Shown: positions 1 through 64,000 of the stretch, piece by piece
Layout of the letters: each line of letters begins with the position of its first letter
How positions within the stretch are numbered: the stretch's first letter is position 1
Assembly: GCA_011050675.1 (NCBI GenBank)
Contig: DRFI01000028.1
Span: 62,001-126,000, forward strand
DNA from: Maribacter sp.
GTDB lineage: Bacteria; Bacteroidota; Bacteroidia; Flavobacteriales; Flavobacteriaceae
Direction of reading: 5' to 3'
Length of the DNA stretch: 64,000 nucleotides
Translations under genes and position numbers: made by a program
Notes under the pieces: model-generated
The model's input: the letters and a program-made list of their open reading frames with translations, nothing else
Told to the model about the DNA's origin: nothing
The model's database searches: none

Positions 1-36
1 TTTGTGAAGCAGAATGAGAAGAGGGTTAAGAAATAG
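1..36 (+). CDS. 3' end of an upstream gene, possibly ruvC
   Basis: An open frame enters the window at base 1 and reads eleven lysine-rich codons (FVKQNEKRVKK) to a TAG at 34-36. Flavobacterial RuvC proteins often end in such a basic tail and ruvC commonly lies before hemW; this is family knowledge recalled, not proven here. Only the tail is visible, so the identity is a guess. Confidence 0.3.
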   Translation, partial: FVKQNEKRVKK

Positions 37-40
37 TGTT

Positions 41-71
41 CATTTATCAGTGGGCAGTATCAGTTATCAGT
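41..71. repeat. Left arm of a 31-bp imperfect inverted repeat around the four-helix-bundle gene
   Basis: This arm matches the reverse complement of 504-534 with 5 mismatches in 31 bases. The core CAGTGGGCAGTA (48-59) is a perfect inverse match of TACTGCCCACTG (516-527). The arm also contains short CAGT-type direct repeats. The pair encloses exactly one gene, as expected of a gene cassette or IVS-like insertion. Confidence 0.75.
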
Positions 72-135
72 AATAGTGTTAAGTAATAGGTATACATATT
101 TAGAAATAGTACGCGGTAATCAGTAAAAACATTTT

Positions 136-501
136 ATGCAGTTTCAAGATTTGTTGGCTTACAAAAAGTCTTTTGCGCTTGCCATGAAGATATTTCATAT
201 TTCAAAAAACTTTCCTAAAGAGGAGAAATATTCCTTGACTGACCAAATTAGACGTTCCTCTAGAAGTGTAAGTGCTAATATTGCAGAAGCATATCGTAAA
301 AGAAGTTATCCTAAGCATTTTATAAGTAAGTTGACAGATAGCGACGCGGAAAATTCAGAAACTCAAACCTGGCTAGAGTTTGCATTTAAATGTGACTATA
401 TTGACCAAATAACATTTAATGATTTTATAAAAGATAGTGAAGAAGTTGCTAAGCTGTTAAATTATATGATTAATAATCCAAGTAAATTTGGTTCAAATTA
501 A
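136..501 (+). CDS. Four-helix bundle protein (23S rRNA IVS / S23 family)
   Basis: This 121-residue protein matches the four-helix-bundle family first found in intervening sequences of 23S rRNA and related to Avd of diversity-generating retroelements. The typical features are an N-terminal FQDLLAYKKSF, then YSLTDQIRRSSRSVSANIAEAYRKRSY, and a helix rich in acidic residues. The function is unknown; family members form pentameric helical barrels that may bind nucleic acid. The gene sits alone between the presumed ruvC tail and hemW. It is enclosed by 31-bp inverted repeats at 41-71 and 504-534, so it looks inserted. The right repeat ends only five bases before the hemW start codon. Confidence 0.85.
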   Translation: MQFQDLLAYKKSFALAMKIFHISKNFPKEEKYSLTDQIRRSSRSVSANIAEAYRKRSYPKHFISKLTDSDAENSETQTWLEFAFKCDYIDQITFNDFIKDSEEVAKLLNYMINNPSKFGSN

Positions 502-503
502 GA

Positions 504-534
504 ACTGTAAACTGGTACTGCCCACTGAAAACTG
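504..534. repeat. Right arm of the 31-bp inverted repeat
   Basis: This is the partner of 41-71. It starts just after the four-helix-bundle stop codon and ends five bases before the ATG of hemW at 540. It is built from ACTG-type words (ACTG, AAACTGGT, CCCACTG). Its position means that translation initiation of hemW depends on the inserted segment. Confidence 0.75.
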
Positions 535-539
535 AAAAT

Positions 540-1673
540 ATGTCCGGAATCTACATCCATATTCCATTTTGTAAACAAGCATGTCACTATTGTGATTTTC
601 ATTTTTCTACCACTATGGGGAAGAAAGAAGCGATGGTGAGTGCATTATGCAGAGAATTGGAACTACGAAAAGATGAGTTCTCTAATGTCGTTGTAGAGAC
701 AATCTATTTTGGTGGTGGTACACCTTCTGTTTTAGAGACTGAGGAAATTGAGCAGTTGATAGCTGCGGTTCGTGAACATTATGATGTTGTAGACAATCCG
801 GAAATTACGTTAGAGGCGAATCCTGATGATTTATCTGAAGAGAAAATTCTGCAATTGGCAGATAGCCCTATAAATAGGTTGAGTATCGGAATTCAATCGT
901 TTTTTGAAGAGGATTTAAAATTAATGAACAGGGCTCATAACGCTTTGGAGGCGGAAAAAAGTCTTCAATTGGCTAGTGAGCATTTCGATAACATTTCCAT
1001 TGACCTTATTTATGGAATGCCAAACATGACTTTAGAGCGTTGGAAACAGAATATTGATAAAGCACTCGGTTTCGGGATTCCGCATATCTCAAGTTATGCC
1101 CTTACGGTAGAGCCGAAAACTGCACTGGCGAAGTTTGTGGAGGATGGATTGATTACGCCCGCCACCGATGAAGAAACCCAAGAGCATTTTAACCTGTTAA
1201 ACGAAACTTTACTTGCAGCAGGATTTGATTGTTATGAGATTTCCAACTTTGGAAAACCAGGATACTATTCTAAGAATAACTCCGCATATTGGCAACAGAA
1301 GAAATATTTAGGTATTGGTCCGTCCGCACATTCTTTTGACGGAATACGAAGAGGATGGAATATTAATAACAATCCTAAATACATAAAATCTATTGGCGAA
1401 GAGATACTGCCAATGGAGGTTGAGGTACTTTCTGCAACAGATAAATACAATGAGTATATTATGACAGGTTTGCGTACTATTTGGGGAGTATCTTTAAGTA
1501 GAATTTCCACTGAATTCGGACCTAAATTTAAAGAGTATGCTTTAATGCAAGCTGATAAATATATAAATCAACATTTGCTTTTTGTTGATGGAGACATCCT
1601 CAAAACAACCAAAAAAGGAATGTTTTTAGCAGATGGTTTAGCCGCAGATTTGTTTATGGTTAACCTAAAGTAA
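540..1673 (+). CDS. hemW: Radical SAM heme chaperone HemW (coproporphyrinogen III oxidase-like)
   Basis: HemW delivers heme to target proteins and was long annotated as an oxygen-independent coproporphyrinogen oxidase. The protein of 377 residues opens with GIYIHIPFC and the radical-SAM cysteine motif CxxxCxxC (CKQACHYC), followed by the YFGGGTPS SAM-binding motif and the LSIGIQSF and ISIDLIYGMP blocks. It has the HemW C-terminal domain and normal family length. Unlike genuine HemN it lacks a long N-terminal extension. The start is the ATG at 540, directly after the inverted repeat of the inserted four-helix-bundle cassette, with no clear Shine-Dalgarno site. Confidence 0.93.
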   Translation: MSGIYIHIPFCKQACHYCDFHFSTTMGKKEAMVSALCRELELRKDEFSNVVVETIYFGGGTPSVLETEEIEQLIAAVREHYDVVDNPEITLEANPDDLSEEKILQLADSPINRLSIGIQSFFEEDLKLMNRAHNALEAEKSLQLASEHFDNISIDLIYGMPNMTLERWKQNIDKALGFGIPHISSYALTVEPKTALAKFVEDGLITPATDEETQEHFNLLNETLLAAGFDCYEISNFGKPGYYSKNNSAYWQQKKYLGIGPSAHSFDGIRRGWNINNNPKYIKSIGEEILPMEVEVLSATDKYNEYIMTGLRTIWGVSLSRISTEFGPKFKEYALMQADKYINQHLLFVDGDILKTTKKGMFLADGLAADLFMVNLK

Positions 1674-1744
1674 CGTTTAAAAAGTTGTAATTTCCTTACT
1701 TCAAAGCCAATGTTATTATCCCTTTGAAAGCTTATTGATTGACC

Positions 1745-2500
1745 ATGAGTATTATGAAAACTACCATATTTTACGAAAATAAAAACTACAACATAGATTT
1801 ATCTGAGCCGCTAGATATATCTATACCTATTACTGGTAAAAAGGATAATGTAAATGCATGGTATATAGATGCTCCAAAATTTACACCGCATACCGATGGT
1901 GATTTTATAGGAAGTATCGCCGCAGGATCTAGCACCAATTTTTATGATATATGGTTTAACCCACATTCGCATGGTACACATACAGAATGTGTAGGGCATA
2001 TATCAGAAGAACATCAATCTGTAAATCAGAATTTAAAGCAATTTTTCTTTTTGGCTGAGGTAATCACGATATCGCCCATAGAGGACAACCAAGATTTTGT
2101 TATTACAAGAGAGCAATTAGAGAAGGCATTAGAGAATAAAAAACCAAAGGCTTTGGTGGTAAGAACGCTACCAAACTTAGAGGAAAAAAATCATAAGCAA
2201 TATTCAAATACTAATCCGCCTTACATTTTAGAAGATGCTATGATTTTTATAAGGGAATTAGGTGTTGAACATTTATTAATAGACCTGCCTTCTGTAGACA
2301 AAGAAAAAGATGGCGGAGAACTATTGTCTCATAAAGCATTTTGGAATTTTAATGGGAACATACGTTTAGAGGCAACCATAACCGAATTTATTTTTGTGCC
2401 AGTTACAGTTAATGATGGAACTTACTTTTTAAACTTACAAGTAGCACCTTTTGAAAATGACGCAAGCCCAAGTAGACCCGTGTTATATAAAATAGAATAA
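1745..2500 (+). CDS. Cyclase family protein (kynurenine formamidase-like metal hydrolase)
   Basis: This is a putative metal-dependent hydrolase of the cyclase fold, which includes kynurenine formamidase and polyketide cyclases. The family metal motif HxGTHxD appears as HSHGTHTE, with the final acidic residue a glutamate. The opening DLSEPLDISIPI and the central segment LLIDLPSVDKEKDGGELLSHKAFW also fit. Frames open from a TTG at 1739; ATGs at 1745 and 1754 are better starts, and the second gives MKTTIFYEN, which is family-like. Three bases separate it from the DUF4260 gene, so the two are probably cotranscribed. The substrate is unknown. Confidence 0.85.
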   Translation: MSIMKTTIFYENKNYNIDLSEPLDISIPITGKKDNVNAWYIDAPKFTPHTDGDFIGSIAAGSSTNFYDIWFNPHSHGTHTECVGHISEEHQSVNQNLKQFFFLAEVITISPIEDNQDFVITREQLEKALENKKPKALVVRTLPNLEEKNHKQYSNTNPPYILEDAMIFIRELGVEHLLIDLPSVDKEKDGGELLSHKAFWNFNGNIRLEATITEFIFVPVTVNDGTYFLNLQVAPFENDASPSRPVLYKIE

Positions 2501-2502
2501 TT

Positions 2503-2862
2503 ATGAAAAATCTACTAAAACTAGAAGAACTAGCATTAATGATACTTGGTGTTTTTATGTTTGGTTTATTAGGCTATCAATGGTGGTGGCTGCCAGTTTT
2601 AATCTTAACTCCAGATATTTCAATGTTGGGGTATATGGTGAATTCAAAAGCAGGTGCTGTTTGTTATAATTTGTTTCACTATAGAGGAGTGGCCATACTT
2701 TTATACTTTGCAGGAATCTATTTAATGTTGCCAATAATTCAATTAATAGGCACAATTCTTTTTATACATATAGCGATGGACCGTATATTTGGCTACGGAC
2801 TCAAATATGAAAAGGGGTTTAAGTTTACTCATTTAGGTGAAATAGGAAGAAAAAATGGATAA
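2503..2862 (+). CDS. DUF4260 small membrane protein
   Basis: This 119-residue hydrophobic protein has about three to four membrane helices. It carries the DUF4260 hallmarks: LEELALMILGVFMF at the start, WWWLPVLILTPDISMLGY in the middle, and HIAMDRIFGYGLKY near the C-terminus. The function is unknown. It overlaps the next gene by eight bases, which suggests translational coupling with the DUF4230 protein. Confidence 0.85.
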   Translation: MKNLLKLEELALMILGVFMFGLLGYQWWWLPVLILTPDISMLGYMVNSKAGAVCYNLFHYRGVAILLYFAGIYLMLPIIQLIGTILFIHIAMDRIFGYGLKYEKGFKFTHLGEIGRKNG

Positions 2863-3475
2863 TATTTTCGATACGATTCTCGGTCTGGTTTTAGGGGCCA
2901 TTGGTATGTATTGGCTCTTTACTTTTTTTAAAGGCAAAAAAAGTAAAGAGATAACAACGCACCAGTCTACCGTGTTATTAGAGAAAATGAAAAGCGTTTG
3001 CAAGTTGATAACTGTAGAAGGTGAGTTTGCCGAAATCTACAAATACGAAAATGTAAAAGATTTTCTGAGTCTGGTAAGTAGTAAAAAGAAAGCGTTGGTT
3101 GTCATAAAGGCTAAAGCTCATATTGGATACGATTTAAGTAAACTATTAATGCATGCCGATGAAGCCAATAAAAAAATCATACTAGATAATTTTCCGCAGC
3201 CAGAGGTTTTAAGTATCGAGCCTGAATTAGAGTTTTACGATATTAAAAGTGGGTTTTTCAACTTTTTTGCCCCAGATGATTTAACGAAATTGAATGCAGA
3301 GGCAAAGAAACATATTCGCGAAAAAATACCAGAAAGCGGCTTAATGGAAACTGCTAGAAAAGAAGCTCTACAAACCGTTTTGATAATGGAAAAAATAGTA
3401 GAGACCATCGGTTGGAAACTCGATTATACGGCTCTTAAAATTCCGCAAAAACAAATTGATCTGCTCGAAAAATAA
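2855..3475 (+). CDS. DUF4230 domain protein, membrane anchored
   Basis: This protein of 206 residues has one N-terminal membrane helix (about residues 6-24) followed by a basic stretch and the DUF4230 domain. The typical word is VIKAKAHIGYDLSKL, and the C-terminal helix is rich in lysine and glutamate. DUF4230 proteins are predicted periplasm-facing proteins of unknown role. The ATG lies inside the end of the DUF4260 gene. Confidence 0.85.
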   Translation: MDNIFDTILGLVLGAIGMYWLFTFFKGKKSKEITTHQSTVLLEKMKSVCKLITVEGEFAEIYKYENVKDFLSLVSSKKKALVVIKAKAHIGYDLSKLLMHADEANKKIILDNFPQPEVLSIEPELEFYDIKSGFFNFFAPDDLTKLNAEAKKHIREKIPESGLMETARKEALQTVLIMEKIVETIGWKLDYTALKIPQKQIDLLEK

Positions 3476-3498
3476 CTACAAACAACTCAAAATTGAAA

Positions 3499-3894
3499 AT
3501 GAAAAACGTAATTTGTATCCTTATAATAACACTAATGACCACTGTAAGTTTTGGTCAAAATGATAAAGAAATGACAGAATTCGATTCTAATTTTTCCCAT
3601 ACCGTATTTTTCTGGTTGAAAAACCCTGATAGTCAAGCAGACCGTACAGCTTTTGAAACTTCATTACGTAAGTTTTTAGATAATTCTGGTTATGCTAAAA
3701 CTAAATTTATAGGTAAACCTCCAAGAACTAGTAGAGATGTAGTGGATGGTTCATTTACCTATTCTTTAATAGTAAGTTTTGATTCTGCTGAGTCTCAACA
3801 AGCTTATCAAGATGAAGCTCCACACAAATTGTTTATAGAAGAATCTAGTGAACTATGGACTAAGGTTATTGTTTACGATTCTACTAGTATCTAA
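3499..3894 (+). CDS. Secreted Dabb (stress-responsive alpha/beta barrel) protein
   Basis: The frame is open from a TTG at 3493, but the ATG at 3499 gives MKNVICILIITLMTTVSFGQ, a clean signal peptide ending at GQ. The mature part (about 110 residues) is a single Dabb ferredoxin-like domain: HTVFFWLKNPDS at the start, then a YSLIVSFDSAESQQAYQ block and a terminal WTKVIVYDS strand. Dabb proteins are small dimeric barrels. An exported copy of unknown role is common in Bacteroidota. Confidence 0.85.
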   Translation: MKNVICILIITLMTTVSFGQNDKEMTEFDSNFSHTVFFWLKNPDSQADRTAFETSLRKFLDNSGYAKTKFIGKPPRTSRDVVDGSFTYSLIVSFDSAESQQAYQDEAPHKLFIEESSELWTKVIVYDSTSI

Positions 3895-3973
3895 AAAAGT
3901 ATTATGATTTTATGCCGGGTAATCTTAACGGTATTTGGCCCATAATCAAATTATGTTCTAAAACCTCAATAGA

Positions 3974-4327
3974 ATGAACGTTGAAGAATACCGAGACTAT
4001 TGTATTTTAAAAAAAGGAGTTTCAGAATCTTTTCCTTTTGATGAGACGACTTTGGTATTTAAAGTAATGGGCAAAATGTTTGCACTTTGCGGCTTGGATA
4101 ATGTTCCACTACGTGTCAATTTAAAATGTGATCCAGATAGAGCCATAGAACTTCGTGAACAACATGAAGGCATTATTGAAGGGTGGCACATGAGTAAAAA
4201 ACATTGGAACACCGTCTACTTAGATCAAATACCTAAAGAACTTACGCTAGAGCTTATTGATCATTCTTATGATTTGGTCGTTTCTAAGTTCACAAAAAAG
4301 TTGAAAGCAGAATTAGAAGCACTATAG
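3974..4327 (+). CDS. MmcQ/YjbR family protein
   Basis: This 117-residue protein matches the YjbR/MmcQ family with a double-wing DNA-binding fold. It begins NVEEYRDYCILKKGVSESFPFDE and carries NLKCDPDRAIELREQ and HMSKKHWNTVYLD, which are the family blocks. The role is poorly defined. It stands alone, with 79 bases before it and about 130 before the ExbD pair. Confidence 0.9.
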   Translation: MNVEEYRDYCILKKGVSESFPFDETTLVFKVMGKMFALCGLDNVPLRVNLKCDPDRAIELREQHEGIIEGWHMSKKHWNTVYLDQIPKELTLELIDHSYDLVVSKFTKKLKAELEAL

Positions 4328-4458
4328 TATTAGGTATCTAAAACCTTGTACAATTAGTAAAGCGGTCTGTTCACTCACCCAAAAGGGTCATTCACTCATT
4401 CTTGCTTTTTTTCATTTGCTGATTTGTGGTACTTGATAGTGTATTAAATGCACTGTTT

Positions 4459-5076
4459 ATGAAAAACCACAGAGTACCTCAAGAAGTCAATGCCGGTTCT
4501 ATGGCAGATATCGCTTTTTTATTACTGATTTTTTTCTTGGTTACCACATCTATAGAAAATGATGCGGGTCTAAACAGACTAATGCCTCCAGAAAATAATG
4601 ACGTCATAGCCGATATTAAAGAACGAAACCTTTTTGATATCAGCATAAATGAGACTGATCAAATAATGGCTAATGGAGAAGTTATCGAACTTTCAAGTCT
4701 GAGGAAAAACATAATGGCATTTATAGATAATGGAGGGCTGCTAGTTCAAAGTGAAGAATATTGTGACTATTGCAAGGGAGAAAGACTGACAGATTTGTCT
4801 GAACATCCCACAAAGGCAATTGTTACAATTAAGGCACTACGTAATACGAGCTATCCTGTTTATGTGTCTGTACAAAACGAGGTTGTGGGTGCTTATAATA
4901 TGCTTCGTAATAGAGAAAGCAAAAGGTTATTCAATACTTCTTTTGAAGCTATTAATACAGCATATTATAAAGAGGAAATTACTGAAGAGCAAAGAGGACA
5001 ATTAAAGAAACGTCTTGAAATTATCAGAGCCCTTTATCCACAAAAAATTATTGAACTAGCAACCATAAATAATTAA
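4459..5076 (+). CDS. exbD: ExbD/TolR biopolymer transport protein (first of two)
   Basis: ExbD forms the stator of TonB- or Tol-type energy transducers with ExbB. The protein has the N-terminal signature RVPQEVNAGSMADIAFLLLI, with the membrane helix and essential aspartate (SMADIAF), and then a periplasmic domain. A GTG at 4426 opens the frame, but the ATG at 4459 gives the usual short cytoplasmic tail. The periplasmic part contains a CDYC pair (SEEYCDYCKGE) not seen in the next copy. It lies five bases before the second exbD. No exbB or tonB lies beside it. Confidence 0.9.
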   Translation: MKNHRVPQEVNAGSMADIAFLLLIFFLVTTSIENDAGLNRLMPPENNDVIADIKERNLFDISINETDQIMANGEVIELSSLRKNIMAFIDNGGLLVQSEEYCDYCKGERLTDLSEHPTKAIVTIKALRNTSYPVYVSVQNEVVGAYNMLRNRESKRLFNTSFEAINTAYYKEEITEEQRGQLKKRLEIIRALYPQKIIELATINN

Positions 5077-5080
5077 GATC

Positions 5081-5575
5081 ATGATAAAATTTAACAAAGC
5101 GTCTTCTACTAGAAGTTTACCTCCTATTTCAACGGCATCTCTACCTGATATCGTTTTTATACTTCTCTTTTTCTTTATGACGGTTACGGTAATGAAGAAT
5201 CAAAATCTAATGGTCGAGAATACTTTGCCAAAGGCAACAGAGATTGAAAAATTGGAGAATCAAGATCGGATTATTGAAATTTATGTGGGTAAACCTGTGG
5301 GGAATAGTGAGACAAGTTTGGGTAACGAACCTAGAATTCAAATGGATAATAGACTTGTAACTGTTGATGAGGTTGGTGATTATGCATTGCAAGCTTTGTC
5401 ATCAATGCCAGAGCACTTAAGAAATGTAGCCACAGTATCTATTAAGGCAGATGTTGGCGTGAAAATGGGAATTATTGAAGATTTAAAGAATAAACTACGG
5501 GTGGTTAATTTGCTAAAAATAAACTATACCACTTCTGATGGTGATGCGCTAGATAATTTAAACACCGTTAATTAA
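5081..5575 (+). CDS. exbD: ExbD/TolR biopolymer transport protein (second of two)
   Basis: This protein of 164 residues follows the first exbD with four spacer bases, so the two are cotranscribed. The membrane helix carries the ExbD aspartate in TASLPDIVFILLFFFMTV, and the periplasmic domain is shorter than in the first copy. Paired ExbD proteins are usual in Bacteroidota TonB systems, where they assemble with ExbB; here ExbB must be encoded elsewhere. Confidence 0.9.
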   Translation: MIKFNKASSTRSLPPISTASLPDIVFILLFFFMTVTVMKNQNLMVENTLPKATEIEKLENQDRIIEIYVGKPVGNSETSLGNEPRIQMDNRLVTVDEVGDYALQALSSMPEHLRNVATVSIKADVGVKMGIIEDLKNKLRVVNLLKINYTTSDGDALDNLNTVN

Positions 5576-5680
5576 AATTTCTATAGTACTATAGAAAGCC
5601 TACTCTTTAAAACTATTTTCAATTCTTAAAAAACCACTTTCTAAGGTTATCTTTACCTTTTCTATAATAGGTTGATTTTC

Positions 5681-7453
5681 ATGAAGAATTTAGAGGGTTT
5701 TTATAATCAAAGAGTACAAGAGCTAGATGCGGATATTACGGCTTTAAATCAGAAACTATTTTTATTTAGTTCTCTTAGACTATTTATTTTTTTAGCTACA
5801 ATTGGGGCGCTTTATTTTGCTTCTGTTAATGCTAAATATGTAATTGGAGTATTGTGTGTAGGTATTCCATTATTCTTATACTTGGTAAGTAAATACACAA
5901 ACCTTAAACTTCAAAAAGCAAAGATTGAGGAGTTGAGAAATATCAATTTGGTTGAGTTGCAGGTCCTGAACAGAGATTTTTCCAAATTACCAAATGGTAA
6001 AGAGTTTGCAGAGGATATTCATTTTTTTAGTCAAGATATAGACTTGTTCGGAGATGGTTCTTTTTATCAGATTTCTAACCGCACGAAGTTGAGCGAGGGT
6101 AGTTTGCTGTTGGCAGATATCTACAAAGAAAATTCAATAAACGAGATAAAAGAAAAACAAGAAGCTATTGTCGAAATAGGAGAGAATGTAGATTGGCGAC
6201 AAGAATTTTCGGCTATGGCCGCTTTGACCAAAACAGAGACATCAACACACACTATTACTAAATGGCTAAAGAATTATAAGCCATTTGTACCCAAGGCAAT
6301 GAAATTTATTCCTTTAGTTTTTTCATTGTTGTCGATGGCTATTTTTGTTGCTTACTTTTTGGACCTGTTGCCAGAATCCGCATTGATTTTTTGGTTGGCC
6401 TTGGGTATGGTTATCGTTGGGGTCTTCACCAAAAAAGTAACGAATTTGGGGCAGAGTGCTACAAAAATGAAATCTACTTTTGATCAATACAATCAGTTGT
6501 TAGCTATGATAGAGCAAACTGATTTTACGTCTGATTTATTGAAGAAGCAGAAATTAAATATTTTAAGTAATGGCGACGATAATTCTAAAGTGCTTAAGAA
6601 ATTTGCATCTCTTTTAAGTAATCTTGATCGTAATAATAATCTTCTGTATTTAATATTTGCTAATGGATTTTTTCTACGGTCATTAACAGACTGTCTTGCT
6701 GTAGAAAAGTGGATAGATGAACATGGTAAGAGCGTAGAAACATGGTTTAATACTATTGCTTTTTTTGATGCCTATAATAGTTTGGGCAATTTCGCTTTCA
6801 ATCATCCTAACTTCACGTATCCAACAATAGCCAATGATGATGTGGTGTTGAAAGCTAAGAATGCAGGACATCCGCTGTTAGATCCTAAGAAAAGCATACT
6901 CAACGATATTACTATTGAAGGTGGTCAGTTCTTTATAATTACCGGTGCAAATATGGCAGGTAAGAGTACATTCTTAAGAACGGTGTCTTTGCAGATTATG
7001 ATGGCGAATGTTGGCATGCCGGTTTGTGCGGAGTCAGTAACCTACTCACCTATAAAATTAATAACTAGCATGCGGACTACAGATTCATTAACTGATGATG
7101 AATCGTATTTCTTTTCGGAGCTTAAGCGATTGCGCTACATTGTAGATGAAATTCAAACTGATCGCTACTTTATTGTTTTAGATGAAATTTTGAAGGGAAC
7201 GAATAGTACCGATAAAGCCTTGGGTTCACGAAAATTTGTAGAACGGTTGGTAAAAAGTAAATCTACTGGTATAATTGCTACTCACGACCTAAGTCTTTGT
7301 GAAGTTGCTAATGAGCACCCAGCTGTAAAAAATCATTATTTTGATGCTGAGATAATAGATAACGAATTGCATTTCGATTACACTTTTAAGGACGGTATTT
7401 GTCAGAATATGAATGCTTCTTTTCTATTAAAAAAGATGGGAATTATAGAATAA
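5681..7453 (+). CDS. Membrane-associated MutS-like ATPase
   Basis: The C-terminal third is a MutS-type ABC ATPase domain with Walker A GANMAGKST (about residue 420), a TDSLTDDESYFFSELKRL block, Walker B FIVLDEILKGTNSTDK and the TGIIATHDLSL switch. In place of the mismatch-binding and connector domains, the N-terminal half has two pairs of membrane segments (about residues 28-70 and 207-250). This is a Bacteroidota family of about 600 residues and is not the mismatch-repair MutS; the role is unknown. The frame opens at a TTG (5672), but the ATG at 5681 is the likely start. Confidence 0.85.
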   Translation: MKNLEGFYNQRVQELDADITALNQKLFLFSSLRLFIFLATIGALYFASVNAKYVIGVLCVGIPLFLYLVSKYTNLKLQKAKIEELRNINLVELQVLNRDFSKLPNGKEFAEDIHFFSQDIDLFGDGSFYQISNRTKLSEGSLLLADIYKENSINEIKEKQEAIVEIGENVDWRQEFSAMAALTKTETSTHTITKWLKNYKPFVPKAMKFIPLVFSLLSMAIFVAYFLDLLPESALIFWLALGMVIVGVFTKKVTNLGQSATKMKSTFDQYNQLLAMIEQTDFTSDLLKKQKLNILSNGDDNSKVLKKFASLLSNLDRNNNLLYLIFANGFFLRSLTDCLAVEKWIDEHGKSVETWFNTIAFFDAYNSLGNFAFNHPNFTYPTIANDDVVLKAKNAGHPLLDPKKSILNDITIEGGQFFIITGANMAGKSTFLRTVSLQIMMANVGMPVCAESVTYSPIKLITSMRTTDSLTDDESYFFSELKRLRYIVDEIQTDRYFIVLDEILKGTNSTDKALGSRKFVERLVKSKSTGIIATHDLSLCEVANEHPAVKNHYFDAEIIDNELHFDYTFKDGICQNMNASFLLKKMGIIE

Positions 7454-7502
7454 AAGTTTTTTATTCTTAGATTTAAAGTTGTAATCATTTTCCGTCTTTT
7501 TT

Positions 7503-9902
7503 ATGCACAGGTTTTCGCTTTTATTCCTTATTTTTTTTTCAAATATTCTCCTTGCCCAAAATGATATTGGCAATAATTTGGTCAAGGATAAATTCTTAAA
7601 ATATTTTGAACTGCCAAGGGAGTCTATATTTCTACACTCCAATAAAACGACTTATATAGCTAATGAAGAAATATGGTTAAAAGGTTATGTTTATGATAGA
7701 CATAATAGTAAGCCATTTAGCCAAACGTCAATAGTTCATTTGGGGTTATATAATGCAGACGGTAAAAGATTTAACAATTATCATTTCAGGGCAAAAGATG
7801 GTTATTTCAATGGTAATATTGCTGTAGACTCAACGCTTGTAAGTGGCGAATACTATCTGCGGGCAAGTACTAATTGGATGCGGAATTTTAAGGAAGATGA
7901 TTCCTTTATGCAGAAGATTATAATCTTAAATGAGAAGCCTGGAGATAAGGCTGTTTTCGTTAAAAAATATGATATTCAATTTCTGCCAGAAGGCGGTAAT
8001 TTAGTTGAAGATACGCCTGGTGTAATGGGCGTGAAAGTAACAGATGTAAACGGCTATGGTGTAAAAATCGTAGAAGGGTCACTATTTGATATCAATAATG
8101 CCCAAGTAGCTAGATTTTTTACATCAATTTTTGGACTGGGTAAATTTAATTTCAATCCTAAAGCCGGTATGGAATATGTCGCTAAATTAAAGTTTAGTGA
8201 TGGCAGTATAGAAACTGTGAAAATCCAAAAACCGGAAAATAAAGGTGTTTCTTTTAGTCTTAAAAATGTTGATAATGACCGCTTTATAATTAGCTTAACT
8301 ACCAATTCTGCAACTAAAGAGTCTATTCAAGAACAGCAATTTTATTTATTGATTCATAAAGATGGTCATGCCAATAGAATTCCTATTACATTTCCAAAGA
8401 ACAAACTATTCGTATCTAAAGTTTTAAATAAAGAAGTGCTTAATAAAGGCATGAATATCTTAACGCTTTTTAATCCGGAAGGGAAACCTATAGCAGAGAG
8501 ATTAGTATTCAATCATACAGACTTGTTAGATGGTAAATTGAAGGTGAGTAAGCTGTCTACGGAGGCAGATTCATTGAATATTCAAGTAGAGCTTCTTGAT
8601 TTTAAAAAAAGTTCACATAATTTAAGTGTCTCTGTTCTACCTGGAAAAACCATGTCGAACAATCAACAGAATTCTATTTATAGTGCCTTCTATTTAAAAC
8701 CCTATGTAAAGGGATTTATAGAAAATCCCAGTTATTATTTTAAGGATGTTACCGAGAAAAAAGAGAATGACTTAGACTTATTGCTAATGACCCAAGGTTG
8801 GTCTAAATACGATTGGAATGATATTTTTAGAGGTCCTCCTGGTCAATTTTATGAGTTTGAAAATGGAATAGATTTAGAAGGTACAATTTATAGCAAGGGG
8901 GTTTCAGAAGACGATAAGCTTTTGGTTAGTTTTCCTGATGACCGTAGTAGGTATTTAGACATCTTAGAAAATAGATTTCTAATTCAAAAGAACTATCCTG
9001 TAAAGGGTGAAATTTTAAATTTTTCACTGATTAGTAATAACAGAAAATTGGCGAAAGTTAATATTGATTTAAATATGAGTTTAGGGGTAATACCAGATGA
9101 AATTGATACTACCTGGAAAGAAAAAATAGAATTTGTAGATGAAGATAGTTCTAAAGAGGTAAAGGCCCCAGACTTAATATCTTCTAACAATACCATAAGT
9201 CTTAATGAGGTAACGGTTGTTGAGGATAAAATAAAGACAACTGTTGATAAAAATTTTTTGATTCCTAAATATCTTGTAAGTAGAATGACTGAAGTTACTG
9301 AAAGTCTAGAGTTTAACTTACCCTACGTTACTGATATTATTAGGTCAAGAGGGTTTTATGTGTTGGAGGAACTGCAGTTCGGTAGCACAAGTCGCGTTAT
9401 TATCAGAACGATAGTACCATCATCCTTTGTTGGAGGTAATTATTATCCCATTCCTATTATTTATTTAGATAATGTACGTTTACCAAATTTTGATATTCTT
9501 TATAAAATGTCTACTAATGAAATAGAAAGTTTCTCAATTGATAAAACAGGTTCTCGTGAAGGAACAAGAGGGGCTGGTGGTGTAATTCGTATTTACACAA
9601 GAAGATTACCAAGAGGTTATAATGGACAGTACAGTAAAGATGAGAATGTTTTTAAGTATAAGCTAAAGGAAGGATTTGAACCTGTTAAGAAATTCTACAC
9701 TCCTAAATACACTTCATACCTTTCTAATGAATTTGAAAATTTTGGTATCATACATTGGGTTCCCGAATTAAAGGTGAATGAAAATGGAATAGCTACTTTC
9801 AAAATTTTAAACACATTACAGAGAGATATTATCTTTTATATAGAGGGTATGAATGCAAATGGTGATTTAATTTCAGCAGAGCAAAATCTTATAATTGATT
9901 GA
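7503..9902 (+). CDS. Secreted MG2-domain / TonB-plug-like surface protein
   Basis: A signal peptide (cleavage near LLAQN) is followed by a macroglobulin-like MG2 domain: SIFLHSNKTTYIANEEIWLKGYVYD, then SGEYYLRASTNWMRNF. The remainder has beta-rich segments and, at about residues 600-720, a TonB-receptor plug-like region (VTDIIRSRGFYVLEE, then IPIIYLDNVRLP and IESFSIDKTGSREGTRGAGGVIRIYT). There is no 22-strand barrel. Such proteins are frequent in Bacteroidota, sometimes near transporters, and the function is unknown. It lies just after the MutS-like gene and nine bases before the next gene. Confidence 0.7.
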   Translation: MHRFSLLFLIFFSNILLAQNDIGNNLVKDKFLKYFELPRESIFLHSNKTTYIANEEIWLKGYVYDRHNSKPFSQTSIVHLGLYNADGKRFNNYHFRAKDGYFNGNIAVDSTLVSGEYYLRASTNWMRNFKEDDSFMQKIIILNEKPGDKAVFVKKYDIQFLPEGGNLVEDTPGVMGVKVTDVNGYGVKIVEGSLFDINNAQVARFFTSIFGLGKFNFNPKAGMEYVAKLKFSDGSIETVKIQKPENKGVSFSLKNVDNDRFIISLTTNSATKESIQEQQFYLLIHKDGHANRIPITFPKNKLFVSKVLNKEVLNKGMNILTLFNPEGKPIAERLVFNHTDLLDGKLKVSKLSTEADSLNIQVELLDFKKSSHNLSVSVLPGKTMSNNQQNSIYSAFYLKPYVKGFIENPSYYFKDVTEKKENDLDLLLMTQGWSKYDWNDIFRGPPGQFYEFENGIDLEGTIYSKGVSEDDKLLVSFPDDRSRYLDILENRFLIQKNYPVKGEILNFSLISNNRKLAKVNIDLNMSLGVIPDEIDTTWKEKIEFVDEDSSKEVKAPDLISSNNTISLNEVTVVEDKIKTTVDKNFLIPKYLVSRMTEVTESLEFNLPYVTDIIRSRGFYVLEELQFGSTSRVIIRTIVPSSFVGGNYYPIPIIYLDNVRLPNFDILYKMSTNEIESFSIDKTGSREGTRGAGGVIRIYTRRLPRGYNGQYSKDENVFKYKLKEGFEPVKKFYTPKYTSYLSNEFENFGIIHWVPELKVNENGIATFKILNTLQRDIIFYIEGMNANGDLISAEQNLIID

Positions 9903-9910
9903 TATTTTAA

Positions 9911-10912
9911 ATGGATTCATTAACACAAATAGTACTCGGAGCGGCAGTTGGTGAAGCTGTGCTTGGTAAAAAGGTAGGAAATAAGGCAATGCTTTATGGA
10001 GCCATTGCAGGAACGATACCTGATTTAGATGTAATCACTCGCTTTTTTTTAGATACGGTTACGGCTACTGAATGGCATAGAGGAGTAAGTCACTCCATTT
10101 TCTTTTCAATATTATTTGCACCTATCTTCGGTTGGTTGGTGTGGAAGATAAATAAAAACGAATCTGCTACATGGAAAGAGTGGTCATGGCTTATGTTCTG
10201 GGGGTTATTTACGCACCCGGTTTTAGATGCTTTTACTACATGGGGAACGCAATTGTTTTGGCCTTTTAAAACCCGTTTAGCATTTCAAAGTGTTTTTGTG
10301 ATAGATCCACTCTATACGGTTCCATTCATCACATTCGTTATTTTAGCGATGTTTCAAAAACGGACTTCTATTAAGCGCAGAAAGTATATAACACTCGGAC
10401 TTTTAATTAGTACATCTTATTTAATATTGACTTTGGTTTTAAAAGGAGTCGCTTTTCAAAAATTCGAACAAGCGCTTGAGACTCAAAACATATCTTATCT
10501 AGAAATAAATACTCGTCCAGCACCTTTGAATACTGTTCTTTGGATGGCAAATATAGAAACGGAGGATGCTTATTTAATGGGGGACTATTCCTTTTTTGAC
10601 TCACAACCCATATCGTTTATATCCTATCCTAAAAATCATGATTTGTTAGGTAAATGGATCAATAATGATAAAGTGAAAAGACTCATTCAAATAACCGATG
10701 GTTGGTACACGATAACAGAAAAGGAGGGACAGCTTTATTTCAATGACTTAAGATTTGGTTTAATTAGTTTAGATGCAAATGAGTCCCAATTTGCTTTTAG
10801 TTATAAACTAGTACCAGATGGTGAAAATTTGCAGATAGAAGAGCGACCAAAGTTTAAAAGAGATGTAAAGCGACTAATGGCCGCGCTATGGCAGAGGATG
10901 TGGGGAAACTAA
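9911..10912 (+). CDS. YdjM/YbcI-type membrane-bound metal-dependent hydrolase
   Basis: This integral membrane protein of 333 residues begins MDSLTQIVLGAAVGEAVLGKK, the typical opening of the family. Conserved polar motifs are GTIPDLDV, WHRGVSHSIFF and FTHPVLDAFTTWGTQLFWPF, which supply the histidines and aspartates of the putative metal site. About five membrane helices follow, with a soluble C-terminal region. It follows the MG2 protein by nine bases and converges with tamL, whose stop lies four bases away. Confidence 0.9.
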   Translation: MDSLTQIVLGAAVGEAVLGKKVGNKAMLYGAIAGTIPDLDVITRFFLDTVTATEWHRGVSHSIFFSILFAPIFGWLVWKINKNESATWKEWSWLMFWGLFTHPVLDAFTTWGTQLFWPFKTRLAFQSVFVIDPLYTVPFITFVILAMFQKRTSIKRRKYITLGLLISTSYLILTLVLKGVAFQKFEQALETQNISYLEINTRPAPLNTVLWMANIETEDAYLMGDYSFFDSQPISFISYPKNHDLLGKWINNDKVKRLIQITDGWYTITEKEGQLYFNDLRFGLISLDANESQFAFSYKLVPDGENLQIEERPKFKRDVKRLMAALWQRMWGN

Positions 10913-10915
10913 ACC

Positions 10916-13240
10916 TTAAAACGGATAACCAATAGCGAAATTTAATGTCATATTGTTATCTGCATTTCCAAAAAATGGAGTATTCCAACGCTCATTTTCT
11001 GGTAGATACGGTATGCGAAGTGGCGATGCCAAATCTAACCGGATAACAAAACTTTGAATATCCAATCGAAGTCCAAAACCAACACCTGCTGCAACTTCTG
11101 TTAACCAATCTTTTTCAAATTTACCATCGGTAAACAATGTTCGAGAAAAACTGCTGGTGAGTTGGTCATCTTCAATATCAGAATAATCACCTGTTAACCA
11201 TACATTACCTGCATCAATAAAAAAGGCTCCTTTTAAATAAGAGAACAAAGGAAAACGATATTCCACATTGGCTTCTAGTTTTAAATTACCAGATTGGTCA
11301 AAATAGTCTGTAGTGGAGTTTTCTGTTTCAGCGTTGAAATTACCTGGTCCAAGTGAGCGTATGTTAAATGCACGAACACTATAGGGACCGCCAGAGTAAA
11401 ACTGCTTTACAAATGGTAGTGTGGTGCTATTGCCATAGGGTACTCCCCACCCGGCATAGACTCGAGAAACTAAAGTTTGCTCTTTCTTCCATCGTAAATA
11501 CAAGCGAACGTCGGCATCTACTTTAGCATATTGTGCATACTCTGAACCGAAAATAGTACCGGATCCACCACTAACAAGATTTAACATGTTTCCTGCTAAA
11601 TCAAAATTTGTATTAAAATAGATTGGGGTTTCTTTTCCAAGATTAGAGACTTCATCATAGGTAAAACTATATAACAGACCAGCAATAAATCGTTGCTCAA
11701 AACTTTGACTTAAAAAAGGATTGTCATCAAGTATGGTCTGAAATTCATCTGTAACATTAGATAGTTTCGAATAATTGATGCTAATAGGGTCTAGGGTATG
11801 ATATACATATTGATTTTCTTTCCAAGTGTACCCGAAAGAAGCGTTAACAGAACCTAATGTAAATAGTTGACTACGTTGTAAAAAATCTACCCCTAATGAT
11901 ATTTTTGTTTTAGGTACAGCGTATTTAAATCTTCTAGGTGAAAATGGTATTGATCTAGGTATCACCAAATCGGCACTTATACCGCCAGCAATACTACTTA
12001 GGCTAGAGTTGCTGCCACTGGATAATTGCGATTCATAACTAAAATTGGCTGATATACTGAATGTTTCTCCACCGTTGAATATATTTCTATTTGTATGACT
12101 CAATAAAATACCTGGGCCAGTAAAACCATTAGATTTAGATACAGCTTGTAACTCCGCTCTAATAGAGCGTTTGGTTAAAGGAGCTAAATATATGCTTGCC
12201 GCTAGAGAACCGCCATTACCATCTATTGCAGTAGTGTCCAGTTCAGTGTACTGTATGTTTACATACTTATAACTGCCTAATGCAGATAATCTGTTACTTG
12301 TTTGTTTTGAGGTATTGGCATCATACAAATCACCTTCATTGAACAGCAAGTAAGATTCTAATAGTTCTGGTTTAAAATACAATTCGTTCTGTACAAAGTC
12401 TATACTGTCTACTTGGGTGACATTCTCTCTTGTCAAGGGTAATGTATCTCCTTCAATAGAATAATTAGGGTAGACTGTAATGGAGTCAATAGTGTAGGGG
12501 ATAGAAGCTCGTGCAGGGACATCTTTTTTAAGTCTAAGGAAAAGGTCGAATTTTCTATTCTTGTATTGATTGGTATCTGCTTCAAAAATTAAAAGATCTT
12601 CCTGGCTATTGTAAAACCCTCGTTGTTTTAGTCCGTTGTTTAATCGTGCTCTTTCTGCTTTCAGTAAATCTAAATCAAATCGGTCTCCTTTTGCAAGAGC
12701 CGTTTCAGGTAGCATTTTCTCAATTTCTTTGTAAATAGGCAGGGAGTCTGATTCTAAATTGTAATTTTCTAATACGTAAGGTTCGGGTAAACTGGCAGAA
12801 TAATTTACCGAAGCAAAATTACCGTCTAAAATCGTTTCAGAATCTGACCGACTATAGAAAAATCCATTATTATCTAATCTGTTTAATATTAATTCCTCTA
12901 CACGCTCTGGGTTTACATCTGAAAAATAGACAGGTTCCTCTCCAAAAGATTTGTTTAGAAATTTATAAAAGAATCCAGGTTTTTCTCGTTGTGCCTTGTA
13001 ATGAAAATATAATGCGGGCTTCATTCCTAAAAATGTGGTGTTAGGATTCGGTTCAATAAGACTTAGCAATTCTGCTTCTACTTCTTTCTCATCTTTTAGC
13101 TCGCTTTCTGTTTTTAAGTCAAGCGCTGCACCAGTGTACAATTGTTCTCCCTCGGGAATATATTTTTCAATACCGCAAGAGTATGCCATTAAGAATATCA
13201 AGCAGAATAAGGTTCTATATGTAAGGTTATTATTTTTCAA
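10916..13240 (-). CDS. tamL: TamL-like Omp85 outer-membrane protein (BamA/TamA family lipoprotein)
   Basis: This is an outer-membrane assembly protein of the Omp85 superfamily. The N-terminal lipobox is MAYSCG (Cys22), a feature of the lipidated TamA variants (TamL) in Bacteroidota. POTRA-like repeats follow, then a barrel with the Omp85 block QFYSGGPYSVRAFNIRSLGPG and a final strand ending in FAIGYPF. It is 774 residues long. The only sensible start is a TTG at 13240, inside the last codons of tamB (11-base overlap), and it gives a correct signal peptide. It should act with TamB in transport between the membranes. Confidence 0.88.
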   Translation of the reverse strand: MKNNNLTYRTLFCLIFLMAYSCGIEKYIPEGEQLYTGAALDLKTESELKDEKEVEAELLSLIEPNPNTTFLGMKPALYFHYKAQREKPGFFYKFLNKSFGEEPVYFSDVNPERVEELILNRLDNNGFFYSRSDSETILDGNFASVNYSASLPEPYVLENYNLESDSLPIYKEIEKMLPETALAKGDRFDLDLLKAERARLNNGLKQRGFYNSQEDLLIFEADTNQYKNRKFDLFLRLKKDVPARASIPYTIDSITVYPNYSIEGDTLPLTRENVTQVDSIDFVQNELYFKPELLESYLLFNEGDLYDANTSKQTSNRLSALGSYKYVNIQYTELDTTAIDGNGGSLAASIYLAPLTKRSIRAELQAVSKSNGFTGPGILLSHTNRNIFNGGETFSISANFSYESQLSSGSNSSLSSIAGGISADLVIPRSIPFSPRRFKYAVPKTKISLGVDFLQRSQLFTLGSVNASFGYTWKENQYVYHTLDPISINYSKLSNVTDEFQTILDDNPFLSQSFEQRFIAGLLYSFTYDEVSNLGKETPIYFNTNFDLAGNMLNLVSGGSGTIFGSEYAQYAKVDADVRLYLRWKKEQTLVSRVYAGWGVPYGNSTTLPFVKQFYSGGPYSVRAFNIRSLGPGNFNAETENSTTDYFDQSGNLKLEANVEYRFPLFSYLKGAFFIDAGNVWLTGDYSDIEDDQLTSSFSRTLFTDGKFEKDWLTEVAAGVGFGLRLDIQSFVIRLDLASPLRIPYLPENERWNTPFFGNADNNMTLNFAIGYPF

Positions 13241-16200
13241 TGTTCTCCTGTTCTTCTTTTTTCTTCAAATCCTTTTTTGAAGGTTTCTCTTCGGTATTTT
13301 CTTTTTTAATGGGACTAAATAACTGACTAAATTTATTGAACTCACGATCAAAAATAAAGGCTACTCCGGTAACAATAAGCTGCCCATCTATTATATTTTG
13401 ATATTCTTGTCTTCTAAACCCTTTAAGTCTATACGTACCTTCTTCGCTTAATAGATATTCTAACGTGACATTACCTATAATTGGAGTTTCGGTTTCGGTC
13501 GATGAGGCACTACCTTCCACATCTACCGCACTACCAGCAGTAACAATTAACCTGTCGTTAAAAAGCTTTTTACTGGCATTAATGTTTAACTGTGTTCGGT
13601 TTTGGGCACTTCCACTTTCATAATCTTCAAAACTATCCAAATCAAAACCTAGCTCAAAACCTGTTTTTCCCAGTAATTTATCAGAAATCGTATTTAATTC
13701 ATTTGAAAGAACCTTGTTTACATTGTTCCTAGCAATAGAAATTGCACCACCACTACTACCATCACTACCCGTTGTTGGGTAAAAACGATTAAGGGCCAAT
13801 AATGAGAAAACCTGTTTATTTAATTCAGACTCTTGTTCATTAAGTTGTTGAATGCGCCCATAAACGGCACCACCAAAACTACTTTGGGCACTTTCTGGCA
13901 TATCTAAGGCAAAAGATAATTCTGGTTGCATTAATTGTCCGTCAATATTTAAGTAAACTAAAAAGTCTGTAGACTGCTGGTACGATCCAGAAACACTACT
14001 ATCTTGCCCGTAACTTATTGATGACATTAGAGATGATGCAGAAGTTTCTATTTCATAGATTGCCGTAACATCCATTTTAGCATCATAAGGATCACCGGTC
14101 CAAACTATAGTACTACCTTTTTGTAATTTAAATTCTCTACTTACCAAATTGTATAAACTGGTTCTGTAGAATCCCGAGTTTAATTCTAATCTGCCCGATA
14201 GTCTAATATCTTGATTTGGGTCAATATTTAAATTAAGTGTTGCAGCACCAGATGCCTGTAATTTATCTTGTGTTTTCTCATCTATTACAATAGTAAACTT
14301 AGCCTCATTACCTATTTCTAGAATCGTGTTAATATCCATTCCTGCAAAAAACGAATTTGATTTTTCACCATCATTACGTGTAAGTATGGCTTCAGGATTT
14401 TCGCGGTTTACAAAAATAACAACCCCATCTCGCTCTTGTATATCTAATTGGTCTTGGGGAACAATATAGGTAAGGTCTGTGACATCACGTACGCGTATTT
14501 TTCCATCTATAATAGGTAATTCTAAATTTCCTTTTACGGTTAAATCTGCCTTAATACTTGCAATTCCGTATACGAGTTCGTGATCTCCTTTTTTAGAGTT
14601 TAAAACTCTAAATTGATCGGTTTTGACGGAAAGATCAAAACCAGGATTAATGAAACTCTTGGTAGTAACATTGCCATCTACAGTTAGTATACCTTGGTTA
14701 ATGTCATTTATGGTAAAAGTGTTGAACGTAACTTTATCTTGATCTATATCTATGTATTGATTATCTATTGATAAAGCAGATTTGTACGCTGCCAGTGTAA
14801 GACCAAAATCGTTGAAATTTATTCTTCCCGAATATTTTGGTTCGGCAAGTGTACCGTTTACCAGTAAACTACCATCTAAATAACCTTTGGCATCGGTTAA
14901 TTGTTCATTAGAAAACCCTTGTATAATACTGGCTTCTAGTTTTTGAATGTCGAGCTCCATATTTAAATCTGCCCTATTTTCTTTAGCGGTATAGTCTCCT
15001 GTTAATGTAAGCTCTGCGCCACCATCTTTTAATGCTAAATCGAAATCATATTCTGATAATGATTTTGAAGATGCATCTAGTGATAAAGTGCCTAACGGAC
15101 TCTGCATTACCTGAAAATCTTTAATGTCGATATTTGCCACTAGACCAGATGCGTTATAAGGATTAAGGATTACAAAGTCTCCTTCTACTTTTCCTTTTGC
15201 CAATGCTTCATCAGGATTGAAAAAACTAAGGAACGTTTGTAGTTGAAAATTCTCAAATAGAATACCAATATGATCTGTTTGCATTTTAGGTACTCTGTTG
15301 GAGATTTCCATTTTCTGGGAATTTCTGCTCAAGATTACATTTTGAAAATCTGAAAAAGAATCAGCTATAACGATGCTATTATCTTCAGGAATCTCCCATT
15401 GCTTTTTATTCAAAATCAACTCATCTGGATCAATATGAAGCTTTAAAGTATCTTTTTGAAATACCAATGCAGATTTAATATTCATTACTTGAACCGTGTC
15501 ATTTTTAGAAGTAAAATCTAACAACAATTCTTTGTTTTTAAGGCTGCCAGTAACATAAGTCTGTTTTAAGTGAATAGGGTCATAAATTAAATCTGCTAGA
15601 CCTGCAGAGAATTTAAGGTCTAAAGAATCACCTTTTATGAAGGCATTTAAGCTATCAACCGAACTGCCTGCGTATGCTATATGCGGCACTTTAATTTCTG
15701 CAGAAATCTTTCTTGTTCTAGAATTAAAACTTGCATTTATGTTCAAGGAATCTAAACCTTTTATTCCGTCAAAAAACACCTTAGATAAAACAGGGGTTGG
15801 TATTACGGCAAGGGCTAGCTTCGCTTCAATATTTTTATCAGATTCAAAAGTAGAATCGTCAGTAGAGAAATAATGCTCTATTTGTTTCTTAAGCGCATTT
15901 GTAGTACGATTTGGAGAGGCATTAGATGCCAATTGACCATTTAAAAAGTTACTATTTATGGTGACATCGGTAATAGAGTCTTCTATATGTGCTTTTAATG
16001 CAATGGTAGATACTTGGTATTGTTCATTGTCGGCAATGGCAATGCCATCTTCTATGTTTGCGTTTACCGTAAAATTAGATGGAGAACCAGTGTAGTTTCC
16101 ATTGATATTGGCAGCAATTTTAATATTGTTTTTTGTGAGTCCTAATTGTTGTAAATCTGCACCTATAATATTTGATGTGAAAATAATATTGTTCTCTTGA

Positions 16201-18236
16201 GATGAAATCGCAATGTTAGAATTGACTTTCATGTTCAAATTTGGGTCATCGATATTTGCTGTAATTGTACCACTACCTTCTTTAAGTTTTCCTGTAACAG
16301 CTATCTCATTATAATCATAACCACCATATTGAATTTGAGAAATACTACCATCTAAATCTGCATTGAAATTGTTTAATTCTGAACCTGATCCTGTGCCGTT
16401 TATTTTAAGAGACAATTGCCCTAATTGTTCGTTCTGTAAAATTTTTCCTAATTGAAGACTGTCTACAGAAATACCACCATTAAATTTTATTAATTCGCCA
16501 TAGTTTACAAGTGCATTTATTTGTGCTGATCCTTCCGGAATTTTGATATTAAGATTAGGTTTTACCCAAGTAAGTCCACCAGATAAACTTCCAGCTGCGT
16601 TTATGGTTTCGGGAATGGTAATACTTAGTTCTTTAGACGATATTATTTTTTCAATAGCTTTTTTAGAACTTTTAAAGCTAATATCGTTCAAGTCATAGGT
16701 TAGAGAATCTGTATTTGTAAGATTGCTAATACTTCCTTTCGCAGCTAATATTGTTTCTGGTCCCCATTGTAATTGGGCATTAAAATCGTTTACTTTTTTT
16801 AAACTTCCTTGTGCTTTTAGGTTACCAGTTATTGGATGTATTGAAAGAGAATCTAAGTACTGATTTTGTACTAAAGTTGGCGACAATTTCTGAACGTCAT
16901 CCAATTCTAAAAAAAGGTCTGAAATGGCTGCTGATAAAGTGCTTTTTTCAGGATGTTTTATTGCTCCCTTCAATGAATTAAAATTGATGTTTAGCTCTGC
17001 CTTCACAGAACTTTTATTCATTTGAAATACAATATCGGAAAGTGAAGCTTCGGTATTTGTTAGATCAGCTTTAAAAGCTAATTGGTCTAGTCGAATTCCA
17101 CTAGGTTCGGAAAAGGAAAATTTAGAAACACTAAGGTTAAAATTCTCAGGTTCGTATTTAAGGTTTTTAGCTAGAAGTTGAAATTGTTGAATTTTAAATG
17201 CATTTGGGTCAAAAGTATCTGTAAGTTGTTTTTCGGCATTTAAAGTATAGCTAAATGTGTTTTTTGCGAAGTCTATATTGTTTGCGGCAATTATAAATTC
17301 TGGCCACCGAAAATCTTCATTTTTGGTGGTACTGGTTTCTTCAGAAATAGCGCTGGTCAACTGAAGATCTATCTGTGAATCTTGAAATATAAAATCATTG
17401 GTCTCGTATTTATTTTTAGAAATATCTGCGAGTATTTCTGTTAATTCAATAGTCCCAAGATTTAGGTTTGTACTTATCCCATCTGGTTTACTATTATAGG
17501 AGATTTTTAAATCGTTGAGATTAAATTCATCAACGGTTATTAATGGGAGTACACTACTTGTAGAATCTTCGGTTACTGGAAAAGGATGAGATTGTACATA
17601 GGTAAATTGAGTTTTACTTATCGCTAAATCATTCAATGAGAATTTCATTGCATCTAAGTCAAATTCAGTAACATCTATTGCTAATTCTCCTAAGTCAAGT
17701 CCAATAGTGGTTCCTAAATAGGCATCAGTATAATTTAGTTTCCAATCGGCCAAATCTAGGCTACCCACCGAAATATTCATTGGATCTGTTGCAGCGGCAG
17801 TAGTATCGGTTGTAGTCGTTAAAGCGTCTAAAAGGAAAGTGAAGTTAAACTCTTCTGGATTGTTTTCTCTACTGATGTTGACCACTACACCTTCGGAAAC
17901 TACCCCATCAATTGAAAGCTCATTTTTAAAAATAGCGGGGTGCAAAGGAATGTCTGCTTGAAGCGATTTTGAATAGAAAAGCGTGTCGCCTTTGGTATCT
18001 TCAAGATAGATATTTTCAGCTTGTATATCTCCGGAGAACGTTAGGTATATATTGCCAACTTCTACTTTCGTATTCGTTTTATCAGAAATATATGATGTGA
18101 CTTTCGAAACGATAAAATTCTGAGCCCAAGGAGTTCTTATAACCAAAACCAAAATAAAAAACAGTAGTAATACTCCAAGAATTATTTTCCCAAAGAGTTT
18201 TAAGTAATTTTTAGATTTTTGATTCTTTTCGGTCAT
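13230..18236 (-). CDS. tamB: TamB-like translocation and assembly module protein
   Basis: TamB is a very long periplasm-spanning beta-groove protein anchored in the inner membrane; it is linked to outer-membrane protein assembly and phospholipid transport. The product of about 1668 residues has one N-terminal membrane helix, long beta repeats, and the C-terminal TamB domain with EFKLQKGSTIVWTGDPYDA and LAGMDINT-type blocks. The C-terminal tail is lysine-glutamate rich. The frame opens from a TTG at 18272; I prefer the ATG at 18236 (MTEKNQKSKN), which gives the usual short cytoplasmic segment. It is translationally coupled to tamL. Confidence 0.9.
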   Translation of the reverse strand: MTEKNQKSKNYLKLFGKIILGVLLLFFILVLVIRTPWAQNFIVSKVTSYISDKTNTKVEVGNIYLTFSGDIQAENIYLEDTKGDTLFYSKSLQADIPLHPAIFKNELSIDGVVSEGVVVNISRENNPEEFNFTFLLDALTTTTDTTAAATDPMNISVGSLDLADWKLNYTDAYLGTTIGLDLGELAIDVTEFDLDAMKFSLNDLAISKTQFTYVQSHPFPVTEDSTSSVLPLITVDEFNLNDLKISYNSKPDGISTNLNLGTIELTEILADISKNKYETNDFIFQDSQIDLQLTSAISEETSTTKNEDFRWPEFIIAANNIDFAKNTFSYTLNAEKQLTDTFDPNAFKIQQFQLLAKNLKYEPENFNLSVSKFSFSEPSGIRLDQLAFKADLTNTEASLSDIVFQMNKSSVKAELNINFNSLKGAIKHPEKSTLSAAISDLFLELDDVQKLSPTLVQNQYLDSLSIHPITGNLKAQGSLKKVNDFNAQLQWGPETILAAKGSISNLTNTDSLTYDLNDISFKSSKKAIEKIISSKELSITIPETINAAGSLSGGLTWVKPNLNIKIPEGSAQINALVNYGELIKFNGGISVDSLQLGKILQNEQLGQLSLKINGTGSGSELNNFNADLDGSISQIQYGGYDYNEIAVTGKLKEGSGTITANIDDPNLNMKVNSNIAISSQENNIIFTSNIIGADLQQLGLTKNNIKIAANINGNYTGSPSNFTVNANIEDGIAIADNEQYQVSTIALKAHIEDSITDVTINSNFLNGQLASNASPNRTTNALKKQIEHYFSTDDSTFESDKNIEAKLALAVIPTPVLSKVFFDGIKGLDSLNINASFNSRTRKISAEIKVPHIAYAGSSVDSLNAFIKGDSLDLKFSAGLADLIYDPIHLKQTYVTGSLKNKELLLDFTSKNDTVQVMNIKSALVFQKDTLKLHIDPDELILNKKQWEIPEDNSIVIADSFSDFQNVILSRNSQKMEISNRVPKMQTDHIGILFENFQLQTFLSFFNPDEALAKGKVEGDFVILNPYNASGLVANIDIKDFQVMQSPLGTLSLDASSKSLSEYDFDLALKDGGAELTLTGDYTAKENRADLNMELDIQKLEASIIQGFSNEQLTDAKGYLDGSLLVNGTLAEPKYSGRINFNDFGLTLAAYKSALSIDNQYIDIDQDKVTFNTFTINDINQGILTVDGNVTTKSFINPGFDLSVKTDQFRVLNSKKGDHELVYGIASIKADLTVKGNLELPIIDGKIRVRDVTDLTYIVPQDQLDIQERDGVVIFVNRENPEAILTRNDGEKSNSFFAGMDINTILEIGNEAKFTIVIDEKTQDKLQASGAATLNLNIDPNQDIRLSGRLELNSGFYRTSLYNLVSREFKLQKGSTIVWTGDPYDAKMDVTAIYEIETSASSLMSSISYGQDSSVSGSYQQSTDFLVYLNIDGQLMQPELSFALDMPESAQSSFGGAVYGRIQQLNEQESELNKQVFSLLALNRFYPTTGSDGSSGGAISIARNNVNKVLSNELNTISDKLLGKTGFELGFDLDSFEDYESGSAQNRTQLNINASKKLFNDRLIVTAGSAVDVEGSASSTETETPIIGNVTLEYLLSEEGTYRLKGFRRQEYQNIIDGQLIVTGVAFIFDREFNKFSQLFSPIKKENTEEKPSKKDLKKKEEQENIEK

Positions 18237-18289
18237 ATGGTAAACACTAAAGGATTGAATACTAACATTCAATTTTCAACTATGATATT

Positions 18290-18403
18290 CTATGAACCTA
18301 GTTGTGCCATAAAACCTGTAGCTATTATAATTAGTAGCACTATTATAATTACAAGGTTATAGAACCTTCTCTTCTTTTTCTTGGTTTCTTTAAGTGATGC
18401 CAT
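18290..18403 (-). CDS. 37-residue basic single-helix membrane peptide
   Basis: An ATG at 18403 opens 37 codons ending in TAG at 18290. The product starts MASLKETKKKKRRFYN, then has about 17 hydrophobic residues (LVIIIVLLIIIATGFMA) and a short tail. The positive-inside pattern predicts a single inner-membrane helix with the basic end in the cytoplasm. It lies 53 bases before the tamB start on the same strand, so it may be cotranscribed. I do not recognise the family. A chance frame of this length is possible, but the lysine block plus helix argues for a real gene. Confidence 0.55.
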   Translation of the reverse strand: MASLKETKKKKRRFYNLVIIIVLLIIIATGFMAQLGS

Positions 18404-18726
18404 AAAATGCAAAGTTAAGCCTACCAATATATAAAATTAGCTTATTTGCTACGAAGATTATCGGTATACAACATTACGAATGTAGAGTACCTATTTAATT
18501 CTAATCAAATATGAACAGATGAAATGGTTCATCGATACTTATGGTTCATTCGTCTATACTTAATTTGACTTAGTCTAAAGCCACCAATTTTAAAGACACA
18601 TGCTCAATATCTTTGAAGTGTAATTAATGATATACTAACAAGTTTAATGTTACGAGTTTAGAATTAATTCTAGAGGCTAAGGCCATAAAAATTTTAATAG
18701 TTGTTCAGGTAGTTCCCCCCAAACCG
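18404..18726. other. Intergenic stretch before the tamB operon
   Basis: About 320 AT-rich bases lie between the small membrane peptide and the DUF4407 terminator. It should contain the promoter of the minus-strand peptide-tamB-tamL group. I see no convincing open frame, repeat or RNA here, apart from a loose duplication of ATGGTTCAT-like words at 18520-18550. Confidence 0.4.
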
Positions 18727-18756
18727 AAGAAGGCCAGTAGAAATATTGGTCTTCTT
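18727..18756 (-). terminator. Terminator hairpin after the DUF4407 gene
   Basis: AAGAAGGCCA (18727-18736) pairs with TGGTCTTCTT (18747-18756) with one G-U pair and a ten-base loop. The stem overlaps the DUF4407 stop codon at 18756-18758. The T-rich tail is weak on the minus strand, so the call is moderate. Confidence 0.5.
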
Positions 18757-19859
18757 TATTTTAGACCTTTTACCTGAATATCATGAAAACTATCTGCTTG
18801 TAGGCGCAACAGCTCCTCTGCTTTCTTCTTTTTATAACCGTACAGTTCTTCTTCTCCTTTTAAATCTTCATATATCTTTTGGTTGATATCGCCATCAGTA
18901 GAAACTATTAGTTTTCGCTGGGCTAACTTTTGTGCTACCCAAGAGGATAAGATACTTTCTTCTTCTTGTAACTTTATGTCGTATTCGCCTTTTGGTGCTA
19001 ATAATTTGGCAATTATAGGCGAGGTTTCAATTGCTAAAAACAAAAGAAAGATAAAGAACGATGGAAGCCAGGGTAATTCATCTAAAGCGGTAATTCTAGC
19101 CATTAGACCGTCAAAGCCATCAATAATTGGTTGTGAATTTTTGACCACTTCTGTATATTCAATATCTAAAGCGGCAATTTGAGATTCTAAGCCTGTTATT
19201 TTATCTGTAGTTGCTGTTTTTAATTCCTGTAATTCGGCAAGTGCAGCATCATGCTTTTCTCGCTTTTCTTCATAAACAGGACCCTTACCTAATAATTTAG
19301 TGCCTGCAGTACCTTCTGCTTCATTTATGTAAACATCATATAATGCATTAGTCTCTGTTTCTTTAGTAAGGACTTCAGCCTTTAATAAAGCAATGTCTTG
19401 ATTTATTTGTTCAATTTTCGGAGTGTATTGCAAGGCTAATTGATCTTTGTTAGCTAACGTAAGTTCATTTTTCTGCTCTAATAAGACTTGATTAATTTCT
19501 TTCTCGAAAATTTTCATTTCTAATGGTTTCGAAATAACGATAGCAATGATTACCGCTAGAATAATACGAGGTGTAGCCTGTAAAAATTCTTGACTCACAT
19601 TATCTCGTTTTTTAATGGTAGAAACGATAAAACGATCTAAGTTAAAAATTAGAAGTCCCCAAATGAATCCGAAAAATACAGCAGCGTACACATTGTCAAA
19701 GACAGTAAATAGTGCATAACTACTTGCAATAAATGCCATTACAGCTGTAAAAAATACGGTAGCACCTATACCAGCATATTTGTTTTGTTCCCCTTTCGAG
19801 CAGGTGTTTAAAAGCTCGGCATCTGCCCCTGAGCAGATAATAAAAAATTTTTGTAGCAT
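18756..19859 (-). CDS. DUF4407 membrane protein with coiled coil
   Basis: This protein of 367 residues has four predicted membrane helices: two pairs at about 30-95 and 110-130, and one near 260-280. Between them is a long charged coiled coil, roughly residues 135-245, rich in Gln, Glu and Lys. The opening FFIICSGADAELLNTCSKGEQNKYAGIGATVFFT and the FNLDRFIVSTI block are those of DUF4407. The function is unknown. The frame extends to a TTG at 19928, but the ATG at 19859 matches the usual family start. Confidence 0.85.
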   Translation of the reverse strand: MLQKFFIICSGADAELLNTCSKGEQNKYAGIGATVFFTAVMAFIASSYALFTVFDNVYAAVFFGFIWGLLIFNLDRFIVSTIKKRDNVSQEFLQATPRIILAVIIAIVISKPLEMKIFEKEINQVLLEQKNELTLANKDQLALQYTPKIEQINQDIALLKAEVLTKETETNALYDVYINEAEGTAGTKLLGKGPVYEEKREKHDAALAELQELKTATTDKITGLESQIAALDIEYTEVVKNSQPIIDGFDGLMARITALDELPWLPSFFIFLLFLAIETSPIIAKLLAPKGEYDIKLQEEESILSSWVAQKLAQRKLIVSTDGDINQKIYEDLKGEEELYGYKKKKAEELLRLQADSFHDIQVKGLK

Positions 19860-19927
19860 TTTAATTTGTTTTTTGATTGATGATGATATGTACTGGATGA
19901 ACGTAACTATTTGATTTTTGGTACGCA

Positions 19928-19952
19928 AAAAGCCCTCAAAAAGAGGGCTTTA
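19928..19952 (-). terminator. Rho-independent terminator of the blaI-blaR1 operon
   Basis: A strong stem AAAGCCCTC / GAGGGCTTT with a five-base loop lies just after the blaR1 stop. On the minus strand it is followed by a T run. It separates blaR1 from the DUF4407 gene. Confidence 0.85.
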
Positions 19953-19972
19953 ACATATGTTTGACGTTGTAA

Positions 19973-21556
19973 CTATTCGATTGTTACAGGGTCTTCTGTA
20001 ATTCTTACAATTGTCTTCTTTTTTATGTTACGCGATTCTATATTCAAATCCTTGTTGTTCTTTAATAAATCTATAGCCTTGTTAGACGATATTTCTTTAT
20101 TCTCATATAGGAAAGTAGCTCCCTTTTTTGCCATGGATATTACATAATCTAATGGAGACGGCGGAGTAGGAGGTAGTGGAATATTGCTTATATCTCCTTT
20201 CTTGACTTTAGGACTTGGTGGTGGAGGTATATCACTTTTTTCTCCTCTAAGAACCATAGGTGCATTTGGTGCTGGTGGTGGCTCAGGAAAATCAGGAAAA
20301 GGTTGCGCTGATGCTTTTTGCTCATCAGACATTATTTCATAGATATTAGTTAGCTGATCAACATCAGATTTCATAATACGGATGTTGCCGCCTTTTGATA
20401 TCATGGTATTGTATTTTTTTGCTAAGATATTATAGTCTGCCAGTTGCTTTTTCGTAGCACTTTCTTGATGTTCTTTTGGTAGGCGCTCGGGGAAAGGTTG
20501 TGCTTCTTTCTTTTGATTTTCGCTCATGCCGCTATAAATGGATTCTAATACTCTAAAATCTTCTAAAGAAATAATTCTTTTTTCAATTGATATTGCATTG
20601 TATTTTCGAGCTAGGGTATTGTAGATTGAAATATCTGATTTAAACTGTAAGTCAGCTTTCTCTCCCTTGTGTAAAGTTTGAGTTTCGCTAAAACTGAATA
20701 GTAAAATTGCTAATAAGGGAAGTAATAGTGTACTTCTCAATATCATTCTTTTTTTTGATGTTTGTTTTTTCATGATGATAAATCGTTTTTTGATTGATGA
20801 ATAATTAATGGCGTTTGCAATGCCAATTGATTGATGGGTGTTATAGGTGCCGTTTGATAAGTACGACAGTAAGATGTGTTGATAATTTAATTGGTCTTCA
20901 TTATTTTTAAGCACAGCGCTATCGGCTAGAAATTCATGATTTAATTTTATACTCTTTTTAAAAAAATAAAATACAGGGTTGAACCAGAAAACCATTTGTA
21001 AAACCTCGATAAATAATACGTCTAAACTGTGTTTTTGTAATGCATGAGTTTCTTCATGAAGTAATACGGAATCGGGAATATTTTTGGTTTCAAACTTATG
21101 TTTATTCAGAAAGATGAAGCTGAAAAATGTGTGAGGTGGAAGTTGCTCTTGAAGTAAAACGTTTGTAATAGAATTTCTCTTCAATTTTGGATTACTGCGT
21201 ATTCGCGACCATATTTGAAAGAGGTGCCTAATAAATCTAAACCCGAATCCAACAACACCAATTCCATAAACTGTCCAAAGAATTAGTGACCAGTTCAAAG
21301 GTGATTGCTCAACTGCCTGAGCTATGTTTTGATTTTCACCGTTCGGTTCCATAGTTAATACCTGGGTAGAAATACTGGTTGGTTCTATCTCAATATATTC
21401 GGTAAGAACTATGCTGGGTATTATGAATGATGAGACTAATGCAGCTATTAAAAAAAACCGTTTAAAATGATGCATGCTTTCGTTTTCTAACAATACCTTG
21501 TAGAAGGTTAAGAAGATTAACATGCAGGCTGTAGATTTTAATAGGAAAACAATCAT
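19973..21556 (-). CDS. BlaR1-like M56 family sensor metallopeptidase
   Basis: BlaR1-type proteins are membrane zinc proteases that sense a signal and relieve repression by the partner BlaI. The N-terminal half has four membrane helices and the zinc motif HEETH (residues 167-171) in LLHEETHALQKHSLDVLF. The C-terminal part is not a penicillin-binding domain. It is a lysine- and proline-rich periplasmic region with two copies of a YNxLAKKYN/MSxxQKxxAQPFP unit, so the signal is probably not a beta-lactam. It lies two bases after blaI and ends at a strong terminator. Confidence 0.85.
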   Translation of the reverse strand: MIVFLLKSTACMLIFLTFYKVLLENESMHHFKRFFLIAALVSSFIIPSIVLTEYIEIEPTSISTQVLTMEPNGENQNIAQAVEQSPLNWSLILWTVYGIGVVGFGFRFIRHLFQIWSRIRSNPKLKRNSITNVLLQEQLPPHTFFSFIFLNKHKFETKNIPDSVLLHEETHALQKHSLDVLFIEVLQMVFWFNPVFYFFKKSIKLNHEFLADSAVLKNNEDQLNYQHILLSYLSNGTYNTHQSIGIANAINYSSIKKRFIIMKKQTSKKRMILRSTLLLPLLAILLFSFSETQTLHKGEKADLQFKSDISIYNTLARKYNAISIEKRIISLEDFRVLESIYSGMSENQKKEAQPFPERLPKEHQESATKKQLADYNILAKKYNTMISKGGNIRIMKSDVDQLTNIYEIMSDEQKASAQPFPDFPEPPPAPNAPMVLRGEKSDIPPPPSPKVKKGDISNIPLPPTPPSPLDYVISMAKKGATFLYENKEISSNKAIDLLKNNKDLNIESRNIKKKTIVRITEDPVTIE

Positions 21557-21558
21557 GC

Positions 21559-21924
21559 TTATTTTTTTAAGATTTCACTATCTATTAATTTTTTTAATTC
21601 TTCCAATTCGGCTTTACTTAAGTCGGTTTCTTGAGTGAAAAACGATGCGAACTGACTGGCGCTATCGTTGAAAAAGTTCTTAATTAATCCGTTTACGTGT
21701 TTAGAGAAATAGTCTTTCTTTTTTACTAATGGAAAGTATTCTCTGCTTCTACCAAAGCTTTTGTAATCAATGAATTTTTTATCGGCCATTCTTTTCAAAA
21801 GAGTAGCCACGGTTGTTGTAGCCGGCTTTGGTTCTGGGTAAGCATCTAGCAAATCTTTCATAAATGCCTTCTTCTGTTTCCAGAGAATATTCATTAATTC
21901 TTCTTCCGATTTTGATAATTTCAT
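21559..21924 (-). CDS. BlaI/MecI/CopY family repressor
   Basis: This winged-helix repressor of 121 residues has the family blocks LSKSEEELMNILWKQKKAFM, TTTVATLLKRMADKKFIDYKS and REYFPLV, with a C-terminal dimerisation helix bundle ending in KKLIDSEILKK. Cleavage after activation of the partner BlaR1 is expected to free the promoter. It is the first gene of the operon. Three CTACA-type half palindromes lie immediately upstream, consistent with autoregulation. Confidence 0.93.
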   Translation of the reverse strand: MKLSKSEEELMNILWKQKKAFMKDLLDAYPEPKPATTTVATLLKRMADKKFIDYKSFGRSREYFPLVKKKDYFSKHVNGLIKNFFNDSASQFASFFTQETDLSKAELEELKKLIDSEILKK

Positions 21925-21927
21925 TTT

Positions 21928-21987
21928 CTACAAGCTTAGAGTGTGTTCTACAAACATAGAATAAATATTTTAATTCTACAAATGTAG
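21928..21987 (-). promoter_or_regulatory. BlaI operator array overlapping the blaI promoter
   Basis: Three 12-base sites of the form CTACA-N2-NNTAG occur: CTACAAGCTTAG (21928-21939), CTACAAACATAG (21948-21959) and the perfect palindrome CTACAAATGTAG (21976-21987). The BlaI/MecI consensus is TACA-N2-TGTA. Read on the minus strand, the third site contains ATTTG and the second contains TATGTTTG, 20 bases apart. These match the Bacteroidota -33 (TTTG) and -7 (TAnnTTTG) elements, so a bound repressor would cover both. Confidence 0.8.
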
Positions 21988-22009
21988 AGGTCAAATACTT
22001 ATTTTTGCC

Positions 22010-22110
22010 TTAAGGATAGAAGTGAAAAGCCCGCATTAGCCTTTCGCGAAGCGTACTTGTAACGAATAGCCTGACCCCAATTCTTTGGGGAAAGACCCAA
22101 ACACCCCATG
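22010..22110 (+). other. GC-richer stem-loop segment upstream of the PhnA-like gene
   Basis: Bases 22020-22110 are distinctly richer in G and C than the flanks and contain a CCCCAA/TTGGGG hairpin (22075-22090), followed by a second CCC-rich stretch. There is no convincing reading frame. It could be a structured leader, a small RNA or a decayed repeat element; I cannot tell which. Confidence 0.35.
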
Positions 22111-22145
22111 AAAAAGATGTAAGTTTGTTTTTAAAACAACCAATA

Positions 22146-22724
22146 ATGAGTGTAAAAGATGATTTGGAAGCACGTAGCGGTTCCACATGCGAGCTTTGTA
22201 CAGGTACCAATAATTTAGAAGTTTTTGAAGTGGAGCCTGTTTCTATAAGTGGAGTAGATTCAAGTATTTTGGCATGTGAAACTTGTCGTACTCAAATTGA
22301 AGATCCAGAGCAAATGGATGCTAACCATTGGCGATGTCTTAATGACAGTATGTGGAGCGAATATGATTCTGTGAAGGTAGTTGCATGGAGAATGTTATCT
22401 AGATTAAAGTCTGAGGGCTGGCCTAAAGATTTACTGGACATGATATATTTAGAGCCAGAGGCTTTAGTTTGGGCAAAAGCAACAGGAGAAGGTTTAGCAG
22501 AAGCAGATAAGATTATTCACAGAGATGTAAACGGCGTAATTCTAGAAAATGGAGATAGCGTTGTACTGGTGAAAGATTTGAAAATAAAAGGATCTAGTCA
22601 AGTTGCCAAGCAAGGTACTGCAGTACGTAGAATTTCTTTAGACCGTGAAAATGCAGAATTTATTGAAGGTAAGGTAGGGCCTACTTTAACTGTTATAATT
22701 ACTAAGTACGTTAAGAAAATTTAG
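22146..22724 (+). CDS. PhnA domain protein (YjdM-like)
   Basis: This protein of 192 residues has an N-terminal zinc-ribbon-like motif CELC...CETC (SGSTCELCTGTN and SSILACETCRTQ) and a C-terminal PhnA SH3-like domain (ILENGDSVVLVKDLKIKGSS, then KQGTAVRRISL and EGKVGPTLTVIITKYVKK). Despite its historic name the family is not required for phosphonate use. The frame opens at a TTG (22125); the ATG at 22146 is the better start. It converges on the dipeptidase gene through a bidirectional terminator. Confidence 0.88.
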   Translation: MSVKDDLEARSGSTCELCTGTNNLEVFEVEPVSISGVDSSILACETCRTQIEDPEQMDANHWRCLNDSMWSEYDSVKVVAWRMLSRLKSEGWPKDLLDMIYLEPEALVWAKATGEGLAEADKIIHRDVNGVILENGDSVVLVKDLKIKGSSQVAKQGTAVRRISLDRENAEFIEGKVGPTLTVIITKYVKKI

Positions 22725-22751
22725 AACGATTTTATAAGGTTCTTTTAAACG

Positions 22752-22805
22752 ACGAAGCAATCTACTTATTTGGTATTCCAAATTTATAGATTGCTTCGTT
22801 TTATT
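22752..22805. terminator. Bidirectional terminator between the PhnA-like and dipeptidase genes
   Basis: A perfect 13-base stem ACGAAGCAATCTA (22752-22764) / TAGATTGCTTCGT (22787-22799) is flanked by A- and T-rich runs. A small inner hairpin (TTTGG/CCAAA) sits in the loop. It serves both converging genes. Confidence 0.85.
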
Positions 22806-22827
22806 TTAAATAGCTTATGTAAGCTAA

Positions 22828-24219
22828 TTACTTCTTGGTCATTTCAGTGAAATATTCATAGAAGTATGGAATAGTCTCAATTCCTTTAAAGTAGTTCCAT
22901 ACCCCAAAATGTTCGTTAGGGGAGTGGATGGCATCACTATCTAGACCAAAGCCCATTAAAATAGTTTTACTGCCCAATTCCTTTTCAAACAAGGAAACTA
23001 TAGGGATACTACCACCACTACGTTGTGGAATCGGTTTTTTGCCAAATGTAGTTTCGTATGCTTTCGAAGCTGCTTGGTATGCAACAGTATCTATTGGTGT
23101 TACATATCCTTGTCCACCATGATGAGGCTTCACCACTACTTTTACACCTTTAGGAGCAATAGACTCAAAATGAGTTTTGAACAATTCTGTAATTTCTTTC
23201 CAATCTTGGTTCGGAACTAAACGCATAGATATTTTAGCAAATGCTTTGCCTGCAATAACTGTTTTAGCGCCTTCACCTGTATATCCACCCCAAATACCAT
23301 TGACGTCTAATGTTGGTCTAATAGAGTTTCTCTCATTTGTAGAATACCCTTTTTCACCATACACAGATTCGATATCTAGCGCATTCTGGTATTTTTCAAG
23401 ACTAAAAGGAGCTTTAGCCATTTCTGCTCTTTCCTCACTTGAAAGTTCTTCTACCTTATCGTAAAAACCAGGAACGGTAATATGATTGTTCTCGTCGTGT
23501 AGACTAGCAATCATTTTAGTTAAAATATTAATAGGGTTGGCAACTGCACCGCCATATAGACCTGAGTGTAAATCACGGTTAGGTCCGGTAACTTCTACTT
23601 CAACATAGCTTAACCCACGTAAACCTGTTGTAATTGAAGGTACATCATTAGCAATCATGCCAGTATCGGATATTAAAATGATATCATTTGCTAACTTTTC
23701 TTTGTTTTCTGCAACGTAAATAGCTAGGTTGTTACTACCAACTTCCTCTTCGCCTTCAATCATAAACTTAACATTACATGGTAATTGATCAGTTTTCACC
23801 ATCAATTCCAATGCCTTTACATGCATGTACATTTGTCCTTTATCATCGCAAGCACCACGTGCAAAAATTGCACCTTCGGGATGCTTGTCCGTTTTTTTGA
23901 TTACCGGCTCAAATGGTGGTGAATGCCATAAATCAATTGGATCTGCCGGTTGCACGTCATAATGACCATATACTAAAACTGTAGGTAAATCAGGGTTTAT
24001 GATTTTTTCACCATAAACAATTGGATACCCAGCAGTTTCATGAATTTCGACAATATCGCAACCTGCCTCCTCTAATCTCATTTTCACTGTATCTGCAGTA
24101 TCTAAAACATCTTGAGAAAAAGCAGAATCTGCGCTAACAGACGGAATCTTAAGTAGTTCAATGATTTCATTTAAAAATCGGTCCTTGTTTTCCGATAGAT
24201 AATTCTTTACGTTTTTCAT
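22828..24219 (-). CDS. M20 family dipeptidase
   Basis: This cytosolic two-zinc peptidase of 463 residues belongs to the M20/M25/M40 family (CNDP-like dipeptidases). The zinc and catalytic motifs are VYGHYDVQPAD, ARGACDDKGQMYMHVKA and MIEGEEEVGSNN, with the later SDTGMI and HSPNEHF blocks for the remaining ligands. The dimerisation domain (LRGLSYVEVEVTGPNRDLHSGLYGG) is inserted in the middle as usual. It starts at the ATG at 24219 and lies divergent from tRNA-Leu. It probably cleaves Xaa-His or related dipeptides, but the substrate cannot be read here. Confidence 0.92.
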   Translation of the reverse strand: MKNVKNYLSENKDRFLNEIIELLKIPSVSADSAFSQDVLDTADTVKMRLEEAGCDIVEIHETAGYPIVYGEKIINPDLPTVLVYGHYDVQPADPIDLWHSPPFEPVIKKTDKHPEGAIFARGACDDKGQMYMHVKALELMVKTDQLPCNVKFMIEGEEEVGSNNLAIYVAENKEKLANDIILISDTGMIANDVPSITTGLRGLSYVEVEVTGPNRDLHSGLYGGAVANPINILTKMIASLHDENNHITVPGFYDKVEELSSEERAEMAKAPFSLEKYQNALDIESVYGEKGYSTNERNSIRPTLDVNGIWGGYTGEGAKTVIAGKAFAKISMRLVPNQDWKEITELFKTHFESIAPKGVKVVVKPHHGGQGYVTPIDTVAYQAASKAYETTFGKKPIPQRSGGSIPIVSLFEKELGSKTILMGFGLDSDAIHSPNEHFGVWNYFKGIETIPYFYEYFTEMTKK

Positions 24220-24302
24220 GTACTATTTTATGTGACTTTTGATAAAAGTACAAAAAGCGTAATTTTTAAATAGCTAAAATTTAGAGAATTGATTTTTTGC
24301 GT

Positions 24303-24310
24303 TATATTTG
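24303..24310 (+). promoter_or_regulatory. -7 promoter element of tRNA-Leu
   Basis: TATATTTG at 24303-24310 matches the Bacteroidota -7 consensus TAnnTTTG and lies 38 bases before the mature tRNA. A small leader hairpin AATCAC/GTGATT (24320-24338) sits between the element and the tRNA 5' end. Confidence 0.65.
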
Positions 24311-24348
24311 CACCCCGATAATCACTATTTGGTGATTTAGGAAAGTAT

Positions 24349-24430
24349 GCAGGCGTGGTGGAATTGGTAGACACGCTAGACTTAGGATCTAGTGCCGCAA
24401 GGTGTGAGAGTTCGAGTCTCTCCGCCTGTA
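24349..24430 (+). tRNA. tRNA-Leu (anticodon UAG)
   Basis: A complete cloverleaf is visible. The acceptor GCAGGCG pairs with CGCCTGT (one G-U pair). The D arm is GGTGGAATTGGTAGAC. The anticodon stem is CTAGA/TCTAG with loop CTTAGGA, so the anticodon is TAG. A class II variable arm (GCC GCAA GGT) and a T arm with GTTCGAGTC follow, and the discriminator is A. No CCA is encoded. The gene is the integration target of the downstream island; its 3' 51 bases form attL, so the intact tRNA is made partly from element DNA. Confidence 0.95.
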
Positions 24431-24434
24431 CAAC
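24380..24434 (+). repeat. attL: 55-bp direct repeat in the tRNA-Leu 3' half
   Basis: The segment from the anticodon loop to four bases past the tRNA recurs at 50508-50562. Fifty-one of 55 positions are identical, and the four differences are consecutive: GCAA here (24397-24400) against TTGC there, in the variable-arm loop. This marks the left boundary of the island. Confidence 0.93.
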
Positions 24435-24440
24435 AAGGGA

Positions 24441-24468
24441 AAGCCGACTTTTAGGAGTCGGCTTTTTT
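24441..24468 (+). terminator. Rho-independent terminator after tRNA-Leu
   Basis: AAGCCGACT (24441-24449) pairs with AGTCGGCTT (24456-24464), followed by a T run. It lies inside the island, so the element brings its own terminator for the tRNA. The native chromosomal terminator is now beside attR at 50566. Confidence 0.88.
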
Positions 24469-24476
24469 GGTTCTGG

Positions 24477-24495
24477 GTAACACATAGGTAACACA
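24477..24495 (+). repeat. Left arm-type site: two GTAACACA repeats
   Basis: GTAACACA occurs twice (24477-24484 and 24488-24495), separated by TAG, 43 bases inside attL. The identical arrangement recurs at 50384-50402 in the same orientation. Paired short repeats near both ends of an element are typical arm-type binding sites of tyrosine recombinases. Confidence 0.65.
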
Positions 24496-24630
24496 ATCCG
24501 ATATTTTTCTTTTGGATATTTTAGATGATACCATTTCTAACTATTTGAAGTCAAATTAATAGTTTTTAGTCTTTTATAGGTGTTTCAGGCACCAGTCCCA
24601 AATCTTACCATAACTTACCTGCGCATGGAT

Positions 24631-24686
24631 CCTGTGGAATTTTTGTAGTGTTCCGGCAGATAAGCGTCAAGCAAAAATTCCATAGG
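24631..24686. repeat. 15-bp inverted repeat, candidate oriT or structural site
   Basis: CCTGTGGAATTTTTG (24631-24645) and CAAAAATTCCATAGG (24672-24686) form a 15-base inverted repeat with one mismatch and a 26-base spacer. No T run follows on either strand, so it is not a standard terminator. It lies at the end of the mobilisation genes, where an oriT could be. Confidence 0.45.
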
Positions 24687-24693
24687 GCGCATA

Positions 24694-25167
24694 CTACTTT
24701 TGATTTAGAACACTATCCTTTTTCTGTATCCATTTCTGGTACGATTCGTAATGCTGCGGATATTGGTCAAAATATCCTTTTAAACTGGAGATTACTTCTT
24801 GCTCTCCCTCGGTAAATGCCTTTTCCTGTACTTCCCCGATTCGGGAGAACTGTAGCGATAGGTATCCTATGATAACCAAGGAAATAAACCAAATCGCGTA
24901 ATGAATCCGTAATTGTATCCTTGGAACCAGTCTTGCTTTTGAAATCTGATTCCTGATATCCTGAACCGACTCCTGAAGCCTTTCGGTATTCACCTTCTCG
25001 GAATTCCGATGCTCTTGGAACAATCGTTCGATTTTTGAAGTATCGGGCATTACTTTGATGTTGTCCGTATTTTGGGTCAACTTTTCAAATCTATCGATGG
25101 ACTGGTTGAACCCATCCAACTCGTCGGTGAGTAGTTCCATCACCTCGTCCAGTTTTTTATATCCCAT
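24694..25167 (-). CDS. Mobilisation-associated coiled-coil membrane protein
   Basis: This protein of 157 residues has an N-terminal helical region (KLDEVMELLTDELDGFNQSI...) with coiled-coil character, one membrane helix at about residues 91-107 (IWFISLVIIGYLSLQF) and a charged C-terminus. Similar proteins lie after relaxase genes in flavobacterial mobile elements; I recall the family as DUF6730 but cannot confirm it. It starts 12 bases after the relaxase stop and is probably the last gene of the mob operon. Confidence 0.6.
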   Translation of the reverse strand: MGYKKLDEVMELLTDELDGFNQSIDRFEKLTQNTDNIKVMPDTSKIERLFQEHRNSEKVNTERLQESVQDIRNQISKARLVPRIQLRIHYAIWFISLVIIGYLSLQFSRIGEVQEKAFTEGEQEVISSLKGYFDQYPQHYESYQKWIQKKDSVLNQK

Positions 25168-25179
25168 AGCTTTTTGTTT

Positions 25180-26049
25180 TTAAAATCCAATTCCGGTATC
25201 GATGGCCCTTTTGATCGTTTTTTTGATGATGTTCTTGGCAATGCTTGTGGCTAAATTGGTACTCATTTCCAAGGTTTTCCCTAGTAGCTGGACTGACTTG
25301 TCCACCATTATCGGTTTTGCTATACCTTTATTCTGGGAAAGTTGTGCCATGATCCTACCTCCGGACATGGAGCGGTGTACCTCGCTTGCCTTGAAATTAT
25401 GGCCCTCATATTGGAACCGGAAGCCCTGTAATTTATTGGCCCGGTTTATTGTCGGGGTGACTTCCACATTCCTTTCTTTCATGGCCTTGATGTAGGAGTC
25501 TAATGTTTTTGGCCTTTCGGTTTCCATTATCCTTTGATGGATGTCCTTTATTTCAAGCCGGACCTTTGTGGAATCCAGTTCCTTTTCCAATTGTACCTCC
25601 TTGACCGTGGTCAGTCCCATTTCCTTCGCTACGTTCTCGGCGGCCAGTTGGCTCCGCTTCCCAATAAAACTGTCATTGTAGGCCTTTCCATCAAAACCGA
25701 TACGGTTCACGTACAAATGGACATGCATATGTTCCTTGTCCCTATGGACAAAGGCGATGGCCTGTCGTTCCTTCAGCTGCATTTCCTTGACGAACCTTTG
25801 GGTTAGTTCTCCTAACTGTTCCTTGGTAAGATTCTTACCATCTTCCTGTGTCGGACTGAGTATAAAGCTTAGGGTATTCTTTTGGCAGCGGATATTCTCT
25901 TCTTGTATCAGTTTGAACTCCTCGGTGATCTCTCTAGGACTGTTTCCCGCCAGATGTTGGCTAAAGACGATTTCCGCATCCTTCTCCTGGTTCCAACCGT
26001 AATCGATACTTGTTCCGGTATGTGATATGGATGTTCCCTTGCCAATCAT
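25180..26049 (-). CDS. Relaxase / mobilisation nuclease
   Basis: The relaxase nicks the transfer origin and pilots DNA to the recipient. The metal-binding three-histidine motif is EHMHVHLYVNR, preceded by LSPTQEDGKNLTKEQ and QAIAFVHRDK, as in the MobA/VirD2-like family found on Bacteroidota elements. At 289 residues it is short, with only a helical tail after the relaxase domain and no primase fusion. Its ATG overlaps the mobC stop (TAATG), so the two are translationally coupled. Confidence 0.88.
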   Translation of the reverse strand: MIGKGTSISHTGTSIDYGWNQEKDAEIVFSQHLAGNSPREITEEFKLIQEENIRCQKNTLSFILSPTQEDGKNLTKEQLGELTQRFVKEMQLKERQAIAFVHRDKEHMHVHLYVNRIGFDGKAYNDSFIGKRSQLAAENVAKEMGLTTVKEVQLEKELDSTKVRLEIKDIHQRIMETERPKTLDSYIKAMKERNVEVTPTINRANKLQGFRFQYEGHNFKASEVHRSMSGGRIMAQLSQNKGIAKPIMVDKSVQLLGKTLEMSTNLATSIAKNIIKKTIKRAIDTGIGF

Positions 26050-26351
26050 TATTTTGTTTTTTTGAAATTATAAAGGTGTGTTCGTATTTCTTCCGCCAGT
26101 TGTGCAACCTCGCTGGCCAGTTTAGGGTTATGTTTCCTGAACATGTTACCTATTCGGGTAAAATTCCCCTTGTACTTCACCAGCATTTTATAATGGGCTA
26201 ATTGTTCCTCGGTCAACCGTTCGATAACGGTATTGCCAAAAGCAGAGCTGCGGCAATATTCGGAGAGGGAAATACCTGCACGTTCCGCCCTTTTTCTGAG
26301 CAGTTTTTTCTCGTAGATGGAGCATCTAAATTTGATATACGTACGTTTCAT
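26049..26351 (-). CDS. MobC-like mobilisation accessory protein
   Basis: This 100-residue protein is of the ribbon-helix-helix type: KRTYIKFRCSIYEKKLLRKRAERAGISLSEYCRSSAFG, with the later YKGNFTRIGNMFRKHN motif of the MobC family (NLNQIARxxN-like). It is expected to help the relaxase bind and open oriT. It precedes the relaxase gene with a one-base overlap. Confidence 0.85.
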   Translation of the reverse strand: MKRTYIKFRCSIYEKKLLRKRAERAGISLSEYCRSSAFGNTVIERLTEEQLAHYKMLVKYKGNFTRIGNMFRKHNPKLASEVAQLAEEIRTHLYNFKKTK

Positions 26352-26422
26352 TTCTTTTTTACTTTGCGACCAACGGGAGTAAAGCGAGTTTGTCTTTGTG
26401 GCAACAAAGACACATCTCGCGC

Positions 26423-27304
26423 TTACTGACCAAGTCCCTTTTTAACACTTTTTACCAGCCATTCGTTGACATCCTTGAATCCTTCGTAAAGCATAGATTT
26501 GTCCAGGCAGTTTTTGGAACGGGCCATCAACTTTTGCGTCGCTCCTTTTCCATTTTGGTCATTGTCCAAATACAGGTCGATTTGGCTATAACTATCAATA
26601 ATCTTCATACCTTTCTTTAGAAAGGCAGTAGAGTTCAAGACCAGAAAATCATATTCCAAATTTGATCCTTCGGTACCCTCTAAAATCGATAACAGGTCGA
26701 ACATCCCTTCGGTAACGATGAGTTTTCCGTTTCCATTTTTGATATGGGTAATATCCTTGGGCGAACTACAGTTTTTATAATATTTGTTCCGTAGCTCCCA
26801 TCCGCCAGAACCGTTCTTCAATCCTATGGCGAAGTAGCGTCTTCCCTTGTTCAGGTAATGAACTTCCATACAAATGGCCGCTGCTGTCGAAATGGAAATC
26901 CTTCGTTCAAATAGATATTGTAACAGACCATAGTGCCGGATAGGCCGTGCATGAAAAATCTGTATTCCATAATGGTTATCGTTGCTTAAAACTGGCCGCT
27001 GTTGAAAAGAGAAAGAGGCTTGGTCCTGTTCCAAAAACCTTAAAGTTTCCTTTACCGAAGATTTGGTGATTTTACACACCAGATCGATAACATTTCCTCC
27101 GATTCCTTCCCCATGGTCGTACCATCTATTGAGTTTCTTGGACACCTTGAAAGAGGCATGCGTTTCTGAGCGAAGAGGGCTTAGGAACCAAGCTTCTTTA
27201 TCGTTTGTCATGGTCGGAAAGTGCCCGAGTTTTGCCAGCGCCCTTTCGATGGGAAAAGCTCGGGCTCTTTCACACGATAATCCTGTAGTTCTTTTTTCTT
27301 TCAT
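26423..27304 (-). CDS. Toprim-domain DNA primase of the element
   Basis: This protein of 293 residues has an N-terminal CHC2-like primase domain (WFLSPLRSETHASFKVSKKLNRWYDHGEGIGGNVIDLV) and a Toprim domain with the catalytic glutamate in VTEGMFDLL and the DxD motif in YLDNDQNG. The zinc-finger cysteines of CHC2 primases are missing, as in other element-borne versions. It probably primes element replication with the helicase encoded upstream on the same strand. A repeat array lies between the two genes. Confidence 0.85.
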   Translation of the reverse strand: MKEKRTTGLSCERARAFPIERALAKLGHFPTMTNDKEAWFLSPLRSETHASFKVSKKLNRWYDHGEGIGGNVIDLVCKITKSSVKETLRFLEQDQASFSFQQRPVLSNDNHYGIQIFHARPIRHYGLLQYLFERRISISTAAAICMEVHYLNKGRRYFAIGLKNGSGGWELRNKYYKNCSSPKDITHIKNGNGKLIVTEGMFDLLSILEGTEGSNLEYDFLVLNSTAFLKKGMKIIDSYSQIDLYLDNDQNGKGATQKLMARSKNCLDKSMLYEGFKDVNEWLVKSVKKGLGQ

Positions 27305-27339
27305 AAGCCAAATGGTTTTACCTATTTTTTTGATGATAT

Positions 27340-27524
27340 GATGACAACACCTCCCAAGGCCCCTATAGTATTAGGTTTCCCCTGTCATCGTTTTGTCATC
27401 ACGTCATCGTTCTTCTTTTTTTACAAGCATTTCCGTCATCATTATTTTTTTTGATGACAAAATGATGACAGTTTGATGACGGCTTCGGCCCCTATAAACA
27501 TTGGCCCCGTCCTATTCCGTCATC
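27340..27524. repeat. GATGAC/GTCATC repeat array, candidate replication origin
   Basis: Nine copies of the hexamer occur in 185 bases. GTCATC starts at 27384, 27395, 27403, 27435 and 27519, and GATGAC at 27340, 27453, 27464 and 27475. Several are 11 bases apart, one helical turn. The decamer GGCCCCTATA flanks the core at 27358 and 27487. The array fills the gap between the primase and helicase genes and runs into the helicase 3' end. The pattern resembles iterons bound by an initiator. Confidence 0.65.
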
Positions 27525-28717
27525 GTATCATCGAAATTTTTGTTCAAAAAGTCTTTTTCCACCGTAAAGTACCTTCCTTTGGCATCGATCATGTGGATAT
27601 CCCCATCGCTCCAAATGGTCACTTTTTGGTATTTGTTGGAGTTGTCCTGGTTGACGAGTTTCCAATCGTTCTTCAGCAATTTCCGCAACTGGGTCAAGTC
27701 GGTCTTGACACGGGTTTTGTTCAGCAGGTGCAGCGCATCGATGGGACAGAGATTTATTTCCTCCAGTTCGAACTTTTCCATGACACTGAACAGGATACTG
27801 GCCAGTTCCTTCTCCACCCGGTTCCTATTGTTCCGTACCAACCTTTTTAACGCAGCTGTTCTAATCTGTTTTGGGGTGAACCACATTCTGGTGGTGTGCT
27901 CACTCGATAACTGTCGCTTTTGCATGTAATGTAGAAAGGCGGGTATCTCAGATTTCAGTTGATTCAGGAAATCGGTTTCCTCTTTTTTGAGCACGGGTAT
28001 TTTCAAGACCCAAAAACGGGTCTCGTTCCCGTCAATTTTTATGAAGTTGTCCTCGTTGTTGCTGCATAGGACGAACTTACCGAAGAACTCCACTTCCCTT
28101 TTATCCTTTCCTTTGGCCTCCAATTTGTTGATATTGGTGGTGCTCAGGTATTTGATACGTTCCGTCAATTCTTCTTTGTTGAACAGTACTTCGTCAATGC
28201 AGATGAGCAGCTTGTTCGCCCAATCCGCATTGAACTGGCTACTGAAACTATCATTGGTCAAGTAGGTCATGTTATTGTCGAAGATGGCCTTCAGCCATTT
28301 CAAAAAAGTACTCTTGCCTGTGGAACGTTCCATGGAAACTAAACAAAGAATAGGCAATACCTGTACCGGTTTTGTATACAGTAATTGTAGGTAATCCAAT
28401 CCTAGTTCATAGTGTTTCCCGAAAATATGTTTCACAAAATTCAATGAATGTTGGCATTCCCCTTCTTTTGGGATTGCCGGCAACGGGGAATAAGTATTGT
28501 AGAACCCTTTATATTCCTGTTTAAAATGGATATGATTGGGGATACAGGTAAAGCCATCGTATTTTGGAACCTTGCTCAGGTAATCCTTGCCATGGTCCTG
28601 GCGGATGGTCTCGATGTTCCAATGCACCAGGATCTCGTTGAAATGTCCGGCGATGGTAGGTGCCTGCACCAATTTATAGTACGATGTGCCCACCCGTAAG
28701 TAAGGTACTGTTTTCAT
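27512..28717 (-). CDS. SF3-type primase-helicase
   Basis: This 401-residue ATPase is related to VapE/D5-like helicases of mobile elements. Walker A is SMERSTGKSTFLKWL, Walker B is KLLICIDEVLF, and the sensor-like FGKFVLCSNNEDNFIKID and ETRFWVLKIP blocks follow. The C-terminus is a winged-helix-like region. The frame extends to a TTG at 28750, but the ATG at 28717 (MKTVPYLRVGTSYY) is the likely start. With the Toprim primase it forms a replication module. Confidence 0.85.
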   Translation of the reverse strand: MKTVPYLRVGTSYYKLVQAPTIAGHFNEILVHWNIETIRQDHGKDYLSKVPKYDGFTCIPNHIHFKQEYKGFYNTYSPLPAIPKEGECQHSLNFVKHIFGKHYELGLDYLQLLYTKPVQVLPILCLVSMERSTGKSTFLKWLKAIFDNNMTYLTNDSFSSQFNADWANKLLICIDEVLFNKEELTERIKYLSTTNINKLEAKGKDKREVEFFGKFVLCSNNEDNFIKIDGNETRFWVLKIPVLKKEETDFLNQLKSEIPAFLHYMQKRQLSSEHTTRMWFTPKQIRTAALKRLVRNNRNRVEKELASILFSVMEKFELEEINLCPIDALHLLNKTRVKTDLTQLRKLLKNDWKLVNQDNSNKYQKVTIWSDGDIHMIDAKGRYFTVEKDFLNKNFDDTMTE

Positions 28718-28791
28718 ATAAAATGTTTTGAACTCCCAGGGGATTCCCAAGATGTACTGATGAATTTTGAAAAGTTTAGAGATGCAAATTC

Positions 28792-29061
28792 CTAACGAAC
28801 GGGCTTAGCTATCGTTTCGATTTCATTTATGGGTCTTCGTTCGTTCTGGAGCAACCAATCCTCTATTTTCTTCCGTTCGAAAAAAATAAGTTTTCCGTTG
28901 GGTTTGGAGTGTGGAACGGTTCCCGCAGCGGTAAGTTTGTACAGGTAGCTTCTGGATATCCCAGTATAGTCACAGGTCTCCTCGAAGGTCAGCACCTCCT
29001 TGTTCGCCATCAAAAGTTTTTCCAAACGGTCCAGCCGTTCGAGTATTAAAATAGTGTCCAT
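28792..29061 (-). CDS. Excisionase-like helix-turn-helix protein
   Basis: This small DNA-binding protein of 89 residues has an HTH_17/MerR-like fold: LTFEETCDYTGISRSYLYKLTAAGTVPHSKPNGKLIFFERKKIEDWL. Such proteins act as excision or replication factors in integrative elements. The frame extends to 29115, but the ATG at 29061 (MDTILILERL) is the family-like start. It is the first gene of the minus-strand replication and mobilisation group. Confidence 0.85.
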   Translation of the reverse strand: MDTILILERLDRLEKLLMANKEVLTFEETCDYTGISRSYLYKLTAAGTVPHSKPNGKLIFFERKKIEDWLLQNERRPINEIETIAKPVR

Positions 29062-29590
29062 TTTGTTTCTTTTTAAGGTTACGAAATGAACAAAAGCGCT
29101 TTTGTTTTCCTTCAATATTTTTACTGGATAAATGTATGAAAATAGGTAAACAGCACTATGGAACGATACAATTAGTTATCCACAAATAATTGATATACAG
29201 CATCTTGAATCAAAATGAACCAAACGGGATTAAGTTGAGGAAGAACAAATTTTATTCGGTTTCATTTGATACCAAATGGAACCATTTTGAATCTTGGCAA
29301 AGTGTGCGATTTGTAAGGTAATTCTAGGTTATCAACAATTGAAAATCAAGGGATGGTGAAATTTGAACGGGAAAAAAGTCAGTTTTCCATGTTTAGATTA
29401 TCTTAAGTACGATTTGATATTTTATTATTACGTAAAAAGATCGGTATTCCATTTAAAGATACTGCCTCAAGAAAAGATTATTTTTAATGTATTTCCCTAA
29501 AATTTAATTTTTAGCTTAGCTTTTTCAACTTTCCACTGTATTAGTCAAGTAAATTCAAATTTCATTAAGTTTACATTTCATCACAAATTT
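29062..29590. other. Divergent intergenic region between the replication module and the fructan sensor
   Basis: About 530 AT-rich bases without a convincing gene. It contains a perfect DnaA-box-like word TTATCCACA (29176-29184) and a near match TTATCAACA (29329-29337). Imperfect inverted copies of ATCAAAATGAACC/TTCATTTTGAT-type words lie at 29207-29226, 29258-29270 and 29276-29292. It must hold promoters for the HTH gene (minus) and the hybrid sensor (plus). The repeated words may be binding sites for the HTH protein. Confidence 0.5.
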
Positions 29591-32341
29591 ATGAGACCTA
29601 AAAGGTACATTTTCATCTTGTTGAATATTTCTTTGGTTTTTTCCTTTTTCTCGTGTAATCGAAATAAGGACAAAGACAAAATACATATAGGGTTTTCTCA
29701 AGCCATGACCAATGACGATTGGAGGCGTTCCATGAACAACTCGATGAAGTTACAGGCTTCAATGAACCCTGAAATTGATTTACAAATTAAAGATGCTAAT
29801 TACGATGTACTAACACAAATAAAACAGATAGATGAGCTTATTGCAGATAGCGTAGATGTACTAGTTGTCTCGCCTATTCAATCTAAACCTATTACAGCGG
29901 TAGTAAAGAAGGCAATCAAAGCCGGAATTCCCGTTTTGGTGGTGGATAGAAAAACCGAAGGTCAACAATATACTGCCTATGTAGGCGCAGATAATATTGA
30001 AATAGGAAGAAATGCGGCAAAGGAAATAATTGCATCAAACTATAACGATTCCATACGAATTATTGAAATTAAAGGTTTGGCTGGTTCTTCACCTGCCGAA
30101 GAAAGAGCGATTGGTTTTCAACAAGTGTTAGATCAATTTAAAAAGGCCCAAATTGTGGCGACCATTGAAGGGGACTGGGAAAAGGAGTCTATTCAGAACA
30201 GGTTGATACAGCTATTAAATGATGATATTATTGTAGATTACGTATTTGCCCATAACGATAGAATGGCAGTTGGAGCTTGGGAAGTGGCACGTGATTTGGG
30301 AATGGAAAATGAAATCAGTTTTATTGGAGTAGATGGTCTTGCCGGAACTAATGGAGGAATTCAGGCAGTAAAAGATGGAGTTTTAAAGGCAACTGTTCTC
30401 TATCCTACTGGTGGTGATGAAGCCATAAAATTGGCATTGAAAATTTTAAGTAAAGAATCCATTCCCAAGAACAATATACTTTCAACTACCATTATAAATG
30501 AGTTGAATGCGGATATTATGTTCAATCAATTTGAAAAAATCAATGAACAGCAAGCTAAAATGGAGGAACAATTGGCCGCTATAAAAAAACAGGAAGAACT
30601 CTATTATTCTCAAAGTAACCTTCTAAAAATTACGATGGCACTTTTGGCAATTATACTAAGCCTCGCAATATATAGCATCTATTCCATTTTTGCTATTCGA
30701 AAAAAGAACAGACAGCTTGAGTTGACGAATAATAAGATTACTATTCAGCGGAATCAAATTGAAAAAATTGCGAAGGAAATTAAAATCAGTAACGAGGCGA
30801 AATTAAATTTCTTTACAGGACTTTCTCATGAATTTAAAACGCCCATTACGTTAATATTAAGTTCTATTGAATCTATGAGCGATTTTGCTAAGGTGAAAGG
30901 TTCTAAAATTATGAACGAGGTAGAACTCATTTACAATAATTCTAATCGCCTATTGAGATTGATCAACCAATTGCTTGATTTTAGAAAAATTGAAGATCGC
31001 AAGTTTAACATAAAGGCATCAAAAACCAATCTATTCGACTTTTCAAAAATCATTTATAAAGATTTTGAGAGGGAGGCAAAAAAAAGAAATATCGATTTCA
31101 GGTTAAACTCCAATCATGAATCATTGAATGTATTTATAGACAGGAATTTGATGGATAAAGTCTATTTCAACTTACTTTCTAATGCCTTTAAGTTCACGCC
31201 CGATAATGGCAAGATTGGAATTACTATTGAAGATGATGAGCGTAGCAATACCGTTAACATTTGTTTTATGGATTCAGGTATCGGAATACCTAAAAATGAA
31301 ATGGATGGGGTCTTTCAAGCATTTTTTAAAGGATCAAACAATAGAAAAAACAGCTCTGGAATAGGATTGCATTTAAGCAAGGAGTTTGTGGAAATGCACA
31401 AGGGAACTATCCAAGTCAAGTCTTTACATGGAACGGAGTTCATTATAACAATATATAAGGGACAAGCACATTTTGATGAAACAGAAATAATAGCAGAACA
31501 AGATTTGGTAGATACCAATATCATCGATTTTACTTCAGAATATTTGATAGATGATAATTACTTGATTCAGGCACCGAGTAAAAACAAAGAAAAGTACTCG
31601 GTATTGATAATTGAAGACAATAAGGATCTATCACAATTTCTCAAGAACAAATTACAATTAGAGTATGATATTTATCTATCCGATGGCATAGATGCTATTG
31701 AGAAGGCTTTTGAAACTGTCCCCGATATAATACTTTGTGATATCAATCTACCAGATAAAGATGGTTTTGAGATCTGTGAAATTTTAAAAAAGGACTTACG
31801 AACTTCTCACATACCCACTATAATACTTACCGCTTTGGGTAATAAGGAATCTTATATCAAAGGACTTCAATCAGGAGCAGATTTGTATCTGACTAAACCC
31901 TTCAGCTATTCAATTTTGGTTCAGTCAATTAAGTCCTTGCTTTATAATCGAGAGAAACTTCGGTATTACTATACCAGTAACATTCATAAAATTGAAGAAC
32001 TAAATTCCTTTGGGAATATAGAACAAAAATTTATACACCAATTAAATTCCCTTATCAACGAAAATTTGGGGAATTCCGACTATTCGGTTGAAAACCTAGC
32101 TGAAAATCTTACTATTTCAAGGGTTCAACTATACAGAAAGGTAAAGGCGATGATGGGAATTAGTATAAGTGATTACATAGGTAATATCCGATTGGAAAAG
32201 GCTAAAATCATGCTCGAAACGAGTTCTTTAACTGTTGCGGAAATTGCATATGCCAATGGCTTCTCATCTCCAAATTACTTCTCTACGGCCTTTAAAAACA
32301 AATACGGCACATCTCCCGCGGCGTTTCGTAAATCTGTTTAA
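29591..32341 (+). CDS. Hybrid two-component sensor-regulator with periplasmic sugar-binding domain (fructan HTCS)
   Basis: One protein of 916 residues holds a whole signalling path. It has an N-terminal export signal, a LacI/ribose-binding-type periplasmic domain (about 30-330; IHIGFSQAMTNDDWR, VGADNIEIGRNA), one membrane helix (346-368), a histidine kinase with His413 in LSHEFKTPITL, an ATPase domain, a receiver domain with Asp717 (ILCDINLPDKDG) and an AraC DNA-binding domain. BT1754 of Bacteroides thetaiotaomicron has this layout and binds fructose; by analogy this one senses fructose and activates the downstream fructan genes. Confidence 0.9.
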   Translation: MRPKRYIFILLNISLVFSFFSCNRNKDKDKIHIGFSQAMTNDDWRRSMNNSMKLQASMNPEIDLQIKDANYDVLTQIKQIDELIADSVDVLVVSPIQSKPITAVVKKAIKAGIPVLVVDRKTEGQQYTAYVGADNIEIGRNAAKEIIASNYNDSIRIIEIKGLAGSSPAEERAIGFQQVLDQFKKAQIVATIEGDWEKESIQNRLIQLLNDDIIVDYVFAHNDRMAVGAWEVARDLGMENEISFIGVDGLAGTNGGIQAVKDGVLKATVLYPTGGDEAIKLALKILSKESIPKNNILSTTIINELNADIMFNQFEKINEQQAKMEEQLAAIKKQEELYYSQSNLLKITMALLAIILSLAIYSIYSIFAIRKKNRQLELTNNKITIQRNQIEKIAKEIKISNEAKLNFFTGLSHEFKTPITLILSSIESMSDFAKVKGSKIMNEVELIYNNSNRLLRLINQLLDFRKIEDRKFNIKASKTNLFDFSKIIYKDFEREAKKRNIDFRLNSNHESLNVFIDRNLMDKVYFNLLSNAFKFTPDNGKIGITIEDDERSNTVNICFMDSGIGIPKNEMDGVFQAFFKGSNNRKNSSGIGLHLSKEFVEMHKGTIQVKSLHGTEFIITIYKGQAHFDETEIIAEQDLVDTNIIDFTSEYLIDDNYLIQAPSKNKEKYSVLIIEDNKDLSQFLKNKLQLEYDIYLSDGIDAIEKAFETVPDIILCDINLPDKDGFEICEILKKDLRTSHIPTIILTALGNKESYIKGLQSGADLYLTKPFSYSILVQSIKSLLYNREKLRYYYTSNIHKIEELNSFGNIEQKFIHQLNSLINENLGNSDYSVENLAENLTISRVQLYRKVKAMMGISISDYIGNIRLEKAKIMLETSSLTVAEIAYANGFSSPNYFSTAFKNKYGTSPAAFRKSV

Positions 32342-32585
32342 GTTACGTTATAAACCTTATTTCAATCATTTTTCTTTTTACACGTATCAATTTCTAACAT
32401 TATGTAACATGAATATAATTATTGGATTGTAGTTGATGTTAAAATCTGAATATAAAATATTATTATTCAGTCACTTAACACTTTTCAATAAGTTTCTTAA
32501 CAAAAGCATAACACATTGATACATCATCAAAATACATACTCATTTTTTACGAATACTTTAGTAACCGTACTAGAGAATTACGATT

Positions 32586-33953
32586 ATGAGAAAAATATGG
32601 ATTTGGTCGATTACCGCTGCACTAGCTGGTTTTCTTTTTGGCTTTGATACTGTTGTGATATCAGGTGCTGATAAAAAACTACAGGCCCTATGGCAATCTT
32701 CCGATATGTTCCATGGTACAGTTGTTATGGCAATGGCTTTATGGGGAACCGTGGTAGGTGCAATTTTGGGTGGGATTCCCACGAACAAGATTGGGAGAAA
32801 GAAGACTTTATTATGGATAGGTATACTTTATACATTATCTGCCCTAGGTTCAGCTTTTGCCAATGATCCAATAACTTTCGCAATATTCAGGTTTATTGGT
32901 GGTCTGGGAGTCGGCGCATCAACCATAGCGGCTCCGGCATACATCTCAGAAATAGCTCCGGCAAAAGACCGGGGAAAATTGGTAGGGCTTTATCAGTTTA
33001 ATATCGTATTCGGCATTTTAGTAGCATTCTTATCCAACTACTTGTTAAGCGGTATTGGAGAAAATGCGTGGCGATGGATGATCGGTGTAGAGGCTATACC
33101 TGCATTTATCTATACCCTATTTGTATTAACGGTTCCAAAAAGCCCAAGATGGTTGTTGACCAAAATGCGCACAGACGAAGCAAAAAAAGTATTGCGACTT
33201 ATCAATCCTGATCAAGATCCAGAAGCATTAATGTTAGAGATTAAGACAGAAAGCGAAAACATTGTTTCCGGGGAAAACATATTTATTAAAAAATATAGGT
33301 TTCCGCTCATGTTGGCTTTTTTAATTGCCATGTTCAACCAATTTTCTGGCATCAATGCATTTCTTTATTATGCCCCAAGAATATTCGAAGAAGCAGGTCT
33401 AGGAGAAAGTACGGCACTTTTAAGCAGTATTGGAATAGGAGTGACCAATATGCTTTTTACACTTTTAGGTGTCTTTCTTATTGACCGGCTAGGTAGGAAA
33501 CAACTAATGTATATAGGTTCTGTTGGTTACATAATTTCCCTATCATTAGTAGCTTGTGCTTTTTTCCTTAATTGGGAAGGCATGGCAGTTCCCATTTTCT
33601 TATTTCTCTTTATTGCGGCACATGCCATAGGACAGGGAACAGTAATCTGGGTGTTCATTTCTGAAATCTTCCCAAATCATTTAAGAGGTTCTGGTCAATC
33701 GTTCGGTAGTTCGGTTCATTGGATTTTAGCCGCTATTATACCCTCATTGGTTCCAGTTCTTTTTACCTCCATAGGTGCTGGTACCGTATTCGCCATTTTT
33801 GCTTTTATGATGATTTTACAATTGTTGTTCGTGGCATTTATTATGCCAGAGACCAAGGGAATTTCGCTAGAAGAACTTAGTAATAAACTTATAAAAGGAA
33901 GAAAGAATAGAACAGACGATATCATTGGTCATGCAGAACAGAAAGCAAATTAA
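32586..33953 (+). CDS. MFS sugar porter (fructose-type)
   Basis: This 12-helix inner-membrane symporter of 455 residues has the sugar-porter signatures GFLFGFDTVVISGA, GRKKTLLWIG, RFIGGLGVGASTIAAPAYISEIAP, the QFSGINAFLYYAPRIF sugar-binding helix 7 and PETKG near the end. It probably brings released fructose or sucrose into the cytoplasm. The 244-base gap before it should carry the promoter controlled by the hybrid sensor; I could not fix a -7 element there. Its stop overlaps the GH32 start (TAATG). Confidence 0.9.
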   Translation: MRKIWIWSITAALAGFLFGFDTVVISGADKKLQALWQSSDMFHGTVVMAMALWGTVVGAILGGIPTNKIGRKKTLLWIGILYTLSALGSAFANDPITFAIFRFIGGLGVGASTIAAPAYISEIAPAKDRGKLVGLYQFNIVFGILVAFLSNYLLSGIGENAWRWMIGVEAIPAFIYTLFVLTVPKSPRWLLTKMRTDEAKKVLRLINPDQDPEALMLEIKTESENIVSGENIFIKKYRFPLMLAFLIAMFNQFSGINAFLYYAPRIFEEAGLGESTALLSSIGIGVTNMLFTLLGVFLIDRLGRKQLMYIGSVGYIISLSLVACAFFLNWEGMAVPIFLFLFIAAHAIGQGTVIWVFISEIFPNHLRGSGQSFGSSVHWILAAIIPSLVPVLFTSIGAGTVFAIFAFMMILQLLFVAFIMPETKGISLEELSNKLIKGRKNRTDDIIGHAEQKAN

Positions 33954-35596
33954 TGTTATATAAAGAATTAAAAAGGATGAAAAATAAAATATTCAGGTTC
34001 GCAATAATAATAGGAATTTTTTCAATGGTGGTTTCTTGTAAAAACCCTAAGGAAAAGAACAATGGCCAAGTTCAAAGTGAACAAGATACGCTTGCCAGTT
34101 CAAATGAAGCGTTCTACCGTCCAAATTTCCATTTTACACCAGCTACAGGATGGATGAACGATCCAAATGGAATGTTCTTTTATAACGGATATTACCATCT
34201 CTATTTTCAACATTATCCTGATGGTACCACTTGGGGGCCTATGCATTGGGGGCATGCCATTAGTACCGATCTATTCAATTGGAAAGAGCAACCTATAGCC
34301 TTATACCCAGACGATTTAGGATATATTTTTTCAGGTAGTGCCGTTGTAGACCATGAGAATACATCAGGCTTTGGAGCAGATGGCAAAACTCCTATTGTTG
34401 CAATTTTCACCAGCCATGACCCTAAAAAAGAGAAAACCGGTGAAATAGACGTCGAAAATCAAAGTGTTGCCTATTCGTTAGATGAAGGTCTTACATGGAC
34501 AAAATACAAAGACAATCCAGTTTTAAAGAATCCGGGTGCTAGGGATTTTAGAGATCCTAAAGTTAGTTGGGATGAACAGAAGAAAAGATGGACAATGGTT
34601 TTGGCCGCAGGCCAAGAAATACAATTCTATACCTCAAAGGACTTAAAATCATGGGAGAAACTTACAAGTTTTGGAGAAGGTATCGGTAATCATGATGGCG
34701 TATGGGAATGTCCAGATTTCTTTCAATTACCAATCATTGGCAGTTCAGAAAAAAAGTGGGTTTTGTTGGTAAGTATAAATCCTGGTGGGCCCAATACAGG
34801 TTCGGCCACCCAATATTTTGTAGGTGATTTTGATGGTTCAAATTTTATTTTGGATGAATCATTCAAGCAGGAGATGGGAAAAGAGCATAGTTTCTGGGTA
34901 GATTATGGTCGTGACGATTATGCGGGCGTGACTTTTTCAAATATTGAAAACAAAGATGGTAGTAAGCTATTTATGGGATGGATGTCTAATTGGCTATATG
35001 CCAACGAGGTACCTACTGAAAAATGGCGCAGTGCCATGACAATAGCACGTACGTTAGAATTAACAAAGGGCGAAAATACGTTTCGCTTAGTTGCTAATCC
35101 TGTTCCTGAACTCAATGAATTTGCGAGTGAGAAACTTAAAAATTCCGATGTTCTACTTGAAGGAAAGACCTTGTTGACCACTTCTAAGGCAATCGATTTT
35201 ACACGTGCCCAAATTAACTTTAAAGTAGAAGATTTAGTTGATGGCGTTTACACTTTTGAACTGTCGAACAGTGAAGGAGATAGTTTACGTTTCGGTTTTG
35301 ATGCAACAAAGGATAATTACTTTGTGGATAGAAATAAGGCGGGAATCACTGATTTTTCAAAAAAATTCAGTGACAGGATTGCCATAGCTCCAAAAATCGC
35401 TACTCAAAAGGATTGGACTGGAACAATAGTCCTCGATAAAACTTCCATAGAATTATTTTTTGATGATGGCCAAACCGTAATGACAGAAATATTCTTTCCG
35501 AAAGCCCCATTCGATAGTCTCTATTTTGAGGCTCCATCAGAAGAATCCAAACTCGAATACATAGAAATACATCAACTTAAATTTAACTTAAACTAA
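33953..35596 (+). CDS. GH32 fructan hydrolase lipoprotein (levanase/inulinase/invertase type)
   Basis: GH32 enzymes cut beta-fructosyl bonds. The three catalytic motifs are present: WMNDPNG with nucleophile Asp70, FRDPK with the transition-state Asp201, and WECPD with acid-base Glu252. The five-bladed propeller is followed by the C-terminal beta-sandwich. A lipobox (MVVSCKN) predicts a membrane lipoprotein, periplasmic or surface. The first ATG overlaps the MFS stop; an ATG at 33977 gives a tidier signal peptide. Endo or exo action and inulin or levan preference cannot be read here. Confidence 0.92.
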   Translation: MLYKELKRMKNKIFRFAIIIGIFSMVVSCKNPKEKNNGQVQSEQDTLASSNEAFYRPNFHFTPATGWMNDPNGMFFYNGYYHLYFQHYPDGTTWGPMHWGHAISTDLFNWKEQPIALYPDDLGYIFSGSAVVDHENTSGFGADGKTPIVAIFTSHDPKKEKTGEIDVENQSVAYSLDEGLTWTKYKDNPVLKNPGARDFRDPKVSWDEQKKRWTMVLAAGQEIQFYTSKDLKSWEKLTSFGEGIGNHDGVWECPDFFQLPIIGSSEKKWVLLVSINPGGPNTGSATQYFVGDFDGSNFILDESFKQEMGKEHSFWVDYGRDDYAGVTFSNIENKDGSKLFMGWMSNWLYANEVPTEKWRSAMTIARTLELTKGENTFRLVANPVPELNEFASEKLKNSDVLLEGKTLLTTSKAIDFTRAQINFKVEDLVDGVYTFELSNSEGDSLRFGFDATKDNYFVDRNKAGITDFSKKFSDRIAIAPKIATQKDWTGTIVLDKTSIELFFDDGQTVMTEIFFPKAPFDSLYFEAPSEESKLEYIEIHQLKFNLN

Positions 35597-35602
35597 ACAA
35601 TT

Positions 35603-38600
35603 ATGAAATTAAAACTCTTGCTATTATTAATGGTACTTGTTCCGATAGGTCTGTTGGCCCAGGGACAAATTACAGGTACGGTCACCTCCTCCGATGATGG
35701 TTTTCCTTTACCTGGAACTTCGGTAATTATAAAAGGAACTACAACTGGTACGACCACGGATTTTGATGGTAATTATGAATTGAACAATGTAGCTGGTGAT
35801 GCAACACTTGTCTTTAGCTATATTGGATTTACTAGAATGGAAGTTCCCGTTAACGGCCAATCACAGATAAATGTTTCGCTACAAGAGGACGCACAACAGC
35901 TTGATGAAGTAGTATTGACAGGATATTCCACCGAACGAAAGGTAGATTTAACAGGGGCCGTTACAGTAGTGGATATTGCTCCAATAGAAGGTCAAAGTTT
36001 AAGTTCTGGTAATGCCATGCAGGCTTTACAAGGACGGGTTGGTGGTCTTTTCATTGAAAAATCCGGTGATCCTACCGGTCTAAACAGCAGAATACTAATA
36101 AGAGGACTTACCACTTTAGGGAATAATGATCCGCTATACATCATAGATGGTGTGCCAACAAAACGGCAAGAGGTATTCGCGAGTTTAAATCCTGCGACAA
36201 TAGAATCCATTCAAGTTTTAAAAGATGCTTCGGCCTCTTCAATATATGGGTCAAGAGCTGCAAATGGGGTTATTGTGGTAAGTACAAAAGGTGGTCTTAA
36301 AGGGGAACGTCTTACGGTAAGCATCAATTCCAACCTATCGACTCAATCCGAGCGGAATCAACGTTATGATATGTTGAGTTCCCAACAACGTGGCGAAGCC
36401 TTATGGCGCGCATCCGTAAATGATGGAGCGGACCCAAATGCTGGTTACGGTGAAATATACAATTTTAACTGGAACAATGATTTTACTAATCCAGTTCTTA
36501 ACGGTGTGGCTGTTCAGCCTTTTGTTGGTGGTGATTCAAATGTTCCTGCCGGAGATACCAACTGGCAAGACGAGGTATATGAAACAGGATATGTGTTTAA
36601 TAATGAGGTTACCGTTTCCACAGGTACAGAAAAGTCTTCTTTATTGATTAATCTAGGCTATCTTAAGAATACTGGTATGTTAAAATATACTGGTTATGAT
36701 AGATATACTGCAAAAATTAATGGAACCACTAACCTTTTCAACGACAGGGTAAAATTTGGAGTGAACACACAAATTTCCACATCAAATGAAACATTGGTTT
36801 CAAGTGATGTTGGGGGTGCAGCTACTACAGGTTTGTCAATTACATTGGCACCCACAATTCCGGTATACGATACCAATGGCGAGTTTGCAGGTCCATTAGG
36901 GGCTGGATATTCAGATAGAAATAATCCATTATTGATGCAATATTTGAACAGATGGGACAATGCTACTAAAAATAACTTCTTTGGAAATGTATTTGCTGAG
37001 ATCAGTATTTTAGACAATCTTAAGTTCCGCTCTAGTTTAGGAATAGATTTCAGTGATTTCAAAAGGAAAAATATCGAGCCTAAAGTATTTAACGGGTTTG
37101 TAACAAGAAATAATAATAGGCTGATTTTTGATACCAACAAGTTAAGAACATTAACGTTTTCAAACACCTTGAATTATAATTTGGAAATTGGAAAACACAG
37201 ATTTGGCGCCCTATTAGGTATTGAGACCATAAGAGAGGATTTTGATACCATTTTTGCACAAGCCGATGATTTTGCAGTTGAACAGGAATCCTATTTTGTA
37301 CTTTCTGCTGCTACAGGAGCAAGAACAAATAATGGTATTTCCACGCAATATAGCCTTGCTTCTCAATTTGGAAAATTGAATTATGGATTCGATGATAAAT
37401 ACCTAGCATCCTTTACCATTCGTAGAGATGGTTCTTCAAGATTTGGCGCGAATAATAGATATGGTGTTTTCCCGGCCGCAACATTGGGTTGGAGAATTAG
37501 TCAAGAAGAATTTTTAAAGGATAATGAGTTGATTTCCAATTTAAAGCTTAGGGCGGGTTATGGAGAAGTAGGAAATCAGGAAATCGGTAATACAGCAAGA
37601 TTTGGTTTGTACGAATCAAGATATGGTCAAAACCAAGCACAATTGACAGGAGGATTTTTCGAAATTTATTATAATGTAGGTACTGCCTATGACATTAATG
37701 GTAATAACACAGGTACATTACCTTCAGGATTTGTTTCTACCCAAGCTCCGAACCCTAACTTGAAATGGGAAACTACCAAAGAATGGAACTATGGTATTGA
37801 TTTTGGGTTTTTGAACAATAAAATTAGCGGTTCCTTTGATTATTTTACCAGGGAAACTACGGATATCTTGACTACCCCACCAATTGCATCTGTAATTGGA
37901 GAAGGGCAACAACGGGTATTGAACGGCGCTGCAACGGCTGCTAAAGGATGGGAATTAAATGTTGGATATTCCAATGTTTGGGATAATGGATTTTCTTTAG
38001 GGGTTTCTACAAATTTTGGTGCCTTTAAAGATGAAATCACCTTTCTTCCTGAAGAGGTTAGAGCGGCATTTCCTGGTACTGCTCAAAATTCAATTCTTGG
38101 TCAATCTCAAACTGCGATATTCGGATACAGAACTGACGGACTTTTTCAAAGTCAGGCAGATGTTGATTCCCATCCTACTGGAGGTGTTCAAACGGGTAAC
38201 GCCAGACTAGGTGGTATAAAAATAGTGGATGTAGACAATAATGGCGTTATTGATAGTAATGACCGTGATTTTATTGGTAATACCCTTCCTGATTTGGAGT
38301 ATGGTATTCGATTGGATGTAGGTTACAAAAATTTTGATTTTTCAGTTTTCGGTTCAGGTGTTGCAGGTCGTATAGGAGTTGATTCCTACATTTTCTGGAA
38401 TAATTTTGTTCAGGGAAGGGATAATGCAGGGCTTGGTGTTTTGAATGCTTGGAATCCTCAAAATACAAGTTCTACGATTCCTTCATTATCATTGGTGAAC
38501 AATTTTACGGATACTTCAGACTACATCTTTAGAAACAACTCCTATTTTAAAATAAGAAATTTACAAGTAGGATATTCTTTACCAACTGATATTATCGGTA

Positions 38601-38758
38601 AGATGGCAGGTATGACCGGACTTCGAATCTATTTACAAGGGGAGAATTTATTTTGGTTTACCCCAAAAGGATATATTGGTTCCGATCCAGAAAGAACAGA
38701 CGTAAATAGAATTCCTGTACCTACAGTATATTCAGTAGGCTTGAATATTAACTTTTAA
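35603..38758 (+). CDS. SusC/RagA-type TonB-linked outer-membrane transporter
   Basis: This outer-membrane barrel protein of 1051 residues begins with a signal peptide (LLAQGQ), a carboxypeptidase-D-like domain (ITGTVTSSDDGFPLPGTSVIIKGT), and the SusC plug signature QLDEVVLTGYSTERK...LTGAV. The plug and barrel follow, with the usual SusC blocks (ALQGRVGGL, ILIRG, LYIIDGVP, VLKDASASSIYGSRAANGVIVVSTK). It imports fructo-oligosaccharides with the SusD partner encoded ten bases downstream. Confidence 0.95.
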   Translation: MKLKLLLLLMVLVPIGLLAQGQITGTVTSSDDGFPLPGTSVIIKGTTTGTTTDFDGNYELNNVAGDATLVFSYIGFTRMEVPVNGQSQINVSLQEDAQQLDEVVLTGYSTERKVDLTGAVTVVDIAPIEGQSLSSGNAMQALQGRVGGLFIEKSGDPTGLNSRILIRGLTTLGNNDPLYIIDGVPTKRQEVFASLNPATIESIQVLKDASASSIYGSRAANGVIVVSTKGGLKGERLTVSINSNLSTQSERNQRYDMLSSQQRGEALWRASVNDGADPNAGYGEIYNFNWNNDFTNPVLNGVAVQPFVGGDSNVPAGDTNWQDEVYETGYVFNNEVTVSTGTEKSSLLINLGYLKNTGMLKYTGYDRYTAKINGTTNLFNDRVKFGVNTQISTSNETLVSSDVGGAATTGLSITLAPTIPVYDTNGEFAGPLGAGYSDRNNPLLMQYLNRWDNATKNNFFGNVFAEISILDNLKFRSSLGIDFSDFKRKNIEPKVFNGFVTRNNNRLIFDTNKLRTLTFSNTLNYNLEIGKHRFGALLGIETIREDFDTIFAQADDFAVEQESYFVLSAATGARTNNGISTQYSLASQFGKLNYGFDDKYLASFTIRRDGSSRFGANNRYGVFPAATLGWRISQEEFLKDNELISNLKLRAGYGEVGNQEIGNTARFGLYESRYGQNQAQLTGGFFEIYYNVGTAYDINGNNTGTLPSGFVSTQAPNPNLKWETTKEWNYGIDFGFLNNKISGSFDYFTRETTDILTTPPIASVIGEGQQRVLNGAATAAKGWELNVGYSNVWDNGFSLGVSTNFGAFKDEITFLPEEVRAAFPGTAQNSILGQSQTAIFGYRTDGLFQSQADVDSHPTGGVQTGNARLGGIKIVDVDNNGVIDSNDRDFIGNTLPDLEYGIRLDVGYKNFDFSVFGSGVAGRIGVDSYIFWNNFVQGRDNAGLGVLNAWNPQNTSSTIPSLSLVNNFTDTSDYIFRNNSYFKIRNLQVGYSLPTDIIGKMAGMTGLRIYLQGENLFWFTPKGYIGSDPERTDVNRIPVPTVYSVGLNINF

Positions 38759-38767
38759 TAAATAGCG

Positions 38768-40516
38768 ATGATCATGAAATATAATAAAATAATAACTACA
38801 GTGATATGCGCAACCTTAGTGCTCACTGCCTGTTCCGATAATTATTTAGAATACGAACCAGAAGGTGTTTTGTCCAGTGAAAATGTGGCAACGGCCGAGA
38901 ATGCCGAATCTTTGGTAATTGCCGCATATGCCGGTATTGCAAATGATGAAATGATTGGGCCATTGACCCACCAATGGGTGTATGGCAGTGTACGTTCGGA
39001 TGATGCTTACAAAGGCGGTGGCGGCCGCGGGGATGTTGGAGAGATAGACAGGTACGAGCAATATAATCTTACCATTGCGGATATGGGCGATTTCATGGCC
39101 CCTAGAACTTGGACCGATTTTTATAAAGCAATATCAAGGGCAAACTTTGCACTATCCGTTATCAATGATATCCCTGATGGTGAGTATGCCCAAAAAACGA
39201 CTAGACAAGCAGAATTACGCTTTCTAAGGGCACATTCGCATTTTATGCTCAAATTAATTTTCAAGAAAATTCCATATATCACAGAAAATTTAACCCAAGA
39301 AGAAATTGCACAGACCTCAAATGATGTGGATAATGATGCGTTATGGAATACTATTGCCGAGGACTTTCTTTTTGCCTTTGATAATCTGCCCCAATCACAA
39401 GAACAAGTAGGAAGGGCGGACCGAAATGCTGCAGCGGCTTATTTAGCTAAATTACGACTTTTCCAAGCTTATGAGCAGAATGAACAACACCAAGTAACCA
39501 ATATCAATACTGCACGTTTACAAGAAGTGATTGACTATGTAGATGAAGTTACCGGTAGTCTACAACCGGATTTTGGAGAAAATTTCTTAGATGGTTTTGA
39601 TAATGGTCCAGAATCAATTTGGGCAGCACAATTCTCTATTAATGATGGTACCACCGTAGGAAGGGTAAGTTTTGTGACCGGTTTAAATTCGCCACATGGT
39701 ACAGGGCTTTATGGATGTTGTGGATTTCATTTGGCCAGCCAGAATATAGTTAACTCCTTTAAAACGGATGGTGATGGACTACCGCTTTTGGATACTTTCA
39801 ACGAGGCAGATATATTCACCAATTTAAGTGAAAATGGTACTACTCCACCAGATGCTGGTCTGAGTGTTGACCCAAGGATTGATCATACCGTTGGCATACC
39901 AGGAAGACCTTTTAAATATAGGAACACTGTAAATGATTCAGGAGATATGGTCTATAATTTCAGTTGGGCTCGTGATCCGGGTGTTTATGGATATTTTGGA
40001 AATATGAAAGAACAACAAGCTCCGGATTGTTCTTGCTATGTAAAAGAGGGCCCATTTGTGGGCACATCAAAGAATGTAGATTTCATTAGATATGCCGATG
40101 TTCTCCTTTGGAAGGCTGAAGCCTTGATTCAATTAGATCGATGGGATGAAGCTTTGCCAATAATTAATCAAGTCAGGAATCGTGCGGCAGCAAGCACACA
40201 AAGACCTTTGGATGCTGGCGCAATCGATATCTATGCCATTGGCACATATGACTCGTTTCCATCCAAGGATTTTGCGTGGAAGGCGCTTATGTTCGAAAGA
40301 AGGTTGGAGTTTGCGATGGAGGGTCATAGATGGTATGACCTGGTAAGATGGGGGATTGCGGAAGAAACGCTAAATGCCTATTTGGCGGTGGAAAGGACAA
40401 AAAGAGATTTTCTTGCCAATGCTCAATTTACATCTGGGCGAGATGAATATTATCCGATACCGCAAAGAGAAATTGATTTTACTGGAGGTCTCTATGTTCA
40501 AAACCCAGGATATTAG
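38768..40516 (+). CDS. SusD/RagB-type surface glycan-binding lipoprotein
   Basis: SusD lids the SusC pore and binds the glycan. The protein of 582 residues has a lipoprotein signal (VLTACSDNY), the TPR-rich SusD fold, and the C-terminal blocks VDFIRYADVLLWKAEALIQL, FERRLEFAMEGHRWYDLVRWG and EYYPIPQREIDF...NPGY. ATGs at 38768 and 38774 are both possible. It is the last gene before a strong terminator. No SusE-like third binding protein follows, so the locus is minimal. Confidence 0.95.
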   Translation: MIMKYNKIITTVICATLVLTACSDNYLEYEPEGVLSSENVATAENAESLVIAAYAGIANDEMIGPLTHQWVYGSVRSDDAYKGGGGRGDVGEIDRYEQYNLTIADMGDFMAPRTWTDFYKAISRANFALSVINDIPDGEYAQKTTRQAELRFLRAHSHFMLKLIFKKIPYITENLTQEEIAQTSNDVDNDALWNTIAEDFLFAFDNLPQSQEQVGRADRNAAAAYLAKLRLFQAYEQNEQHQVTNINTARLQEVIDYVDEVTGSLQPDFGENFLDGFDNGPESIWAAQFSINDGTTVGRVSFVTGLNSPHGTGLYGCCGFHLASQNIVNSFKTDGDGLPLLDTFNEADIFTNLSENGTTPPDAGLSVDPRIDHTVGIPGRPFKYRNTVNDSGDMVYNFSWARDPGVYGYFGNMKEQQAPDCSCYVKEGPFVGTSKNVDFIRYADVLLWKAEALIQLDRWDEALPIINQVRNRAAASTQRPLDAGAIDIYAIGTYDSFPSKDFAWKALMFERRLEFAMEGHRWYDLVRWGIAEETLNAYLAVERTKRDFLANAQFTSGRDEYYPIPQREIDFTGGLYVQNPGY

Positions 40517-40571
40517 AGGACTTTATCATTCAAGAAAATTCAGTAATCTGAGTTAGTTGAGTTAGTTTGTA

Positions 40572-40602
40572 AAAGCACGGGGGTTGTTTCCCGTGCTTTT
40601 TT
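40572..40602 (+). terminator. Rho-independent terminator after susD
   Basis: AAAGCACGGG (40572-40581) pairs with CCCGTGCTTT (40590-40599) and is followed by a T run. It closes the MFS-GH32-susC-susD transcript. The kinase gene starts 19 bases further on, so it would depend on readthrough or a weak promoter within the hairpin region. Confidence 0.85.
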
Positions 40603-40620
40603 AATTTGTTGAAAGTAAAT

Positions 40621-41391
40621 ATGGAAATATTAGGTTTGGATATTGGTGGCTCAGGAATTAAAGGAGCCATCGTAGAAACAGAAAACGGGAAATTGATTTC
40701 CGAAAGACTTCGTTTTGCGACTCCGCAGCCTGCACATCCGGAGGCCGTAGCGAAAACCGTTGAAGAATTGGTTCGTCGGTTGAATTGGCAAGGTAATATC
40801 GGATGCAGTTTTCCGATGGTAGTTGTAGATGGTAAATGTATGACAGCGGGAAATATGATGGATGACTGGGTCAATGTACAAGTTGATGAACTCTTTGAGG
40901 CGGCATGTCCGAACACCAAATTCCATCTAGGAAATGATGCTGATTTAGCTGGATTGGCGGAAATGCAATTAGGTGTTGGTAACGGTTTAAAAGGTAAAGT
41001 GATTATGGTAACTATAGGCACCGGTTTGGGGACAGGGGTTTTTTATAATCATATATTAATACCAAATATCGAAATGGGTCGTGTTTTATATGAAAATGGT
41101 GAACCAATTGAATTTTTTGCTTCTGGACTCACAAGGAAAAAAGATAATTTGGAATTGAAAGAATGGGCAGGGCGTTTTGATTACTTCCTTACACATTTGA
41201 AAAGGGTAATGTCGCCAGACCATTTTATAATTGGAGGCGGATTAAGTAAGAAATATAAAAAATTTAGTAGTTACTTATCAGTAGATGTGCCATTACGGGT
41301 GGCACATTTTGAAAATGATGCCGGTATTATTGGCGCAGCACTTTATGCAGAATCTCAACTAAATATTAGTGATCAAATTAATGAATTCTAA
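40621..41391 (+). CDS. ROK-family sugar kinase, polyphosphate-glucokinase-like
   Basis: This cytoplasmic kinase of 256 residues has the phosphate-binding LGLDIGGSGIKGAIVE, the catalytic aspartate in LGNDADLAGLAE and the TIGTGLGTGVFYN loop. The short length and these motifs fit the polyphosphate/ATP glucokinase (PPGK) branch rather than classical ROK fructokinase. It would phosphorylate glucose, or fructose, set free by the GH32 enzyme. The frame opens at a TTG (40606), but the ATG at 40621 is preferred. Confidence 0.82.
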   Translation: MEILGLDIGGSGIKGAIVETENGKLISERLRFATPQPAHPEAVAKTVEELVRRLNWQGNIGCSFPMVVVDGKCMTAGNMMDDWVNVQVDELFEAACPNTKFHLGNDADLAGLAEMQLGVGNGLKGKVIMVTIGTGLGTGVFYNHILIPNIEMGRVLYENGEPIEFFASGLTRKKDNLELKEWAGRFDYFLTHLKRVMSPDHFIIGGGLSKKYKKFSSYLSVDVPLRVAHFENDAGIIGAALYAESQLNISDQINEF

Positions 41392-41586
41392 AATTGTACT
41401 TATGGATTTATAACATATACTTCATCTGTTCTTTTAAACAGCGAGTTAGTAGGACGAATTGAGGAAATTGTAGAATTTCTTAAAAAGGTTTGATTCTTAA
41501 GACCATTTTTTAAAAAATGAATCCGCTAATAAATGAAGTCATAATCACTGTTCTGAAAAGGTCATCCTTTAAAGGGGTATAATCAA

Positions 41587-43845
41587 CTATCCTACAACAG
41601 CTTTCTCTTTAACAAATGGCTGACTATAATGCCGTTGCCCCGTGGCTTTATATAGGGCATTGGCCACCGCCCCGAAAACAGGGGGAAACGGAGGTTCTCC
41701 CATTCCCGTTGGGTCGATTTCATTCTGCACAAAATGCACATCAATCTCTTTTGGCGCTTCTTTCATACGGATCATTTGATATTGGTGGAAATTATTTTTC
41801 TGTGGCACCCCGTCCTTAAAGGTAAGTTCCCCAAAAAAGGCATTGCCAACACCATCGGTTATGGCACCTTCCGCCATGTTCGTGGCCGCATCGGGATTTA
41901 CCACTACCCCGCAATCAATGGCGCAAACTACTTTTTCCACCACAGGTCTACCGTTTTCCATCTTTAGATCCAGTACATGCGCTGCATAGGAGTTATGACA
42001 AAAATAGGCCGCGACACCACGATGTTTCGACTCATCTTTTTGTTTCCAAGCCGATTTTTCCCGAACCAATTCCAAAACTCCGGCATAGCGTTCAGCGTCG
42101 TACTGGTTATCTTCCCCAACCGGGTTTTCCTTGGCACGTTTTAGTAGGTCCAATCGAAATTGAATAGCGTCTTTGCCCATGACTTCTGCCACTTCGTCCA
42201 AAAATGCCTGTTCGGCACCGGCCATAAAATTGGAACGGGGAGCGCGGAAAGCACCAACCGTAATATTGGAATCAATGGACCATTCTTCCGCCAAATAATT
42301 ATCGATCGCCCCTGCCGGAAAACGATTGGCGAACAATGGGCTTTCTGGAATACCGCCCGCTTTTATATGTAACGCTGTTAAATTATTATTTTCGTCAAAA
42401 GCCGCGCGATAGGTTGCGTGGTAAGCAGGACGATAAATACCGGTCGTCATGTCATCTTCACGGCTATAAATTAATTTTACGGGAGCATTTACTTTTTGCG
42501 AAATTAAGGCCGCTTCCACCACAAAGTGGGCATAGCCCTTTCTTCCAAAACCACCTCCCATTCTTGGCATTTCCATTTCAATATTTTCCTTCGGTATTCC
42601 CAAACTGCTTTCTAGCGTAGGAATGATAAAGGATGGAATCTGGATGGGTGCCGCAATTTTTACTTTATTACCTTCCACATGCGCAAAAGCATTTATAGGC
42701 TCCATGCTATTGTGGGCAAGAAAAGGGGCCGAATAGCTTCTCTCTAAAATTTTTGTCGCTTTTTTGAAGGCAGCCTCTGGATCTCCATCCTTTCGGACGA
42801 TATTTCCAGGTATCGCTGAAAGAGCCTCCATCTGTGCTTTGTGGCCCTGTGTGGATTCTAATCCCGCAGGGGTATTTCTTGTTTCCTTTCCAAAAAAACC
42901 GTTCACAATTTCAGTAGTTGCAGAAATCGGCTTCCATTCTGCATTTAATTTCTTTTTGGCCTGCATGACTTCCCATGTAGTATTGCCGACTATTGCCACC
43001 AATTCAGGAAAAGCGTTAGTGTCAAACCCGTGTTTTTGAAATCCCTCCTTAAAACTTTTGATGGTTATCACATCCTTGATGCCTGGCATGGCTTTCACTT
43101 CCTCGTCATCAACCGATTTCAAGGTCATTCCAAATGCAGGAGGATGTACGATCATAGCTATCAGCATGCCGTCCTTTTGATAATCCATACCAAACATGGA
43201 TTCACCGGTTATAATCTTTTTTGCATCTACATTTTTATGGGAGCGGCTGATAAGCTTAAAGTCTTTAACTTCTTTCAATTGCACTTCTACAGGTACATCA
43301 AGTGTTGCCGCAACCGAAGCCATTTCTCCGTACCCGGCCGATTTTTTTGTTGCTGTGTGTTGCAATATTCCTCCTTGAGTAGTGATTTCTTCTGCGGGAA
43401 CCTGCCATGTTTTTGCAGCCGCGGCTATCAACATCTGTTTTGCTGTTGCACCTGCCATTCGAAGAGGTATCCATCTTGCTTTTATTCCCGTGCTACCTCC
43501 TGTAAGTTGAAAGCCATATTTTTCTGCATGATAGGGTGCCTGCTCTACCACCACATTTATCCAATCCACATCCAACTCTTCTGCCACCAACATGGGCATC
43601 GATGTTCTAATATTCTGACCGAATTCGGGATTTGGTGTGTAAACGGTCACCATCCCGTTATCCCCAATTTTCAGATACGAATTAATCTCGAACCATTCGT
43701 TGGGCATTTCTGTACCGGCCATCTCTTTTGCTTGTTCCGGCTTACAGGAATTTAAAAAACTGAATCCGAGGACCAATCCCCCACTTGCCAAACTCGTATT
43801 CCTAATAAAAGCCCTACGTCCAATATGCGTGTTTATCTTTGTCAT
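41587..43845 (-). CDS. IorB-like molybdopterin-binding oxidoreductase subunit
   Basis: This is the large subunit of a xanthine-dehydrogenase-family molybdenum hydroxylase, closest in form to isoquinoline 1-oxidoreductase beta subunits (752 residues). The Tat signal is RRAFIRNTSLASGGLVLG, followed by a cysteine (FLNSCKP) that may be lipidated. Typical blocks are GRKGYAHFVVEAA, GAFRAPRSNFMAGAEQAFLDE and VGEDNQY. It needs the small 2Fe-2S subunit, whose gene next upstream carries a frameshift. The substrate is unknown. Codon use is visibly richer in G and C than in the fructan genes. Confidence 0.88.
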   Translation of the reverse strand: MTKINTHIGRRAFIRNTSLASGGLVLGFSFLNSCKPEQAKEMAGTEMPNEWFEINSYLKIGDNGMVTVYTPNPEFGQNIRTSMPMLVAEELDVDWINVVVEQAPYHAEKYGFQLTGGSTGIKARWIPLRMAGATAKQMLIAAAAKTWQVPAEEITTQGGILQHTATKKSAGYGEMASVAATLDVPVEVQLKEVKDFKLISRSHKNVDAKKIITGESMFGMDYQKDGMLIAMIVHPPAFGMTLKSVDDEEVKAMPGIKDVITIKSFKEGFQKHGFDTNAFPELVAIVGNTTWEVMQAKKKLNAEWKPISATTEIVNGFFGKETRNTPAGLESTQGHKAQMEALSAIPGNIVRKDGDPEAAFKKATKILERSYSAPFLAHNSMEPINAFAHVEGNKVKIAAPIQIPSFIIPTLESSLGIPKENIEMEMPRMGGGFGRKGYAHFVVEAALISQKVNAPVKLIYSREDDMTTGIYRPAYHATYRAAFDENNNLTALHIKAGGIPESPLFANRFPAGAIDNYLAEEWSIDSNITVGAFRAPRSNFMAGAEQAFLDEVAEVMGKDAIQFRLDLLKRAKENPVGEDNQYDAERYAGVLELVREKSAWKQKDESKHRGVAAYFCHNSYAAHVLDLKMENGRPVVEKVVCAIDCGVVVNPDAATNMAEGAITDGVGNAFFGELTFKDGVPQKNNFHQYQMIRMKEAPKEIDVHFVQNEIDPTGMGEPPFPPVFGAVANALYKATGQRHYSQPFVKEKAVVG

Positions 43846-43862
43846 CTTCTGATTTTTTCTAA

Positions 43863-44328
43863 TTAAACGTTTTCTGCATTTGCGGCTGTTTTAATGGCCT
43901 TTTTTATTCTGGTATACGTTCCGCAGCGACAAATGTTACCGTTCATGGCCGTTTCAATTTCTTCATTGGAAGGATTTGGGTTTCTTTTTAACAAGGCGGA
44001 AGCTGACATTATCTGTCCCGCTTGGCAATATCCACATTGAGGCACATCAATTTCCCAACCAAGCTTTTTGAACGGGATGGTTACCGTTCTCTGATAAACC
44101 TTCAATAGTGGTAATTTCTTGCTCACCAACCGCTGAAACCGGCAGTTGGCATGAACGAACGGCATTATCATCTAAATGCACAGTACATGCCCCACATTGG
44201 GCGATTCCGCAACCATATTTAGTCCCTGCCAATTTTACGTGGTCCCTTAATACCCAAAGCATAGGTGTTGTTGGATCGACATCAACTTCTTGTGTTAGCC
44301 CGTTAATTTTTAGATTGAATTTTGCCAT
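43863..44328 (-). pseudogene. IorA-like 2Fe-2S subunit gene, broken by a one-base frameshift
   Basis: The first frame (ATG at 44328) reads through the plant-type cluster motif [14 protein letters not shown] and ends prematurely after KAWLGN. The second frame continues [22 protein letters not shown] and the second cluster motif GNICRCGTY to a stop at 43863. Removing one G from the GGG at 44054-44056 (CCC on the plus strand) joins both into a normal protein of about 154 residues. It is either a real mutation or a sequencing error in a homopolymer. IorB would lack its electron-transfer partner if the lesion is real. Confidence 0.85.
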
Positions 44329-44440
44329 GATTTTAGTGTAAGTAGATGAATAGATTCAAATTACGAAAAATATATAATTACTACAGTGTATTATATAATT
44401 GAACAATCTGAATTCAAAAGAATTAAGATTTTTCCAATTT

Positions 44441-45340
44441 TCATTTCAAATGCCTTTCCAGAAACGCCAGGACTTTAGTACGAATGTTTCCTACATCGAA
44501 CATTTCTCCGAAATGCGGCGCGTCAGGGACGATTATTAATTCGTTTTCCACACCCTTTACAGTTAACCAAGCACTTAATAATTGAGATTGTCTCGGGGAA
44601 ACCAAATCGTCCATTTCACCATGTATTAACAAAAATGGTGGGTCATTCGCATCCACATAAGTGGTAGGGCTAGCGGTCTTTGCAAGGTCTGGTCGGTCAA
44701 GCGGTGCGGCACCTATCAGCAATGCCTCAGGTGATTTGGGGTCAATGGCTCCAGGAAATAGAATTAATTCAGATGGTCCGTAGAAATCTACAACCGCTTT
44801 AAATGAAAAATCATGGGATGTGCCTGGCATAAAGAAGTCGTCAACTTGGTCATTGTTCGATAGTCCTTGAAACGAAGCCAAATGTCCTCCAGCGGAAAAA
44901 CCCATCAAGGCAAACCGTTCTGTGTCAAAACCATACTTTTCAGCATTATCGAATAAAAAGGAAACCGCGCGGTTACAGTCCTGAATCTGGGCCGGAAAAA
45001 TGGCCTGTGTTGCAAATCGGTAATCTATTGAAGCCAGAGCATATCCCTTATTTATGATTTCTGCCACCGTATTTTTCATATAACCGATGTCGGCATACTT
45101 GTCATTACCAATCCATCCACCTCCATGAACAAATACAATTAAGGGAACCTTACCCTTTGCGTTGGACGGAAGGTAAATATCCAAAAGGTGTTTCGGTAAG
45201 GTGTCATTATTGTAGGCTATATTACCATGCAATACGGTACCCTTTGGAAATAGAGAAATCACAGGATTGGATTTTTGACTACAAGACGTTTGGGAAATCT
45301 GTAAGACCAATAGGAAAATTAAGAGTTTTGTTATTTTCAT
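44441..45340 (-). CDS. Lipoprotein alpha/beta hydrolase (esterase, BD-FAE type)
   Basis: This protein of 299 residues has a lipoprotein signal (SQTSCSQK) and an esterase fold. The oxyanion motif is VFVHGGGW, the nucleophile elbow is GFSAGGH, and Asp and His follow in HGEMDDLV and DAPHFGEM. The family hydrolyses acetyl or other esters, often on carbohydrates. It lies between the iorA gene and a cyclophilin-like gene in a minus-strand cluster. Confidence 0.88.
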   Translation of the reverse strand: MKITKLLIFLLVLQISQTSCSQKSNPVISLFPKGTVLHGNIAYNNDTLPKHLLDIYLPSNAKGKVPLIVFVHGGGWIGNDKYADIGYMKNTVAEIINKGYALASIDYRFATQAIFPAQIQDCNRAVSFLFDNAEKYGFDTERFALMGFSAGGHLASFQGLSNNDQVDDFFMPGTSHDFSFKAVVDFYGPSELILFPGAIDPKSPEALLIGAAPLDRPDLAKTASPTTYVDANDPPFLLIHGEMDDLVSPRQSQLLSAWLTVKGVENELIIVPDAPHFGEMFDVGNIRTKVLAFLERHLK

Positions 45341-45408
45341 TGTAAGTACGTTTTCAGTTTGTTAGGTAATTTAATTGAGTTTAGTCCTAATATGCTTTCC
45401 ATTGAATT

Positions 45409-45882
45409 CTAATTTTTATATATGGTAACGCTTACATTACCAGCACCAATAGCTTTTTGAAGTCCGGCTGTATTATCGATGCATCCCAATTTTGTATAAT
45501 TATAAGAGGTTTGAAAGGTTTTGTAAAACAGCACCAAAGTATTTGAACCATACAACATTAAGTCTCCATTTTTAATCGACCCAGGATTGGTGGAATTTGT
45601 CGGTAAACTTTTGGGCAAATCATAATATTTCTCATTGCCGTTCAGCTCGGTCATAGGTATGGTCATAGGTAAAAGTTCCTTAAAAACTTTAGAAGTATTA
45701 TTGTCTAAAAGCGTGGCGGTAAAAATTTGTGAATTTACCGTTATTTTGATTTTTTCGTTTGCCATTGTGCCATTGTTTTCGGTTTTGATGGGGACATTTT
45801 CTTTGTTGCAAGGTGGTTGATTGCCTATTATAACTGAAGTAAATATTAAAACCAACAAAAGTATAGATTTCATGATATTCAT
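45409..45882 (-). CDS. Secreted cyclophilin-like fold protein
   Basis: The mature protein is the small cyclophilin-like domain (KIKITVNSQIFTATLLDNNTSKVFKELLPMTIPMTELNGNEKYYDLP, then GDLMLYGSNTLVLFY), a family often found beside cupins and oxidoreductases. A signal peptide precedes it. The frame extends to a TTG at 45912; ATGs at 45882 and 45873 are the plausible starts. The molecular role is unknown. Confidence 0.8.
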   Translation of the reverse strand: MNIMKSILLLVLIFTSVIIGNQPPCNKENVPIKTENNGTMANEKIKITVNSQIFTATLLDNNTSKVFKELLPMTIPMTELNGNEKYYDLPKSLPTNSTNPGSIKNGDLMLYGSNTLVLFYKTFQTSYNYTKLGCIDNTAGLQKAIGAGNVSVTIYKN

Positions 45883-45994
45883 TATTTTTAAAATTCCTAA
45901 TCGCCCAGTCAACCTTTCTCCAGCTTCGGTATATCTTGCGCCTTACAAGCCTTTAACTGATGGATGAGCACCTAACTGATAATCTCCATTTGTT

Positions 45995-46489
45995 TCAATT
46001 GTTAGATCTATACTGCTCATCCGTAACAGGCTCAAGCCATGTAACGAATCCATTTTCTGTTTTTGGCAAAATATACATCTGTGTAAGACTGTTGTTTTCA
46101 GTAGCGCCATGCCAGTGCCTTGTATTTGCCGGAACCTTGATGACATCACCCTTTTTCATGGTTTCCCTTGGCTGTCCTTCCAGTTGATGATATCCCAGAC
46201 CATTGAGTACAATCAGGATTTGCCCGCTTGGATGTAAGTGCCAATTTGATCTTGCGCTTTTATCGAAATAAACATTCCCCACGAGAGTGTTGTAGATAGA
46301 ATCATTTGCAACTAAACCATAATTATAAGCGTTGCCTGTGAAGTTAGCAGCATTCCCCGCTTCACCCTTAGGAAAAATTGCTTGTTCCAAAGAATTCGAT
46401 TCAGTGTTTTCTGATTTTTCAACTTTTGTTTTGCAGGCCTGACCTATAAATACTAGTAGGACAACTGCGAGTGTCAGTATTTTTTTCAT
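45995..46489 (-). CDS. Lipoprotein cupin
   Basis: This protein of 164 residues has a lipoprotein signal (MKKILTLAVVLLVFIGQACK) and one cupin barrel: NWHLHPSGQILIVLNGLGYHQLEG for the first metal motif and GDVIKVPANTRHWHGATENNSL for the second. The histidines needed for metal binding are present. The frame opens at a TTG (46540) inside the acyltransferase gene; the ATG at 46489 is preferred. Confidence 0.85.
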   Translation of the reverse strand: MKKILTLAVVLLVFIGQACKTKVEKSENTESNSLEQAIFPKGEAGNAANFTGNAYNYGLVANDSIYNTLVGNVYFDKSARSNWHLHPSGQILIVLNGLGYHQLEGQPRETMKKGDVIKVPANTRHWHGATENNSLTQMYILPKTENGFVTWLEPVTDEQYRSNN

Positions 46490-46499
46490 TTTATCTTTT

Positions 46500-47096
46500 T
46501 TAAATTTTCTTAATGATTTTTGCAGGAGTACCGCCAACAACTACATTATCGGGTACGTCTTTAGAAACGACCGAACCTGCTGCAACCACCGAATTCTCTC
46601 CTATAGTTACGCCCTGTAAAATGGTGGCATTGGCACCAATCCACGCATTCTTCTTTATATGAATGGATTTAGGAACTAGCCCATGTCTTTCGCTGGGCGA
46701 AATCGAATGTCCTTCAGTAAGTAAACTCACTTTCGGTGCTATGAGCACACCGTCTTCAATGGTTATTCCTCCTAAACCCAAAAAGACACAATCAAAATTG
46801 ATGAAGACGTTTTTACCGATTTTTGTGTGCTTGCCGTAATTGATATACAAAGGGGTAAAAACCGCAACGCTTTCGTCAATTTGGCTCCCAGTAATCTTAC
46901 TCAACAAATCGTTGATTTCTTTTGGGTCTGTCGCGTTGTTCATCTGCAACAGCAATTTTTTTGTGGTGTATGAGGCCTCACGCATCCTATAGGCTTGAGG
47001 GTCGTTGGGCAGAATGGTCTCGCCTTTCCTTAACCGTTCAAAAATGTCACTTCCCGCTGAACTTGAGTTACTTTTATTTTGTTGCTCTATATCCAT
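46500..47096 (-). CDS. Hexapeptide-repeat acyltransferase (maltose/galactoside acetyltransferase type)
   Basis: This 198-residue left-handed beta-helix enzyme has an N-terminal maltose-acetyltransferase-like region (RMREASYTTKKLLLQMNN) and hexapeptide repeats with the catalytic-histidine block LLTEGHSISPSERHG, ending in SVVSKDVPDNVVVGGTPAKIIKKI. It transfers an acetyl group from acetyl-CoA to a hydroxyl of an unknown acceptor. It lies ten bases before the cupin start. Confidence 0.9.
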   Translation of the reverse strand: MDIEQQNKSNSSSAGSDIFERLRKGETILPNDPQAYRMREASYTTKKLLLQMNNATDPKEINDLLSKITGSQIDESVAVFTPLYINYGKHTKIGKNVFINFDCVFLGLGGITIEDGVLIAPKVSLLTEGHSISPSERHGLVPKSIHIKKNAWIGANATILQGVTIGENSVVAAGSVVSKDVPDNVVVGGTPAKIIKKI

Positions 47097-47126
47097 TTGT
47101 ACAAATTACATCATTTAGAAGAATCA

Positions 47127-47918
47127 TCATATTTTTCGTTTCGACGTCCGCTTGTTGGTACTGCCAAAACAGTAGTTTAAAGAAATATTCCAGATGAAAT
47201 CATCCTCGGGCGCTATTTCGGTATCGATTGCCTTGTTCAGAATACATGAAATCGATAACGGAAAATCTTTTTTTCCAAAAGAGATAAAACCCGCAACATA
47301 ATACCCCTGGTCATCGTCAGTCGTTAAATAATATACCTGTGGCGAAATGTTGAGATGGAATTGTTCGGAAATATAAAGATTGGTAAAGGCGGAATTCAGG
47401 ACCAAAAAATTGGTTGTTTTCAAACCATCGTCAAAACCTTGTCCGCGCAGATAGTACATACCAATACTTACTTTATTGGAAATTTTATAGTTCGGTACAA
47501 TTTCGGCGGCAAGATAACGTCGCGATTCTAACAATTCTTCTGCAAACCCATTTCTAATTACATTTACCGTCCTGAAATTCAATGCCGGATGCGCCCCGAT
47601 ACGCAACGAAAATCGTTCTTTCTGAATGGCCTTGTACCGATACCAAAACACGAACGCCCAAGGTTTACCTTCTAGGGCAAAGCGCATATCGGGCTCGAAA
47701 CTTGATCTTCCCTTGGTCATTTTAATGTCAAAAATTAATGCCGGGTCTCCCAACGAAAATGAGGGTATCAGGGAAATTCCGTTTTGCGTTATACTTGCCG
47801 TACCTCTGAAATCATCAAGAAAGGGCTTGATATCTTCTTGCGATTGTACACTACTGGTCCTTAGAAAAATTAGTAGTGGCACGATAATATTTTTTAGATT
47901 CCAATTTATCATTTTCAT
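47127..47918 (-). CDS. Outer-membrane beta-barrel protein, DUF6268-like
   Basis: This protein of 263 residues has a signal peptide (SSVQSQED) followed by alternating beta strands with aromatic ends (FVFWYRYKAIQKE, SIGMYYLRGQGFDDG, HLNISPQVYYLTT) that fit a small outer-membrane barrel. I recall DUF6268 for such proteins but cannot confirm it. It is first in the minus-strand cluster and divergent from the broken AraC gene. Confidence 0.65.
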   Translation of the reverse strand: MKMINWNLKNIIVPLLIFLRTSSVQSQEDIKPFLDDFRGTASITQNGISLIPSFSLGDPALIFDIKMTKGRSSFEPDMRFALEGKPWAFVFWYRYKAIQKERFSLRIGAHPALNFRTVNVIRNGFAEELLESRRYLAAEIVPNYKISNKVSIGMYYLRGQGFDDGLKTTNFLVLNSAFTNLYISEQFHLNISPQVYYLTTDDDQGYYVAGFISFGKKDFPLSISCILNKAIDTEIAPEDDFIWNISLNYCFGSTNKRTSKRKI

Positions 47919-48028
47919 CTTTAGTACGATTTAACCGCGTAAAAGTAAAAACTGACATTATACATTTGTTACATGAATCACGGCAATAATGTCAAATATT
48001 ACTTATTTTAGGAAAAATAACGATTCAA

Positions 48029-48862
48029 TTGAAGGAGCAAGTGAAAAATAGGCCACGTATTGTGCTTTTGGAACTATCACAGGAAACAGGATTCCCGATA
48101 GATTTCAGTACCCATTATCACACCCATTTGTTTTGCCATCATGGAACCATTTGTTTTTTGTTCAAGAGCGCGGAGATGCAATGCAAGGGCAATGAATTCC
48201 TGTTTTGGTTTGCAGAAAGCCAATTAGAGAGTTTGGTATTTTCCCAAGAATTTAAGGCAACGGCCTTACTAGTAGAAAAACATTTTTTATACGATAATGT
48301 CCCCGATCAAAGCTGGAGTATAGATTCCATACTGCATTCTCGCCAATACCCTATTAAAAAGCTTAACGATAAGCAAGACAGGAAAAGGGTTTTATCAAAT
48401 TTCAAATGGCTGTATAATAGATTTCAATACAAGGAGCATCGCTTTTATGAGGAAGTATTGAAAATGCAAATGCGGTTGTTTATTCTTGAAATGTGGCACA
48501 CTTTTGCGAACGAATACGAGCGTAGAAAACGCACCGTACAAAGTGGGTCGTTATACGAACGGTTCGTTCATTTGGTCCAATAACATTGCATGGCCGAAAG
48601 GGAGGTACGGTATTATGCCAATGCACTTAACGTTACCCCTAAATATTTAAATTTTGTTTGCAAGCAGAACTCAGGTGCCACGGCGTCTGAATGGATTCAA
48701 CGATACACCAAGGAGCGTATCATACTTTTTTTGCAGAACAAAAATCTAAATATTGCAGAAATCGCGGATAAAATGATGTTTTCAAGTCGGTCCTTTTTCA
48801 CTCGATATGTAAAAAAGGTTTTGGGTACTACGCCAACCGAGTACAGAAATCGATTGGAGTAA
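48029..48862 (+). pseudogene. AraC-family regulator gene with an in-frame stop
   Basis: Two frames in the same phase are separated by a single TAA at 48581-48583. The first part (184 codons) is the sensor half ending ERFVHLVQ; the second holds the AraC DNA-binding domain (VRYYANALNVTPKYLNFVCKQ, then IAEIADKMMFSSRSFFTRYVKKVLGTTPTEYRN). Together they give a normal length of about 277 residues. No ATG opens the frame: a TTG at 48029 or GTG at 48041 must serve. It lies divergent from the oxidoreductase cluster, so it is its likely regulator, now disabled or read through. Confidence 0.82.
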
Positions 48863-49121
48863 AATTAAAATGTTTTCCACGTTTTTATTTTACAGTTGGT
48901 TATGGTTGGGATAAGTTCACAATGGCCAGGTTAAAGTATATTGACATAGATCAATTCCAATAATTTAATTACCAATTATAGGGCCATTTAAGGAGACCGT
49001 TTTTAATTAGGGAAAAGCTTTCATATTAGAAGTCCCGTCCTTGGTCTCTTTTAGTATTCCTGTAAATTAACCTTTTACGGGATATAAAATTAGCTCTTTA
49101 TAGATATTTACAATTCGCTGA

Positions 49122-50348
49122 TTATTTAGAAAAATTAATAATTGCGTTTAAAGCTTCATCAGCATTCTTATGAATGAAGTTGCCTTGATAACCTATGGTA
49201 GTGCTTAGATGAGTATGTCGATATAATTTTTGAAGCATTTGCGGAGAAACTTTATCACCGGCTATATTTCCAAAACTATGACGGGCAATGTGATTGGTGA
49301 TTTTTTTGTCGATTTCGGCAAGGTCTGCAATTACAGTTAGGTTCGTATTTAGTCTTTTGATTGAAGTTTTAATTCTAGAGTAAATAGCCTTAGAGTCATT
49401 GATGGGTATTGTCTTAAGTTCTGGAAAAATATAATCGTACTTGTTTTTTTTATCGACTTGGTAATGGGATAAAATTTTAATTACTGGTTCTGGAAGTTTT
49501 AAAGAATCGGCCTTATCGTTCTTACTCATTTTGTAGTATAGCCTTTCAGCCACAATATCACTCCAACGCATTCTTAAGACATCCGAAATCCGGATTCCCG
49601 CTAAATAGAATGAAAAAAGAAAAACGTTTCTAGTATGCCAAACTGCTGTTCTTGTGTCCAAGTCAAGTTCTTCGATTTTTCGAATTTCATGTTCATCAAG
49701 ACCGATTTTAATGGTCTGGGGGTATTTAATCTTTATTTTGTCCTTACCAAAAGGATAGAATTTTCTATCCACAATTTTTCTGCTAATAGCTTTATTGTAT
49801 AGTAATCGAATCATAACGAATATATTCATTACTGAGCGTTCAGATAGTCCTGATGTAGTTCTGAGATAAATTTTTAATTTTTTTAATAAATTCTCATCAA
49901 TTTCCTCAAATTCGAAGTTCCGTTTTTTAGCGAACTCTTTTATCCTGTTCAGTTTGCTTCTATCCGAAATTGCTCTATTATGATTGTTGGCATTGATTAG
50001 ATCTTCAATATGTTCATCGGCAAGTTCGAAAAATGACAACCTTTTTGTGTTTTTCCTAATGGAGTCTATAATCTGTTTTGCTGTATAATTCTGTTTTGAA
50101 GTTTCCATTTCAAATATGACATCTTCAATTTCATCATATTTCTTTCTTATCAGGCGATTCAATTGTTTATGTCTTGTATGGGAAGATTTCACTTTTTCAC
50201 CCTGTACATCCCAAAATTTTGGTTCTACTTTTTGTCCTAAGTAATAATAACTTCGTTTCCGGTTTACAGTGAGTCGTAATGCAAGTCTAAATTCCTTGTT
50301 CCCTTTTGCGTCGGTTTTGGTGTGTAAAACTGTTTTTAAGGTTGCCAT
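49122..50348 (-). CDS. Tyrosine recombinase (integrase) of the island
   Basis: The integrase of 408 residues has an N-terminal arm-binding domain (LKTVLHTKTDAKGNKEFRLALRLT), a SAM-like core-binding domain, and a catalytic domain with Arg in LAGIRISDVLRMRWSD, the HxxR motif HIARHSF, His in LYRHTHLSTT and the nucleophile Tyr in TIGYQGN. An ATG at 50426 extends it, but 50348 (MATLKTVL) is the usual family start and leaves the GTAACACA arm site in the promoter region. It lies next to attR, as expected. Confidence 0.92.
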   Translation of the reverse strand: MATLKTVLHTKTDAKGNKEFRLALRLTVNRKRSYYYLGQKVEPKFWDVQGEKVKSSHTRHKQLNRLIRKKYDEIEDVIFEMETSKQNYTAKQIIDSIRKNTKRLSFFELADEHIEDLINANNHNRAISDRSKLNRIKEFAKKRNFEFEEIDENLLKKLKIYLRTTSGLSERSVMNIFVMIRLLYNKAISRKIVDRKFYPFGKDKIKIKYPQTIKIGLDEHEIRKIEELDLDTRTAVWHTRNVFLFSFYLAGIRISDVLRMRWSDIVAERLYYKMSKNDKADSLKLPEPVIKILSHYQVDKKNKYDYIFPELKTIPINDSKAIYSRIKTSIKRLNTNLTVIADLAEIDKKITNHIARHSFGNIAGDKVSPQMLQKLYRHTHLSTTIGYQGNFIHKNADEALNAIINFSK

Positions 50349-50383
50349 ATCGTACCGATTTTTTATAAAGATAAACATTCGGG

Positions 50384-50402
50384 GTAACACATAGGTAACA
50401 CA
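50384..50402 (+). repeat. Right arm-type site: two GTAACACA repeats
   Basis: GTAACACA at 50384-50391 and 50395-50402, separated by TAG, matches the left copy at 24477-24495, including the extra GG before it. It lies upstream of the preferred integrase start, so integrase binding could also repress its own gene. Confidence 0.65.
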
Positions 50403-50507
50403 TTTTATGGTTTCATAACGATTCATACGAGTATAAATAAAATTATAAACATCTAAAAATCAATATTTTGTATTATTTTGATGTGTTTTGATATGTAGGA
50501 ATGTTGA

Positions 50508-50562
50508 ACTTAGGATCTAGTGCCTTGCGGTGTGAGAGTTCGAGTCTCTCCGCCTGTACAAC
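50508..50562 (+). repeat. attR: displaced 3' half of tRNA-Leu
   Basis: This 55-base copy of the tRNA-Leu 3' part has no 5' half and cannot make a tRNA. It differs from attL only at 50525-50528 (TTGC for GCAA). The chromosome resumes after it with a tRNA-type terminator. Confidence 0.93.
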
Positions 50563-50565
50563 GAG

Positions 50566-50596
50566 AAGCCTCTTGAGAAATCAAGAGGCTTTTTTC
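50566..50596 (+). terminator. Former terminator of tRNA-Leu
   Basis: AAGCCTCTTGA (50566-50576) pairs with TCAAGAGGCTT (50581-50591), followed by a T run. Its position just after attR shows that it ended the tRNA-Leu transcript before the island inserted. Confidence 0.85.
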
Positions 50597-50706
50597 ATTT
50601 TAAATTTCCATTTACCCAAAACAAGTCATATTTTCCTTACTGTAAGTTTTAAGTATTTATTACTTCTAATACTATAATTACACTAACACAATAGAAAAGA
50701 CTACAT

Positions 50707-51912
50707 ATGGGTTTTGAAAAAGTATCGTTTACAAATTCTCAAGGAAAACAATTGGCGGCAAGGTTAGAATTGCCCAATAACCAAGCAGCGCACAGTTATG
50801 CTATTTTTGCCCATTGCTTTACATGTAATAAGAACTTTTCTGCTGTTAGAAATATTTCTAGGGCACTTGTGAATAAAGGTATTGCTGTACTTAGATTCGA
50901 TTTTACCGGACTTGGTGAAAGCGAAGGCGATTTTGAAGAAACTAATTTCTCTTCTAATGTTACAGATTTAATAGATGCCGCTAATTTTTTAGAAGCGAAT
51001 TATAAAGCTCCTTCCTTATTAATAGGACATTCTTTAGGTGGCGCAGCGGTAATTTTTGCAGCTTCAGAATTAGAATCGGTTTTAGCTGTCGCGACGGTTG
51101 GGGCTCCGTCCTCACCTGCTCACGTGCAACATTTGTTTAAATCGAATGTGGCAGAAATAAATGCTACAGGAAAAGCTAAGGTGAATATAGGAGGGAGAGA
51201 TTTTACCATTAAAAAGGACTTTATTGATGATATAGAATCTAAACCCATGCAGGATATTCTCAAGAATATGAGAAAACCATTTTTGGTCATTCATTCGCCA
51301 CAAGATACTATTGTTGGTATTGAAAATGCACAAGAATTGTATCATTATGCCCATCATCCTAAAAGTTTTGTGTCCATAGACAAAGCAGACCATTTGTTAA
51401 TGAATAACGAAGATTCTACGTATGTTGGTAATGTGATAGCTGGTTGGGCAGAACGATATTTAGATATTCCGAAAAGGCAAGAATTGAAAACTGCACACCA
51501 AGTAGCGGTAAGTATCGGGAATGAAGGTTTTACATCTGAAATAGTGTCTGGTAAGCATTTATTAATAGCTGATGAGCCTGTAAGTTTCGGAGGAAATGAT
51601 TTTGGACCTTCTCCATACGATTATGTGTCATCTGGCTTAGGTGCTTGTACGGCTATGACATTGAGAATGTATGCGACTAGAAAAAAATGGGATCTGCAGA
51701 AGGTTATTGTGCACGTTGATCACGGGAAAGAACATGCACCTGATTCTGAGAACATTTCAACGGTTAAAAAAATTGATACCTTTAAAAGGAAAATTGAATT
51801 GTTCGGTATTTTAGATGATACACAAAGAAAAAGATTATTGGAAATTGCAGATAAATGTCCGGTACATAAAACACTTGAATCGGAAGCTATTATAATAACT
51901 GAATTAGTATAA
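50707..51912 (+). CDS. Alpha/beta hydrolase - OsmC fusion protein
   Basis: This cytoplasmic protein of 401 residues joins two domains. Residues 1-260 are an alpha/beta hydrolase with the elbow GHSLGGAA and the later HSPQDTIV and DKADHLL blocks. Residues 270-401 are an OsmC-type peroxidase with the redox pair GACTAMTLRMYA and KCPVHKTLES. OsmC proteins reduce organic hydroperoxides. The fusion is a known family. It is followed 19 bases later by a DUF427 gene. Confidence 0.93.
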   Translation: MGFEKVSFTNSQGKQLAARLELPNNQAAHSYAIFAHCFTCNKNFSAVRNISRALVNKGIAVLRFDFTGLGESEGDFEETNFSSNVTDLIDAANFLEANYKAPSLLIGHSLGGAAVIFAASELESVLAVATVGAPSSPAHVQHLFKSNVAEINATGKAKVNIGGRDFTIKKDFIDDIESKPMQDILKNMRKPFLVIHSPQDTIVGIENAQELYHYAHHPKSFVSIDKADHLLMNNEDSTYVGNVIAGWAERYLDIPKRQELKTAHQVAVSIGNEGFTSEIVSGKHLLIADEPVSFGGNDFGPSPYDYVSSGLGACTAMTLRMYATRKKWDLQKVIVHVDHGKEHAPDSENISTVKKIDTFKRKIELFGILDDTQRKRLLEIADKCPVHKTLESEAIIITELV

Positions 51913-51931
51913 AAAAATCAATATTTTAAAG

Positions 51932-52213
51932 ATGGTAAAAGCAATTTGGAATGATGTAGTTATAGCGGAAAGTGATGAAACTGTTGTAATAGAAGGAAAT
52001 CATTATTTTCCACCACAGGATATAAAGAAAGAATACTTTAAAGGCACAGAGACCCAAACTATATGCGCATGGAAGGGTATAGCGTCTTATTATAATATAG
52101 AGGTAAATGGTGAAGTGAATATAGATGCTGCTTGGTATTATCCAGAAATATCAGAACTAGCAAAAGGTATAAAAGACTATGTTGCCTTTTGGAAAGGTGT
52201 TGAAGTAAAATAA
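51932..52213 (+). CDS. DUF427 family protein
   Basis: This 93-residue protein is one DUF427 beta-tent domain: KAIWNDVVIAESDETVVIEGNHYFPP, then GTETQTICAWKGIASYYNI and AAWYYPEISELAKGIKDYVAFWKGVEV. The function is unknown, although the domain is common near redox and lyase genes. It probably forms an operon with the OsmC fusion and ends before a bidirectional terminator. Confidence 0.92.
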   Translation: MVKAIWNDVVIAESDETVVIEGNHYFPPQDIKKEYFKGTETQTICAWKGIASYYNIEVNGEVNIDAAWYYPEISELAKGIKDYVAFWKGVEVK

Positions 52214-52233
52214 AAGTGAACATATAGAATAGA

Positions 52234-52261
52234 AAAAGGTCGGCTAGTAGCTGACCTTTTT
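52234..52261. terminator. Bidirectional terminator between the DUF427 and Cys-rich genes
   Basis: AAAAGGTCGGCT (52234-52245) pairs with AGCTGACCTTTT (52249-52260) with one G-U pair and a three-base loop. T runs follow on both strands. Confidence 0.8.
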
Positions 52262-52284
52262 CTATTTAATTAAATGAGTAATTA

Positions 52285-52533
52285 CTATGCAATAGCACTT
52301 TGTGGAGCCCAATGGCTGCATGACATACCTGGTGCTGCTTTTTGCGGGTTAGCACAATCGCTTGATTCGAAACGAATACAGGTTACACAATTAGTATCGT
52401 CTTTTAAAGCGGCTTTCATTTCAAAACTATCACACGTATAACTGTTACCAACTTTTACGCCATGAACTTTACAAGTGTTTCCTTCTACTAAGTTGTCACA
52501 ATTAACACAACTATTTCCTAATCTTATCGACAT
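52285..52533 (-). CDS. Small Cys-rich protein with a duplicated four-cysteine module
   Basis: This 82-residue protein has eight cysteines in two similar sets: CVNC-x8-C-x12-C (CDSF) and CVTC-x7-C-x11-C (CSHW). The repeat suggests two metal-binding modules, probably zinc or iron. There is no signal peptide. The ATG at 52533 is preferred over an upstream GTG. I do not recognise a named family. Confidence 0.75.
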   Translation of the reverse strand: MSIRLGNSCVNCDNLVEGNTCKVHGVKVGNSYTCDSFEMKAALKDDTNCVTCIRFESSDCANPQKAAPGMSCSHWAPQSAIA

Positions 52534-52666
52534 AATCTTATGTTTTAAATTCACTTAAAATTACATTCACATGTTCTTAGAAGCAATTTAAATAGCTGTT
52601 TTACAGTAGTATATATTTAGATTATTTAAAAATAATATTTGTGAAAGTTATTTTTTATGATTTAGG

Positions 52667-55045
52667 TTAGAAGTGTTTTTGTCCTGAGAATTCCATTGCT
52701 TCTCCTTTTCCAAAACCAAAACTGATACCTAAGGTTACAAAGCGACCTCTTTGACTAAAATCTCGTAGGTAATATTCTGGCTGGCTGGTTATACTTTCGC
52801 TGATACGGGAAGCGAAAACGTCTCTAATACTTAGATTAACTATCGCCTTGCCTTTGAAAATTTTCTTTCTTGCTCCAAAATCCATGAATATGTTTTCTGT
52901 GATTTCTTGCTGTAACGTTCTATACCCCGAGCGATAATTTCCAATAAATTCTAAATCAATATCCGCTGGTAGTTTAAACTTACTAGTAAGTCTAGTGGAC
53001 CATTGATCACCTTTAAAATCAAACGAGTTTCCTTCAAAATCTCCTTCTCTGGTAAAGTGACTATAGTTAAAGTCATTTGTAAAAGACAACCAGTTGGCAG
53101 GGATATATTTGGCATTAAATTCAATACCGGTTGTATTATTGACACCCACATTTTCTGGTCTAGAAATACTTACGTTATCCTCAAACGCTACAATACGTTC
53201 CACTACATCTTCTGTATGTCTAAAAAAGACACCAAGATTCATAGAAACCTTACCTATTTTATAGATACTAGTAACTTCATAGCTATCTGTAAATTCTGCT
53301 TGTAAATCTGCATTACCCGTGCTAATGCTGAAATTATTTCTAATGTTGTAAAACGGATTCAAATCCCATAGCCTAGGTCTGAATATACGTTTAGAATATC
53401 CTGCTTGTAGAGAAAGGTCATTGTTTACTTTATAAGAAGTATGCCCACTTGGAAAAAGATTGCTATACTTTTTATCATTACTAACATTTGTGTTTTGTAA
53501 TAGCGTAGCAACATCGGTATCTTCAAATCGTAATCCTATCTTTATCCCCCATCTATCACTTTCGTATGCGGTTGTACCATAAATACCAAGTACTTTTTGA
53601 GTCCATTCGAAAACATTGGTTAAATCAGGATTTTCAATAAAATTTCCGCCATTAAAATCGCTAATTGCAAAATCATTTTCTACATCGTTAATTTGATATT
53701 GAGCACCTGTTTCAAGTGTAAATTTTTCCAAAAAAGGATGTGTGTAATCTGCCTTGAACGTATATTCTGCTTGGCTAAAATCGGTTCTACTTTGTTGTAA
53801 TGTATCATCCTCATTACCTACCGTAGTTGTGTTGGTGAAATCTGAGGTTTGATCTTTTGCGAAAAGATTTCCAGTAGCACTTAATAACAAGGACTGCTCC
53901 TGGTGGCCTTCAAAATCTTTTTTATATTGTAGTTCGTATGAATATTTAGGGTTGGTAGCTGTAGTCAATTCTGTACGCCTAAAAGCATCTGTTAATGTGT
54001 TGCTAGAATTTAATGTGCTGAAAATAGCATCTGCATTTTCTTTTTCCCATTCGTAGGCAAAATTTCCAGATAGTGTAATTACGTTGAGGTCGTTAATATG
54101 ATAATCTGTTCCTAGTATAAGATTGAAAAAAGTTTCGTTCTTGTCATTTTTTCCAATACTGCTTATGTAGGTTTCATCTATAAGGTTTCTGTTTTCAGTC
54201 TCCTCATCACTAGGGAATGTTCTGCGACCAAAACCTAACTGGCTAAATAGGTTGAATTTTTCAGTTCTTCGATTAAGACTTAAACCAATACTATGATTAT
54301 TTGGAACACCCGTATTTAAGGTTACGGCGCCATTCAATCCTTTTTTCTCTTCTTTTTTTAGTACTATATTGATGATACCTGAGGTGCCTTCTGCATCGTA
54401 TTTGGCAGATGGGTTTGTAATCACCTCAATACGTTCTATCATATCTGCCGTTAGCGTTCCTAAAGCATTTCCTTGCTCATTGGCTATTACAGACGGTTTT
54501 CCATTTATTAGCATTTGTACACCTTGGCTACCGCGTAAACTTATTTGCCCTTCTATATTTACATTAACAGAGGGTACGTTATTTAAGACTTCCAATGCAC
54601 TAGCGCCAGTACTACTCAAATCTGCACCTACATTAAAAACACGCTTATCTAATTTAAAAACGGTCTGGCTAATTTCGCCTTGCACTACAACTTCATCTAA
54701 TTGCTGTGAATCTTCTACAATAGCTACTGTACCTAAATTAATTTTACCGTTTGTGATTTTGTGATTGTCAAATCTTTTGGTGGTAAAACCTATAAAACTG
54801 ACTTCAATGTAGAACTCGGTCGCATTGGTTTCTAACACAAAACTACCATCTTGTAAGGTGGTTGTACCCGCGATTGGTTTTTGGTCTGTAGGATTGCCAA
54901 CTAAAACAGTTGCAAATTCAATAGGTCCACCGTCATTGGCTTCTACTATTTTACCAGTAATGGTCGTAGTGCTTTGAGCAATAACTGAATTGATTGTTAA
55001 AATTGATATGAATAATAGAAATAAATGATGAGGTTGATTGCGCAT
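52667..55045 (-). CDS. TonB-dependent receptor, outer-membrane barrel family
   Basis: This outer-membrane protein of 792 residues has a signal peptide (SVIAQ), a carboxypeptidase-regulatory domain (TTITGKIVEANDGGPIEFATVLV), a plug (VFNVGADLSSTGASALEVLNNVPSVNV, then IERIEVITNPSAKYDAEGTSGIINIVL) and a barrel of the OMP_b-brl_3 type. The ligand is unknown. It is divergent from a LytS/LytTR pair starting 185 bases away, so that system may control it. Confidence 0.9.
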   Translation of the reverse strand: MRNQPHHLFLLFISILTINSVIAQSTTTITGKIVEANDGGPIEFATVLVGNPTDQKPIAGTTTLQDGSFVLETNATEFYIEVSFIGFTTKRFDNHKITNGKINLGTVAIVEDSQQLDEVVVQGEISQTVFKLDKRVFNVGADLSSTGASALEVLNNVPSVNVNIEGQISLRGSQGVQMLINGKPSVIANEQGNALGTLTADMIERIEVITNPSAKYDAEGTSGIINIVLKKEEKKGLNGAVTLNTGVPNNHSIGLSLNRRTEKFNLFSQLGFGRRTFPSDEETENRNLIDETYISSIGKNDKNETFFNLILGTDYHINDLNVITLSGNFAYEWEKENADAIFSTLNSSNTLTDAFRRTELTTATNPKYSYELQYKKDFEGHQEQSLLLSATGNLFAKDQTSDFTNTTTVGNEDDTLQQSRTDFSQAEYTFKADYTHPFLEKFTLETGAQYQINDVENDFAISDFNGGNFIENPDLTNVFEWTQKVLGIYGTTAYESDRWGIKIGLRFEDTDVATLLQNTNVSNDKKYSNLFPSGHTSYKVNNDLSLQAGYSKRIFRPRLWDLNPFYNIRNNFSISTGNADLQAEFTDSYEVTSIYKIGKVSMNLGVFFRHTEDVVERIVAFEDNVSISRPENVGVNNTTGIEFNAKYIPANWLSFTNDFNYSHFTREGDFEGNSFDFKGDQWSTRLTSKFKLPADIDLEFIGNYRSGYRTLQQEITENIFMDFGARKKIFKGKAIVNLSIRDVFASRISESITSQPEYYLRDFSQRGRFVTLGISFGFGKGEAMEFSGQKHF

Positions 55046-55230
55046 GGTACAGTTAAATAGATGTGTATGTAAAGATGCATTTTACTTTTTTATTTTAATA
55101 GCTAAATTCTGCAAACAACAAATGTTGTAGTGTAAACGACATTGTTAAAATAAATGGTGTTTACCAGTTATTTATTGTCGTTGACGGTTTTATTAAATTA
55201 CTTATGTATGTAAAACAGTATTTTTAGAAG

Positions 55231-56259
55231 ATGTCCTTTACCCCATTTTTTAAAAACTCTGCTAGAAACGAAATCCTTTTTCAGGTTCTGTTGCATATCG
55301 TGGTTTTCTTGTTTTTTACTTTTGACAGATATGAGCCAGAAATACATGGGTTTAAGGTGGTGACCTTTCTAAATTATGCATTGGGTGCTTTAGTAGTAAA
55401 CTATGTGTTGTTACCACGATTTTTCTATCAAAAAAAATACTTCATCTTCTTTTGTTATGTGGTCATATTAGTAAGTATCATCATGGCTTTTGAAGAACTT
55501 GTATTAGAACAAATATTTTATCCAGATACTAGGGCAAAGTATTTTCCAGGTGTAGTTTTTAGTCTACTTGATGTATTACCGGTAATTTTAATCTTAGTGG
55601 GATTTAAATTTGCCTGGGATGCCTCTATTAAACAATTGGAAGTAGAAGAGCTTCGAACGTCGGTTAAGGAAAGTGAATTATTATTTTTGAAGTCACAGAT
55701 TAATCCACATTTTTTGTTCAATAATTTGAATAATTTATATTCATATGCTATTGAACAATCGCCTAAGACACCATCTATCATACTTGAGCTATCGTCTGTT
55801 TTACGTTATATGTTATATGATTGTAGAGAAAAATTTGTTGGACTGGAAAAGGAAGTTGAACATTTAAAGAATTTTACCCAGTTAAACGAATTGCAAATTG
55901 AAGAAAGGGGAAAGGTCAGTTTTCAAACAAATCATATAAAAGATAATTATGAAATTGCACCGTTAATTTTATCTGTTTTTATAGAAAATGCATTTAAGCA
56001 TAGTACAGCTAGTCAAACCGATGGTATATTTATAGATGTAAATATTTCATTGATTGATAAAGGATGTTTAAATTTTGAATGTAGAAACTCCTTTTTAGAA
56101 ACTACAAATACAGATAAGCTTTCTCATGGTATAGGTCTGCAGAACGTAAAAAAACGGTTACAGCTTTTATATCCCAATGCGCATGAAATGTACATTCAAG
56201 AAGAGCAAAATGTATACTACGTTCATTTGAAGTTAATGTTAACACAAGGTAGCATATGA
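55231..56259 (+). CDS. LytS-type sensor histidine kinase
   Basis: This protein of 342 residues has four N-terminal membrane helices (to about residue 130), then a coiled segment and the His_kinase domain with the phosphoacceptor in LKSQINPHFLFNNLNNLY and the SSVLRYMLYD and EVEHLKNFTQLNELQ blocks. The ATPase part has SVFIENAFKHS and GIGLQNVKKRL. No periplasmic sensor domain is present. Its stop overlaps the regulator start by four bases. Confidence 0.92.
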   Translation: MSFTPFFKNSARNEILFQVLLHIVVFLFFTFDRYEPEIHGFKVVTFLNYALGALVVNYVLLPRFFYQKKYFIFFCYVVILVSIIMAFEELVLEQIFYPDTRAKYFPGVVFSLLDVLPVILILVGFKFAWDASIKQLEVEELRTSVKESELLFLKSQINPHFLFNNLNNLYSYAIEQSPKTPSIILELSSVLRYMLYDCREKFVGLEKEVEHLKNFTQLNELQIEERGKVSFQTNHIKDNYEIAPLILSVFIENAFKHSTASQTDGIFIDVNISLIDKGCLNFECRNSFLETTNTDKLSHGIGLQNVKKRLQLLYPNAHEMYIQEEQNVYYVHLKLMLTQGSI

Positions 56260-56963
56260 TAAAGTGCATTATTATAGAAGACCAACCACCAGCGCAAAGA
56301 GTGTTGAAAAAATATATTTCTGATATTGAAAACTTAGAGCTTAAAGCTACTTTTGCCGATGCCTTATCGGCGATAGATTTTTTAAAGACAAATACCATTG
56401 ATTTGATTTTTTTAGATATTCATTTGCCCAAAATTTCAGGTATTGATTTTTTAAAAGTTGTAAAGCACCAACCTAGCATCATTTTAACTACGGCATTTTC
56501 AGATTATGCTTTAGAGAGTTATGAGTATGATGTTGTAGACTACCTTCTTAAGCCATATTCATTTGAACGTTTTGTGCAAGCGGTACATAAAGTACCTACT
56601 AATACTTCAGCTTTTTCTATAAAGCTTAAAGGTGTGAAAAAAAACGAATTTACGGACGTAGTGTTTATCAAATCTGGATATGAACACATCAAAATAGAAG
56701 TTGGTGACATATGTTACATTCGCTCAGATGCAGATTATACTGAAGTTCATACGAAAGACCAGAGACATCTTTCTCAAGAAACATTACGATACTGGCAAGA
56801 ATATTTAGATCCGCTAAAATTCTCAAGAATACATAAATCGTATATATTAAATATTTCAAAAATCCTCAAGATAATAGGTAATCAAATACAGTTAGAAGAA
56901 AATATTCTTCTTCCTATAGGTAGGGCTTATAAGGAAGATTTTATGAATAGTGTTATAAAATAG
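56256..56963 (+). CDS. LytTR-type response regulator
   Basis: This protein of 235 residues has a receiver domain (IKCIIIEDQPPAQRVL, phosphoacceptor Asp in LIFLDIHLP, switch Lys in LLKPYSFERF) and a C-terminal LytTR DNA-binding domain (VVFIKSGYEHIKIEVGDICYIRSDADYTEVHT, then FSRIHKSYILNISKI). It forms a two-component pair with the kinase encoded just before it. Confidence 0.93.
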   Translation: MIKCIIIEDQPPAQRVLKKYISDIENLELKATFADALSAIDFLKTNTIDLIFLDIHLPKISGIDFLKVVKHQPSIILTTAFSDYALESYEYDVVDYLLKPYSFERFVQAVHKVPTNTSAFSIKLKGVKKNEFTDVVFIKSGYEHIKIEVGDICYIRSDADYTEVHTKDQRHLSQETLRYWQEYLDPLKFSRIHKSYILNISKILKIIGNQIQLEENILLPIGRAYKEDFMNSVIK

Positions 56964-57294
56964 ATAATAGGAAGACCTTAATAATTACCCATTTGTATAT
57001 AGAGAATGCCAGTTTGCCTTTAACGGGTACATTTAATTTAAAGTTTTATTCTTAAATATTTAAAATGCATGAACAATATGTAAATTGTCAGTGACTAAAT
57101 TAATTTTTGATATAAATTTTCTTTGGAATTTACTATCTCTTTCATAGTATAATTAATTTGCTTTTAAAAGATATTAAAAAGTGAGCTATAGGAATTATAG
57201 ATAAAGGTTTAGTGACAAGAAGTGTTAATAGACTTAAGTTCTGTCTAGTTTTAAAAATCTTATATTTAAATGCATAAATTTTGATGTTCCCTAA
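56964..57294. other. Intergenic region before the propeller regulator
   Basis: About 330 very AT-rich bases with no convincing frame, hairpin or repeat. It should carry the promoter of the plus-strand propeller regulator at 57295. Confidence 0.4.
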
Positions 57295-60099
57295 ATGATA
57301 TTGAAATCTTATAATAGTATAATTTTTCTTTTTGCACTGTGTATTTCAGCGCAAGAGTTGCCACCAATACAGAATTTTACTCCTATAGAATATAAGGCTG
57401 GTAATCAAAATTGGTCGATAGACCAATCTAATGATAAGTTTATATACTTAGCTAATAACAGCGGGTTGTTAGCGTTTAATGGTATGTCCTGGAAGTTATA
57501 TCAATCTCCTTATGGTACTCCCGTAAAATCTGTAAAGGTTGTTGATGACAGGATTTACACTGGTAGTTATATGGAATTTGGATATTGGAAAGGGAATGAG
57601 TTTGGAGCTCTAAAGTACACTTCAATATCAGCTACATTAAATACTCAGCTTATAGAAGATGAGGATTTTTGGAATATTACTCATTTTAAAGATTGGGTTT
57701 TGTTTCAATCCTTAGATAGAATTTATATCTACAATGTAAAGAACGCTACTTTCGAAATATTGGAGGCAGACACTATAAGCCCTAAAATCTTTGAAATTGG
57801 AAACAAAATATACTTTCAAAAAATAGGTAAAGGTTTATATACGCTAGATCATGGAATACCTATTTTGGTGTCTGATGACCCTATTCTTAAGAATACGGGA
57901 GTAGTTGGTGCTTTTCAAGCTAAAAATAAAATTCTAGTAATTACAGAACTAGGGGAGTTTTTTTATTTAGAAGACACCAATCTAATAAAATGGGAAATAC
58001 CAGCGGAAGTGGATTTATCTACAACCAAAATCCATAGCACTTTACGCCTGTATGATGGCTCTTTTATATTGGGAACAATATCAAAAGGTATCTTTCATTT
58101 AGATACAAATGGGTTGTTGATAAGGCATATTAACCAGGGAAAAGGGCTGAACAACAATACTGTATTGTCATTATTTCAAGATTATGACCATAACCTATGG
58201 CTGGGGCTAGATAACGGTGTAACCGTCATAAATTTAGATTCGCCTTTTAAAGAATATATAGACCACGTTGGTGCTATTGGAGTTGTTTATACTGCTAAGA
58301 AAGTAGGTGGTATTTTGTATTTAGGTACTAATCAAGGTCTATTTTATAGAAGAACCATTGGGGTAGATGAGTTTCAACTTGTAAACGGTACACAAGGTCA
58401 AGTTTGGTTATTAAAAGAAATTGACGGTACATTGTTCTGTGGTCATCATAACGGTACTTATGCTATTGAAAATGAAAAAGCAATTAAGATTTCGAATGAT
58501 CCGGGAACTTGGGATATTCAATCATTAGAAAACCATGAGGATTTATTGATACAAGGAACCTATAAAGGTTTAAGTGTACTGGAAAGAAAAAATAACCAAT
58601 GGCAATACCGTAATAATATAGAAGGATTTGATAATTCTAGTAGGTTTATTGAATTTGTAGGGGAGCATCATTTACTTGTAAATCATGATTATAAAGGAAT
58701 ATTCGACCTAATTGTTGATTCAGAATTCACTAAAGTAGTAGAAAGTGATCATAAAGAATCTAAAGGAACAGGTTCAAGTTTGGTTAGGTATAGCGATGAA
58801 ATTGTTTACAGCACTATAAACGGAGTTTTTAAATATAATGTGGAAAAAAATGATTTCCTGAAGGATTCTGTATTGACCAATAAATTTTTTAATGCTGATG
58901 AGAGTATTGTGGGGATACTACAATCAACCAATAATTCAGAAAGACTTTGGGGATTTACAAATGATAATATAATTAGTGTTTCAAACGGACACTTAAGTAA
59001 AGAGCCAGAACTAATAAAAATTTCAATCCCTAATTTCTTTAGAAGAAGTATGGGTGTCTTGGGTTTTGAATCTGTGGTTCATTTGGAAAAAGAGCTTTAT
59101 TTAATTGGTATTTCTAATGGTTACGTCACTTTAGATTTACAAAAAGTAGAACAGAAGGATAATCAAATTCATATTAACTCTATTTATAGAGAACCCCACG
59201 AAAACCCTAAGGTGGATATTGAACTTAAAGGTTCTCAAGAATTTCAATATTCAGAGAATAATATAAATTTTGAGTACAATGTTACCGAGTATGATAAGTA
59301 TACAGTGGTGTATTACCAATATAAATTAGACGAGTTGTATGATGAATGGAGTAGTTGGTCAACAGTACCGAATGTTTCGTTTGACAATTTACCTTATGGT
59401 TCTTATGAATTTAAAGTAAGGGCTAGGTTTGGTAATGAGTTATCTAAAAACATAGCCACTTATTCGTTTACTATACAGCGACCTTGGTATATTACCTACT
59501 GGGCAATTTTCTGTTACACTTTACTTGGGTTTCTACTTTCTTTTTTGATTCATAAAATATATAAGAACTATTATAAAAGACAGCAGCAACAACTTATAAA
59601 AGACAACCTAAGGCTTTTAAAGCGTAAAAAGTTAAAGAACCAAAAGAAAATTGTTCAAATTAAAAATGAGCAATTACAAGAGCTAATTGAAAGTAAGAAT
59701 AGAGAATTGGCAATATCTACAATGAGTATTATTAAGAAGAATGAATTTTTAAATTCAATCAAAGACAAGCTCAGAAGTAGTGATCAAAATCCGCAAATAA
59801 AATCAGTTATTAAAACTATAGATAGAAATATTAATAACGCTGACGATTGGGAGTTCTTTGAAAATGCTTTTAATAATGCTGATAAAGACTTTTTGAAAAA
59901 TGTAAAAGATAAGCATCCAGATTTATCAGCGAATGACTTACGATTATGTGCTTACTTACGATTGAATTTGTCCTCTAAGGAAATTGCTCCACTTTTAAAT
60001 ATATCAGTTAGAAGCGTAGAAGTGAAAAGGTATCGTTTACGAAAAAAAATGAACTTAGCGCATGAAGCTGGTTTAACGGAGTATATCCTCAATTTATAA
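57295..60099 (+). CDS. Propeller sensor with Y_Y_Y domain and LuxR-type DNA-binding domain
   Basis: This one-component-like membrane regulator has 934 residues. After a signal peptide (CISAQE) come beta-propeller repeats (about 25-600; LSLFQDYDHNLWLGLDNGV), the Y_Y_Y domain (INFEYNVTEYDKYTVVYYQYKL...SYEFKVRARF), one membrane helix (about 735-755), a coiled coil, and a C-terminal LuxR-like HTH (LSANDLRLCAYLRLNLSSKEIAPLLNISVRSVEVKRYRLRKKMNL). There is no kinase. It is 309 bases upstream of the GH16 gene on the same strand and is the likely regulator of laminarin use. Confidence 0.9.
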   Translation: MILKSYNSIIFLFALCISAQELPPIQNFTPIEYKAGNQNWSIDQSNDKFIYLANNSGLLAFNGMSWKLYQSPYGTPVKSVKVVDDRIYTGSYMEFGYWKGNEFGALKYTSISATLNTQLIEDEDFWNITHFKDWVLFQSLDRIYIYNVKNATFEILEADTISPKIFEIGNKIYFQKIGKGLYTLDHGIPILVSDDPILKNTGVVGAFQAKNKILVITELGEFFYLEDTNLIKWEIPAEVDLSTTKIHSTLRLYDGSFILGTISKGIFHLDTNGLLIRHINQGKGLNNNTVLSLFQDYDHNLWLGLDNGVTVINLDSPFKEYIDHVGAIGVVYTAKKVGGILYLGTNQGLFYRRTIGVDEFQLVNGTQGQVWLLKEIDGTLFCGHHNGTYAIENEKAIKISNDPGTWDIQSLENHEDLLIQGTYKGLSVLERKNNQWQYRNNIEGFDNSSRFIEFVGEHHLLVNHDYKGIFDLIVDSEFTKVVESDHKESKGTGSSLVRYSDEIVYSTINGVFKYNVEKNDFLKDSVLTNKFFNADESIVGILQSTNNSERLWGFTNDNIISVSNGHLSKEPELIKISIPNFFRRSMGVLGFESVVHLEKELYLIGISNGYVTLDLQKVEQKDNQIHINSIYREPHENPKVDIELKGSQEFQYSENNINFEYNVTEYDKYTVVYYQYKLDELYDEWSSWSTVPNVSFDNLPYGSYEFKVRARFGNELSKNIATYSFTIQRPWYITYWAIFCYTLLGFLLSFLIHKIYKNYYKRQQQQLIKDNLRLLKRKKLKNQKKIVQIKNEQLQELIESKNRELAISTMSIIKKNEFLNSIKDKLRSSDQNPQIKSVIKTIDRNINNADDWEFFENAFNNADKDFLKNVKDKHPDLSANDLRLCAYLRLNLSSKEIAPLLNISVRSVEVKRYRLRKKMNLAHEAGLTEYILNL

Positions 60100-60408
60100 T
60101 TTCCTCTACATTAGTTAAAATTACCACAACATTACCACAACATTCTGCATTAGCCGTGGTATTATTGAGGTTAATTCACTTTTGGCTTATAGACGTAAAT
60201 ACCTTCTATTATTGATGATTTGTAATTATTTTGATATGATTATTGCATTGTATGTTTTTTGTATGGGTTATTATTTCGGAATTAGTAATCAACTAAATTA
60301 TATTGCAATAGCACTAACTTGATGAAATGGTATTGTGAAATTATAATTATCTCATGTGTTTTATTAAGTGGAGAAATAATTAACTCAAACTTTTAAATTA
60401 ACAAGATT
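60100..60408 (+). promoter_or_regulatory. Leader of the GH16 gene with a tandem 11-base repeat
   Basis: About 309 bases separate the propeller regulator and the GH16 gene. ATTACCACAAC is repeated in tandem at 60120-60130 and 60131-60141, and a related inverted word CGTGGTATTA follows at about 60155. These may be binding sites for the LuxR-type regulator. No terminator is evident after the regulator gene. Confidence 0.45.
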
Positions 60409-62505
60409 ATGAAAAAATTTAAGTACTTGGTCGTAGCATTGTTTGCGATTTTAATGAGCTGTGATGGTGATGATATTGATATCCCAGAGTCAGTTTTACC
60501 AACCAATCTTATGGTAACTTCTATAAATGTGGGTGATGGAACGGTAAATTTTACTGCTTCGGCTACCAATGCGAATTATTATCATTTCGATTTTGGAGAT
60601 GGTAGTTCTGCTTTGAATAATGAAGGTGTTGCTTCCAAAACCTATGATATGATAGGGGATAACACTTATACCGTTAAGGTAACTGCAGGTTCCTCTCAAG
60701 GAAAAACAACATCAGAAACAATTGATATTACTGTTTCAGTTGCTTTTACGGATCCTGTAACTGTAGGATTTTTAACAAATGAGGATTCTAAAACCTGGTT
60801 TTTAGCAGCCTCACAACCTGGGCATTTAGGACTAGGTCCGGCTAGAGAAGGTATTGATGGTGATTGGTGGTATCCTAAGTGGTTTTCTGCATCTGCATTT
60901 GAAAAATGTGGAACTGAAGATTCTGATTGTCTTTGTGATGATGAGCTTACGTTTTCAGTTGATGCTAACGGTTCTATATCCTACACATTAGATAACAAAG
61001 GTCAAACATACTTTAATGTAGGACACAAGGCAGTTGTCGGTGGCGCTGAAGATATTGATTTTTGCTATGATTTTGATACATCTGGGGTGAAGTCTGTAGT
61101 ACTTTCGGAAGTAGCAGGAAATGTACCTGAAGACCAAACTACGGGAATTCAAATGAATTTTTCTGACGATGGATTTATGGGGTATTATGTTGGGTCATCT
61201 ACCTATGAAATACTTTTTATTAGCGATACTGAATTATATGTTAGAACATATGACACGGAGAATGCTGATTTAGCATGGTATCATAAATTTACATCTGCTG
61301 CTGTAGTTGATGGAGGTGATGAGGAGAGTTTAGAGACCATTTATACTAACTTAGTATGGTCTGATGAATTTGATGTCGATGGTGCACCTGACGCTGCAAA
61401 TTGGACTTATGACCTAGGAGCAGGAGGCTGGGGTAATGGTGAAGCTCAAGAATACACAAATAAAGCAGATAATGTAATTGTGGAAGATGGTGTTCTTAAA
61501 ATTACGGCACGTGGTTCTGGTGCTGTAGGCGGTGCAGTTCATTATTATGATGATGTTACCTTGGTTGCATCTGGCGGAGAAACTTCTAGTATAGAAGATT
61601 TTGAAGGTGATGCACCTGTATTTACAGATTTTGGCGGTGTTTCAACTGCTGTAATTGATAATCCAGATGCATCTGGTTTAAATACATCAGGTACAGTTGG
61701 GGAATCTACTAAAAATAGCGGTGCCGAGGTATGGGGCGGATCTTTCTTTGATATTACTACGCCATTAGATTTAGCAACGTATTCTAGTATGGAGATTAAG
61801 ACTTGGTCACCTGCGACAGGTGCGGTGGTTCGATTGAAAATTGAAAATCAGGCAAATGCAGATGAGTTTTTTGAAGTAGATGCTAGTACATCAGTTGCAG
61901 AAGCTTGGGAGACTTTAACTTTTGATCTAAGTACTGCTCCTGCTTTTAATTATGATAGGGTAGTATTGTTCTTTGATTTCGGAGTTAGTCCTTCAGGTGA
62001 TGCGGCATATACGTCTGCAAGAATTAAGTCTGAGAATTTATTTGAATTCACTTACGGTAGGGTAGAAATTAGAGCAAAACTTCCTTCAGCTGGTGGTACT
62101 TGGCCTGCGCTTTGGGCTTTAGGTGCTAATTTTGATGAAGTTGGATGGCCTGCAACAGGTGAAATAGATATTATGGAGCACGTAGGTAATAATAACAATA
62201 CAATTAGTAGTGCGTTACATTATCCTGGTAATTCTGGAGGTAATGCCATTGTAGGTACTACATCTGTAGAAACTGCAATTTCAGAATTTCATAACTATAC
62301 CGTAGAATGGACTCCAGATAGCATAAAGTTTGTTGTTGATGGTGAGCTTGTTCATAATAGTTTGGTGAATAATGCAACTACCCCTTTTAATAGTGATTTC
62401 TTTCTTATCATGAATGTAGCAATGGGTGGTACACTTGGTGGAGCAATTGATTCTGAATTTACAGAAGATACTATGGAGGTTGATTATGTAAGGGTATACC
62501 AATAA
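60409..62505 (+). CDS. GH16 laminarinase-like lipoprotein with nested CBM-like domain
   Basis: GH16 enzymes of this type cut beta-1,3-glucan (laminarin). The 698-residue lipoprotein (lipobox ILMSC, Cys18) has a PKD domain (about 30-110), a beta-rich domain common in Bacteroidota glucan proteins (115-300; TWFLAASQPGHLGLGP), then GH16. The catalytic motif GEIDIMEHVG gives nucleophile Glu585 and acid-base Glu590. Between ITAR (about 365-368) and YTSARIKSE (534 on), some 165 residues of CBM-like sequence interrupt the GH16 fold. The order of strands inside that insert looks permuted. The gene ends at a strong terminator. Confidence 0.9.
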   Translation: MKKFKYLVVALFAILMSCDGDDIDIPESVLPTNLMVTSINVGDGTVNFTASATNANYYHFDFGDGSSALNNEGVASKTYDMIGDNTYTVKVTAGSSQGKTTSETIDITVSVAFTDPVTVGFLTNEDSKTWFLAASQPGHLGLGPAREGIDGDWWYPKWFSASAFEKCGTEDSDCLCDDELTFSVDANGSISYTLDNKGQTYFNVGHKAVVGGAEDIDFCYDFDTSGVKSVVLSEVAGNVPEDQTTGIQMNFSDDGFMGYYVGSSTYEILFISDTELYVRTYDTENADLAWYHKFTSAAVVDGGDEESLETIYTNLVWSDEFDVDGAPDAANWTYDLGAGGWGNGEAQEYTNKADNVIVEDGVLKITARGSGAVGGAVHYYDDVTLVASGGETSSIEDFEGDAPVFTDFGGVSTAVIDNPDASGLNTSGTVGESTKNSGAEVWGGSFFDITTPLDLATYSSMEIKTWSPATGAVVRLKIENQANADEFFEVDASTSVAEAWETLTFDLSTAPAFNYDRVVLFFDFGVSPSGDAAYTSARIKSENLFEFTYGRVEIRAKLPSAGGTWPALWALGANFDEVGWPATGEIDIMEHVGNNNNTISSALHYPGNSGGNAIVGTTSVETAISEFHNYTVEWTPDSIKFVVDGELVHNSLVNNATTPFNSDFFLIMNVAMGGTLGGAIDSEFTEDTMEVDYVRVYQ

Positions 62506-62526
62506 AAGAATTTATTGTTTAGTATG

Positions 62527-62562
62527 AAAAAACCGTCGAATCTAAATTCGACGGTTTTTTTT
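62527..62562 (+). terminator. Rho-independent terminator after GH16
   Basis: AACCGTCGAAT (62531-62541) pairs perfectly with ATTCGACGGTT (62546-62556), with a four-base loop and a run of eight T residues. Confidence 0.9.
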
Positions 62563-62710
62563 GTTTCTATTGTTTTATGAAATGGATATTATTTGGAAGA
62601 TTTTTTGCTTATTTCATTTTCTGAATTCACAGTAAAAAAAGTAATTAAGTTTGAAAATCGGTAATATGCTTGATTAGTATTGTTACGATAGGTTAAATCT
62701 AAATAAATAA

Positions 62711-62740
62711 AAAAGACCCCTTATTTAAGGAGCCTTTTTT
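62711..62740 (-). terminator. Minus-strand terminator of the 40-residue membrane-protein gene
   Basis: On the minus strand AAAAGGCTCCTTA pairs with TAAGGGGTCTTTT using two G-U pairs; these would be mismatches on the plus strand. A T run follows on the minus strand. The strand bias supports transcription of the small gene ending at 62780. Confidence 0.7.
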
Positions 62741-62779
62741 TAAAGTATTTTTTTAACAATAAGGGTTTGGTTTAAAGGG

Positions 62780-62902
62780 TTAGACAATCCCGATTAGGGC
62801 TAAGAATGCTCCTACTGCAACAACTGCTAAAAATGCATTCATCGCAATAATGAGTACGGATAGATAAGTTTCTACCCCTGTTTTAAATGATAAATTGTTC
62901 AT
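62780..62902 (-). CDS. 40-residue single-helix membrane protein
   Basis: An ATG at 62902 opens 40 codons: MNNLSFKTGVETYLSV, then a long hydrophobic helix (LIIAMNAFLAVVAVGAFLALIGIV) to a TAA at 62780. A terminator oriented for this strand lies about 40 bases downstream. It shares its size, the (S/T)GV word and its layout with the next small gene upstream on the same strand. The family is not recognised. Confidence 0.6.
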   Translation of the reverse strand: MNNLSFKTGVETYLSVLIIAMNAFLAVVAVGAFLALIGIV

Positions 62903-63123
62903 AACATTACCTACTTTAAAGTTACACTACTAAAGTTAGTCGAATTAAGCAACATTTATATAGTTAAAGTGGTAAAACCTTACAAAAACGATGTAAAACC
63001 CTACTTTTTTGTGGTGTGGGATTGTAGTTAAGTGCATTTCAACCATTAAAACTACATTTAGTCGGTGTTTAGTTTGTCTGGTTTATTCATAAGCAAACTA
63101 AACCTTGTAAGTTTAGTTATTAT

Positions 63124-63255
63124 CTATTTAATCAATCCTAGCCAATCTGCTATTCCTGCTAATGGTACTGCTAAAAGTATAATGACTAAGCATGTAATCA
63201 TTAATTTAAGAAATCCGTTGAGTATTTTAACTCCTGAAGTTAGTTCTTGTTCCAT
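63124..63255 (-). CDS. 43-residue single-helix membrane protein
   Basis: An ATG at 63255 (or 63261) opens 43 codons. The product starts MEQELTSGVKILNGFLK, has a hydrophobic helix (LMITCLVIILLAVPLAGI) and ends ADWLGLIK before TAG at 63124. A frame on the opposite strand here (63065-63313) is longer but has no protein-like order. The likeness to the 40-residue gene 220 bases downstream suggests a duplicated pair. The family is not recognised. Confidence 0.5.
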   Translation of the reverse strand: MEQELTSGVKILNGFLKLMITCLVIILLAVPLAGIADWLGLIK

Positions 63256-63437
63256 AATCATAGTTCTATTGTTCTGTACTCAATATAAGTATATCTGCTT
63301 TAAAGTACTGTGAAATAGGACTATAAAATCGATTAACGTATCATATTACCAGTGCAAAGTATGAAATGAGGAGCTTCTAAAGCATAAATTAATATTTAGA
63401 TATATGAGATTTTAACGCTAGGATAATTGAACAACCA

Positions 63438-64000
63438 TCAATTTTTTATAGTAAAAACTGAATTTAATTCATCTACGATTCTTTTTGTAGCTCCAGCTTT
63501 TTCTTGAATATAATTAGCGTTGGTTAGTCCTATTTTCAGCCGATACTTATTGTTTTCAGAATAAGTATTTACAAGCTTATTAAATTGGGTTGAATCTTTT
63601 ATGGAGGATACGCCACCTAGCTCGACTAATTCTTCCGCCTCTGCGAATCCTTCAAAATTAGGACCTATAATAACGGGTATGCCAAAAACTGCGGGTTCTA
63701 AGGTGTTATGTAAACCAGTAACAAAGCCGCCACCTACATAGGCTAGGTCTGCATAGCTGTAGATTTTGGTTAATAAGCCGATGGTGTCAATTATAATTAT
63801 ATCATAGTCTTCGATAGCGATGTTCTCCAATTCGGAAAAGCGGACCACGGGCTTGTTTATAGATTCAATTATTTCCTCTACATGCTTGTTTTTTATGGTA
63901 TGTGGTGCAATAACAAACTTAATTGGCTGAGAGGTATTGTTTATATATTCTACAATCAATTTTTCATCTTCTGGCCATGTGCTTCCCGATACAAAACAAA
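63438..64000 (-). CDS. waaA: KDO transferase (WaaA/KdtA), 3' part, runs off the window
   Basis: The visible C-terminal 187 residues carry the glycosyltransferase B fold of 3-deoxy-D-manno-octulosonic acid transferase: VSGSTWPEDEKL at the window edge, then KFVIAPHTIKNKHVEEI, IIIIDTIGLLTKIYSYADLAYVGGGF, HNTLEPAVFGIPVIIGPNFEGFAEAEEL and a C-terminal helix. The enzyme adds KDO to lipid A at the inner membrane. The gene continues past base 64000, so the start is not seen; an internal ATG at 63959 is not the start. Confidence 0.9.
   Translation of the reverse strand, partial: CFVSGSTWPEDEKLIVEYINNTSQPIKFVIAPHTIKNKHVEEIIESINKPVVRFSELENIAIEDYDIIIIDTIGLLTKIYSYADLAYVGGGFVTGLHNTLEPAVFGIPVIIGPNFEGFAEAEELVELGGVSSIKDSTQFNKLVNTYSENNKYRLKIGLTNANYIQEKAGATKRIVDELNSVFTIKN

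Follow-up and report, generated by a model that had tools for sequence, protein, structure and literature searches.

A predicted circularly permuted CBM unit of tandem-array type nested in the GH16 domain of a Maribacter laminarinase-type lipoprotein

The gene at positions 60409 to 62505 of the window (the whole stretch of 64,000 nucleotides analysed here) encodes a GH16 laminarinase-type lipoprotein whose catalytic domain is interrupted by 166 residues, and homology searches showed this insert to be a single unit of a carbohydrate-binding module (CBM) family that mostly forms tandem arrays elsewhere. Judged by its strand order, the insert is a predicted circularly permuted relative of the laminarin-binding X584 kind (PDB 8qx6) and not a canonical member. 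Our explanation as a whole, that a permuted, array-derived CBM unit was grafted onto a GH16 hairpin and binds laminarin beside the catalytic domain, is one that we regard as probable. The interruption itself is already published (PMC11345257); the array-CBM identity of the insert and its permuted wiring are what is added. The gene and its parts are as follows, all on the forward strand.

60409..62505 (+): whole gene, a 698-residue GH16 laminarinase-type lipoprotein with nested CBM (Pfam Glyco_hydro_16, E 3.2e-25)
60409..60462 (+): lipoprotein signal peptide with Cys18, the lipobox recognised by eye; the Maribacter forsetii homologue has a comparable published layout (available text of PMC11345257)
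60538..60735 (+): PKD-like domain, residues about 44-109 (PKD_4 match)
60736..61308 (+): middle domain, residues about 110-300, limits by eye
61342..61509 (+): first part of GH16, residues 312-367, ending LKITA (PDB and profile comparison)
61510..61533 (+): N-side junction (putative hinge), residues 368-375 (AlphaFold2 pLDDT 80, block 365-374)
61534..61569 (+): putative moved strand AVHYYDDVTLVA, residues 376-387, the last strand in a native unit and the first here
61570..61581 (+): short turn SGGE, residues 388-391, putative former inter-unit linker site (pLDDT 97, blocks 385-404)
61588..61983 (+): CBM core from SIEDFEG to FFDFG, residues 394-525 (CBM profile match; homology to 8qx6)
61984..62007 (+): C-side junction (putative hinge) VSPSGDAA, residues 526-533 (pLDDT 68, block 525-534)
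62008..62502 (+): second part of GH16, residues 534-698 (PDB and profile comparison)
62020..62022 (+): Arg538, which by its register would match Arg71 of ULam111
62161..62178 (+): catalytic motif EIDIME, residues 585-590 (sequence)

The split GH16 domain and its insertion site

Pfam analysis of the whole protein restricted the GH16 match to residues 534-694, and a phmmer search against the PDB aligned both residues 312-367 and residues 533-698 to one laminarinase chain, 4bq1. The best PDB laminarinase matches of the catalytic domain reached E values down to 1.1e-52 and the ExDxxE motif of GH16 is present as EIDIME; the product is probably an enzyme that cuts algal laminarin. We use the subfamily label GH16_3 after PMC11345257, whose available text gives endo-β-1,3-glucanase activity just indirectly for Maribacter.

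LKITA ends at nucleotide 61509 and YTSARI starts at 62008, which places the insert at 61510-62007 (residues 368-533). The preliminary description had put an insert of about 165 residues at 61510-62010, in a catalytic loop of one GH16 fold; its limits are hereby refined, and its placement inside one GH16 fold agrees with the alignment of both flanks to 4bq1. By HMM matches in loci L031-L110, the two GH16 parts were separated by 6-13 residues (median 9) in all 87 plain proteins, counting only those with an essentially whole second GH16 part, and by 163-171 residues (median 166) in all 21 nested proteins. Plain relatives carry a short loop at this place (for example LKITAKAAGGSYTSAR in the Lacinutrix locus L052), and the comparison showed the insertion site to be the tip of one GH16 hairpin (LKITA / YTSARI) in these proteins. 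The PDB alignment and the gap counts thus place the CBM within one catalytic domain. An insert universal in the subfamily, which the preliminary description had named as counting against its reading, was not seen: the 87 plain relatives lack it.

An AlphaFold2 model of residues 305-698, using 87 of the 137 alignment rows listed, had a mean pLDDT of 93.3 and a pTM of 0.74. Foldseek comparison of this nested model with GH16 laminarinases gave a TM score by target of 0.81-0.91 in 13 of the top 15 matches, the other two being multidomain chains at 0.44-0.45, and with alignments of about 390-410 columns a single β-jelly-roll is predicted to be re-formed from both GH16 parts.

The N-terminal PKD_4 match scored 25.4 bits on the whole protein, below the Pfam cut-off of 27, and 27.3 bits on the N-terminal part alone. 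Residues 8-295, comprising the PKD part and the middle domain, resembled PDB chain 7kv5, titled 'PKD domain protein' (E 2e-18), and residues about 110-300 matched no Pfam family at E 1 except PKD and one chance-level match. The middle domains (60736-61308 in the window) of Maribacter-type and Croceivirga-type proteins were strongly divergent in alignment. Directly upstream of the laminarinase gene, positions 57295-60099 encode a regulator-like protein with a Y_Y_Y domain (Pfam E 3.3e-7) and, by eye, a helix-turn-helix-like C-terminus, which may regulate the laminarinase gene.

Identity, strand order and likely role of the insert

When the insert was used as query, matches were found in 140 of 299 sampled family genomes at E 0.001, and its own genome held no match besides itself at E 0.01. 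Among the CBM open reading frames without GH16 in the 140 loci compared, 91 had two or more units and 29 had one, which are rough counts as some of the loci are short or overlapping. One array period equals one insert length and the homology is contiguous over the full period; in one array protein, for example, positions 2-158 of 159 were aligned at 57% identity (E 9.5e-55). PDB 8qx6, a chain titled "Novel laminarin-binding CBM X584", was the sole chain found with the array profile (E 2.3e-18) and matched the insert alone at E 8.7e-5; it aligns with the array profile in native order, with FYIDDIEQ at its end. The array homology and the 8qx6 match bear out the earlier reading of the insert as a CBM-type unit. 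Pfam and NCBIfam searches of the whole protein found nothing in the insert except stretches starting within its last residues; for the insert alone, Pfam returned sub-threshold matches only, the best being CBM_35_2 (E 0.077). CBM102 and CBM103 were reportedly founded on modules of the laminarin-binding 8qx6 kind in a 2024 paper. Searches of the open-licence literature found nothing on CBM102/CBM103 or 8QX6, and on X584 nothing relevant beyond PMC11345257.

The strand order was examined against the ends of native arrays. Multi-unit arrays of loci L052-L110 stopped no more than four residues from the end of the CBM match in 46 of 58 cases, with C-termini such as DDSVYYYDELELKN and a last strand that reads YYFDDI or alike. 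A profile of this last strand, built from the 46 array tails cut by regular expression (at least one of them mis-cut), gave its best score at the insert start (VHYYDDVTL) in all 22 nested proteins including that of the window, where it ranked first of the 689-844 positions per protein with scores of 5.2-27.4, the next best score in any protein being at most 3.9. Nothing comparable followed FFDFG, as the profile score was at most 3.9 in the following 22 residues of the 22 proteins. The native order is SIEDFEG, FFDFG and YYFDDI and that of the insert is YYDDV, SIEDFEG and FFDFG, which therefore points to a circular permutation: the YYFDDI-type strand that comes last in the native order comes first here. 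The preliminary description had proposed that the insert starts with the last strand of a CBM, lacks that strand at its end and represents one tandem-array period in shifted phase, and the profile ranks, the strand order and the period length agree with each of these proposals.

The nested model was firm over the moved strand (376-387), the strand after it (392-396) and the four-residue turn joining the two, with pLDDT of 93-97 over the moved strand and the former linker; the junction blocks had values of 80 and 68, and further low loop blocks were residues 335-344 (74) and 435-444 (83). A model of a native two-unit array (L052, 45 rows; pLDDT 94.6, pTM 0.61) gave 68 in the inter-unit linker block and 97-98 in the last hairpin. 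The predicted pattern is thus mirrored, with a weak linker and a firm hairpin in the array, and a firm former linker and an opened hairpin that has become the hinge in the insert, which fits a permutation. A non-permuted fold, named in the preliminary description as a refuting outcome, left no sign in the model of residues 305-698. A rigid continuous β-ribbon at the junction was considered and rejected because of the low pLDDT at both junctions. In the Foldseek search with the array model, the first matches were a tandem CBM22 and a surface glycan-binding protein; 8qx6 came 27th (TM by target 0.68) and CBM11 39th, in a list that held many unrelated β-sandwiches. We propose that the permuted unit would fold as one β-sandwich whose native ends are joined by the old linker, and that the CBM would hang from the GH16 domain by two short hinges.

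Across 127 array units, 34 columns were conserved at a level of 85% or more; with the inserts reordered to native order, 29 of these columns had the same residue in 19 or more of the 21 inserts. The dN/dS of the insert was 0.08-0.20 in five of six pairs of the window with relatives and undefined in one, and that of the second GH16 part was 0.03-0.08 in five pairs, several dS values being near saturation. Taken from these ratios, the insert is apparently under strong purifying selection. The M. forsetii GH16_3 of the same build is described as upregulated on laminarin, and its insert was suggested to bind laminarin from similarity to BfSGBP-B (available text of PMC11345257). Laminarin binding by the present insert is likely because of the low dN/dS, the 29 of 34 columns kept and this upregulation.

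As to position, Arg538 lies five residues past the insert and would correspond to Arg71 of ULam111 by register, being 27 residues ahead of the first Trp of WPALW (taken as Trp98), and residue 533 aligns with residue 66 of 5wut. Arg71 is given among the residues that may hydrogen-bond sugar in the available text of PMC5595797, which also describes strands β4 and β5 as facing away from the cleft, in a strand numbering unmatched to the LKITA/YTSARI hairpin. The correspondence of Arg538 to Arg71 suggests that the insert may be located near the cleft rim. The preliminary description further considered that it may bind glucan as part of the active site. In our reading the unit would most likely bind laminarin adjoining the catalytic domain and feed or hold the chain, in the manner of a surface glycan-binding unit that acts in cis.

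Other readings of the insert can be weighed against these data. If VHYYDDVTLV were a new or GH16-derived strand on the catalytic sheet, the CBM core would simply lack its last strand and no permutation would have occurred, but the last-strand profile picks this very place in 22 of 22 proteins, plain GH16 relatives hold just 6-13 residues there in 87 of 87, and the pLDDT of 93-97 extends across the strand and the old linker, so that we consider this very unlikely. Hinged inserts can swap, and the moved strand might complete the CBM of a second molecule to give a strand-swapped dimer; against a closing turn of about four residues and its high pLDDT in a single-chain model, such an arrangement appears extremely improbable. 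It is also conceivable, albeit unlikely, that the permuted CBM fold serves as a structural decoration that no longer binds sugar and acts to stabilise or space the enzyme, for which it can be said that, among the 34 array-conserved columns, 5 have another residue in at least three of the 21 inserts; the low dN/dS of the insert, the 29 columns kept and the retention of the insert across several genera argue otherwise.

Distribution and origin of the nested form

Matches spanning the junction were found in at least 12 of 397 family genomes and at least 4 of 395 order genomes (both among the matches listed), in 2 of 395 phylum genomes, both of them Flavobacteriaceae, and in 15 of 36 genus genomes, the genome samples of the four ranks overlapping. 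Among named genomes the best 80 of 324 confirmed relatives were kept, and the first 21 of these were nested; over the junction region the nearest named relative among these best 80 was Maribacter stanieri, with 92% identity. A plasmid search gave partial matches in 280 records; coverage of the query stayed below 80% in every one and was 32-38% in the ten listed. Further CBM matches at E 1e-20 occurred in 2 of 12 nested genomes, compared with any CBM match in 111 of 385 other family genomes (among the matches listed), and at E 1e-5 in 1 of 15 nested genomes of the window's genus. The idea that nested genomes no longer keep the free array was dropped, as there was no clear exclusion.

In 57 of the 59 array loci a CBM gene ends no more than 2 kb upstream of a GH16 gene, and in 32 of the loci the distance is 400 nt or less; the sample is biased because loci L052-L110 were found through the CBM. 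In two Croceivirga-type loci (L050 and L051) an array, a nested GH16 and a plain GH16 gene stand in a row, and an array was found in the flank of 2 of the 21 named nested loci, the flank being short in some. The GH16 domain begins past residue 290, as in nested proteins, in 30 of the 84 plain rows of a 104-row GH16 tree, counted by start position only. Intermediate forms between array or plain and nested proteins were not seen among the relatives compared. It may be proposed that one array period was excised at an identical hairpin turn in two consecutive copies and then grafted onto the GH16 hairpin; its source may have been the array gene frequently found upstream of plain GH16 relatives. 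Only tentatively do we extend this to a hairpin-to-hairpin graft from an array into a neighbouring enzyme gene, in which the linker would end up within a domain core and the binding unit would form a hinged lid over the cleft, as a general route to permuted, doubly tethered domains.

The GH16 tree was calculated from 104 rows and then from 56 of those, with three long-branch rows left out on purpose, and contained two nested groups, one of Maribacter, Zobellia and Eudoraea adjoining Lacinutrix, Polaribacter and Lutibacter, and one of Croceivirga and Croceitalea near Nonlabens. In the 56-row tree two groups were better than one by a log-likelihood of 21.9 and one group appeared in 0% of 200 bootstrap trees, and a single nested clade was not rejected (AU p 0.129). 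The insert tree was calculated from 179 units passing score filters and then from 63, with two long-branch rows left out. The 179-unit tree placed the inserts beside Lacinutrix and Polaribacter array units (100/96), with the Croceitalea insert (L049) apart from the others; the 63-unit tree grouped the inserts weakly (77/58). In both trees the array units of Croceivirga, though adjoining its nested gene, were not nearest to its insert.

This outcome can be interpreted as one insertion with later exchange or as two captures. Separate captures in the Maribacter/Zobellia/Eudoraea and Croceivirga/Croceitalea lines, each into that one hairpin and in an identical phase, would agree with the separation of the groups in the GH16 tree, with the failure of one group to appear among the 200 bootstrap trees and with the two changes also required on the 104-row tree. 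We hold such a double origin to be rather doubtful, as the AU test leaves one clade unrejected, the inserts group together weakly beside the Lacinutrix and Polaribacter array units, and the place and phase of the junction are the same in both lines, which one event followed by exchange of the GH16 part would also give.

Two further arrangements of the module were seen. In Aquimarina latercula (L096:14710-16542) the same CBM type is placed after GH16 as a non-nested counterpart, and a Chitinophagaceae metagenome-assembled genome (L106:4857-11369) has an open frame of 2171 residues with 12 matches to the same CBM, adjoining GH16 genes.

Relation to known systems and other loci of the window

The M. 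forsetii GH16_3 appears by description to belong to the same family, having a PKD domain, a laminarin-binding N-terminus and a GH16 domain interrupted after β-sheet 5 by a 'domain of unknown function', a layout common to 57 homologues (PMC11345257). In the available text of that paper the insert is unassigned to a known domain, and neither a tandem-array CBM nor a permutation is mentioned. Searches of the open-licence literature on GH16 or glycoside hydrolases together with CBM insertion or permutation likewise returned neither the CBM identity nor the permutation, as judged by titles and abstracts. The present analysis gives a name to the domain interrupting these Maribacter laminarinases.

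PDB 8qx6 is homologous to both the array units and the insert, but it is a 165-residue chain in native strand order in the alignment and is not nested. The tandem-CBM proteins beside Bacteroidota GH16 genes (for example in Lacinutrix, L052) have the same unit with mostly the same conserved columns and often lie upstream of a plain GH16 gene; in contrast to the insert, their units are joined head to tail, in native phase, and do not form part of an enzyme. This relationship points to a way in which enzymes could acquire permuted units from repeat arrays.

Partial parallels exist in other enzymes. EngU, a GH148 enzyme with an inserted CBM4, also has a functional CBM nested in its catalytic module, but it is a TIM barrel and permutation is not described in the available text (PMC5725463). 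CE20 esterases likewise have a β-sandwich inserted in the catalytic domain, which there helps to form the active site, although enzyme class and insert are different and the linker is helical (PMC12313940). MalS of GH13_19 shares circularly permuted domains within a glycoside hydrolase, but is an α-amylase with no nested laminarin CBM as far as described (PMC10223318). The nested unit described here represents a natural design for a binding module tethered to a catalytic domain at both ends.

Elsewhere in the window, positions 32586-41391 likely form a fructan utilisation locus, with a GH32 gene (Pfam E 3.6e-92) and, by eye, genes for an MFS-type sugar transporter, SusC-like, SusD-like and sugar-kinase-like proteins; upstream of it, 29591-32341 encodes a hybrid of sugar-binding, histidine-kinase and response-regulator parts (by eye). 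Toprim/primase-like, helicase-like and tyrosine-recombinase-like genes at 26423-28750 and 49122-50426 look by eye like parts of mobile elements. At 10916-18272, an Omp85-family gene adjoins a TamB gene (Pfam).
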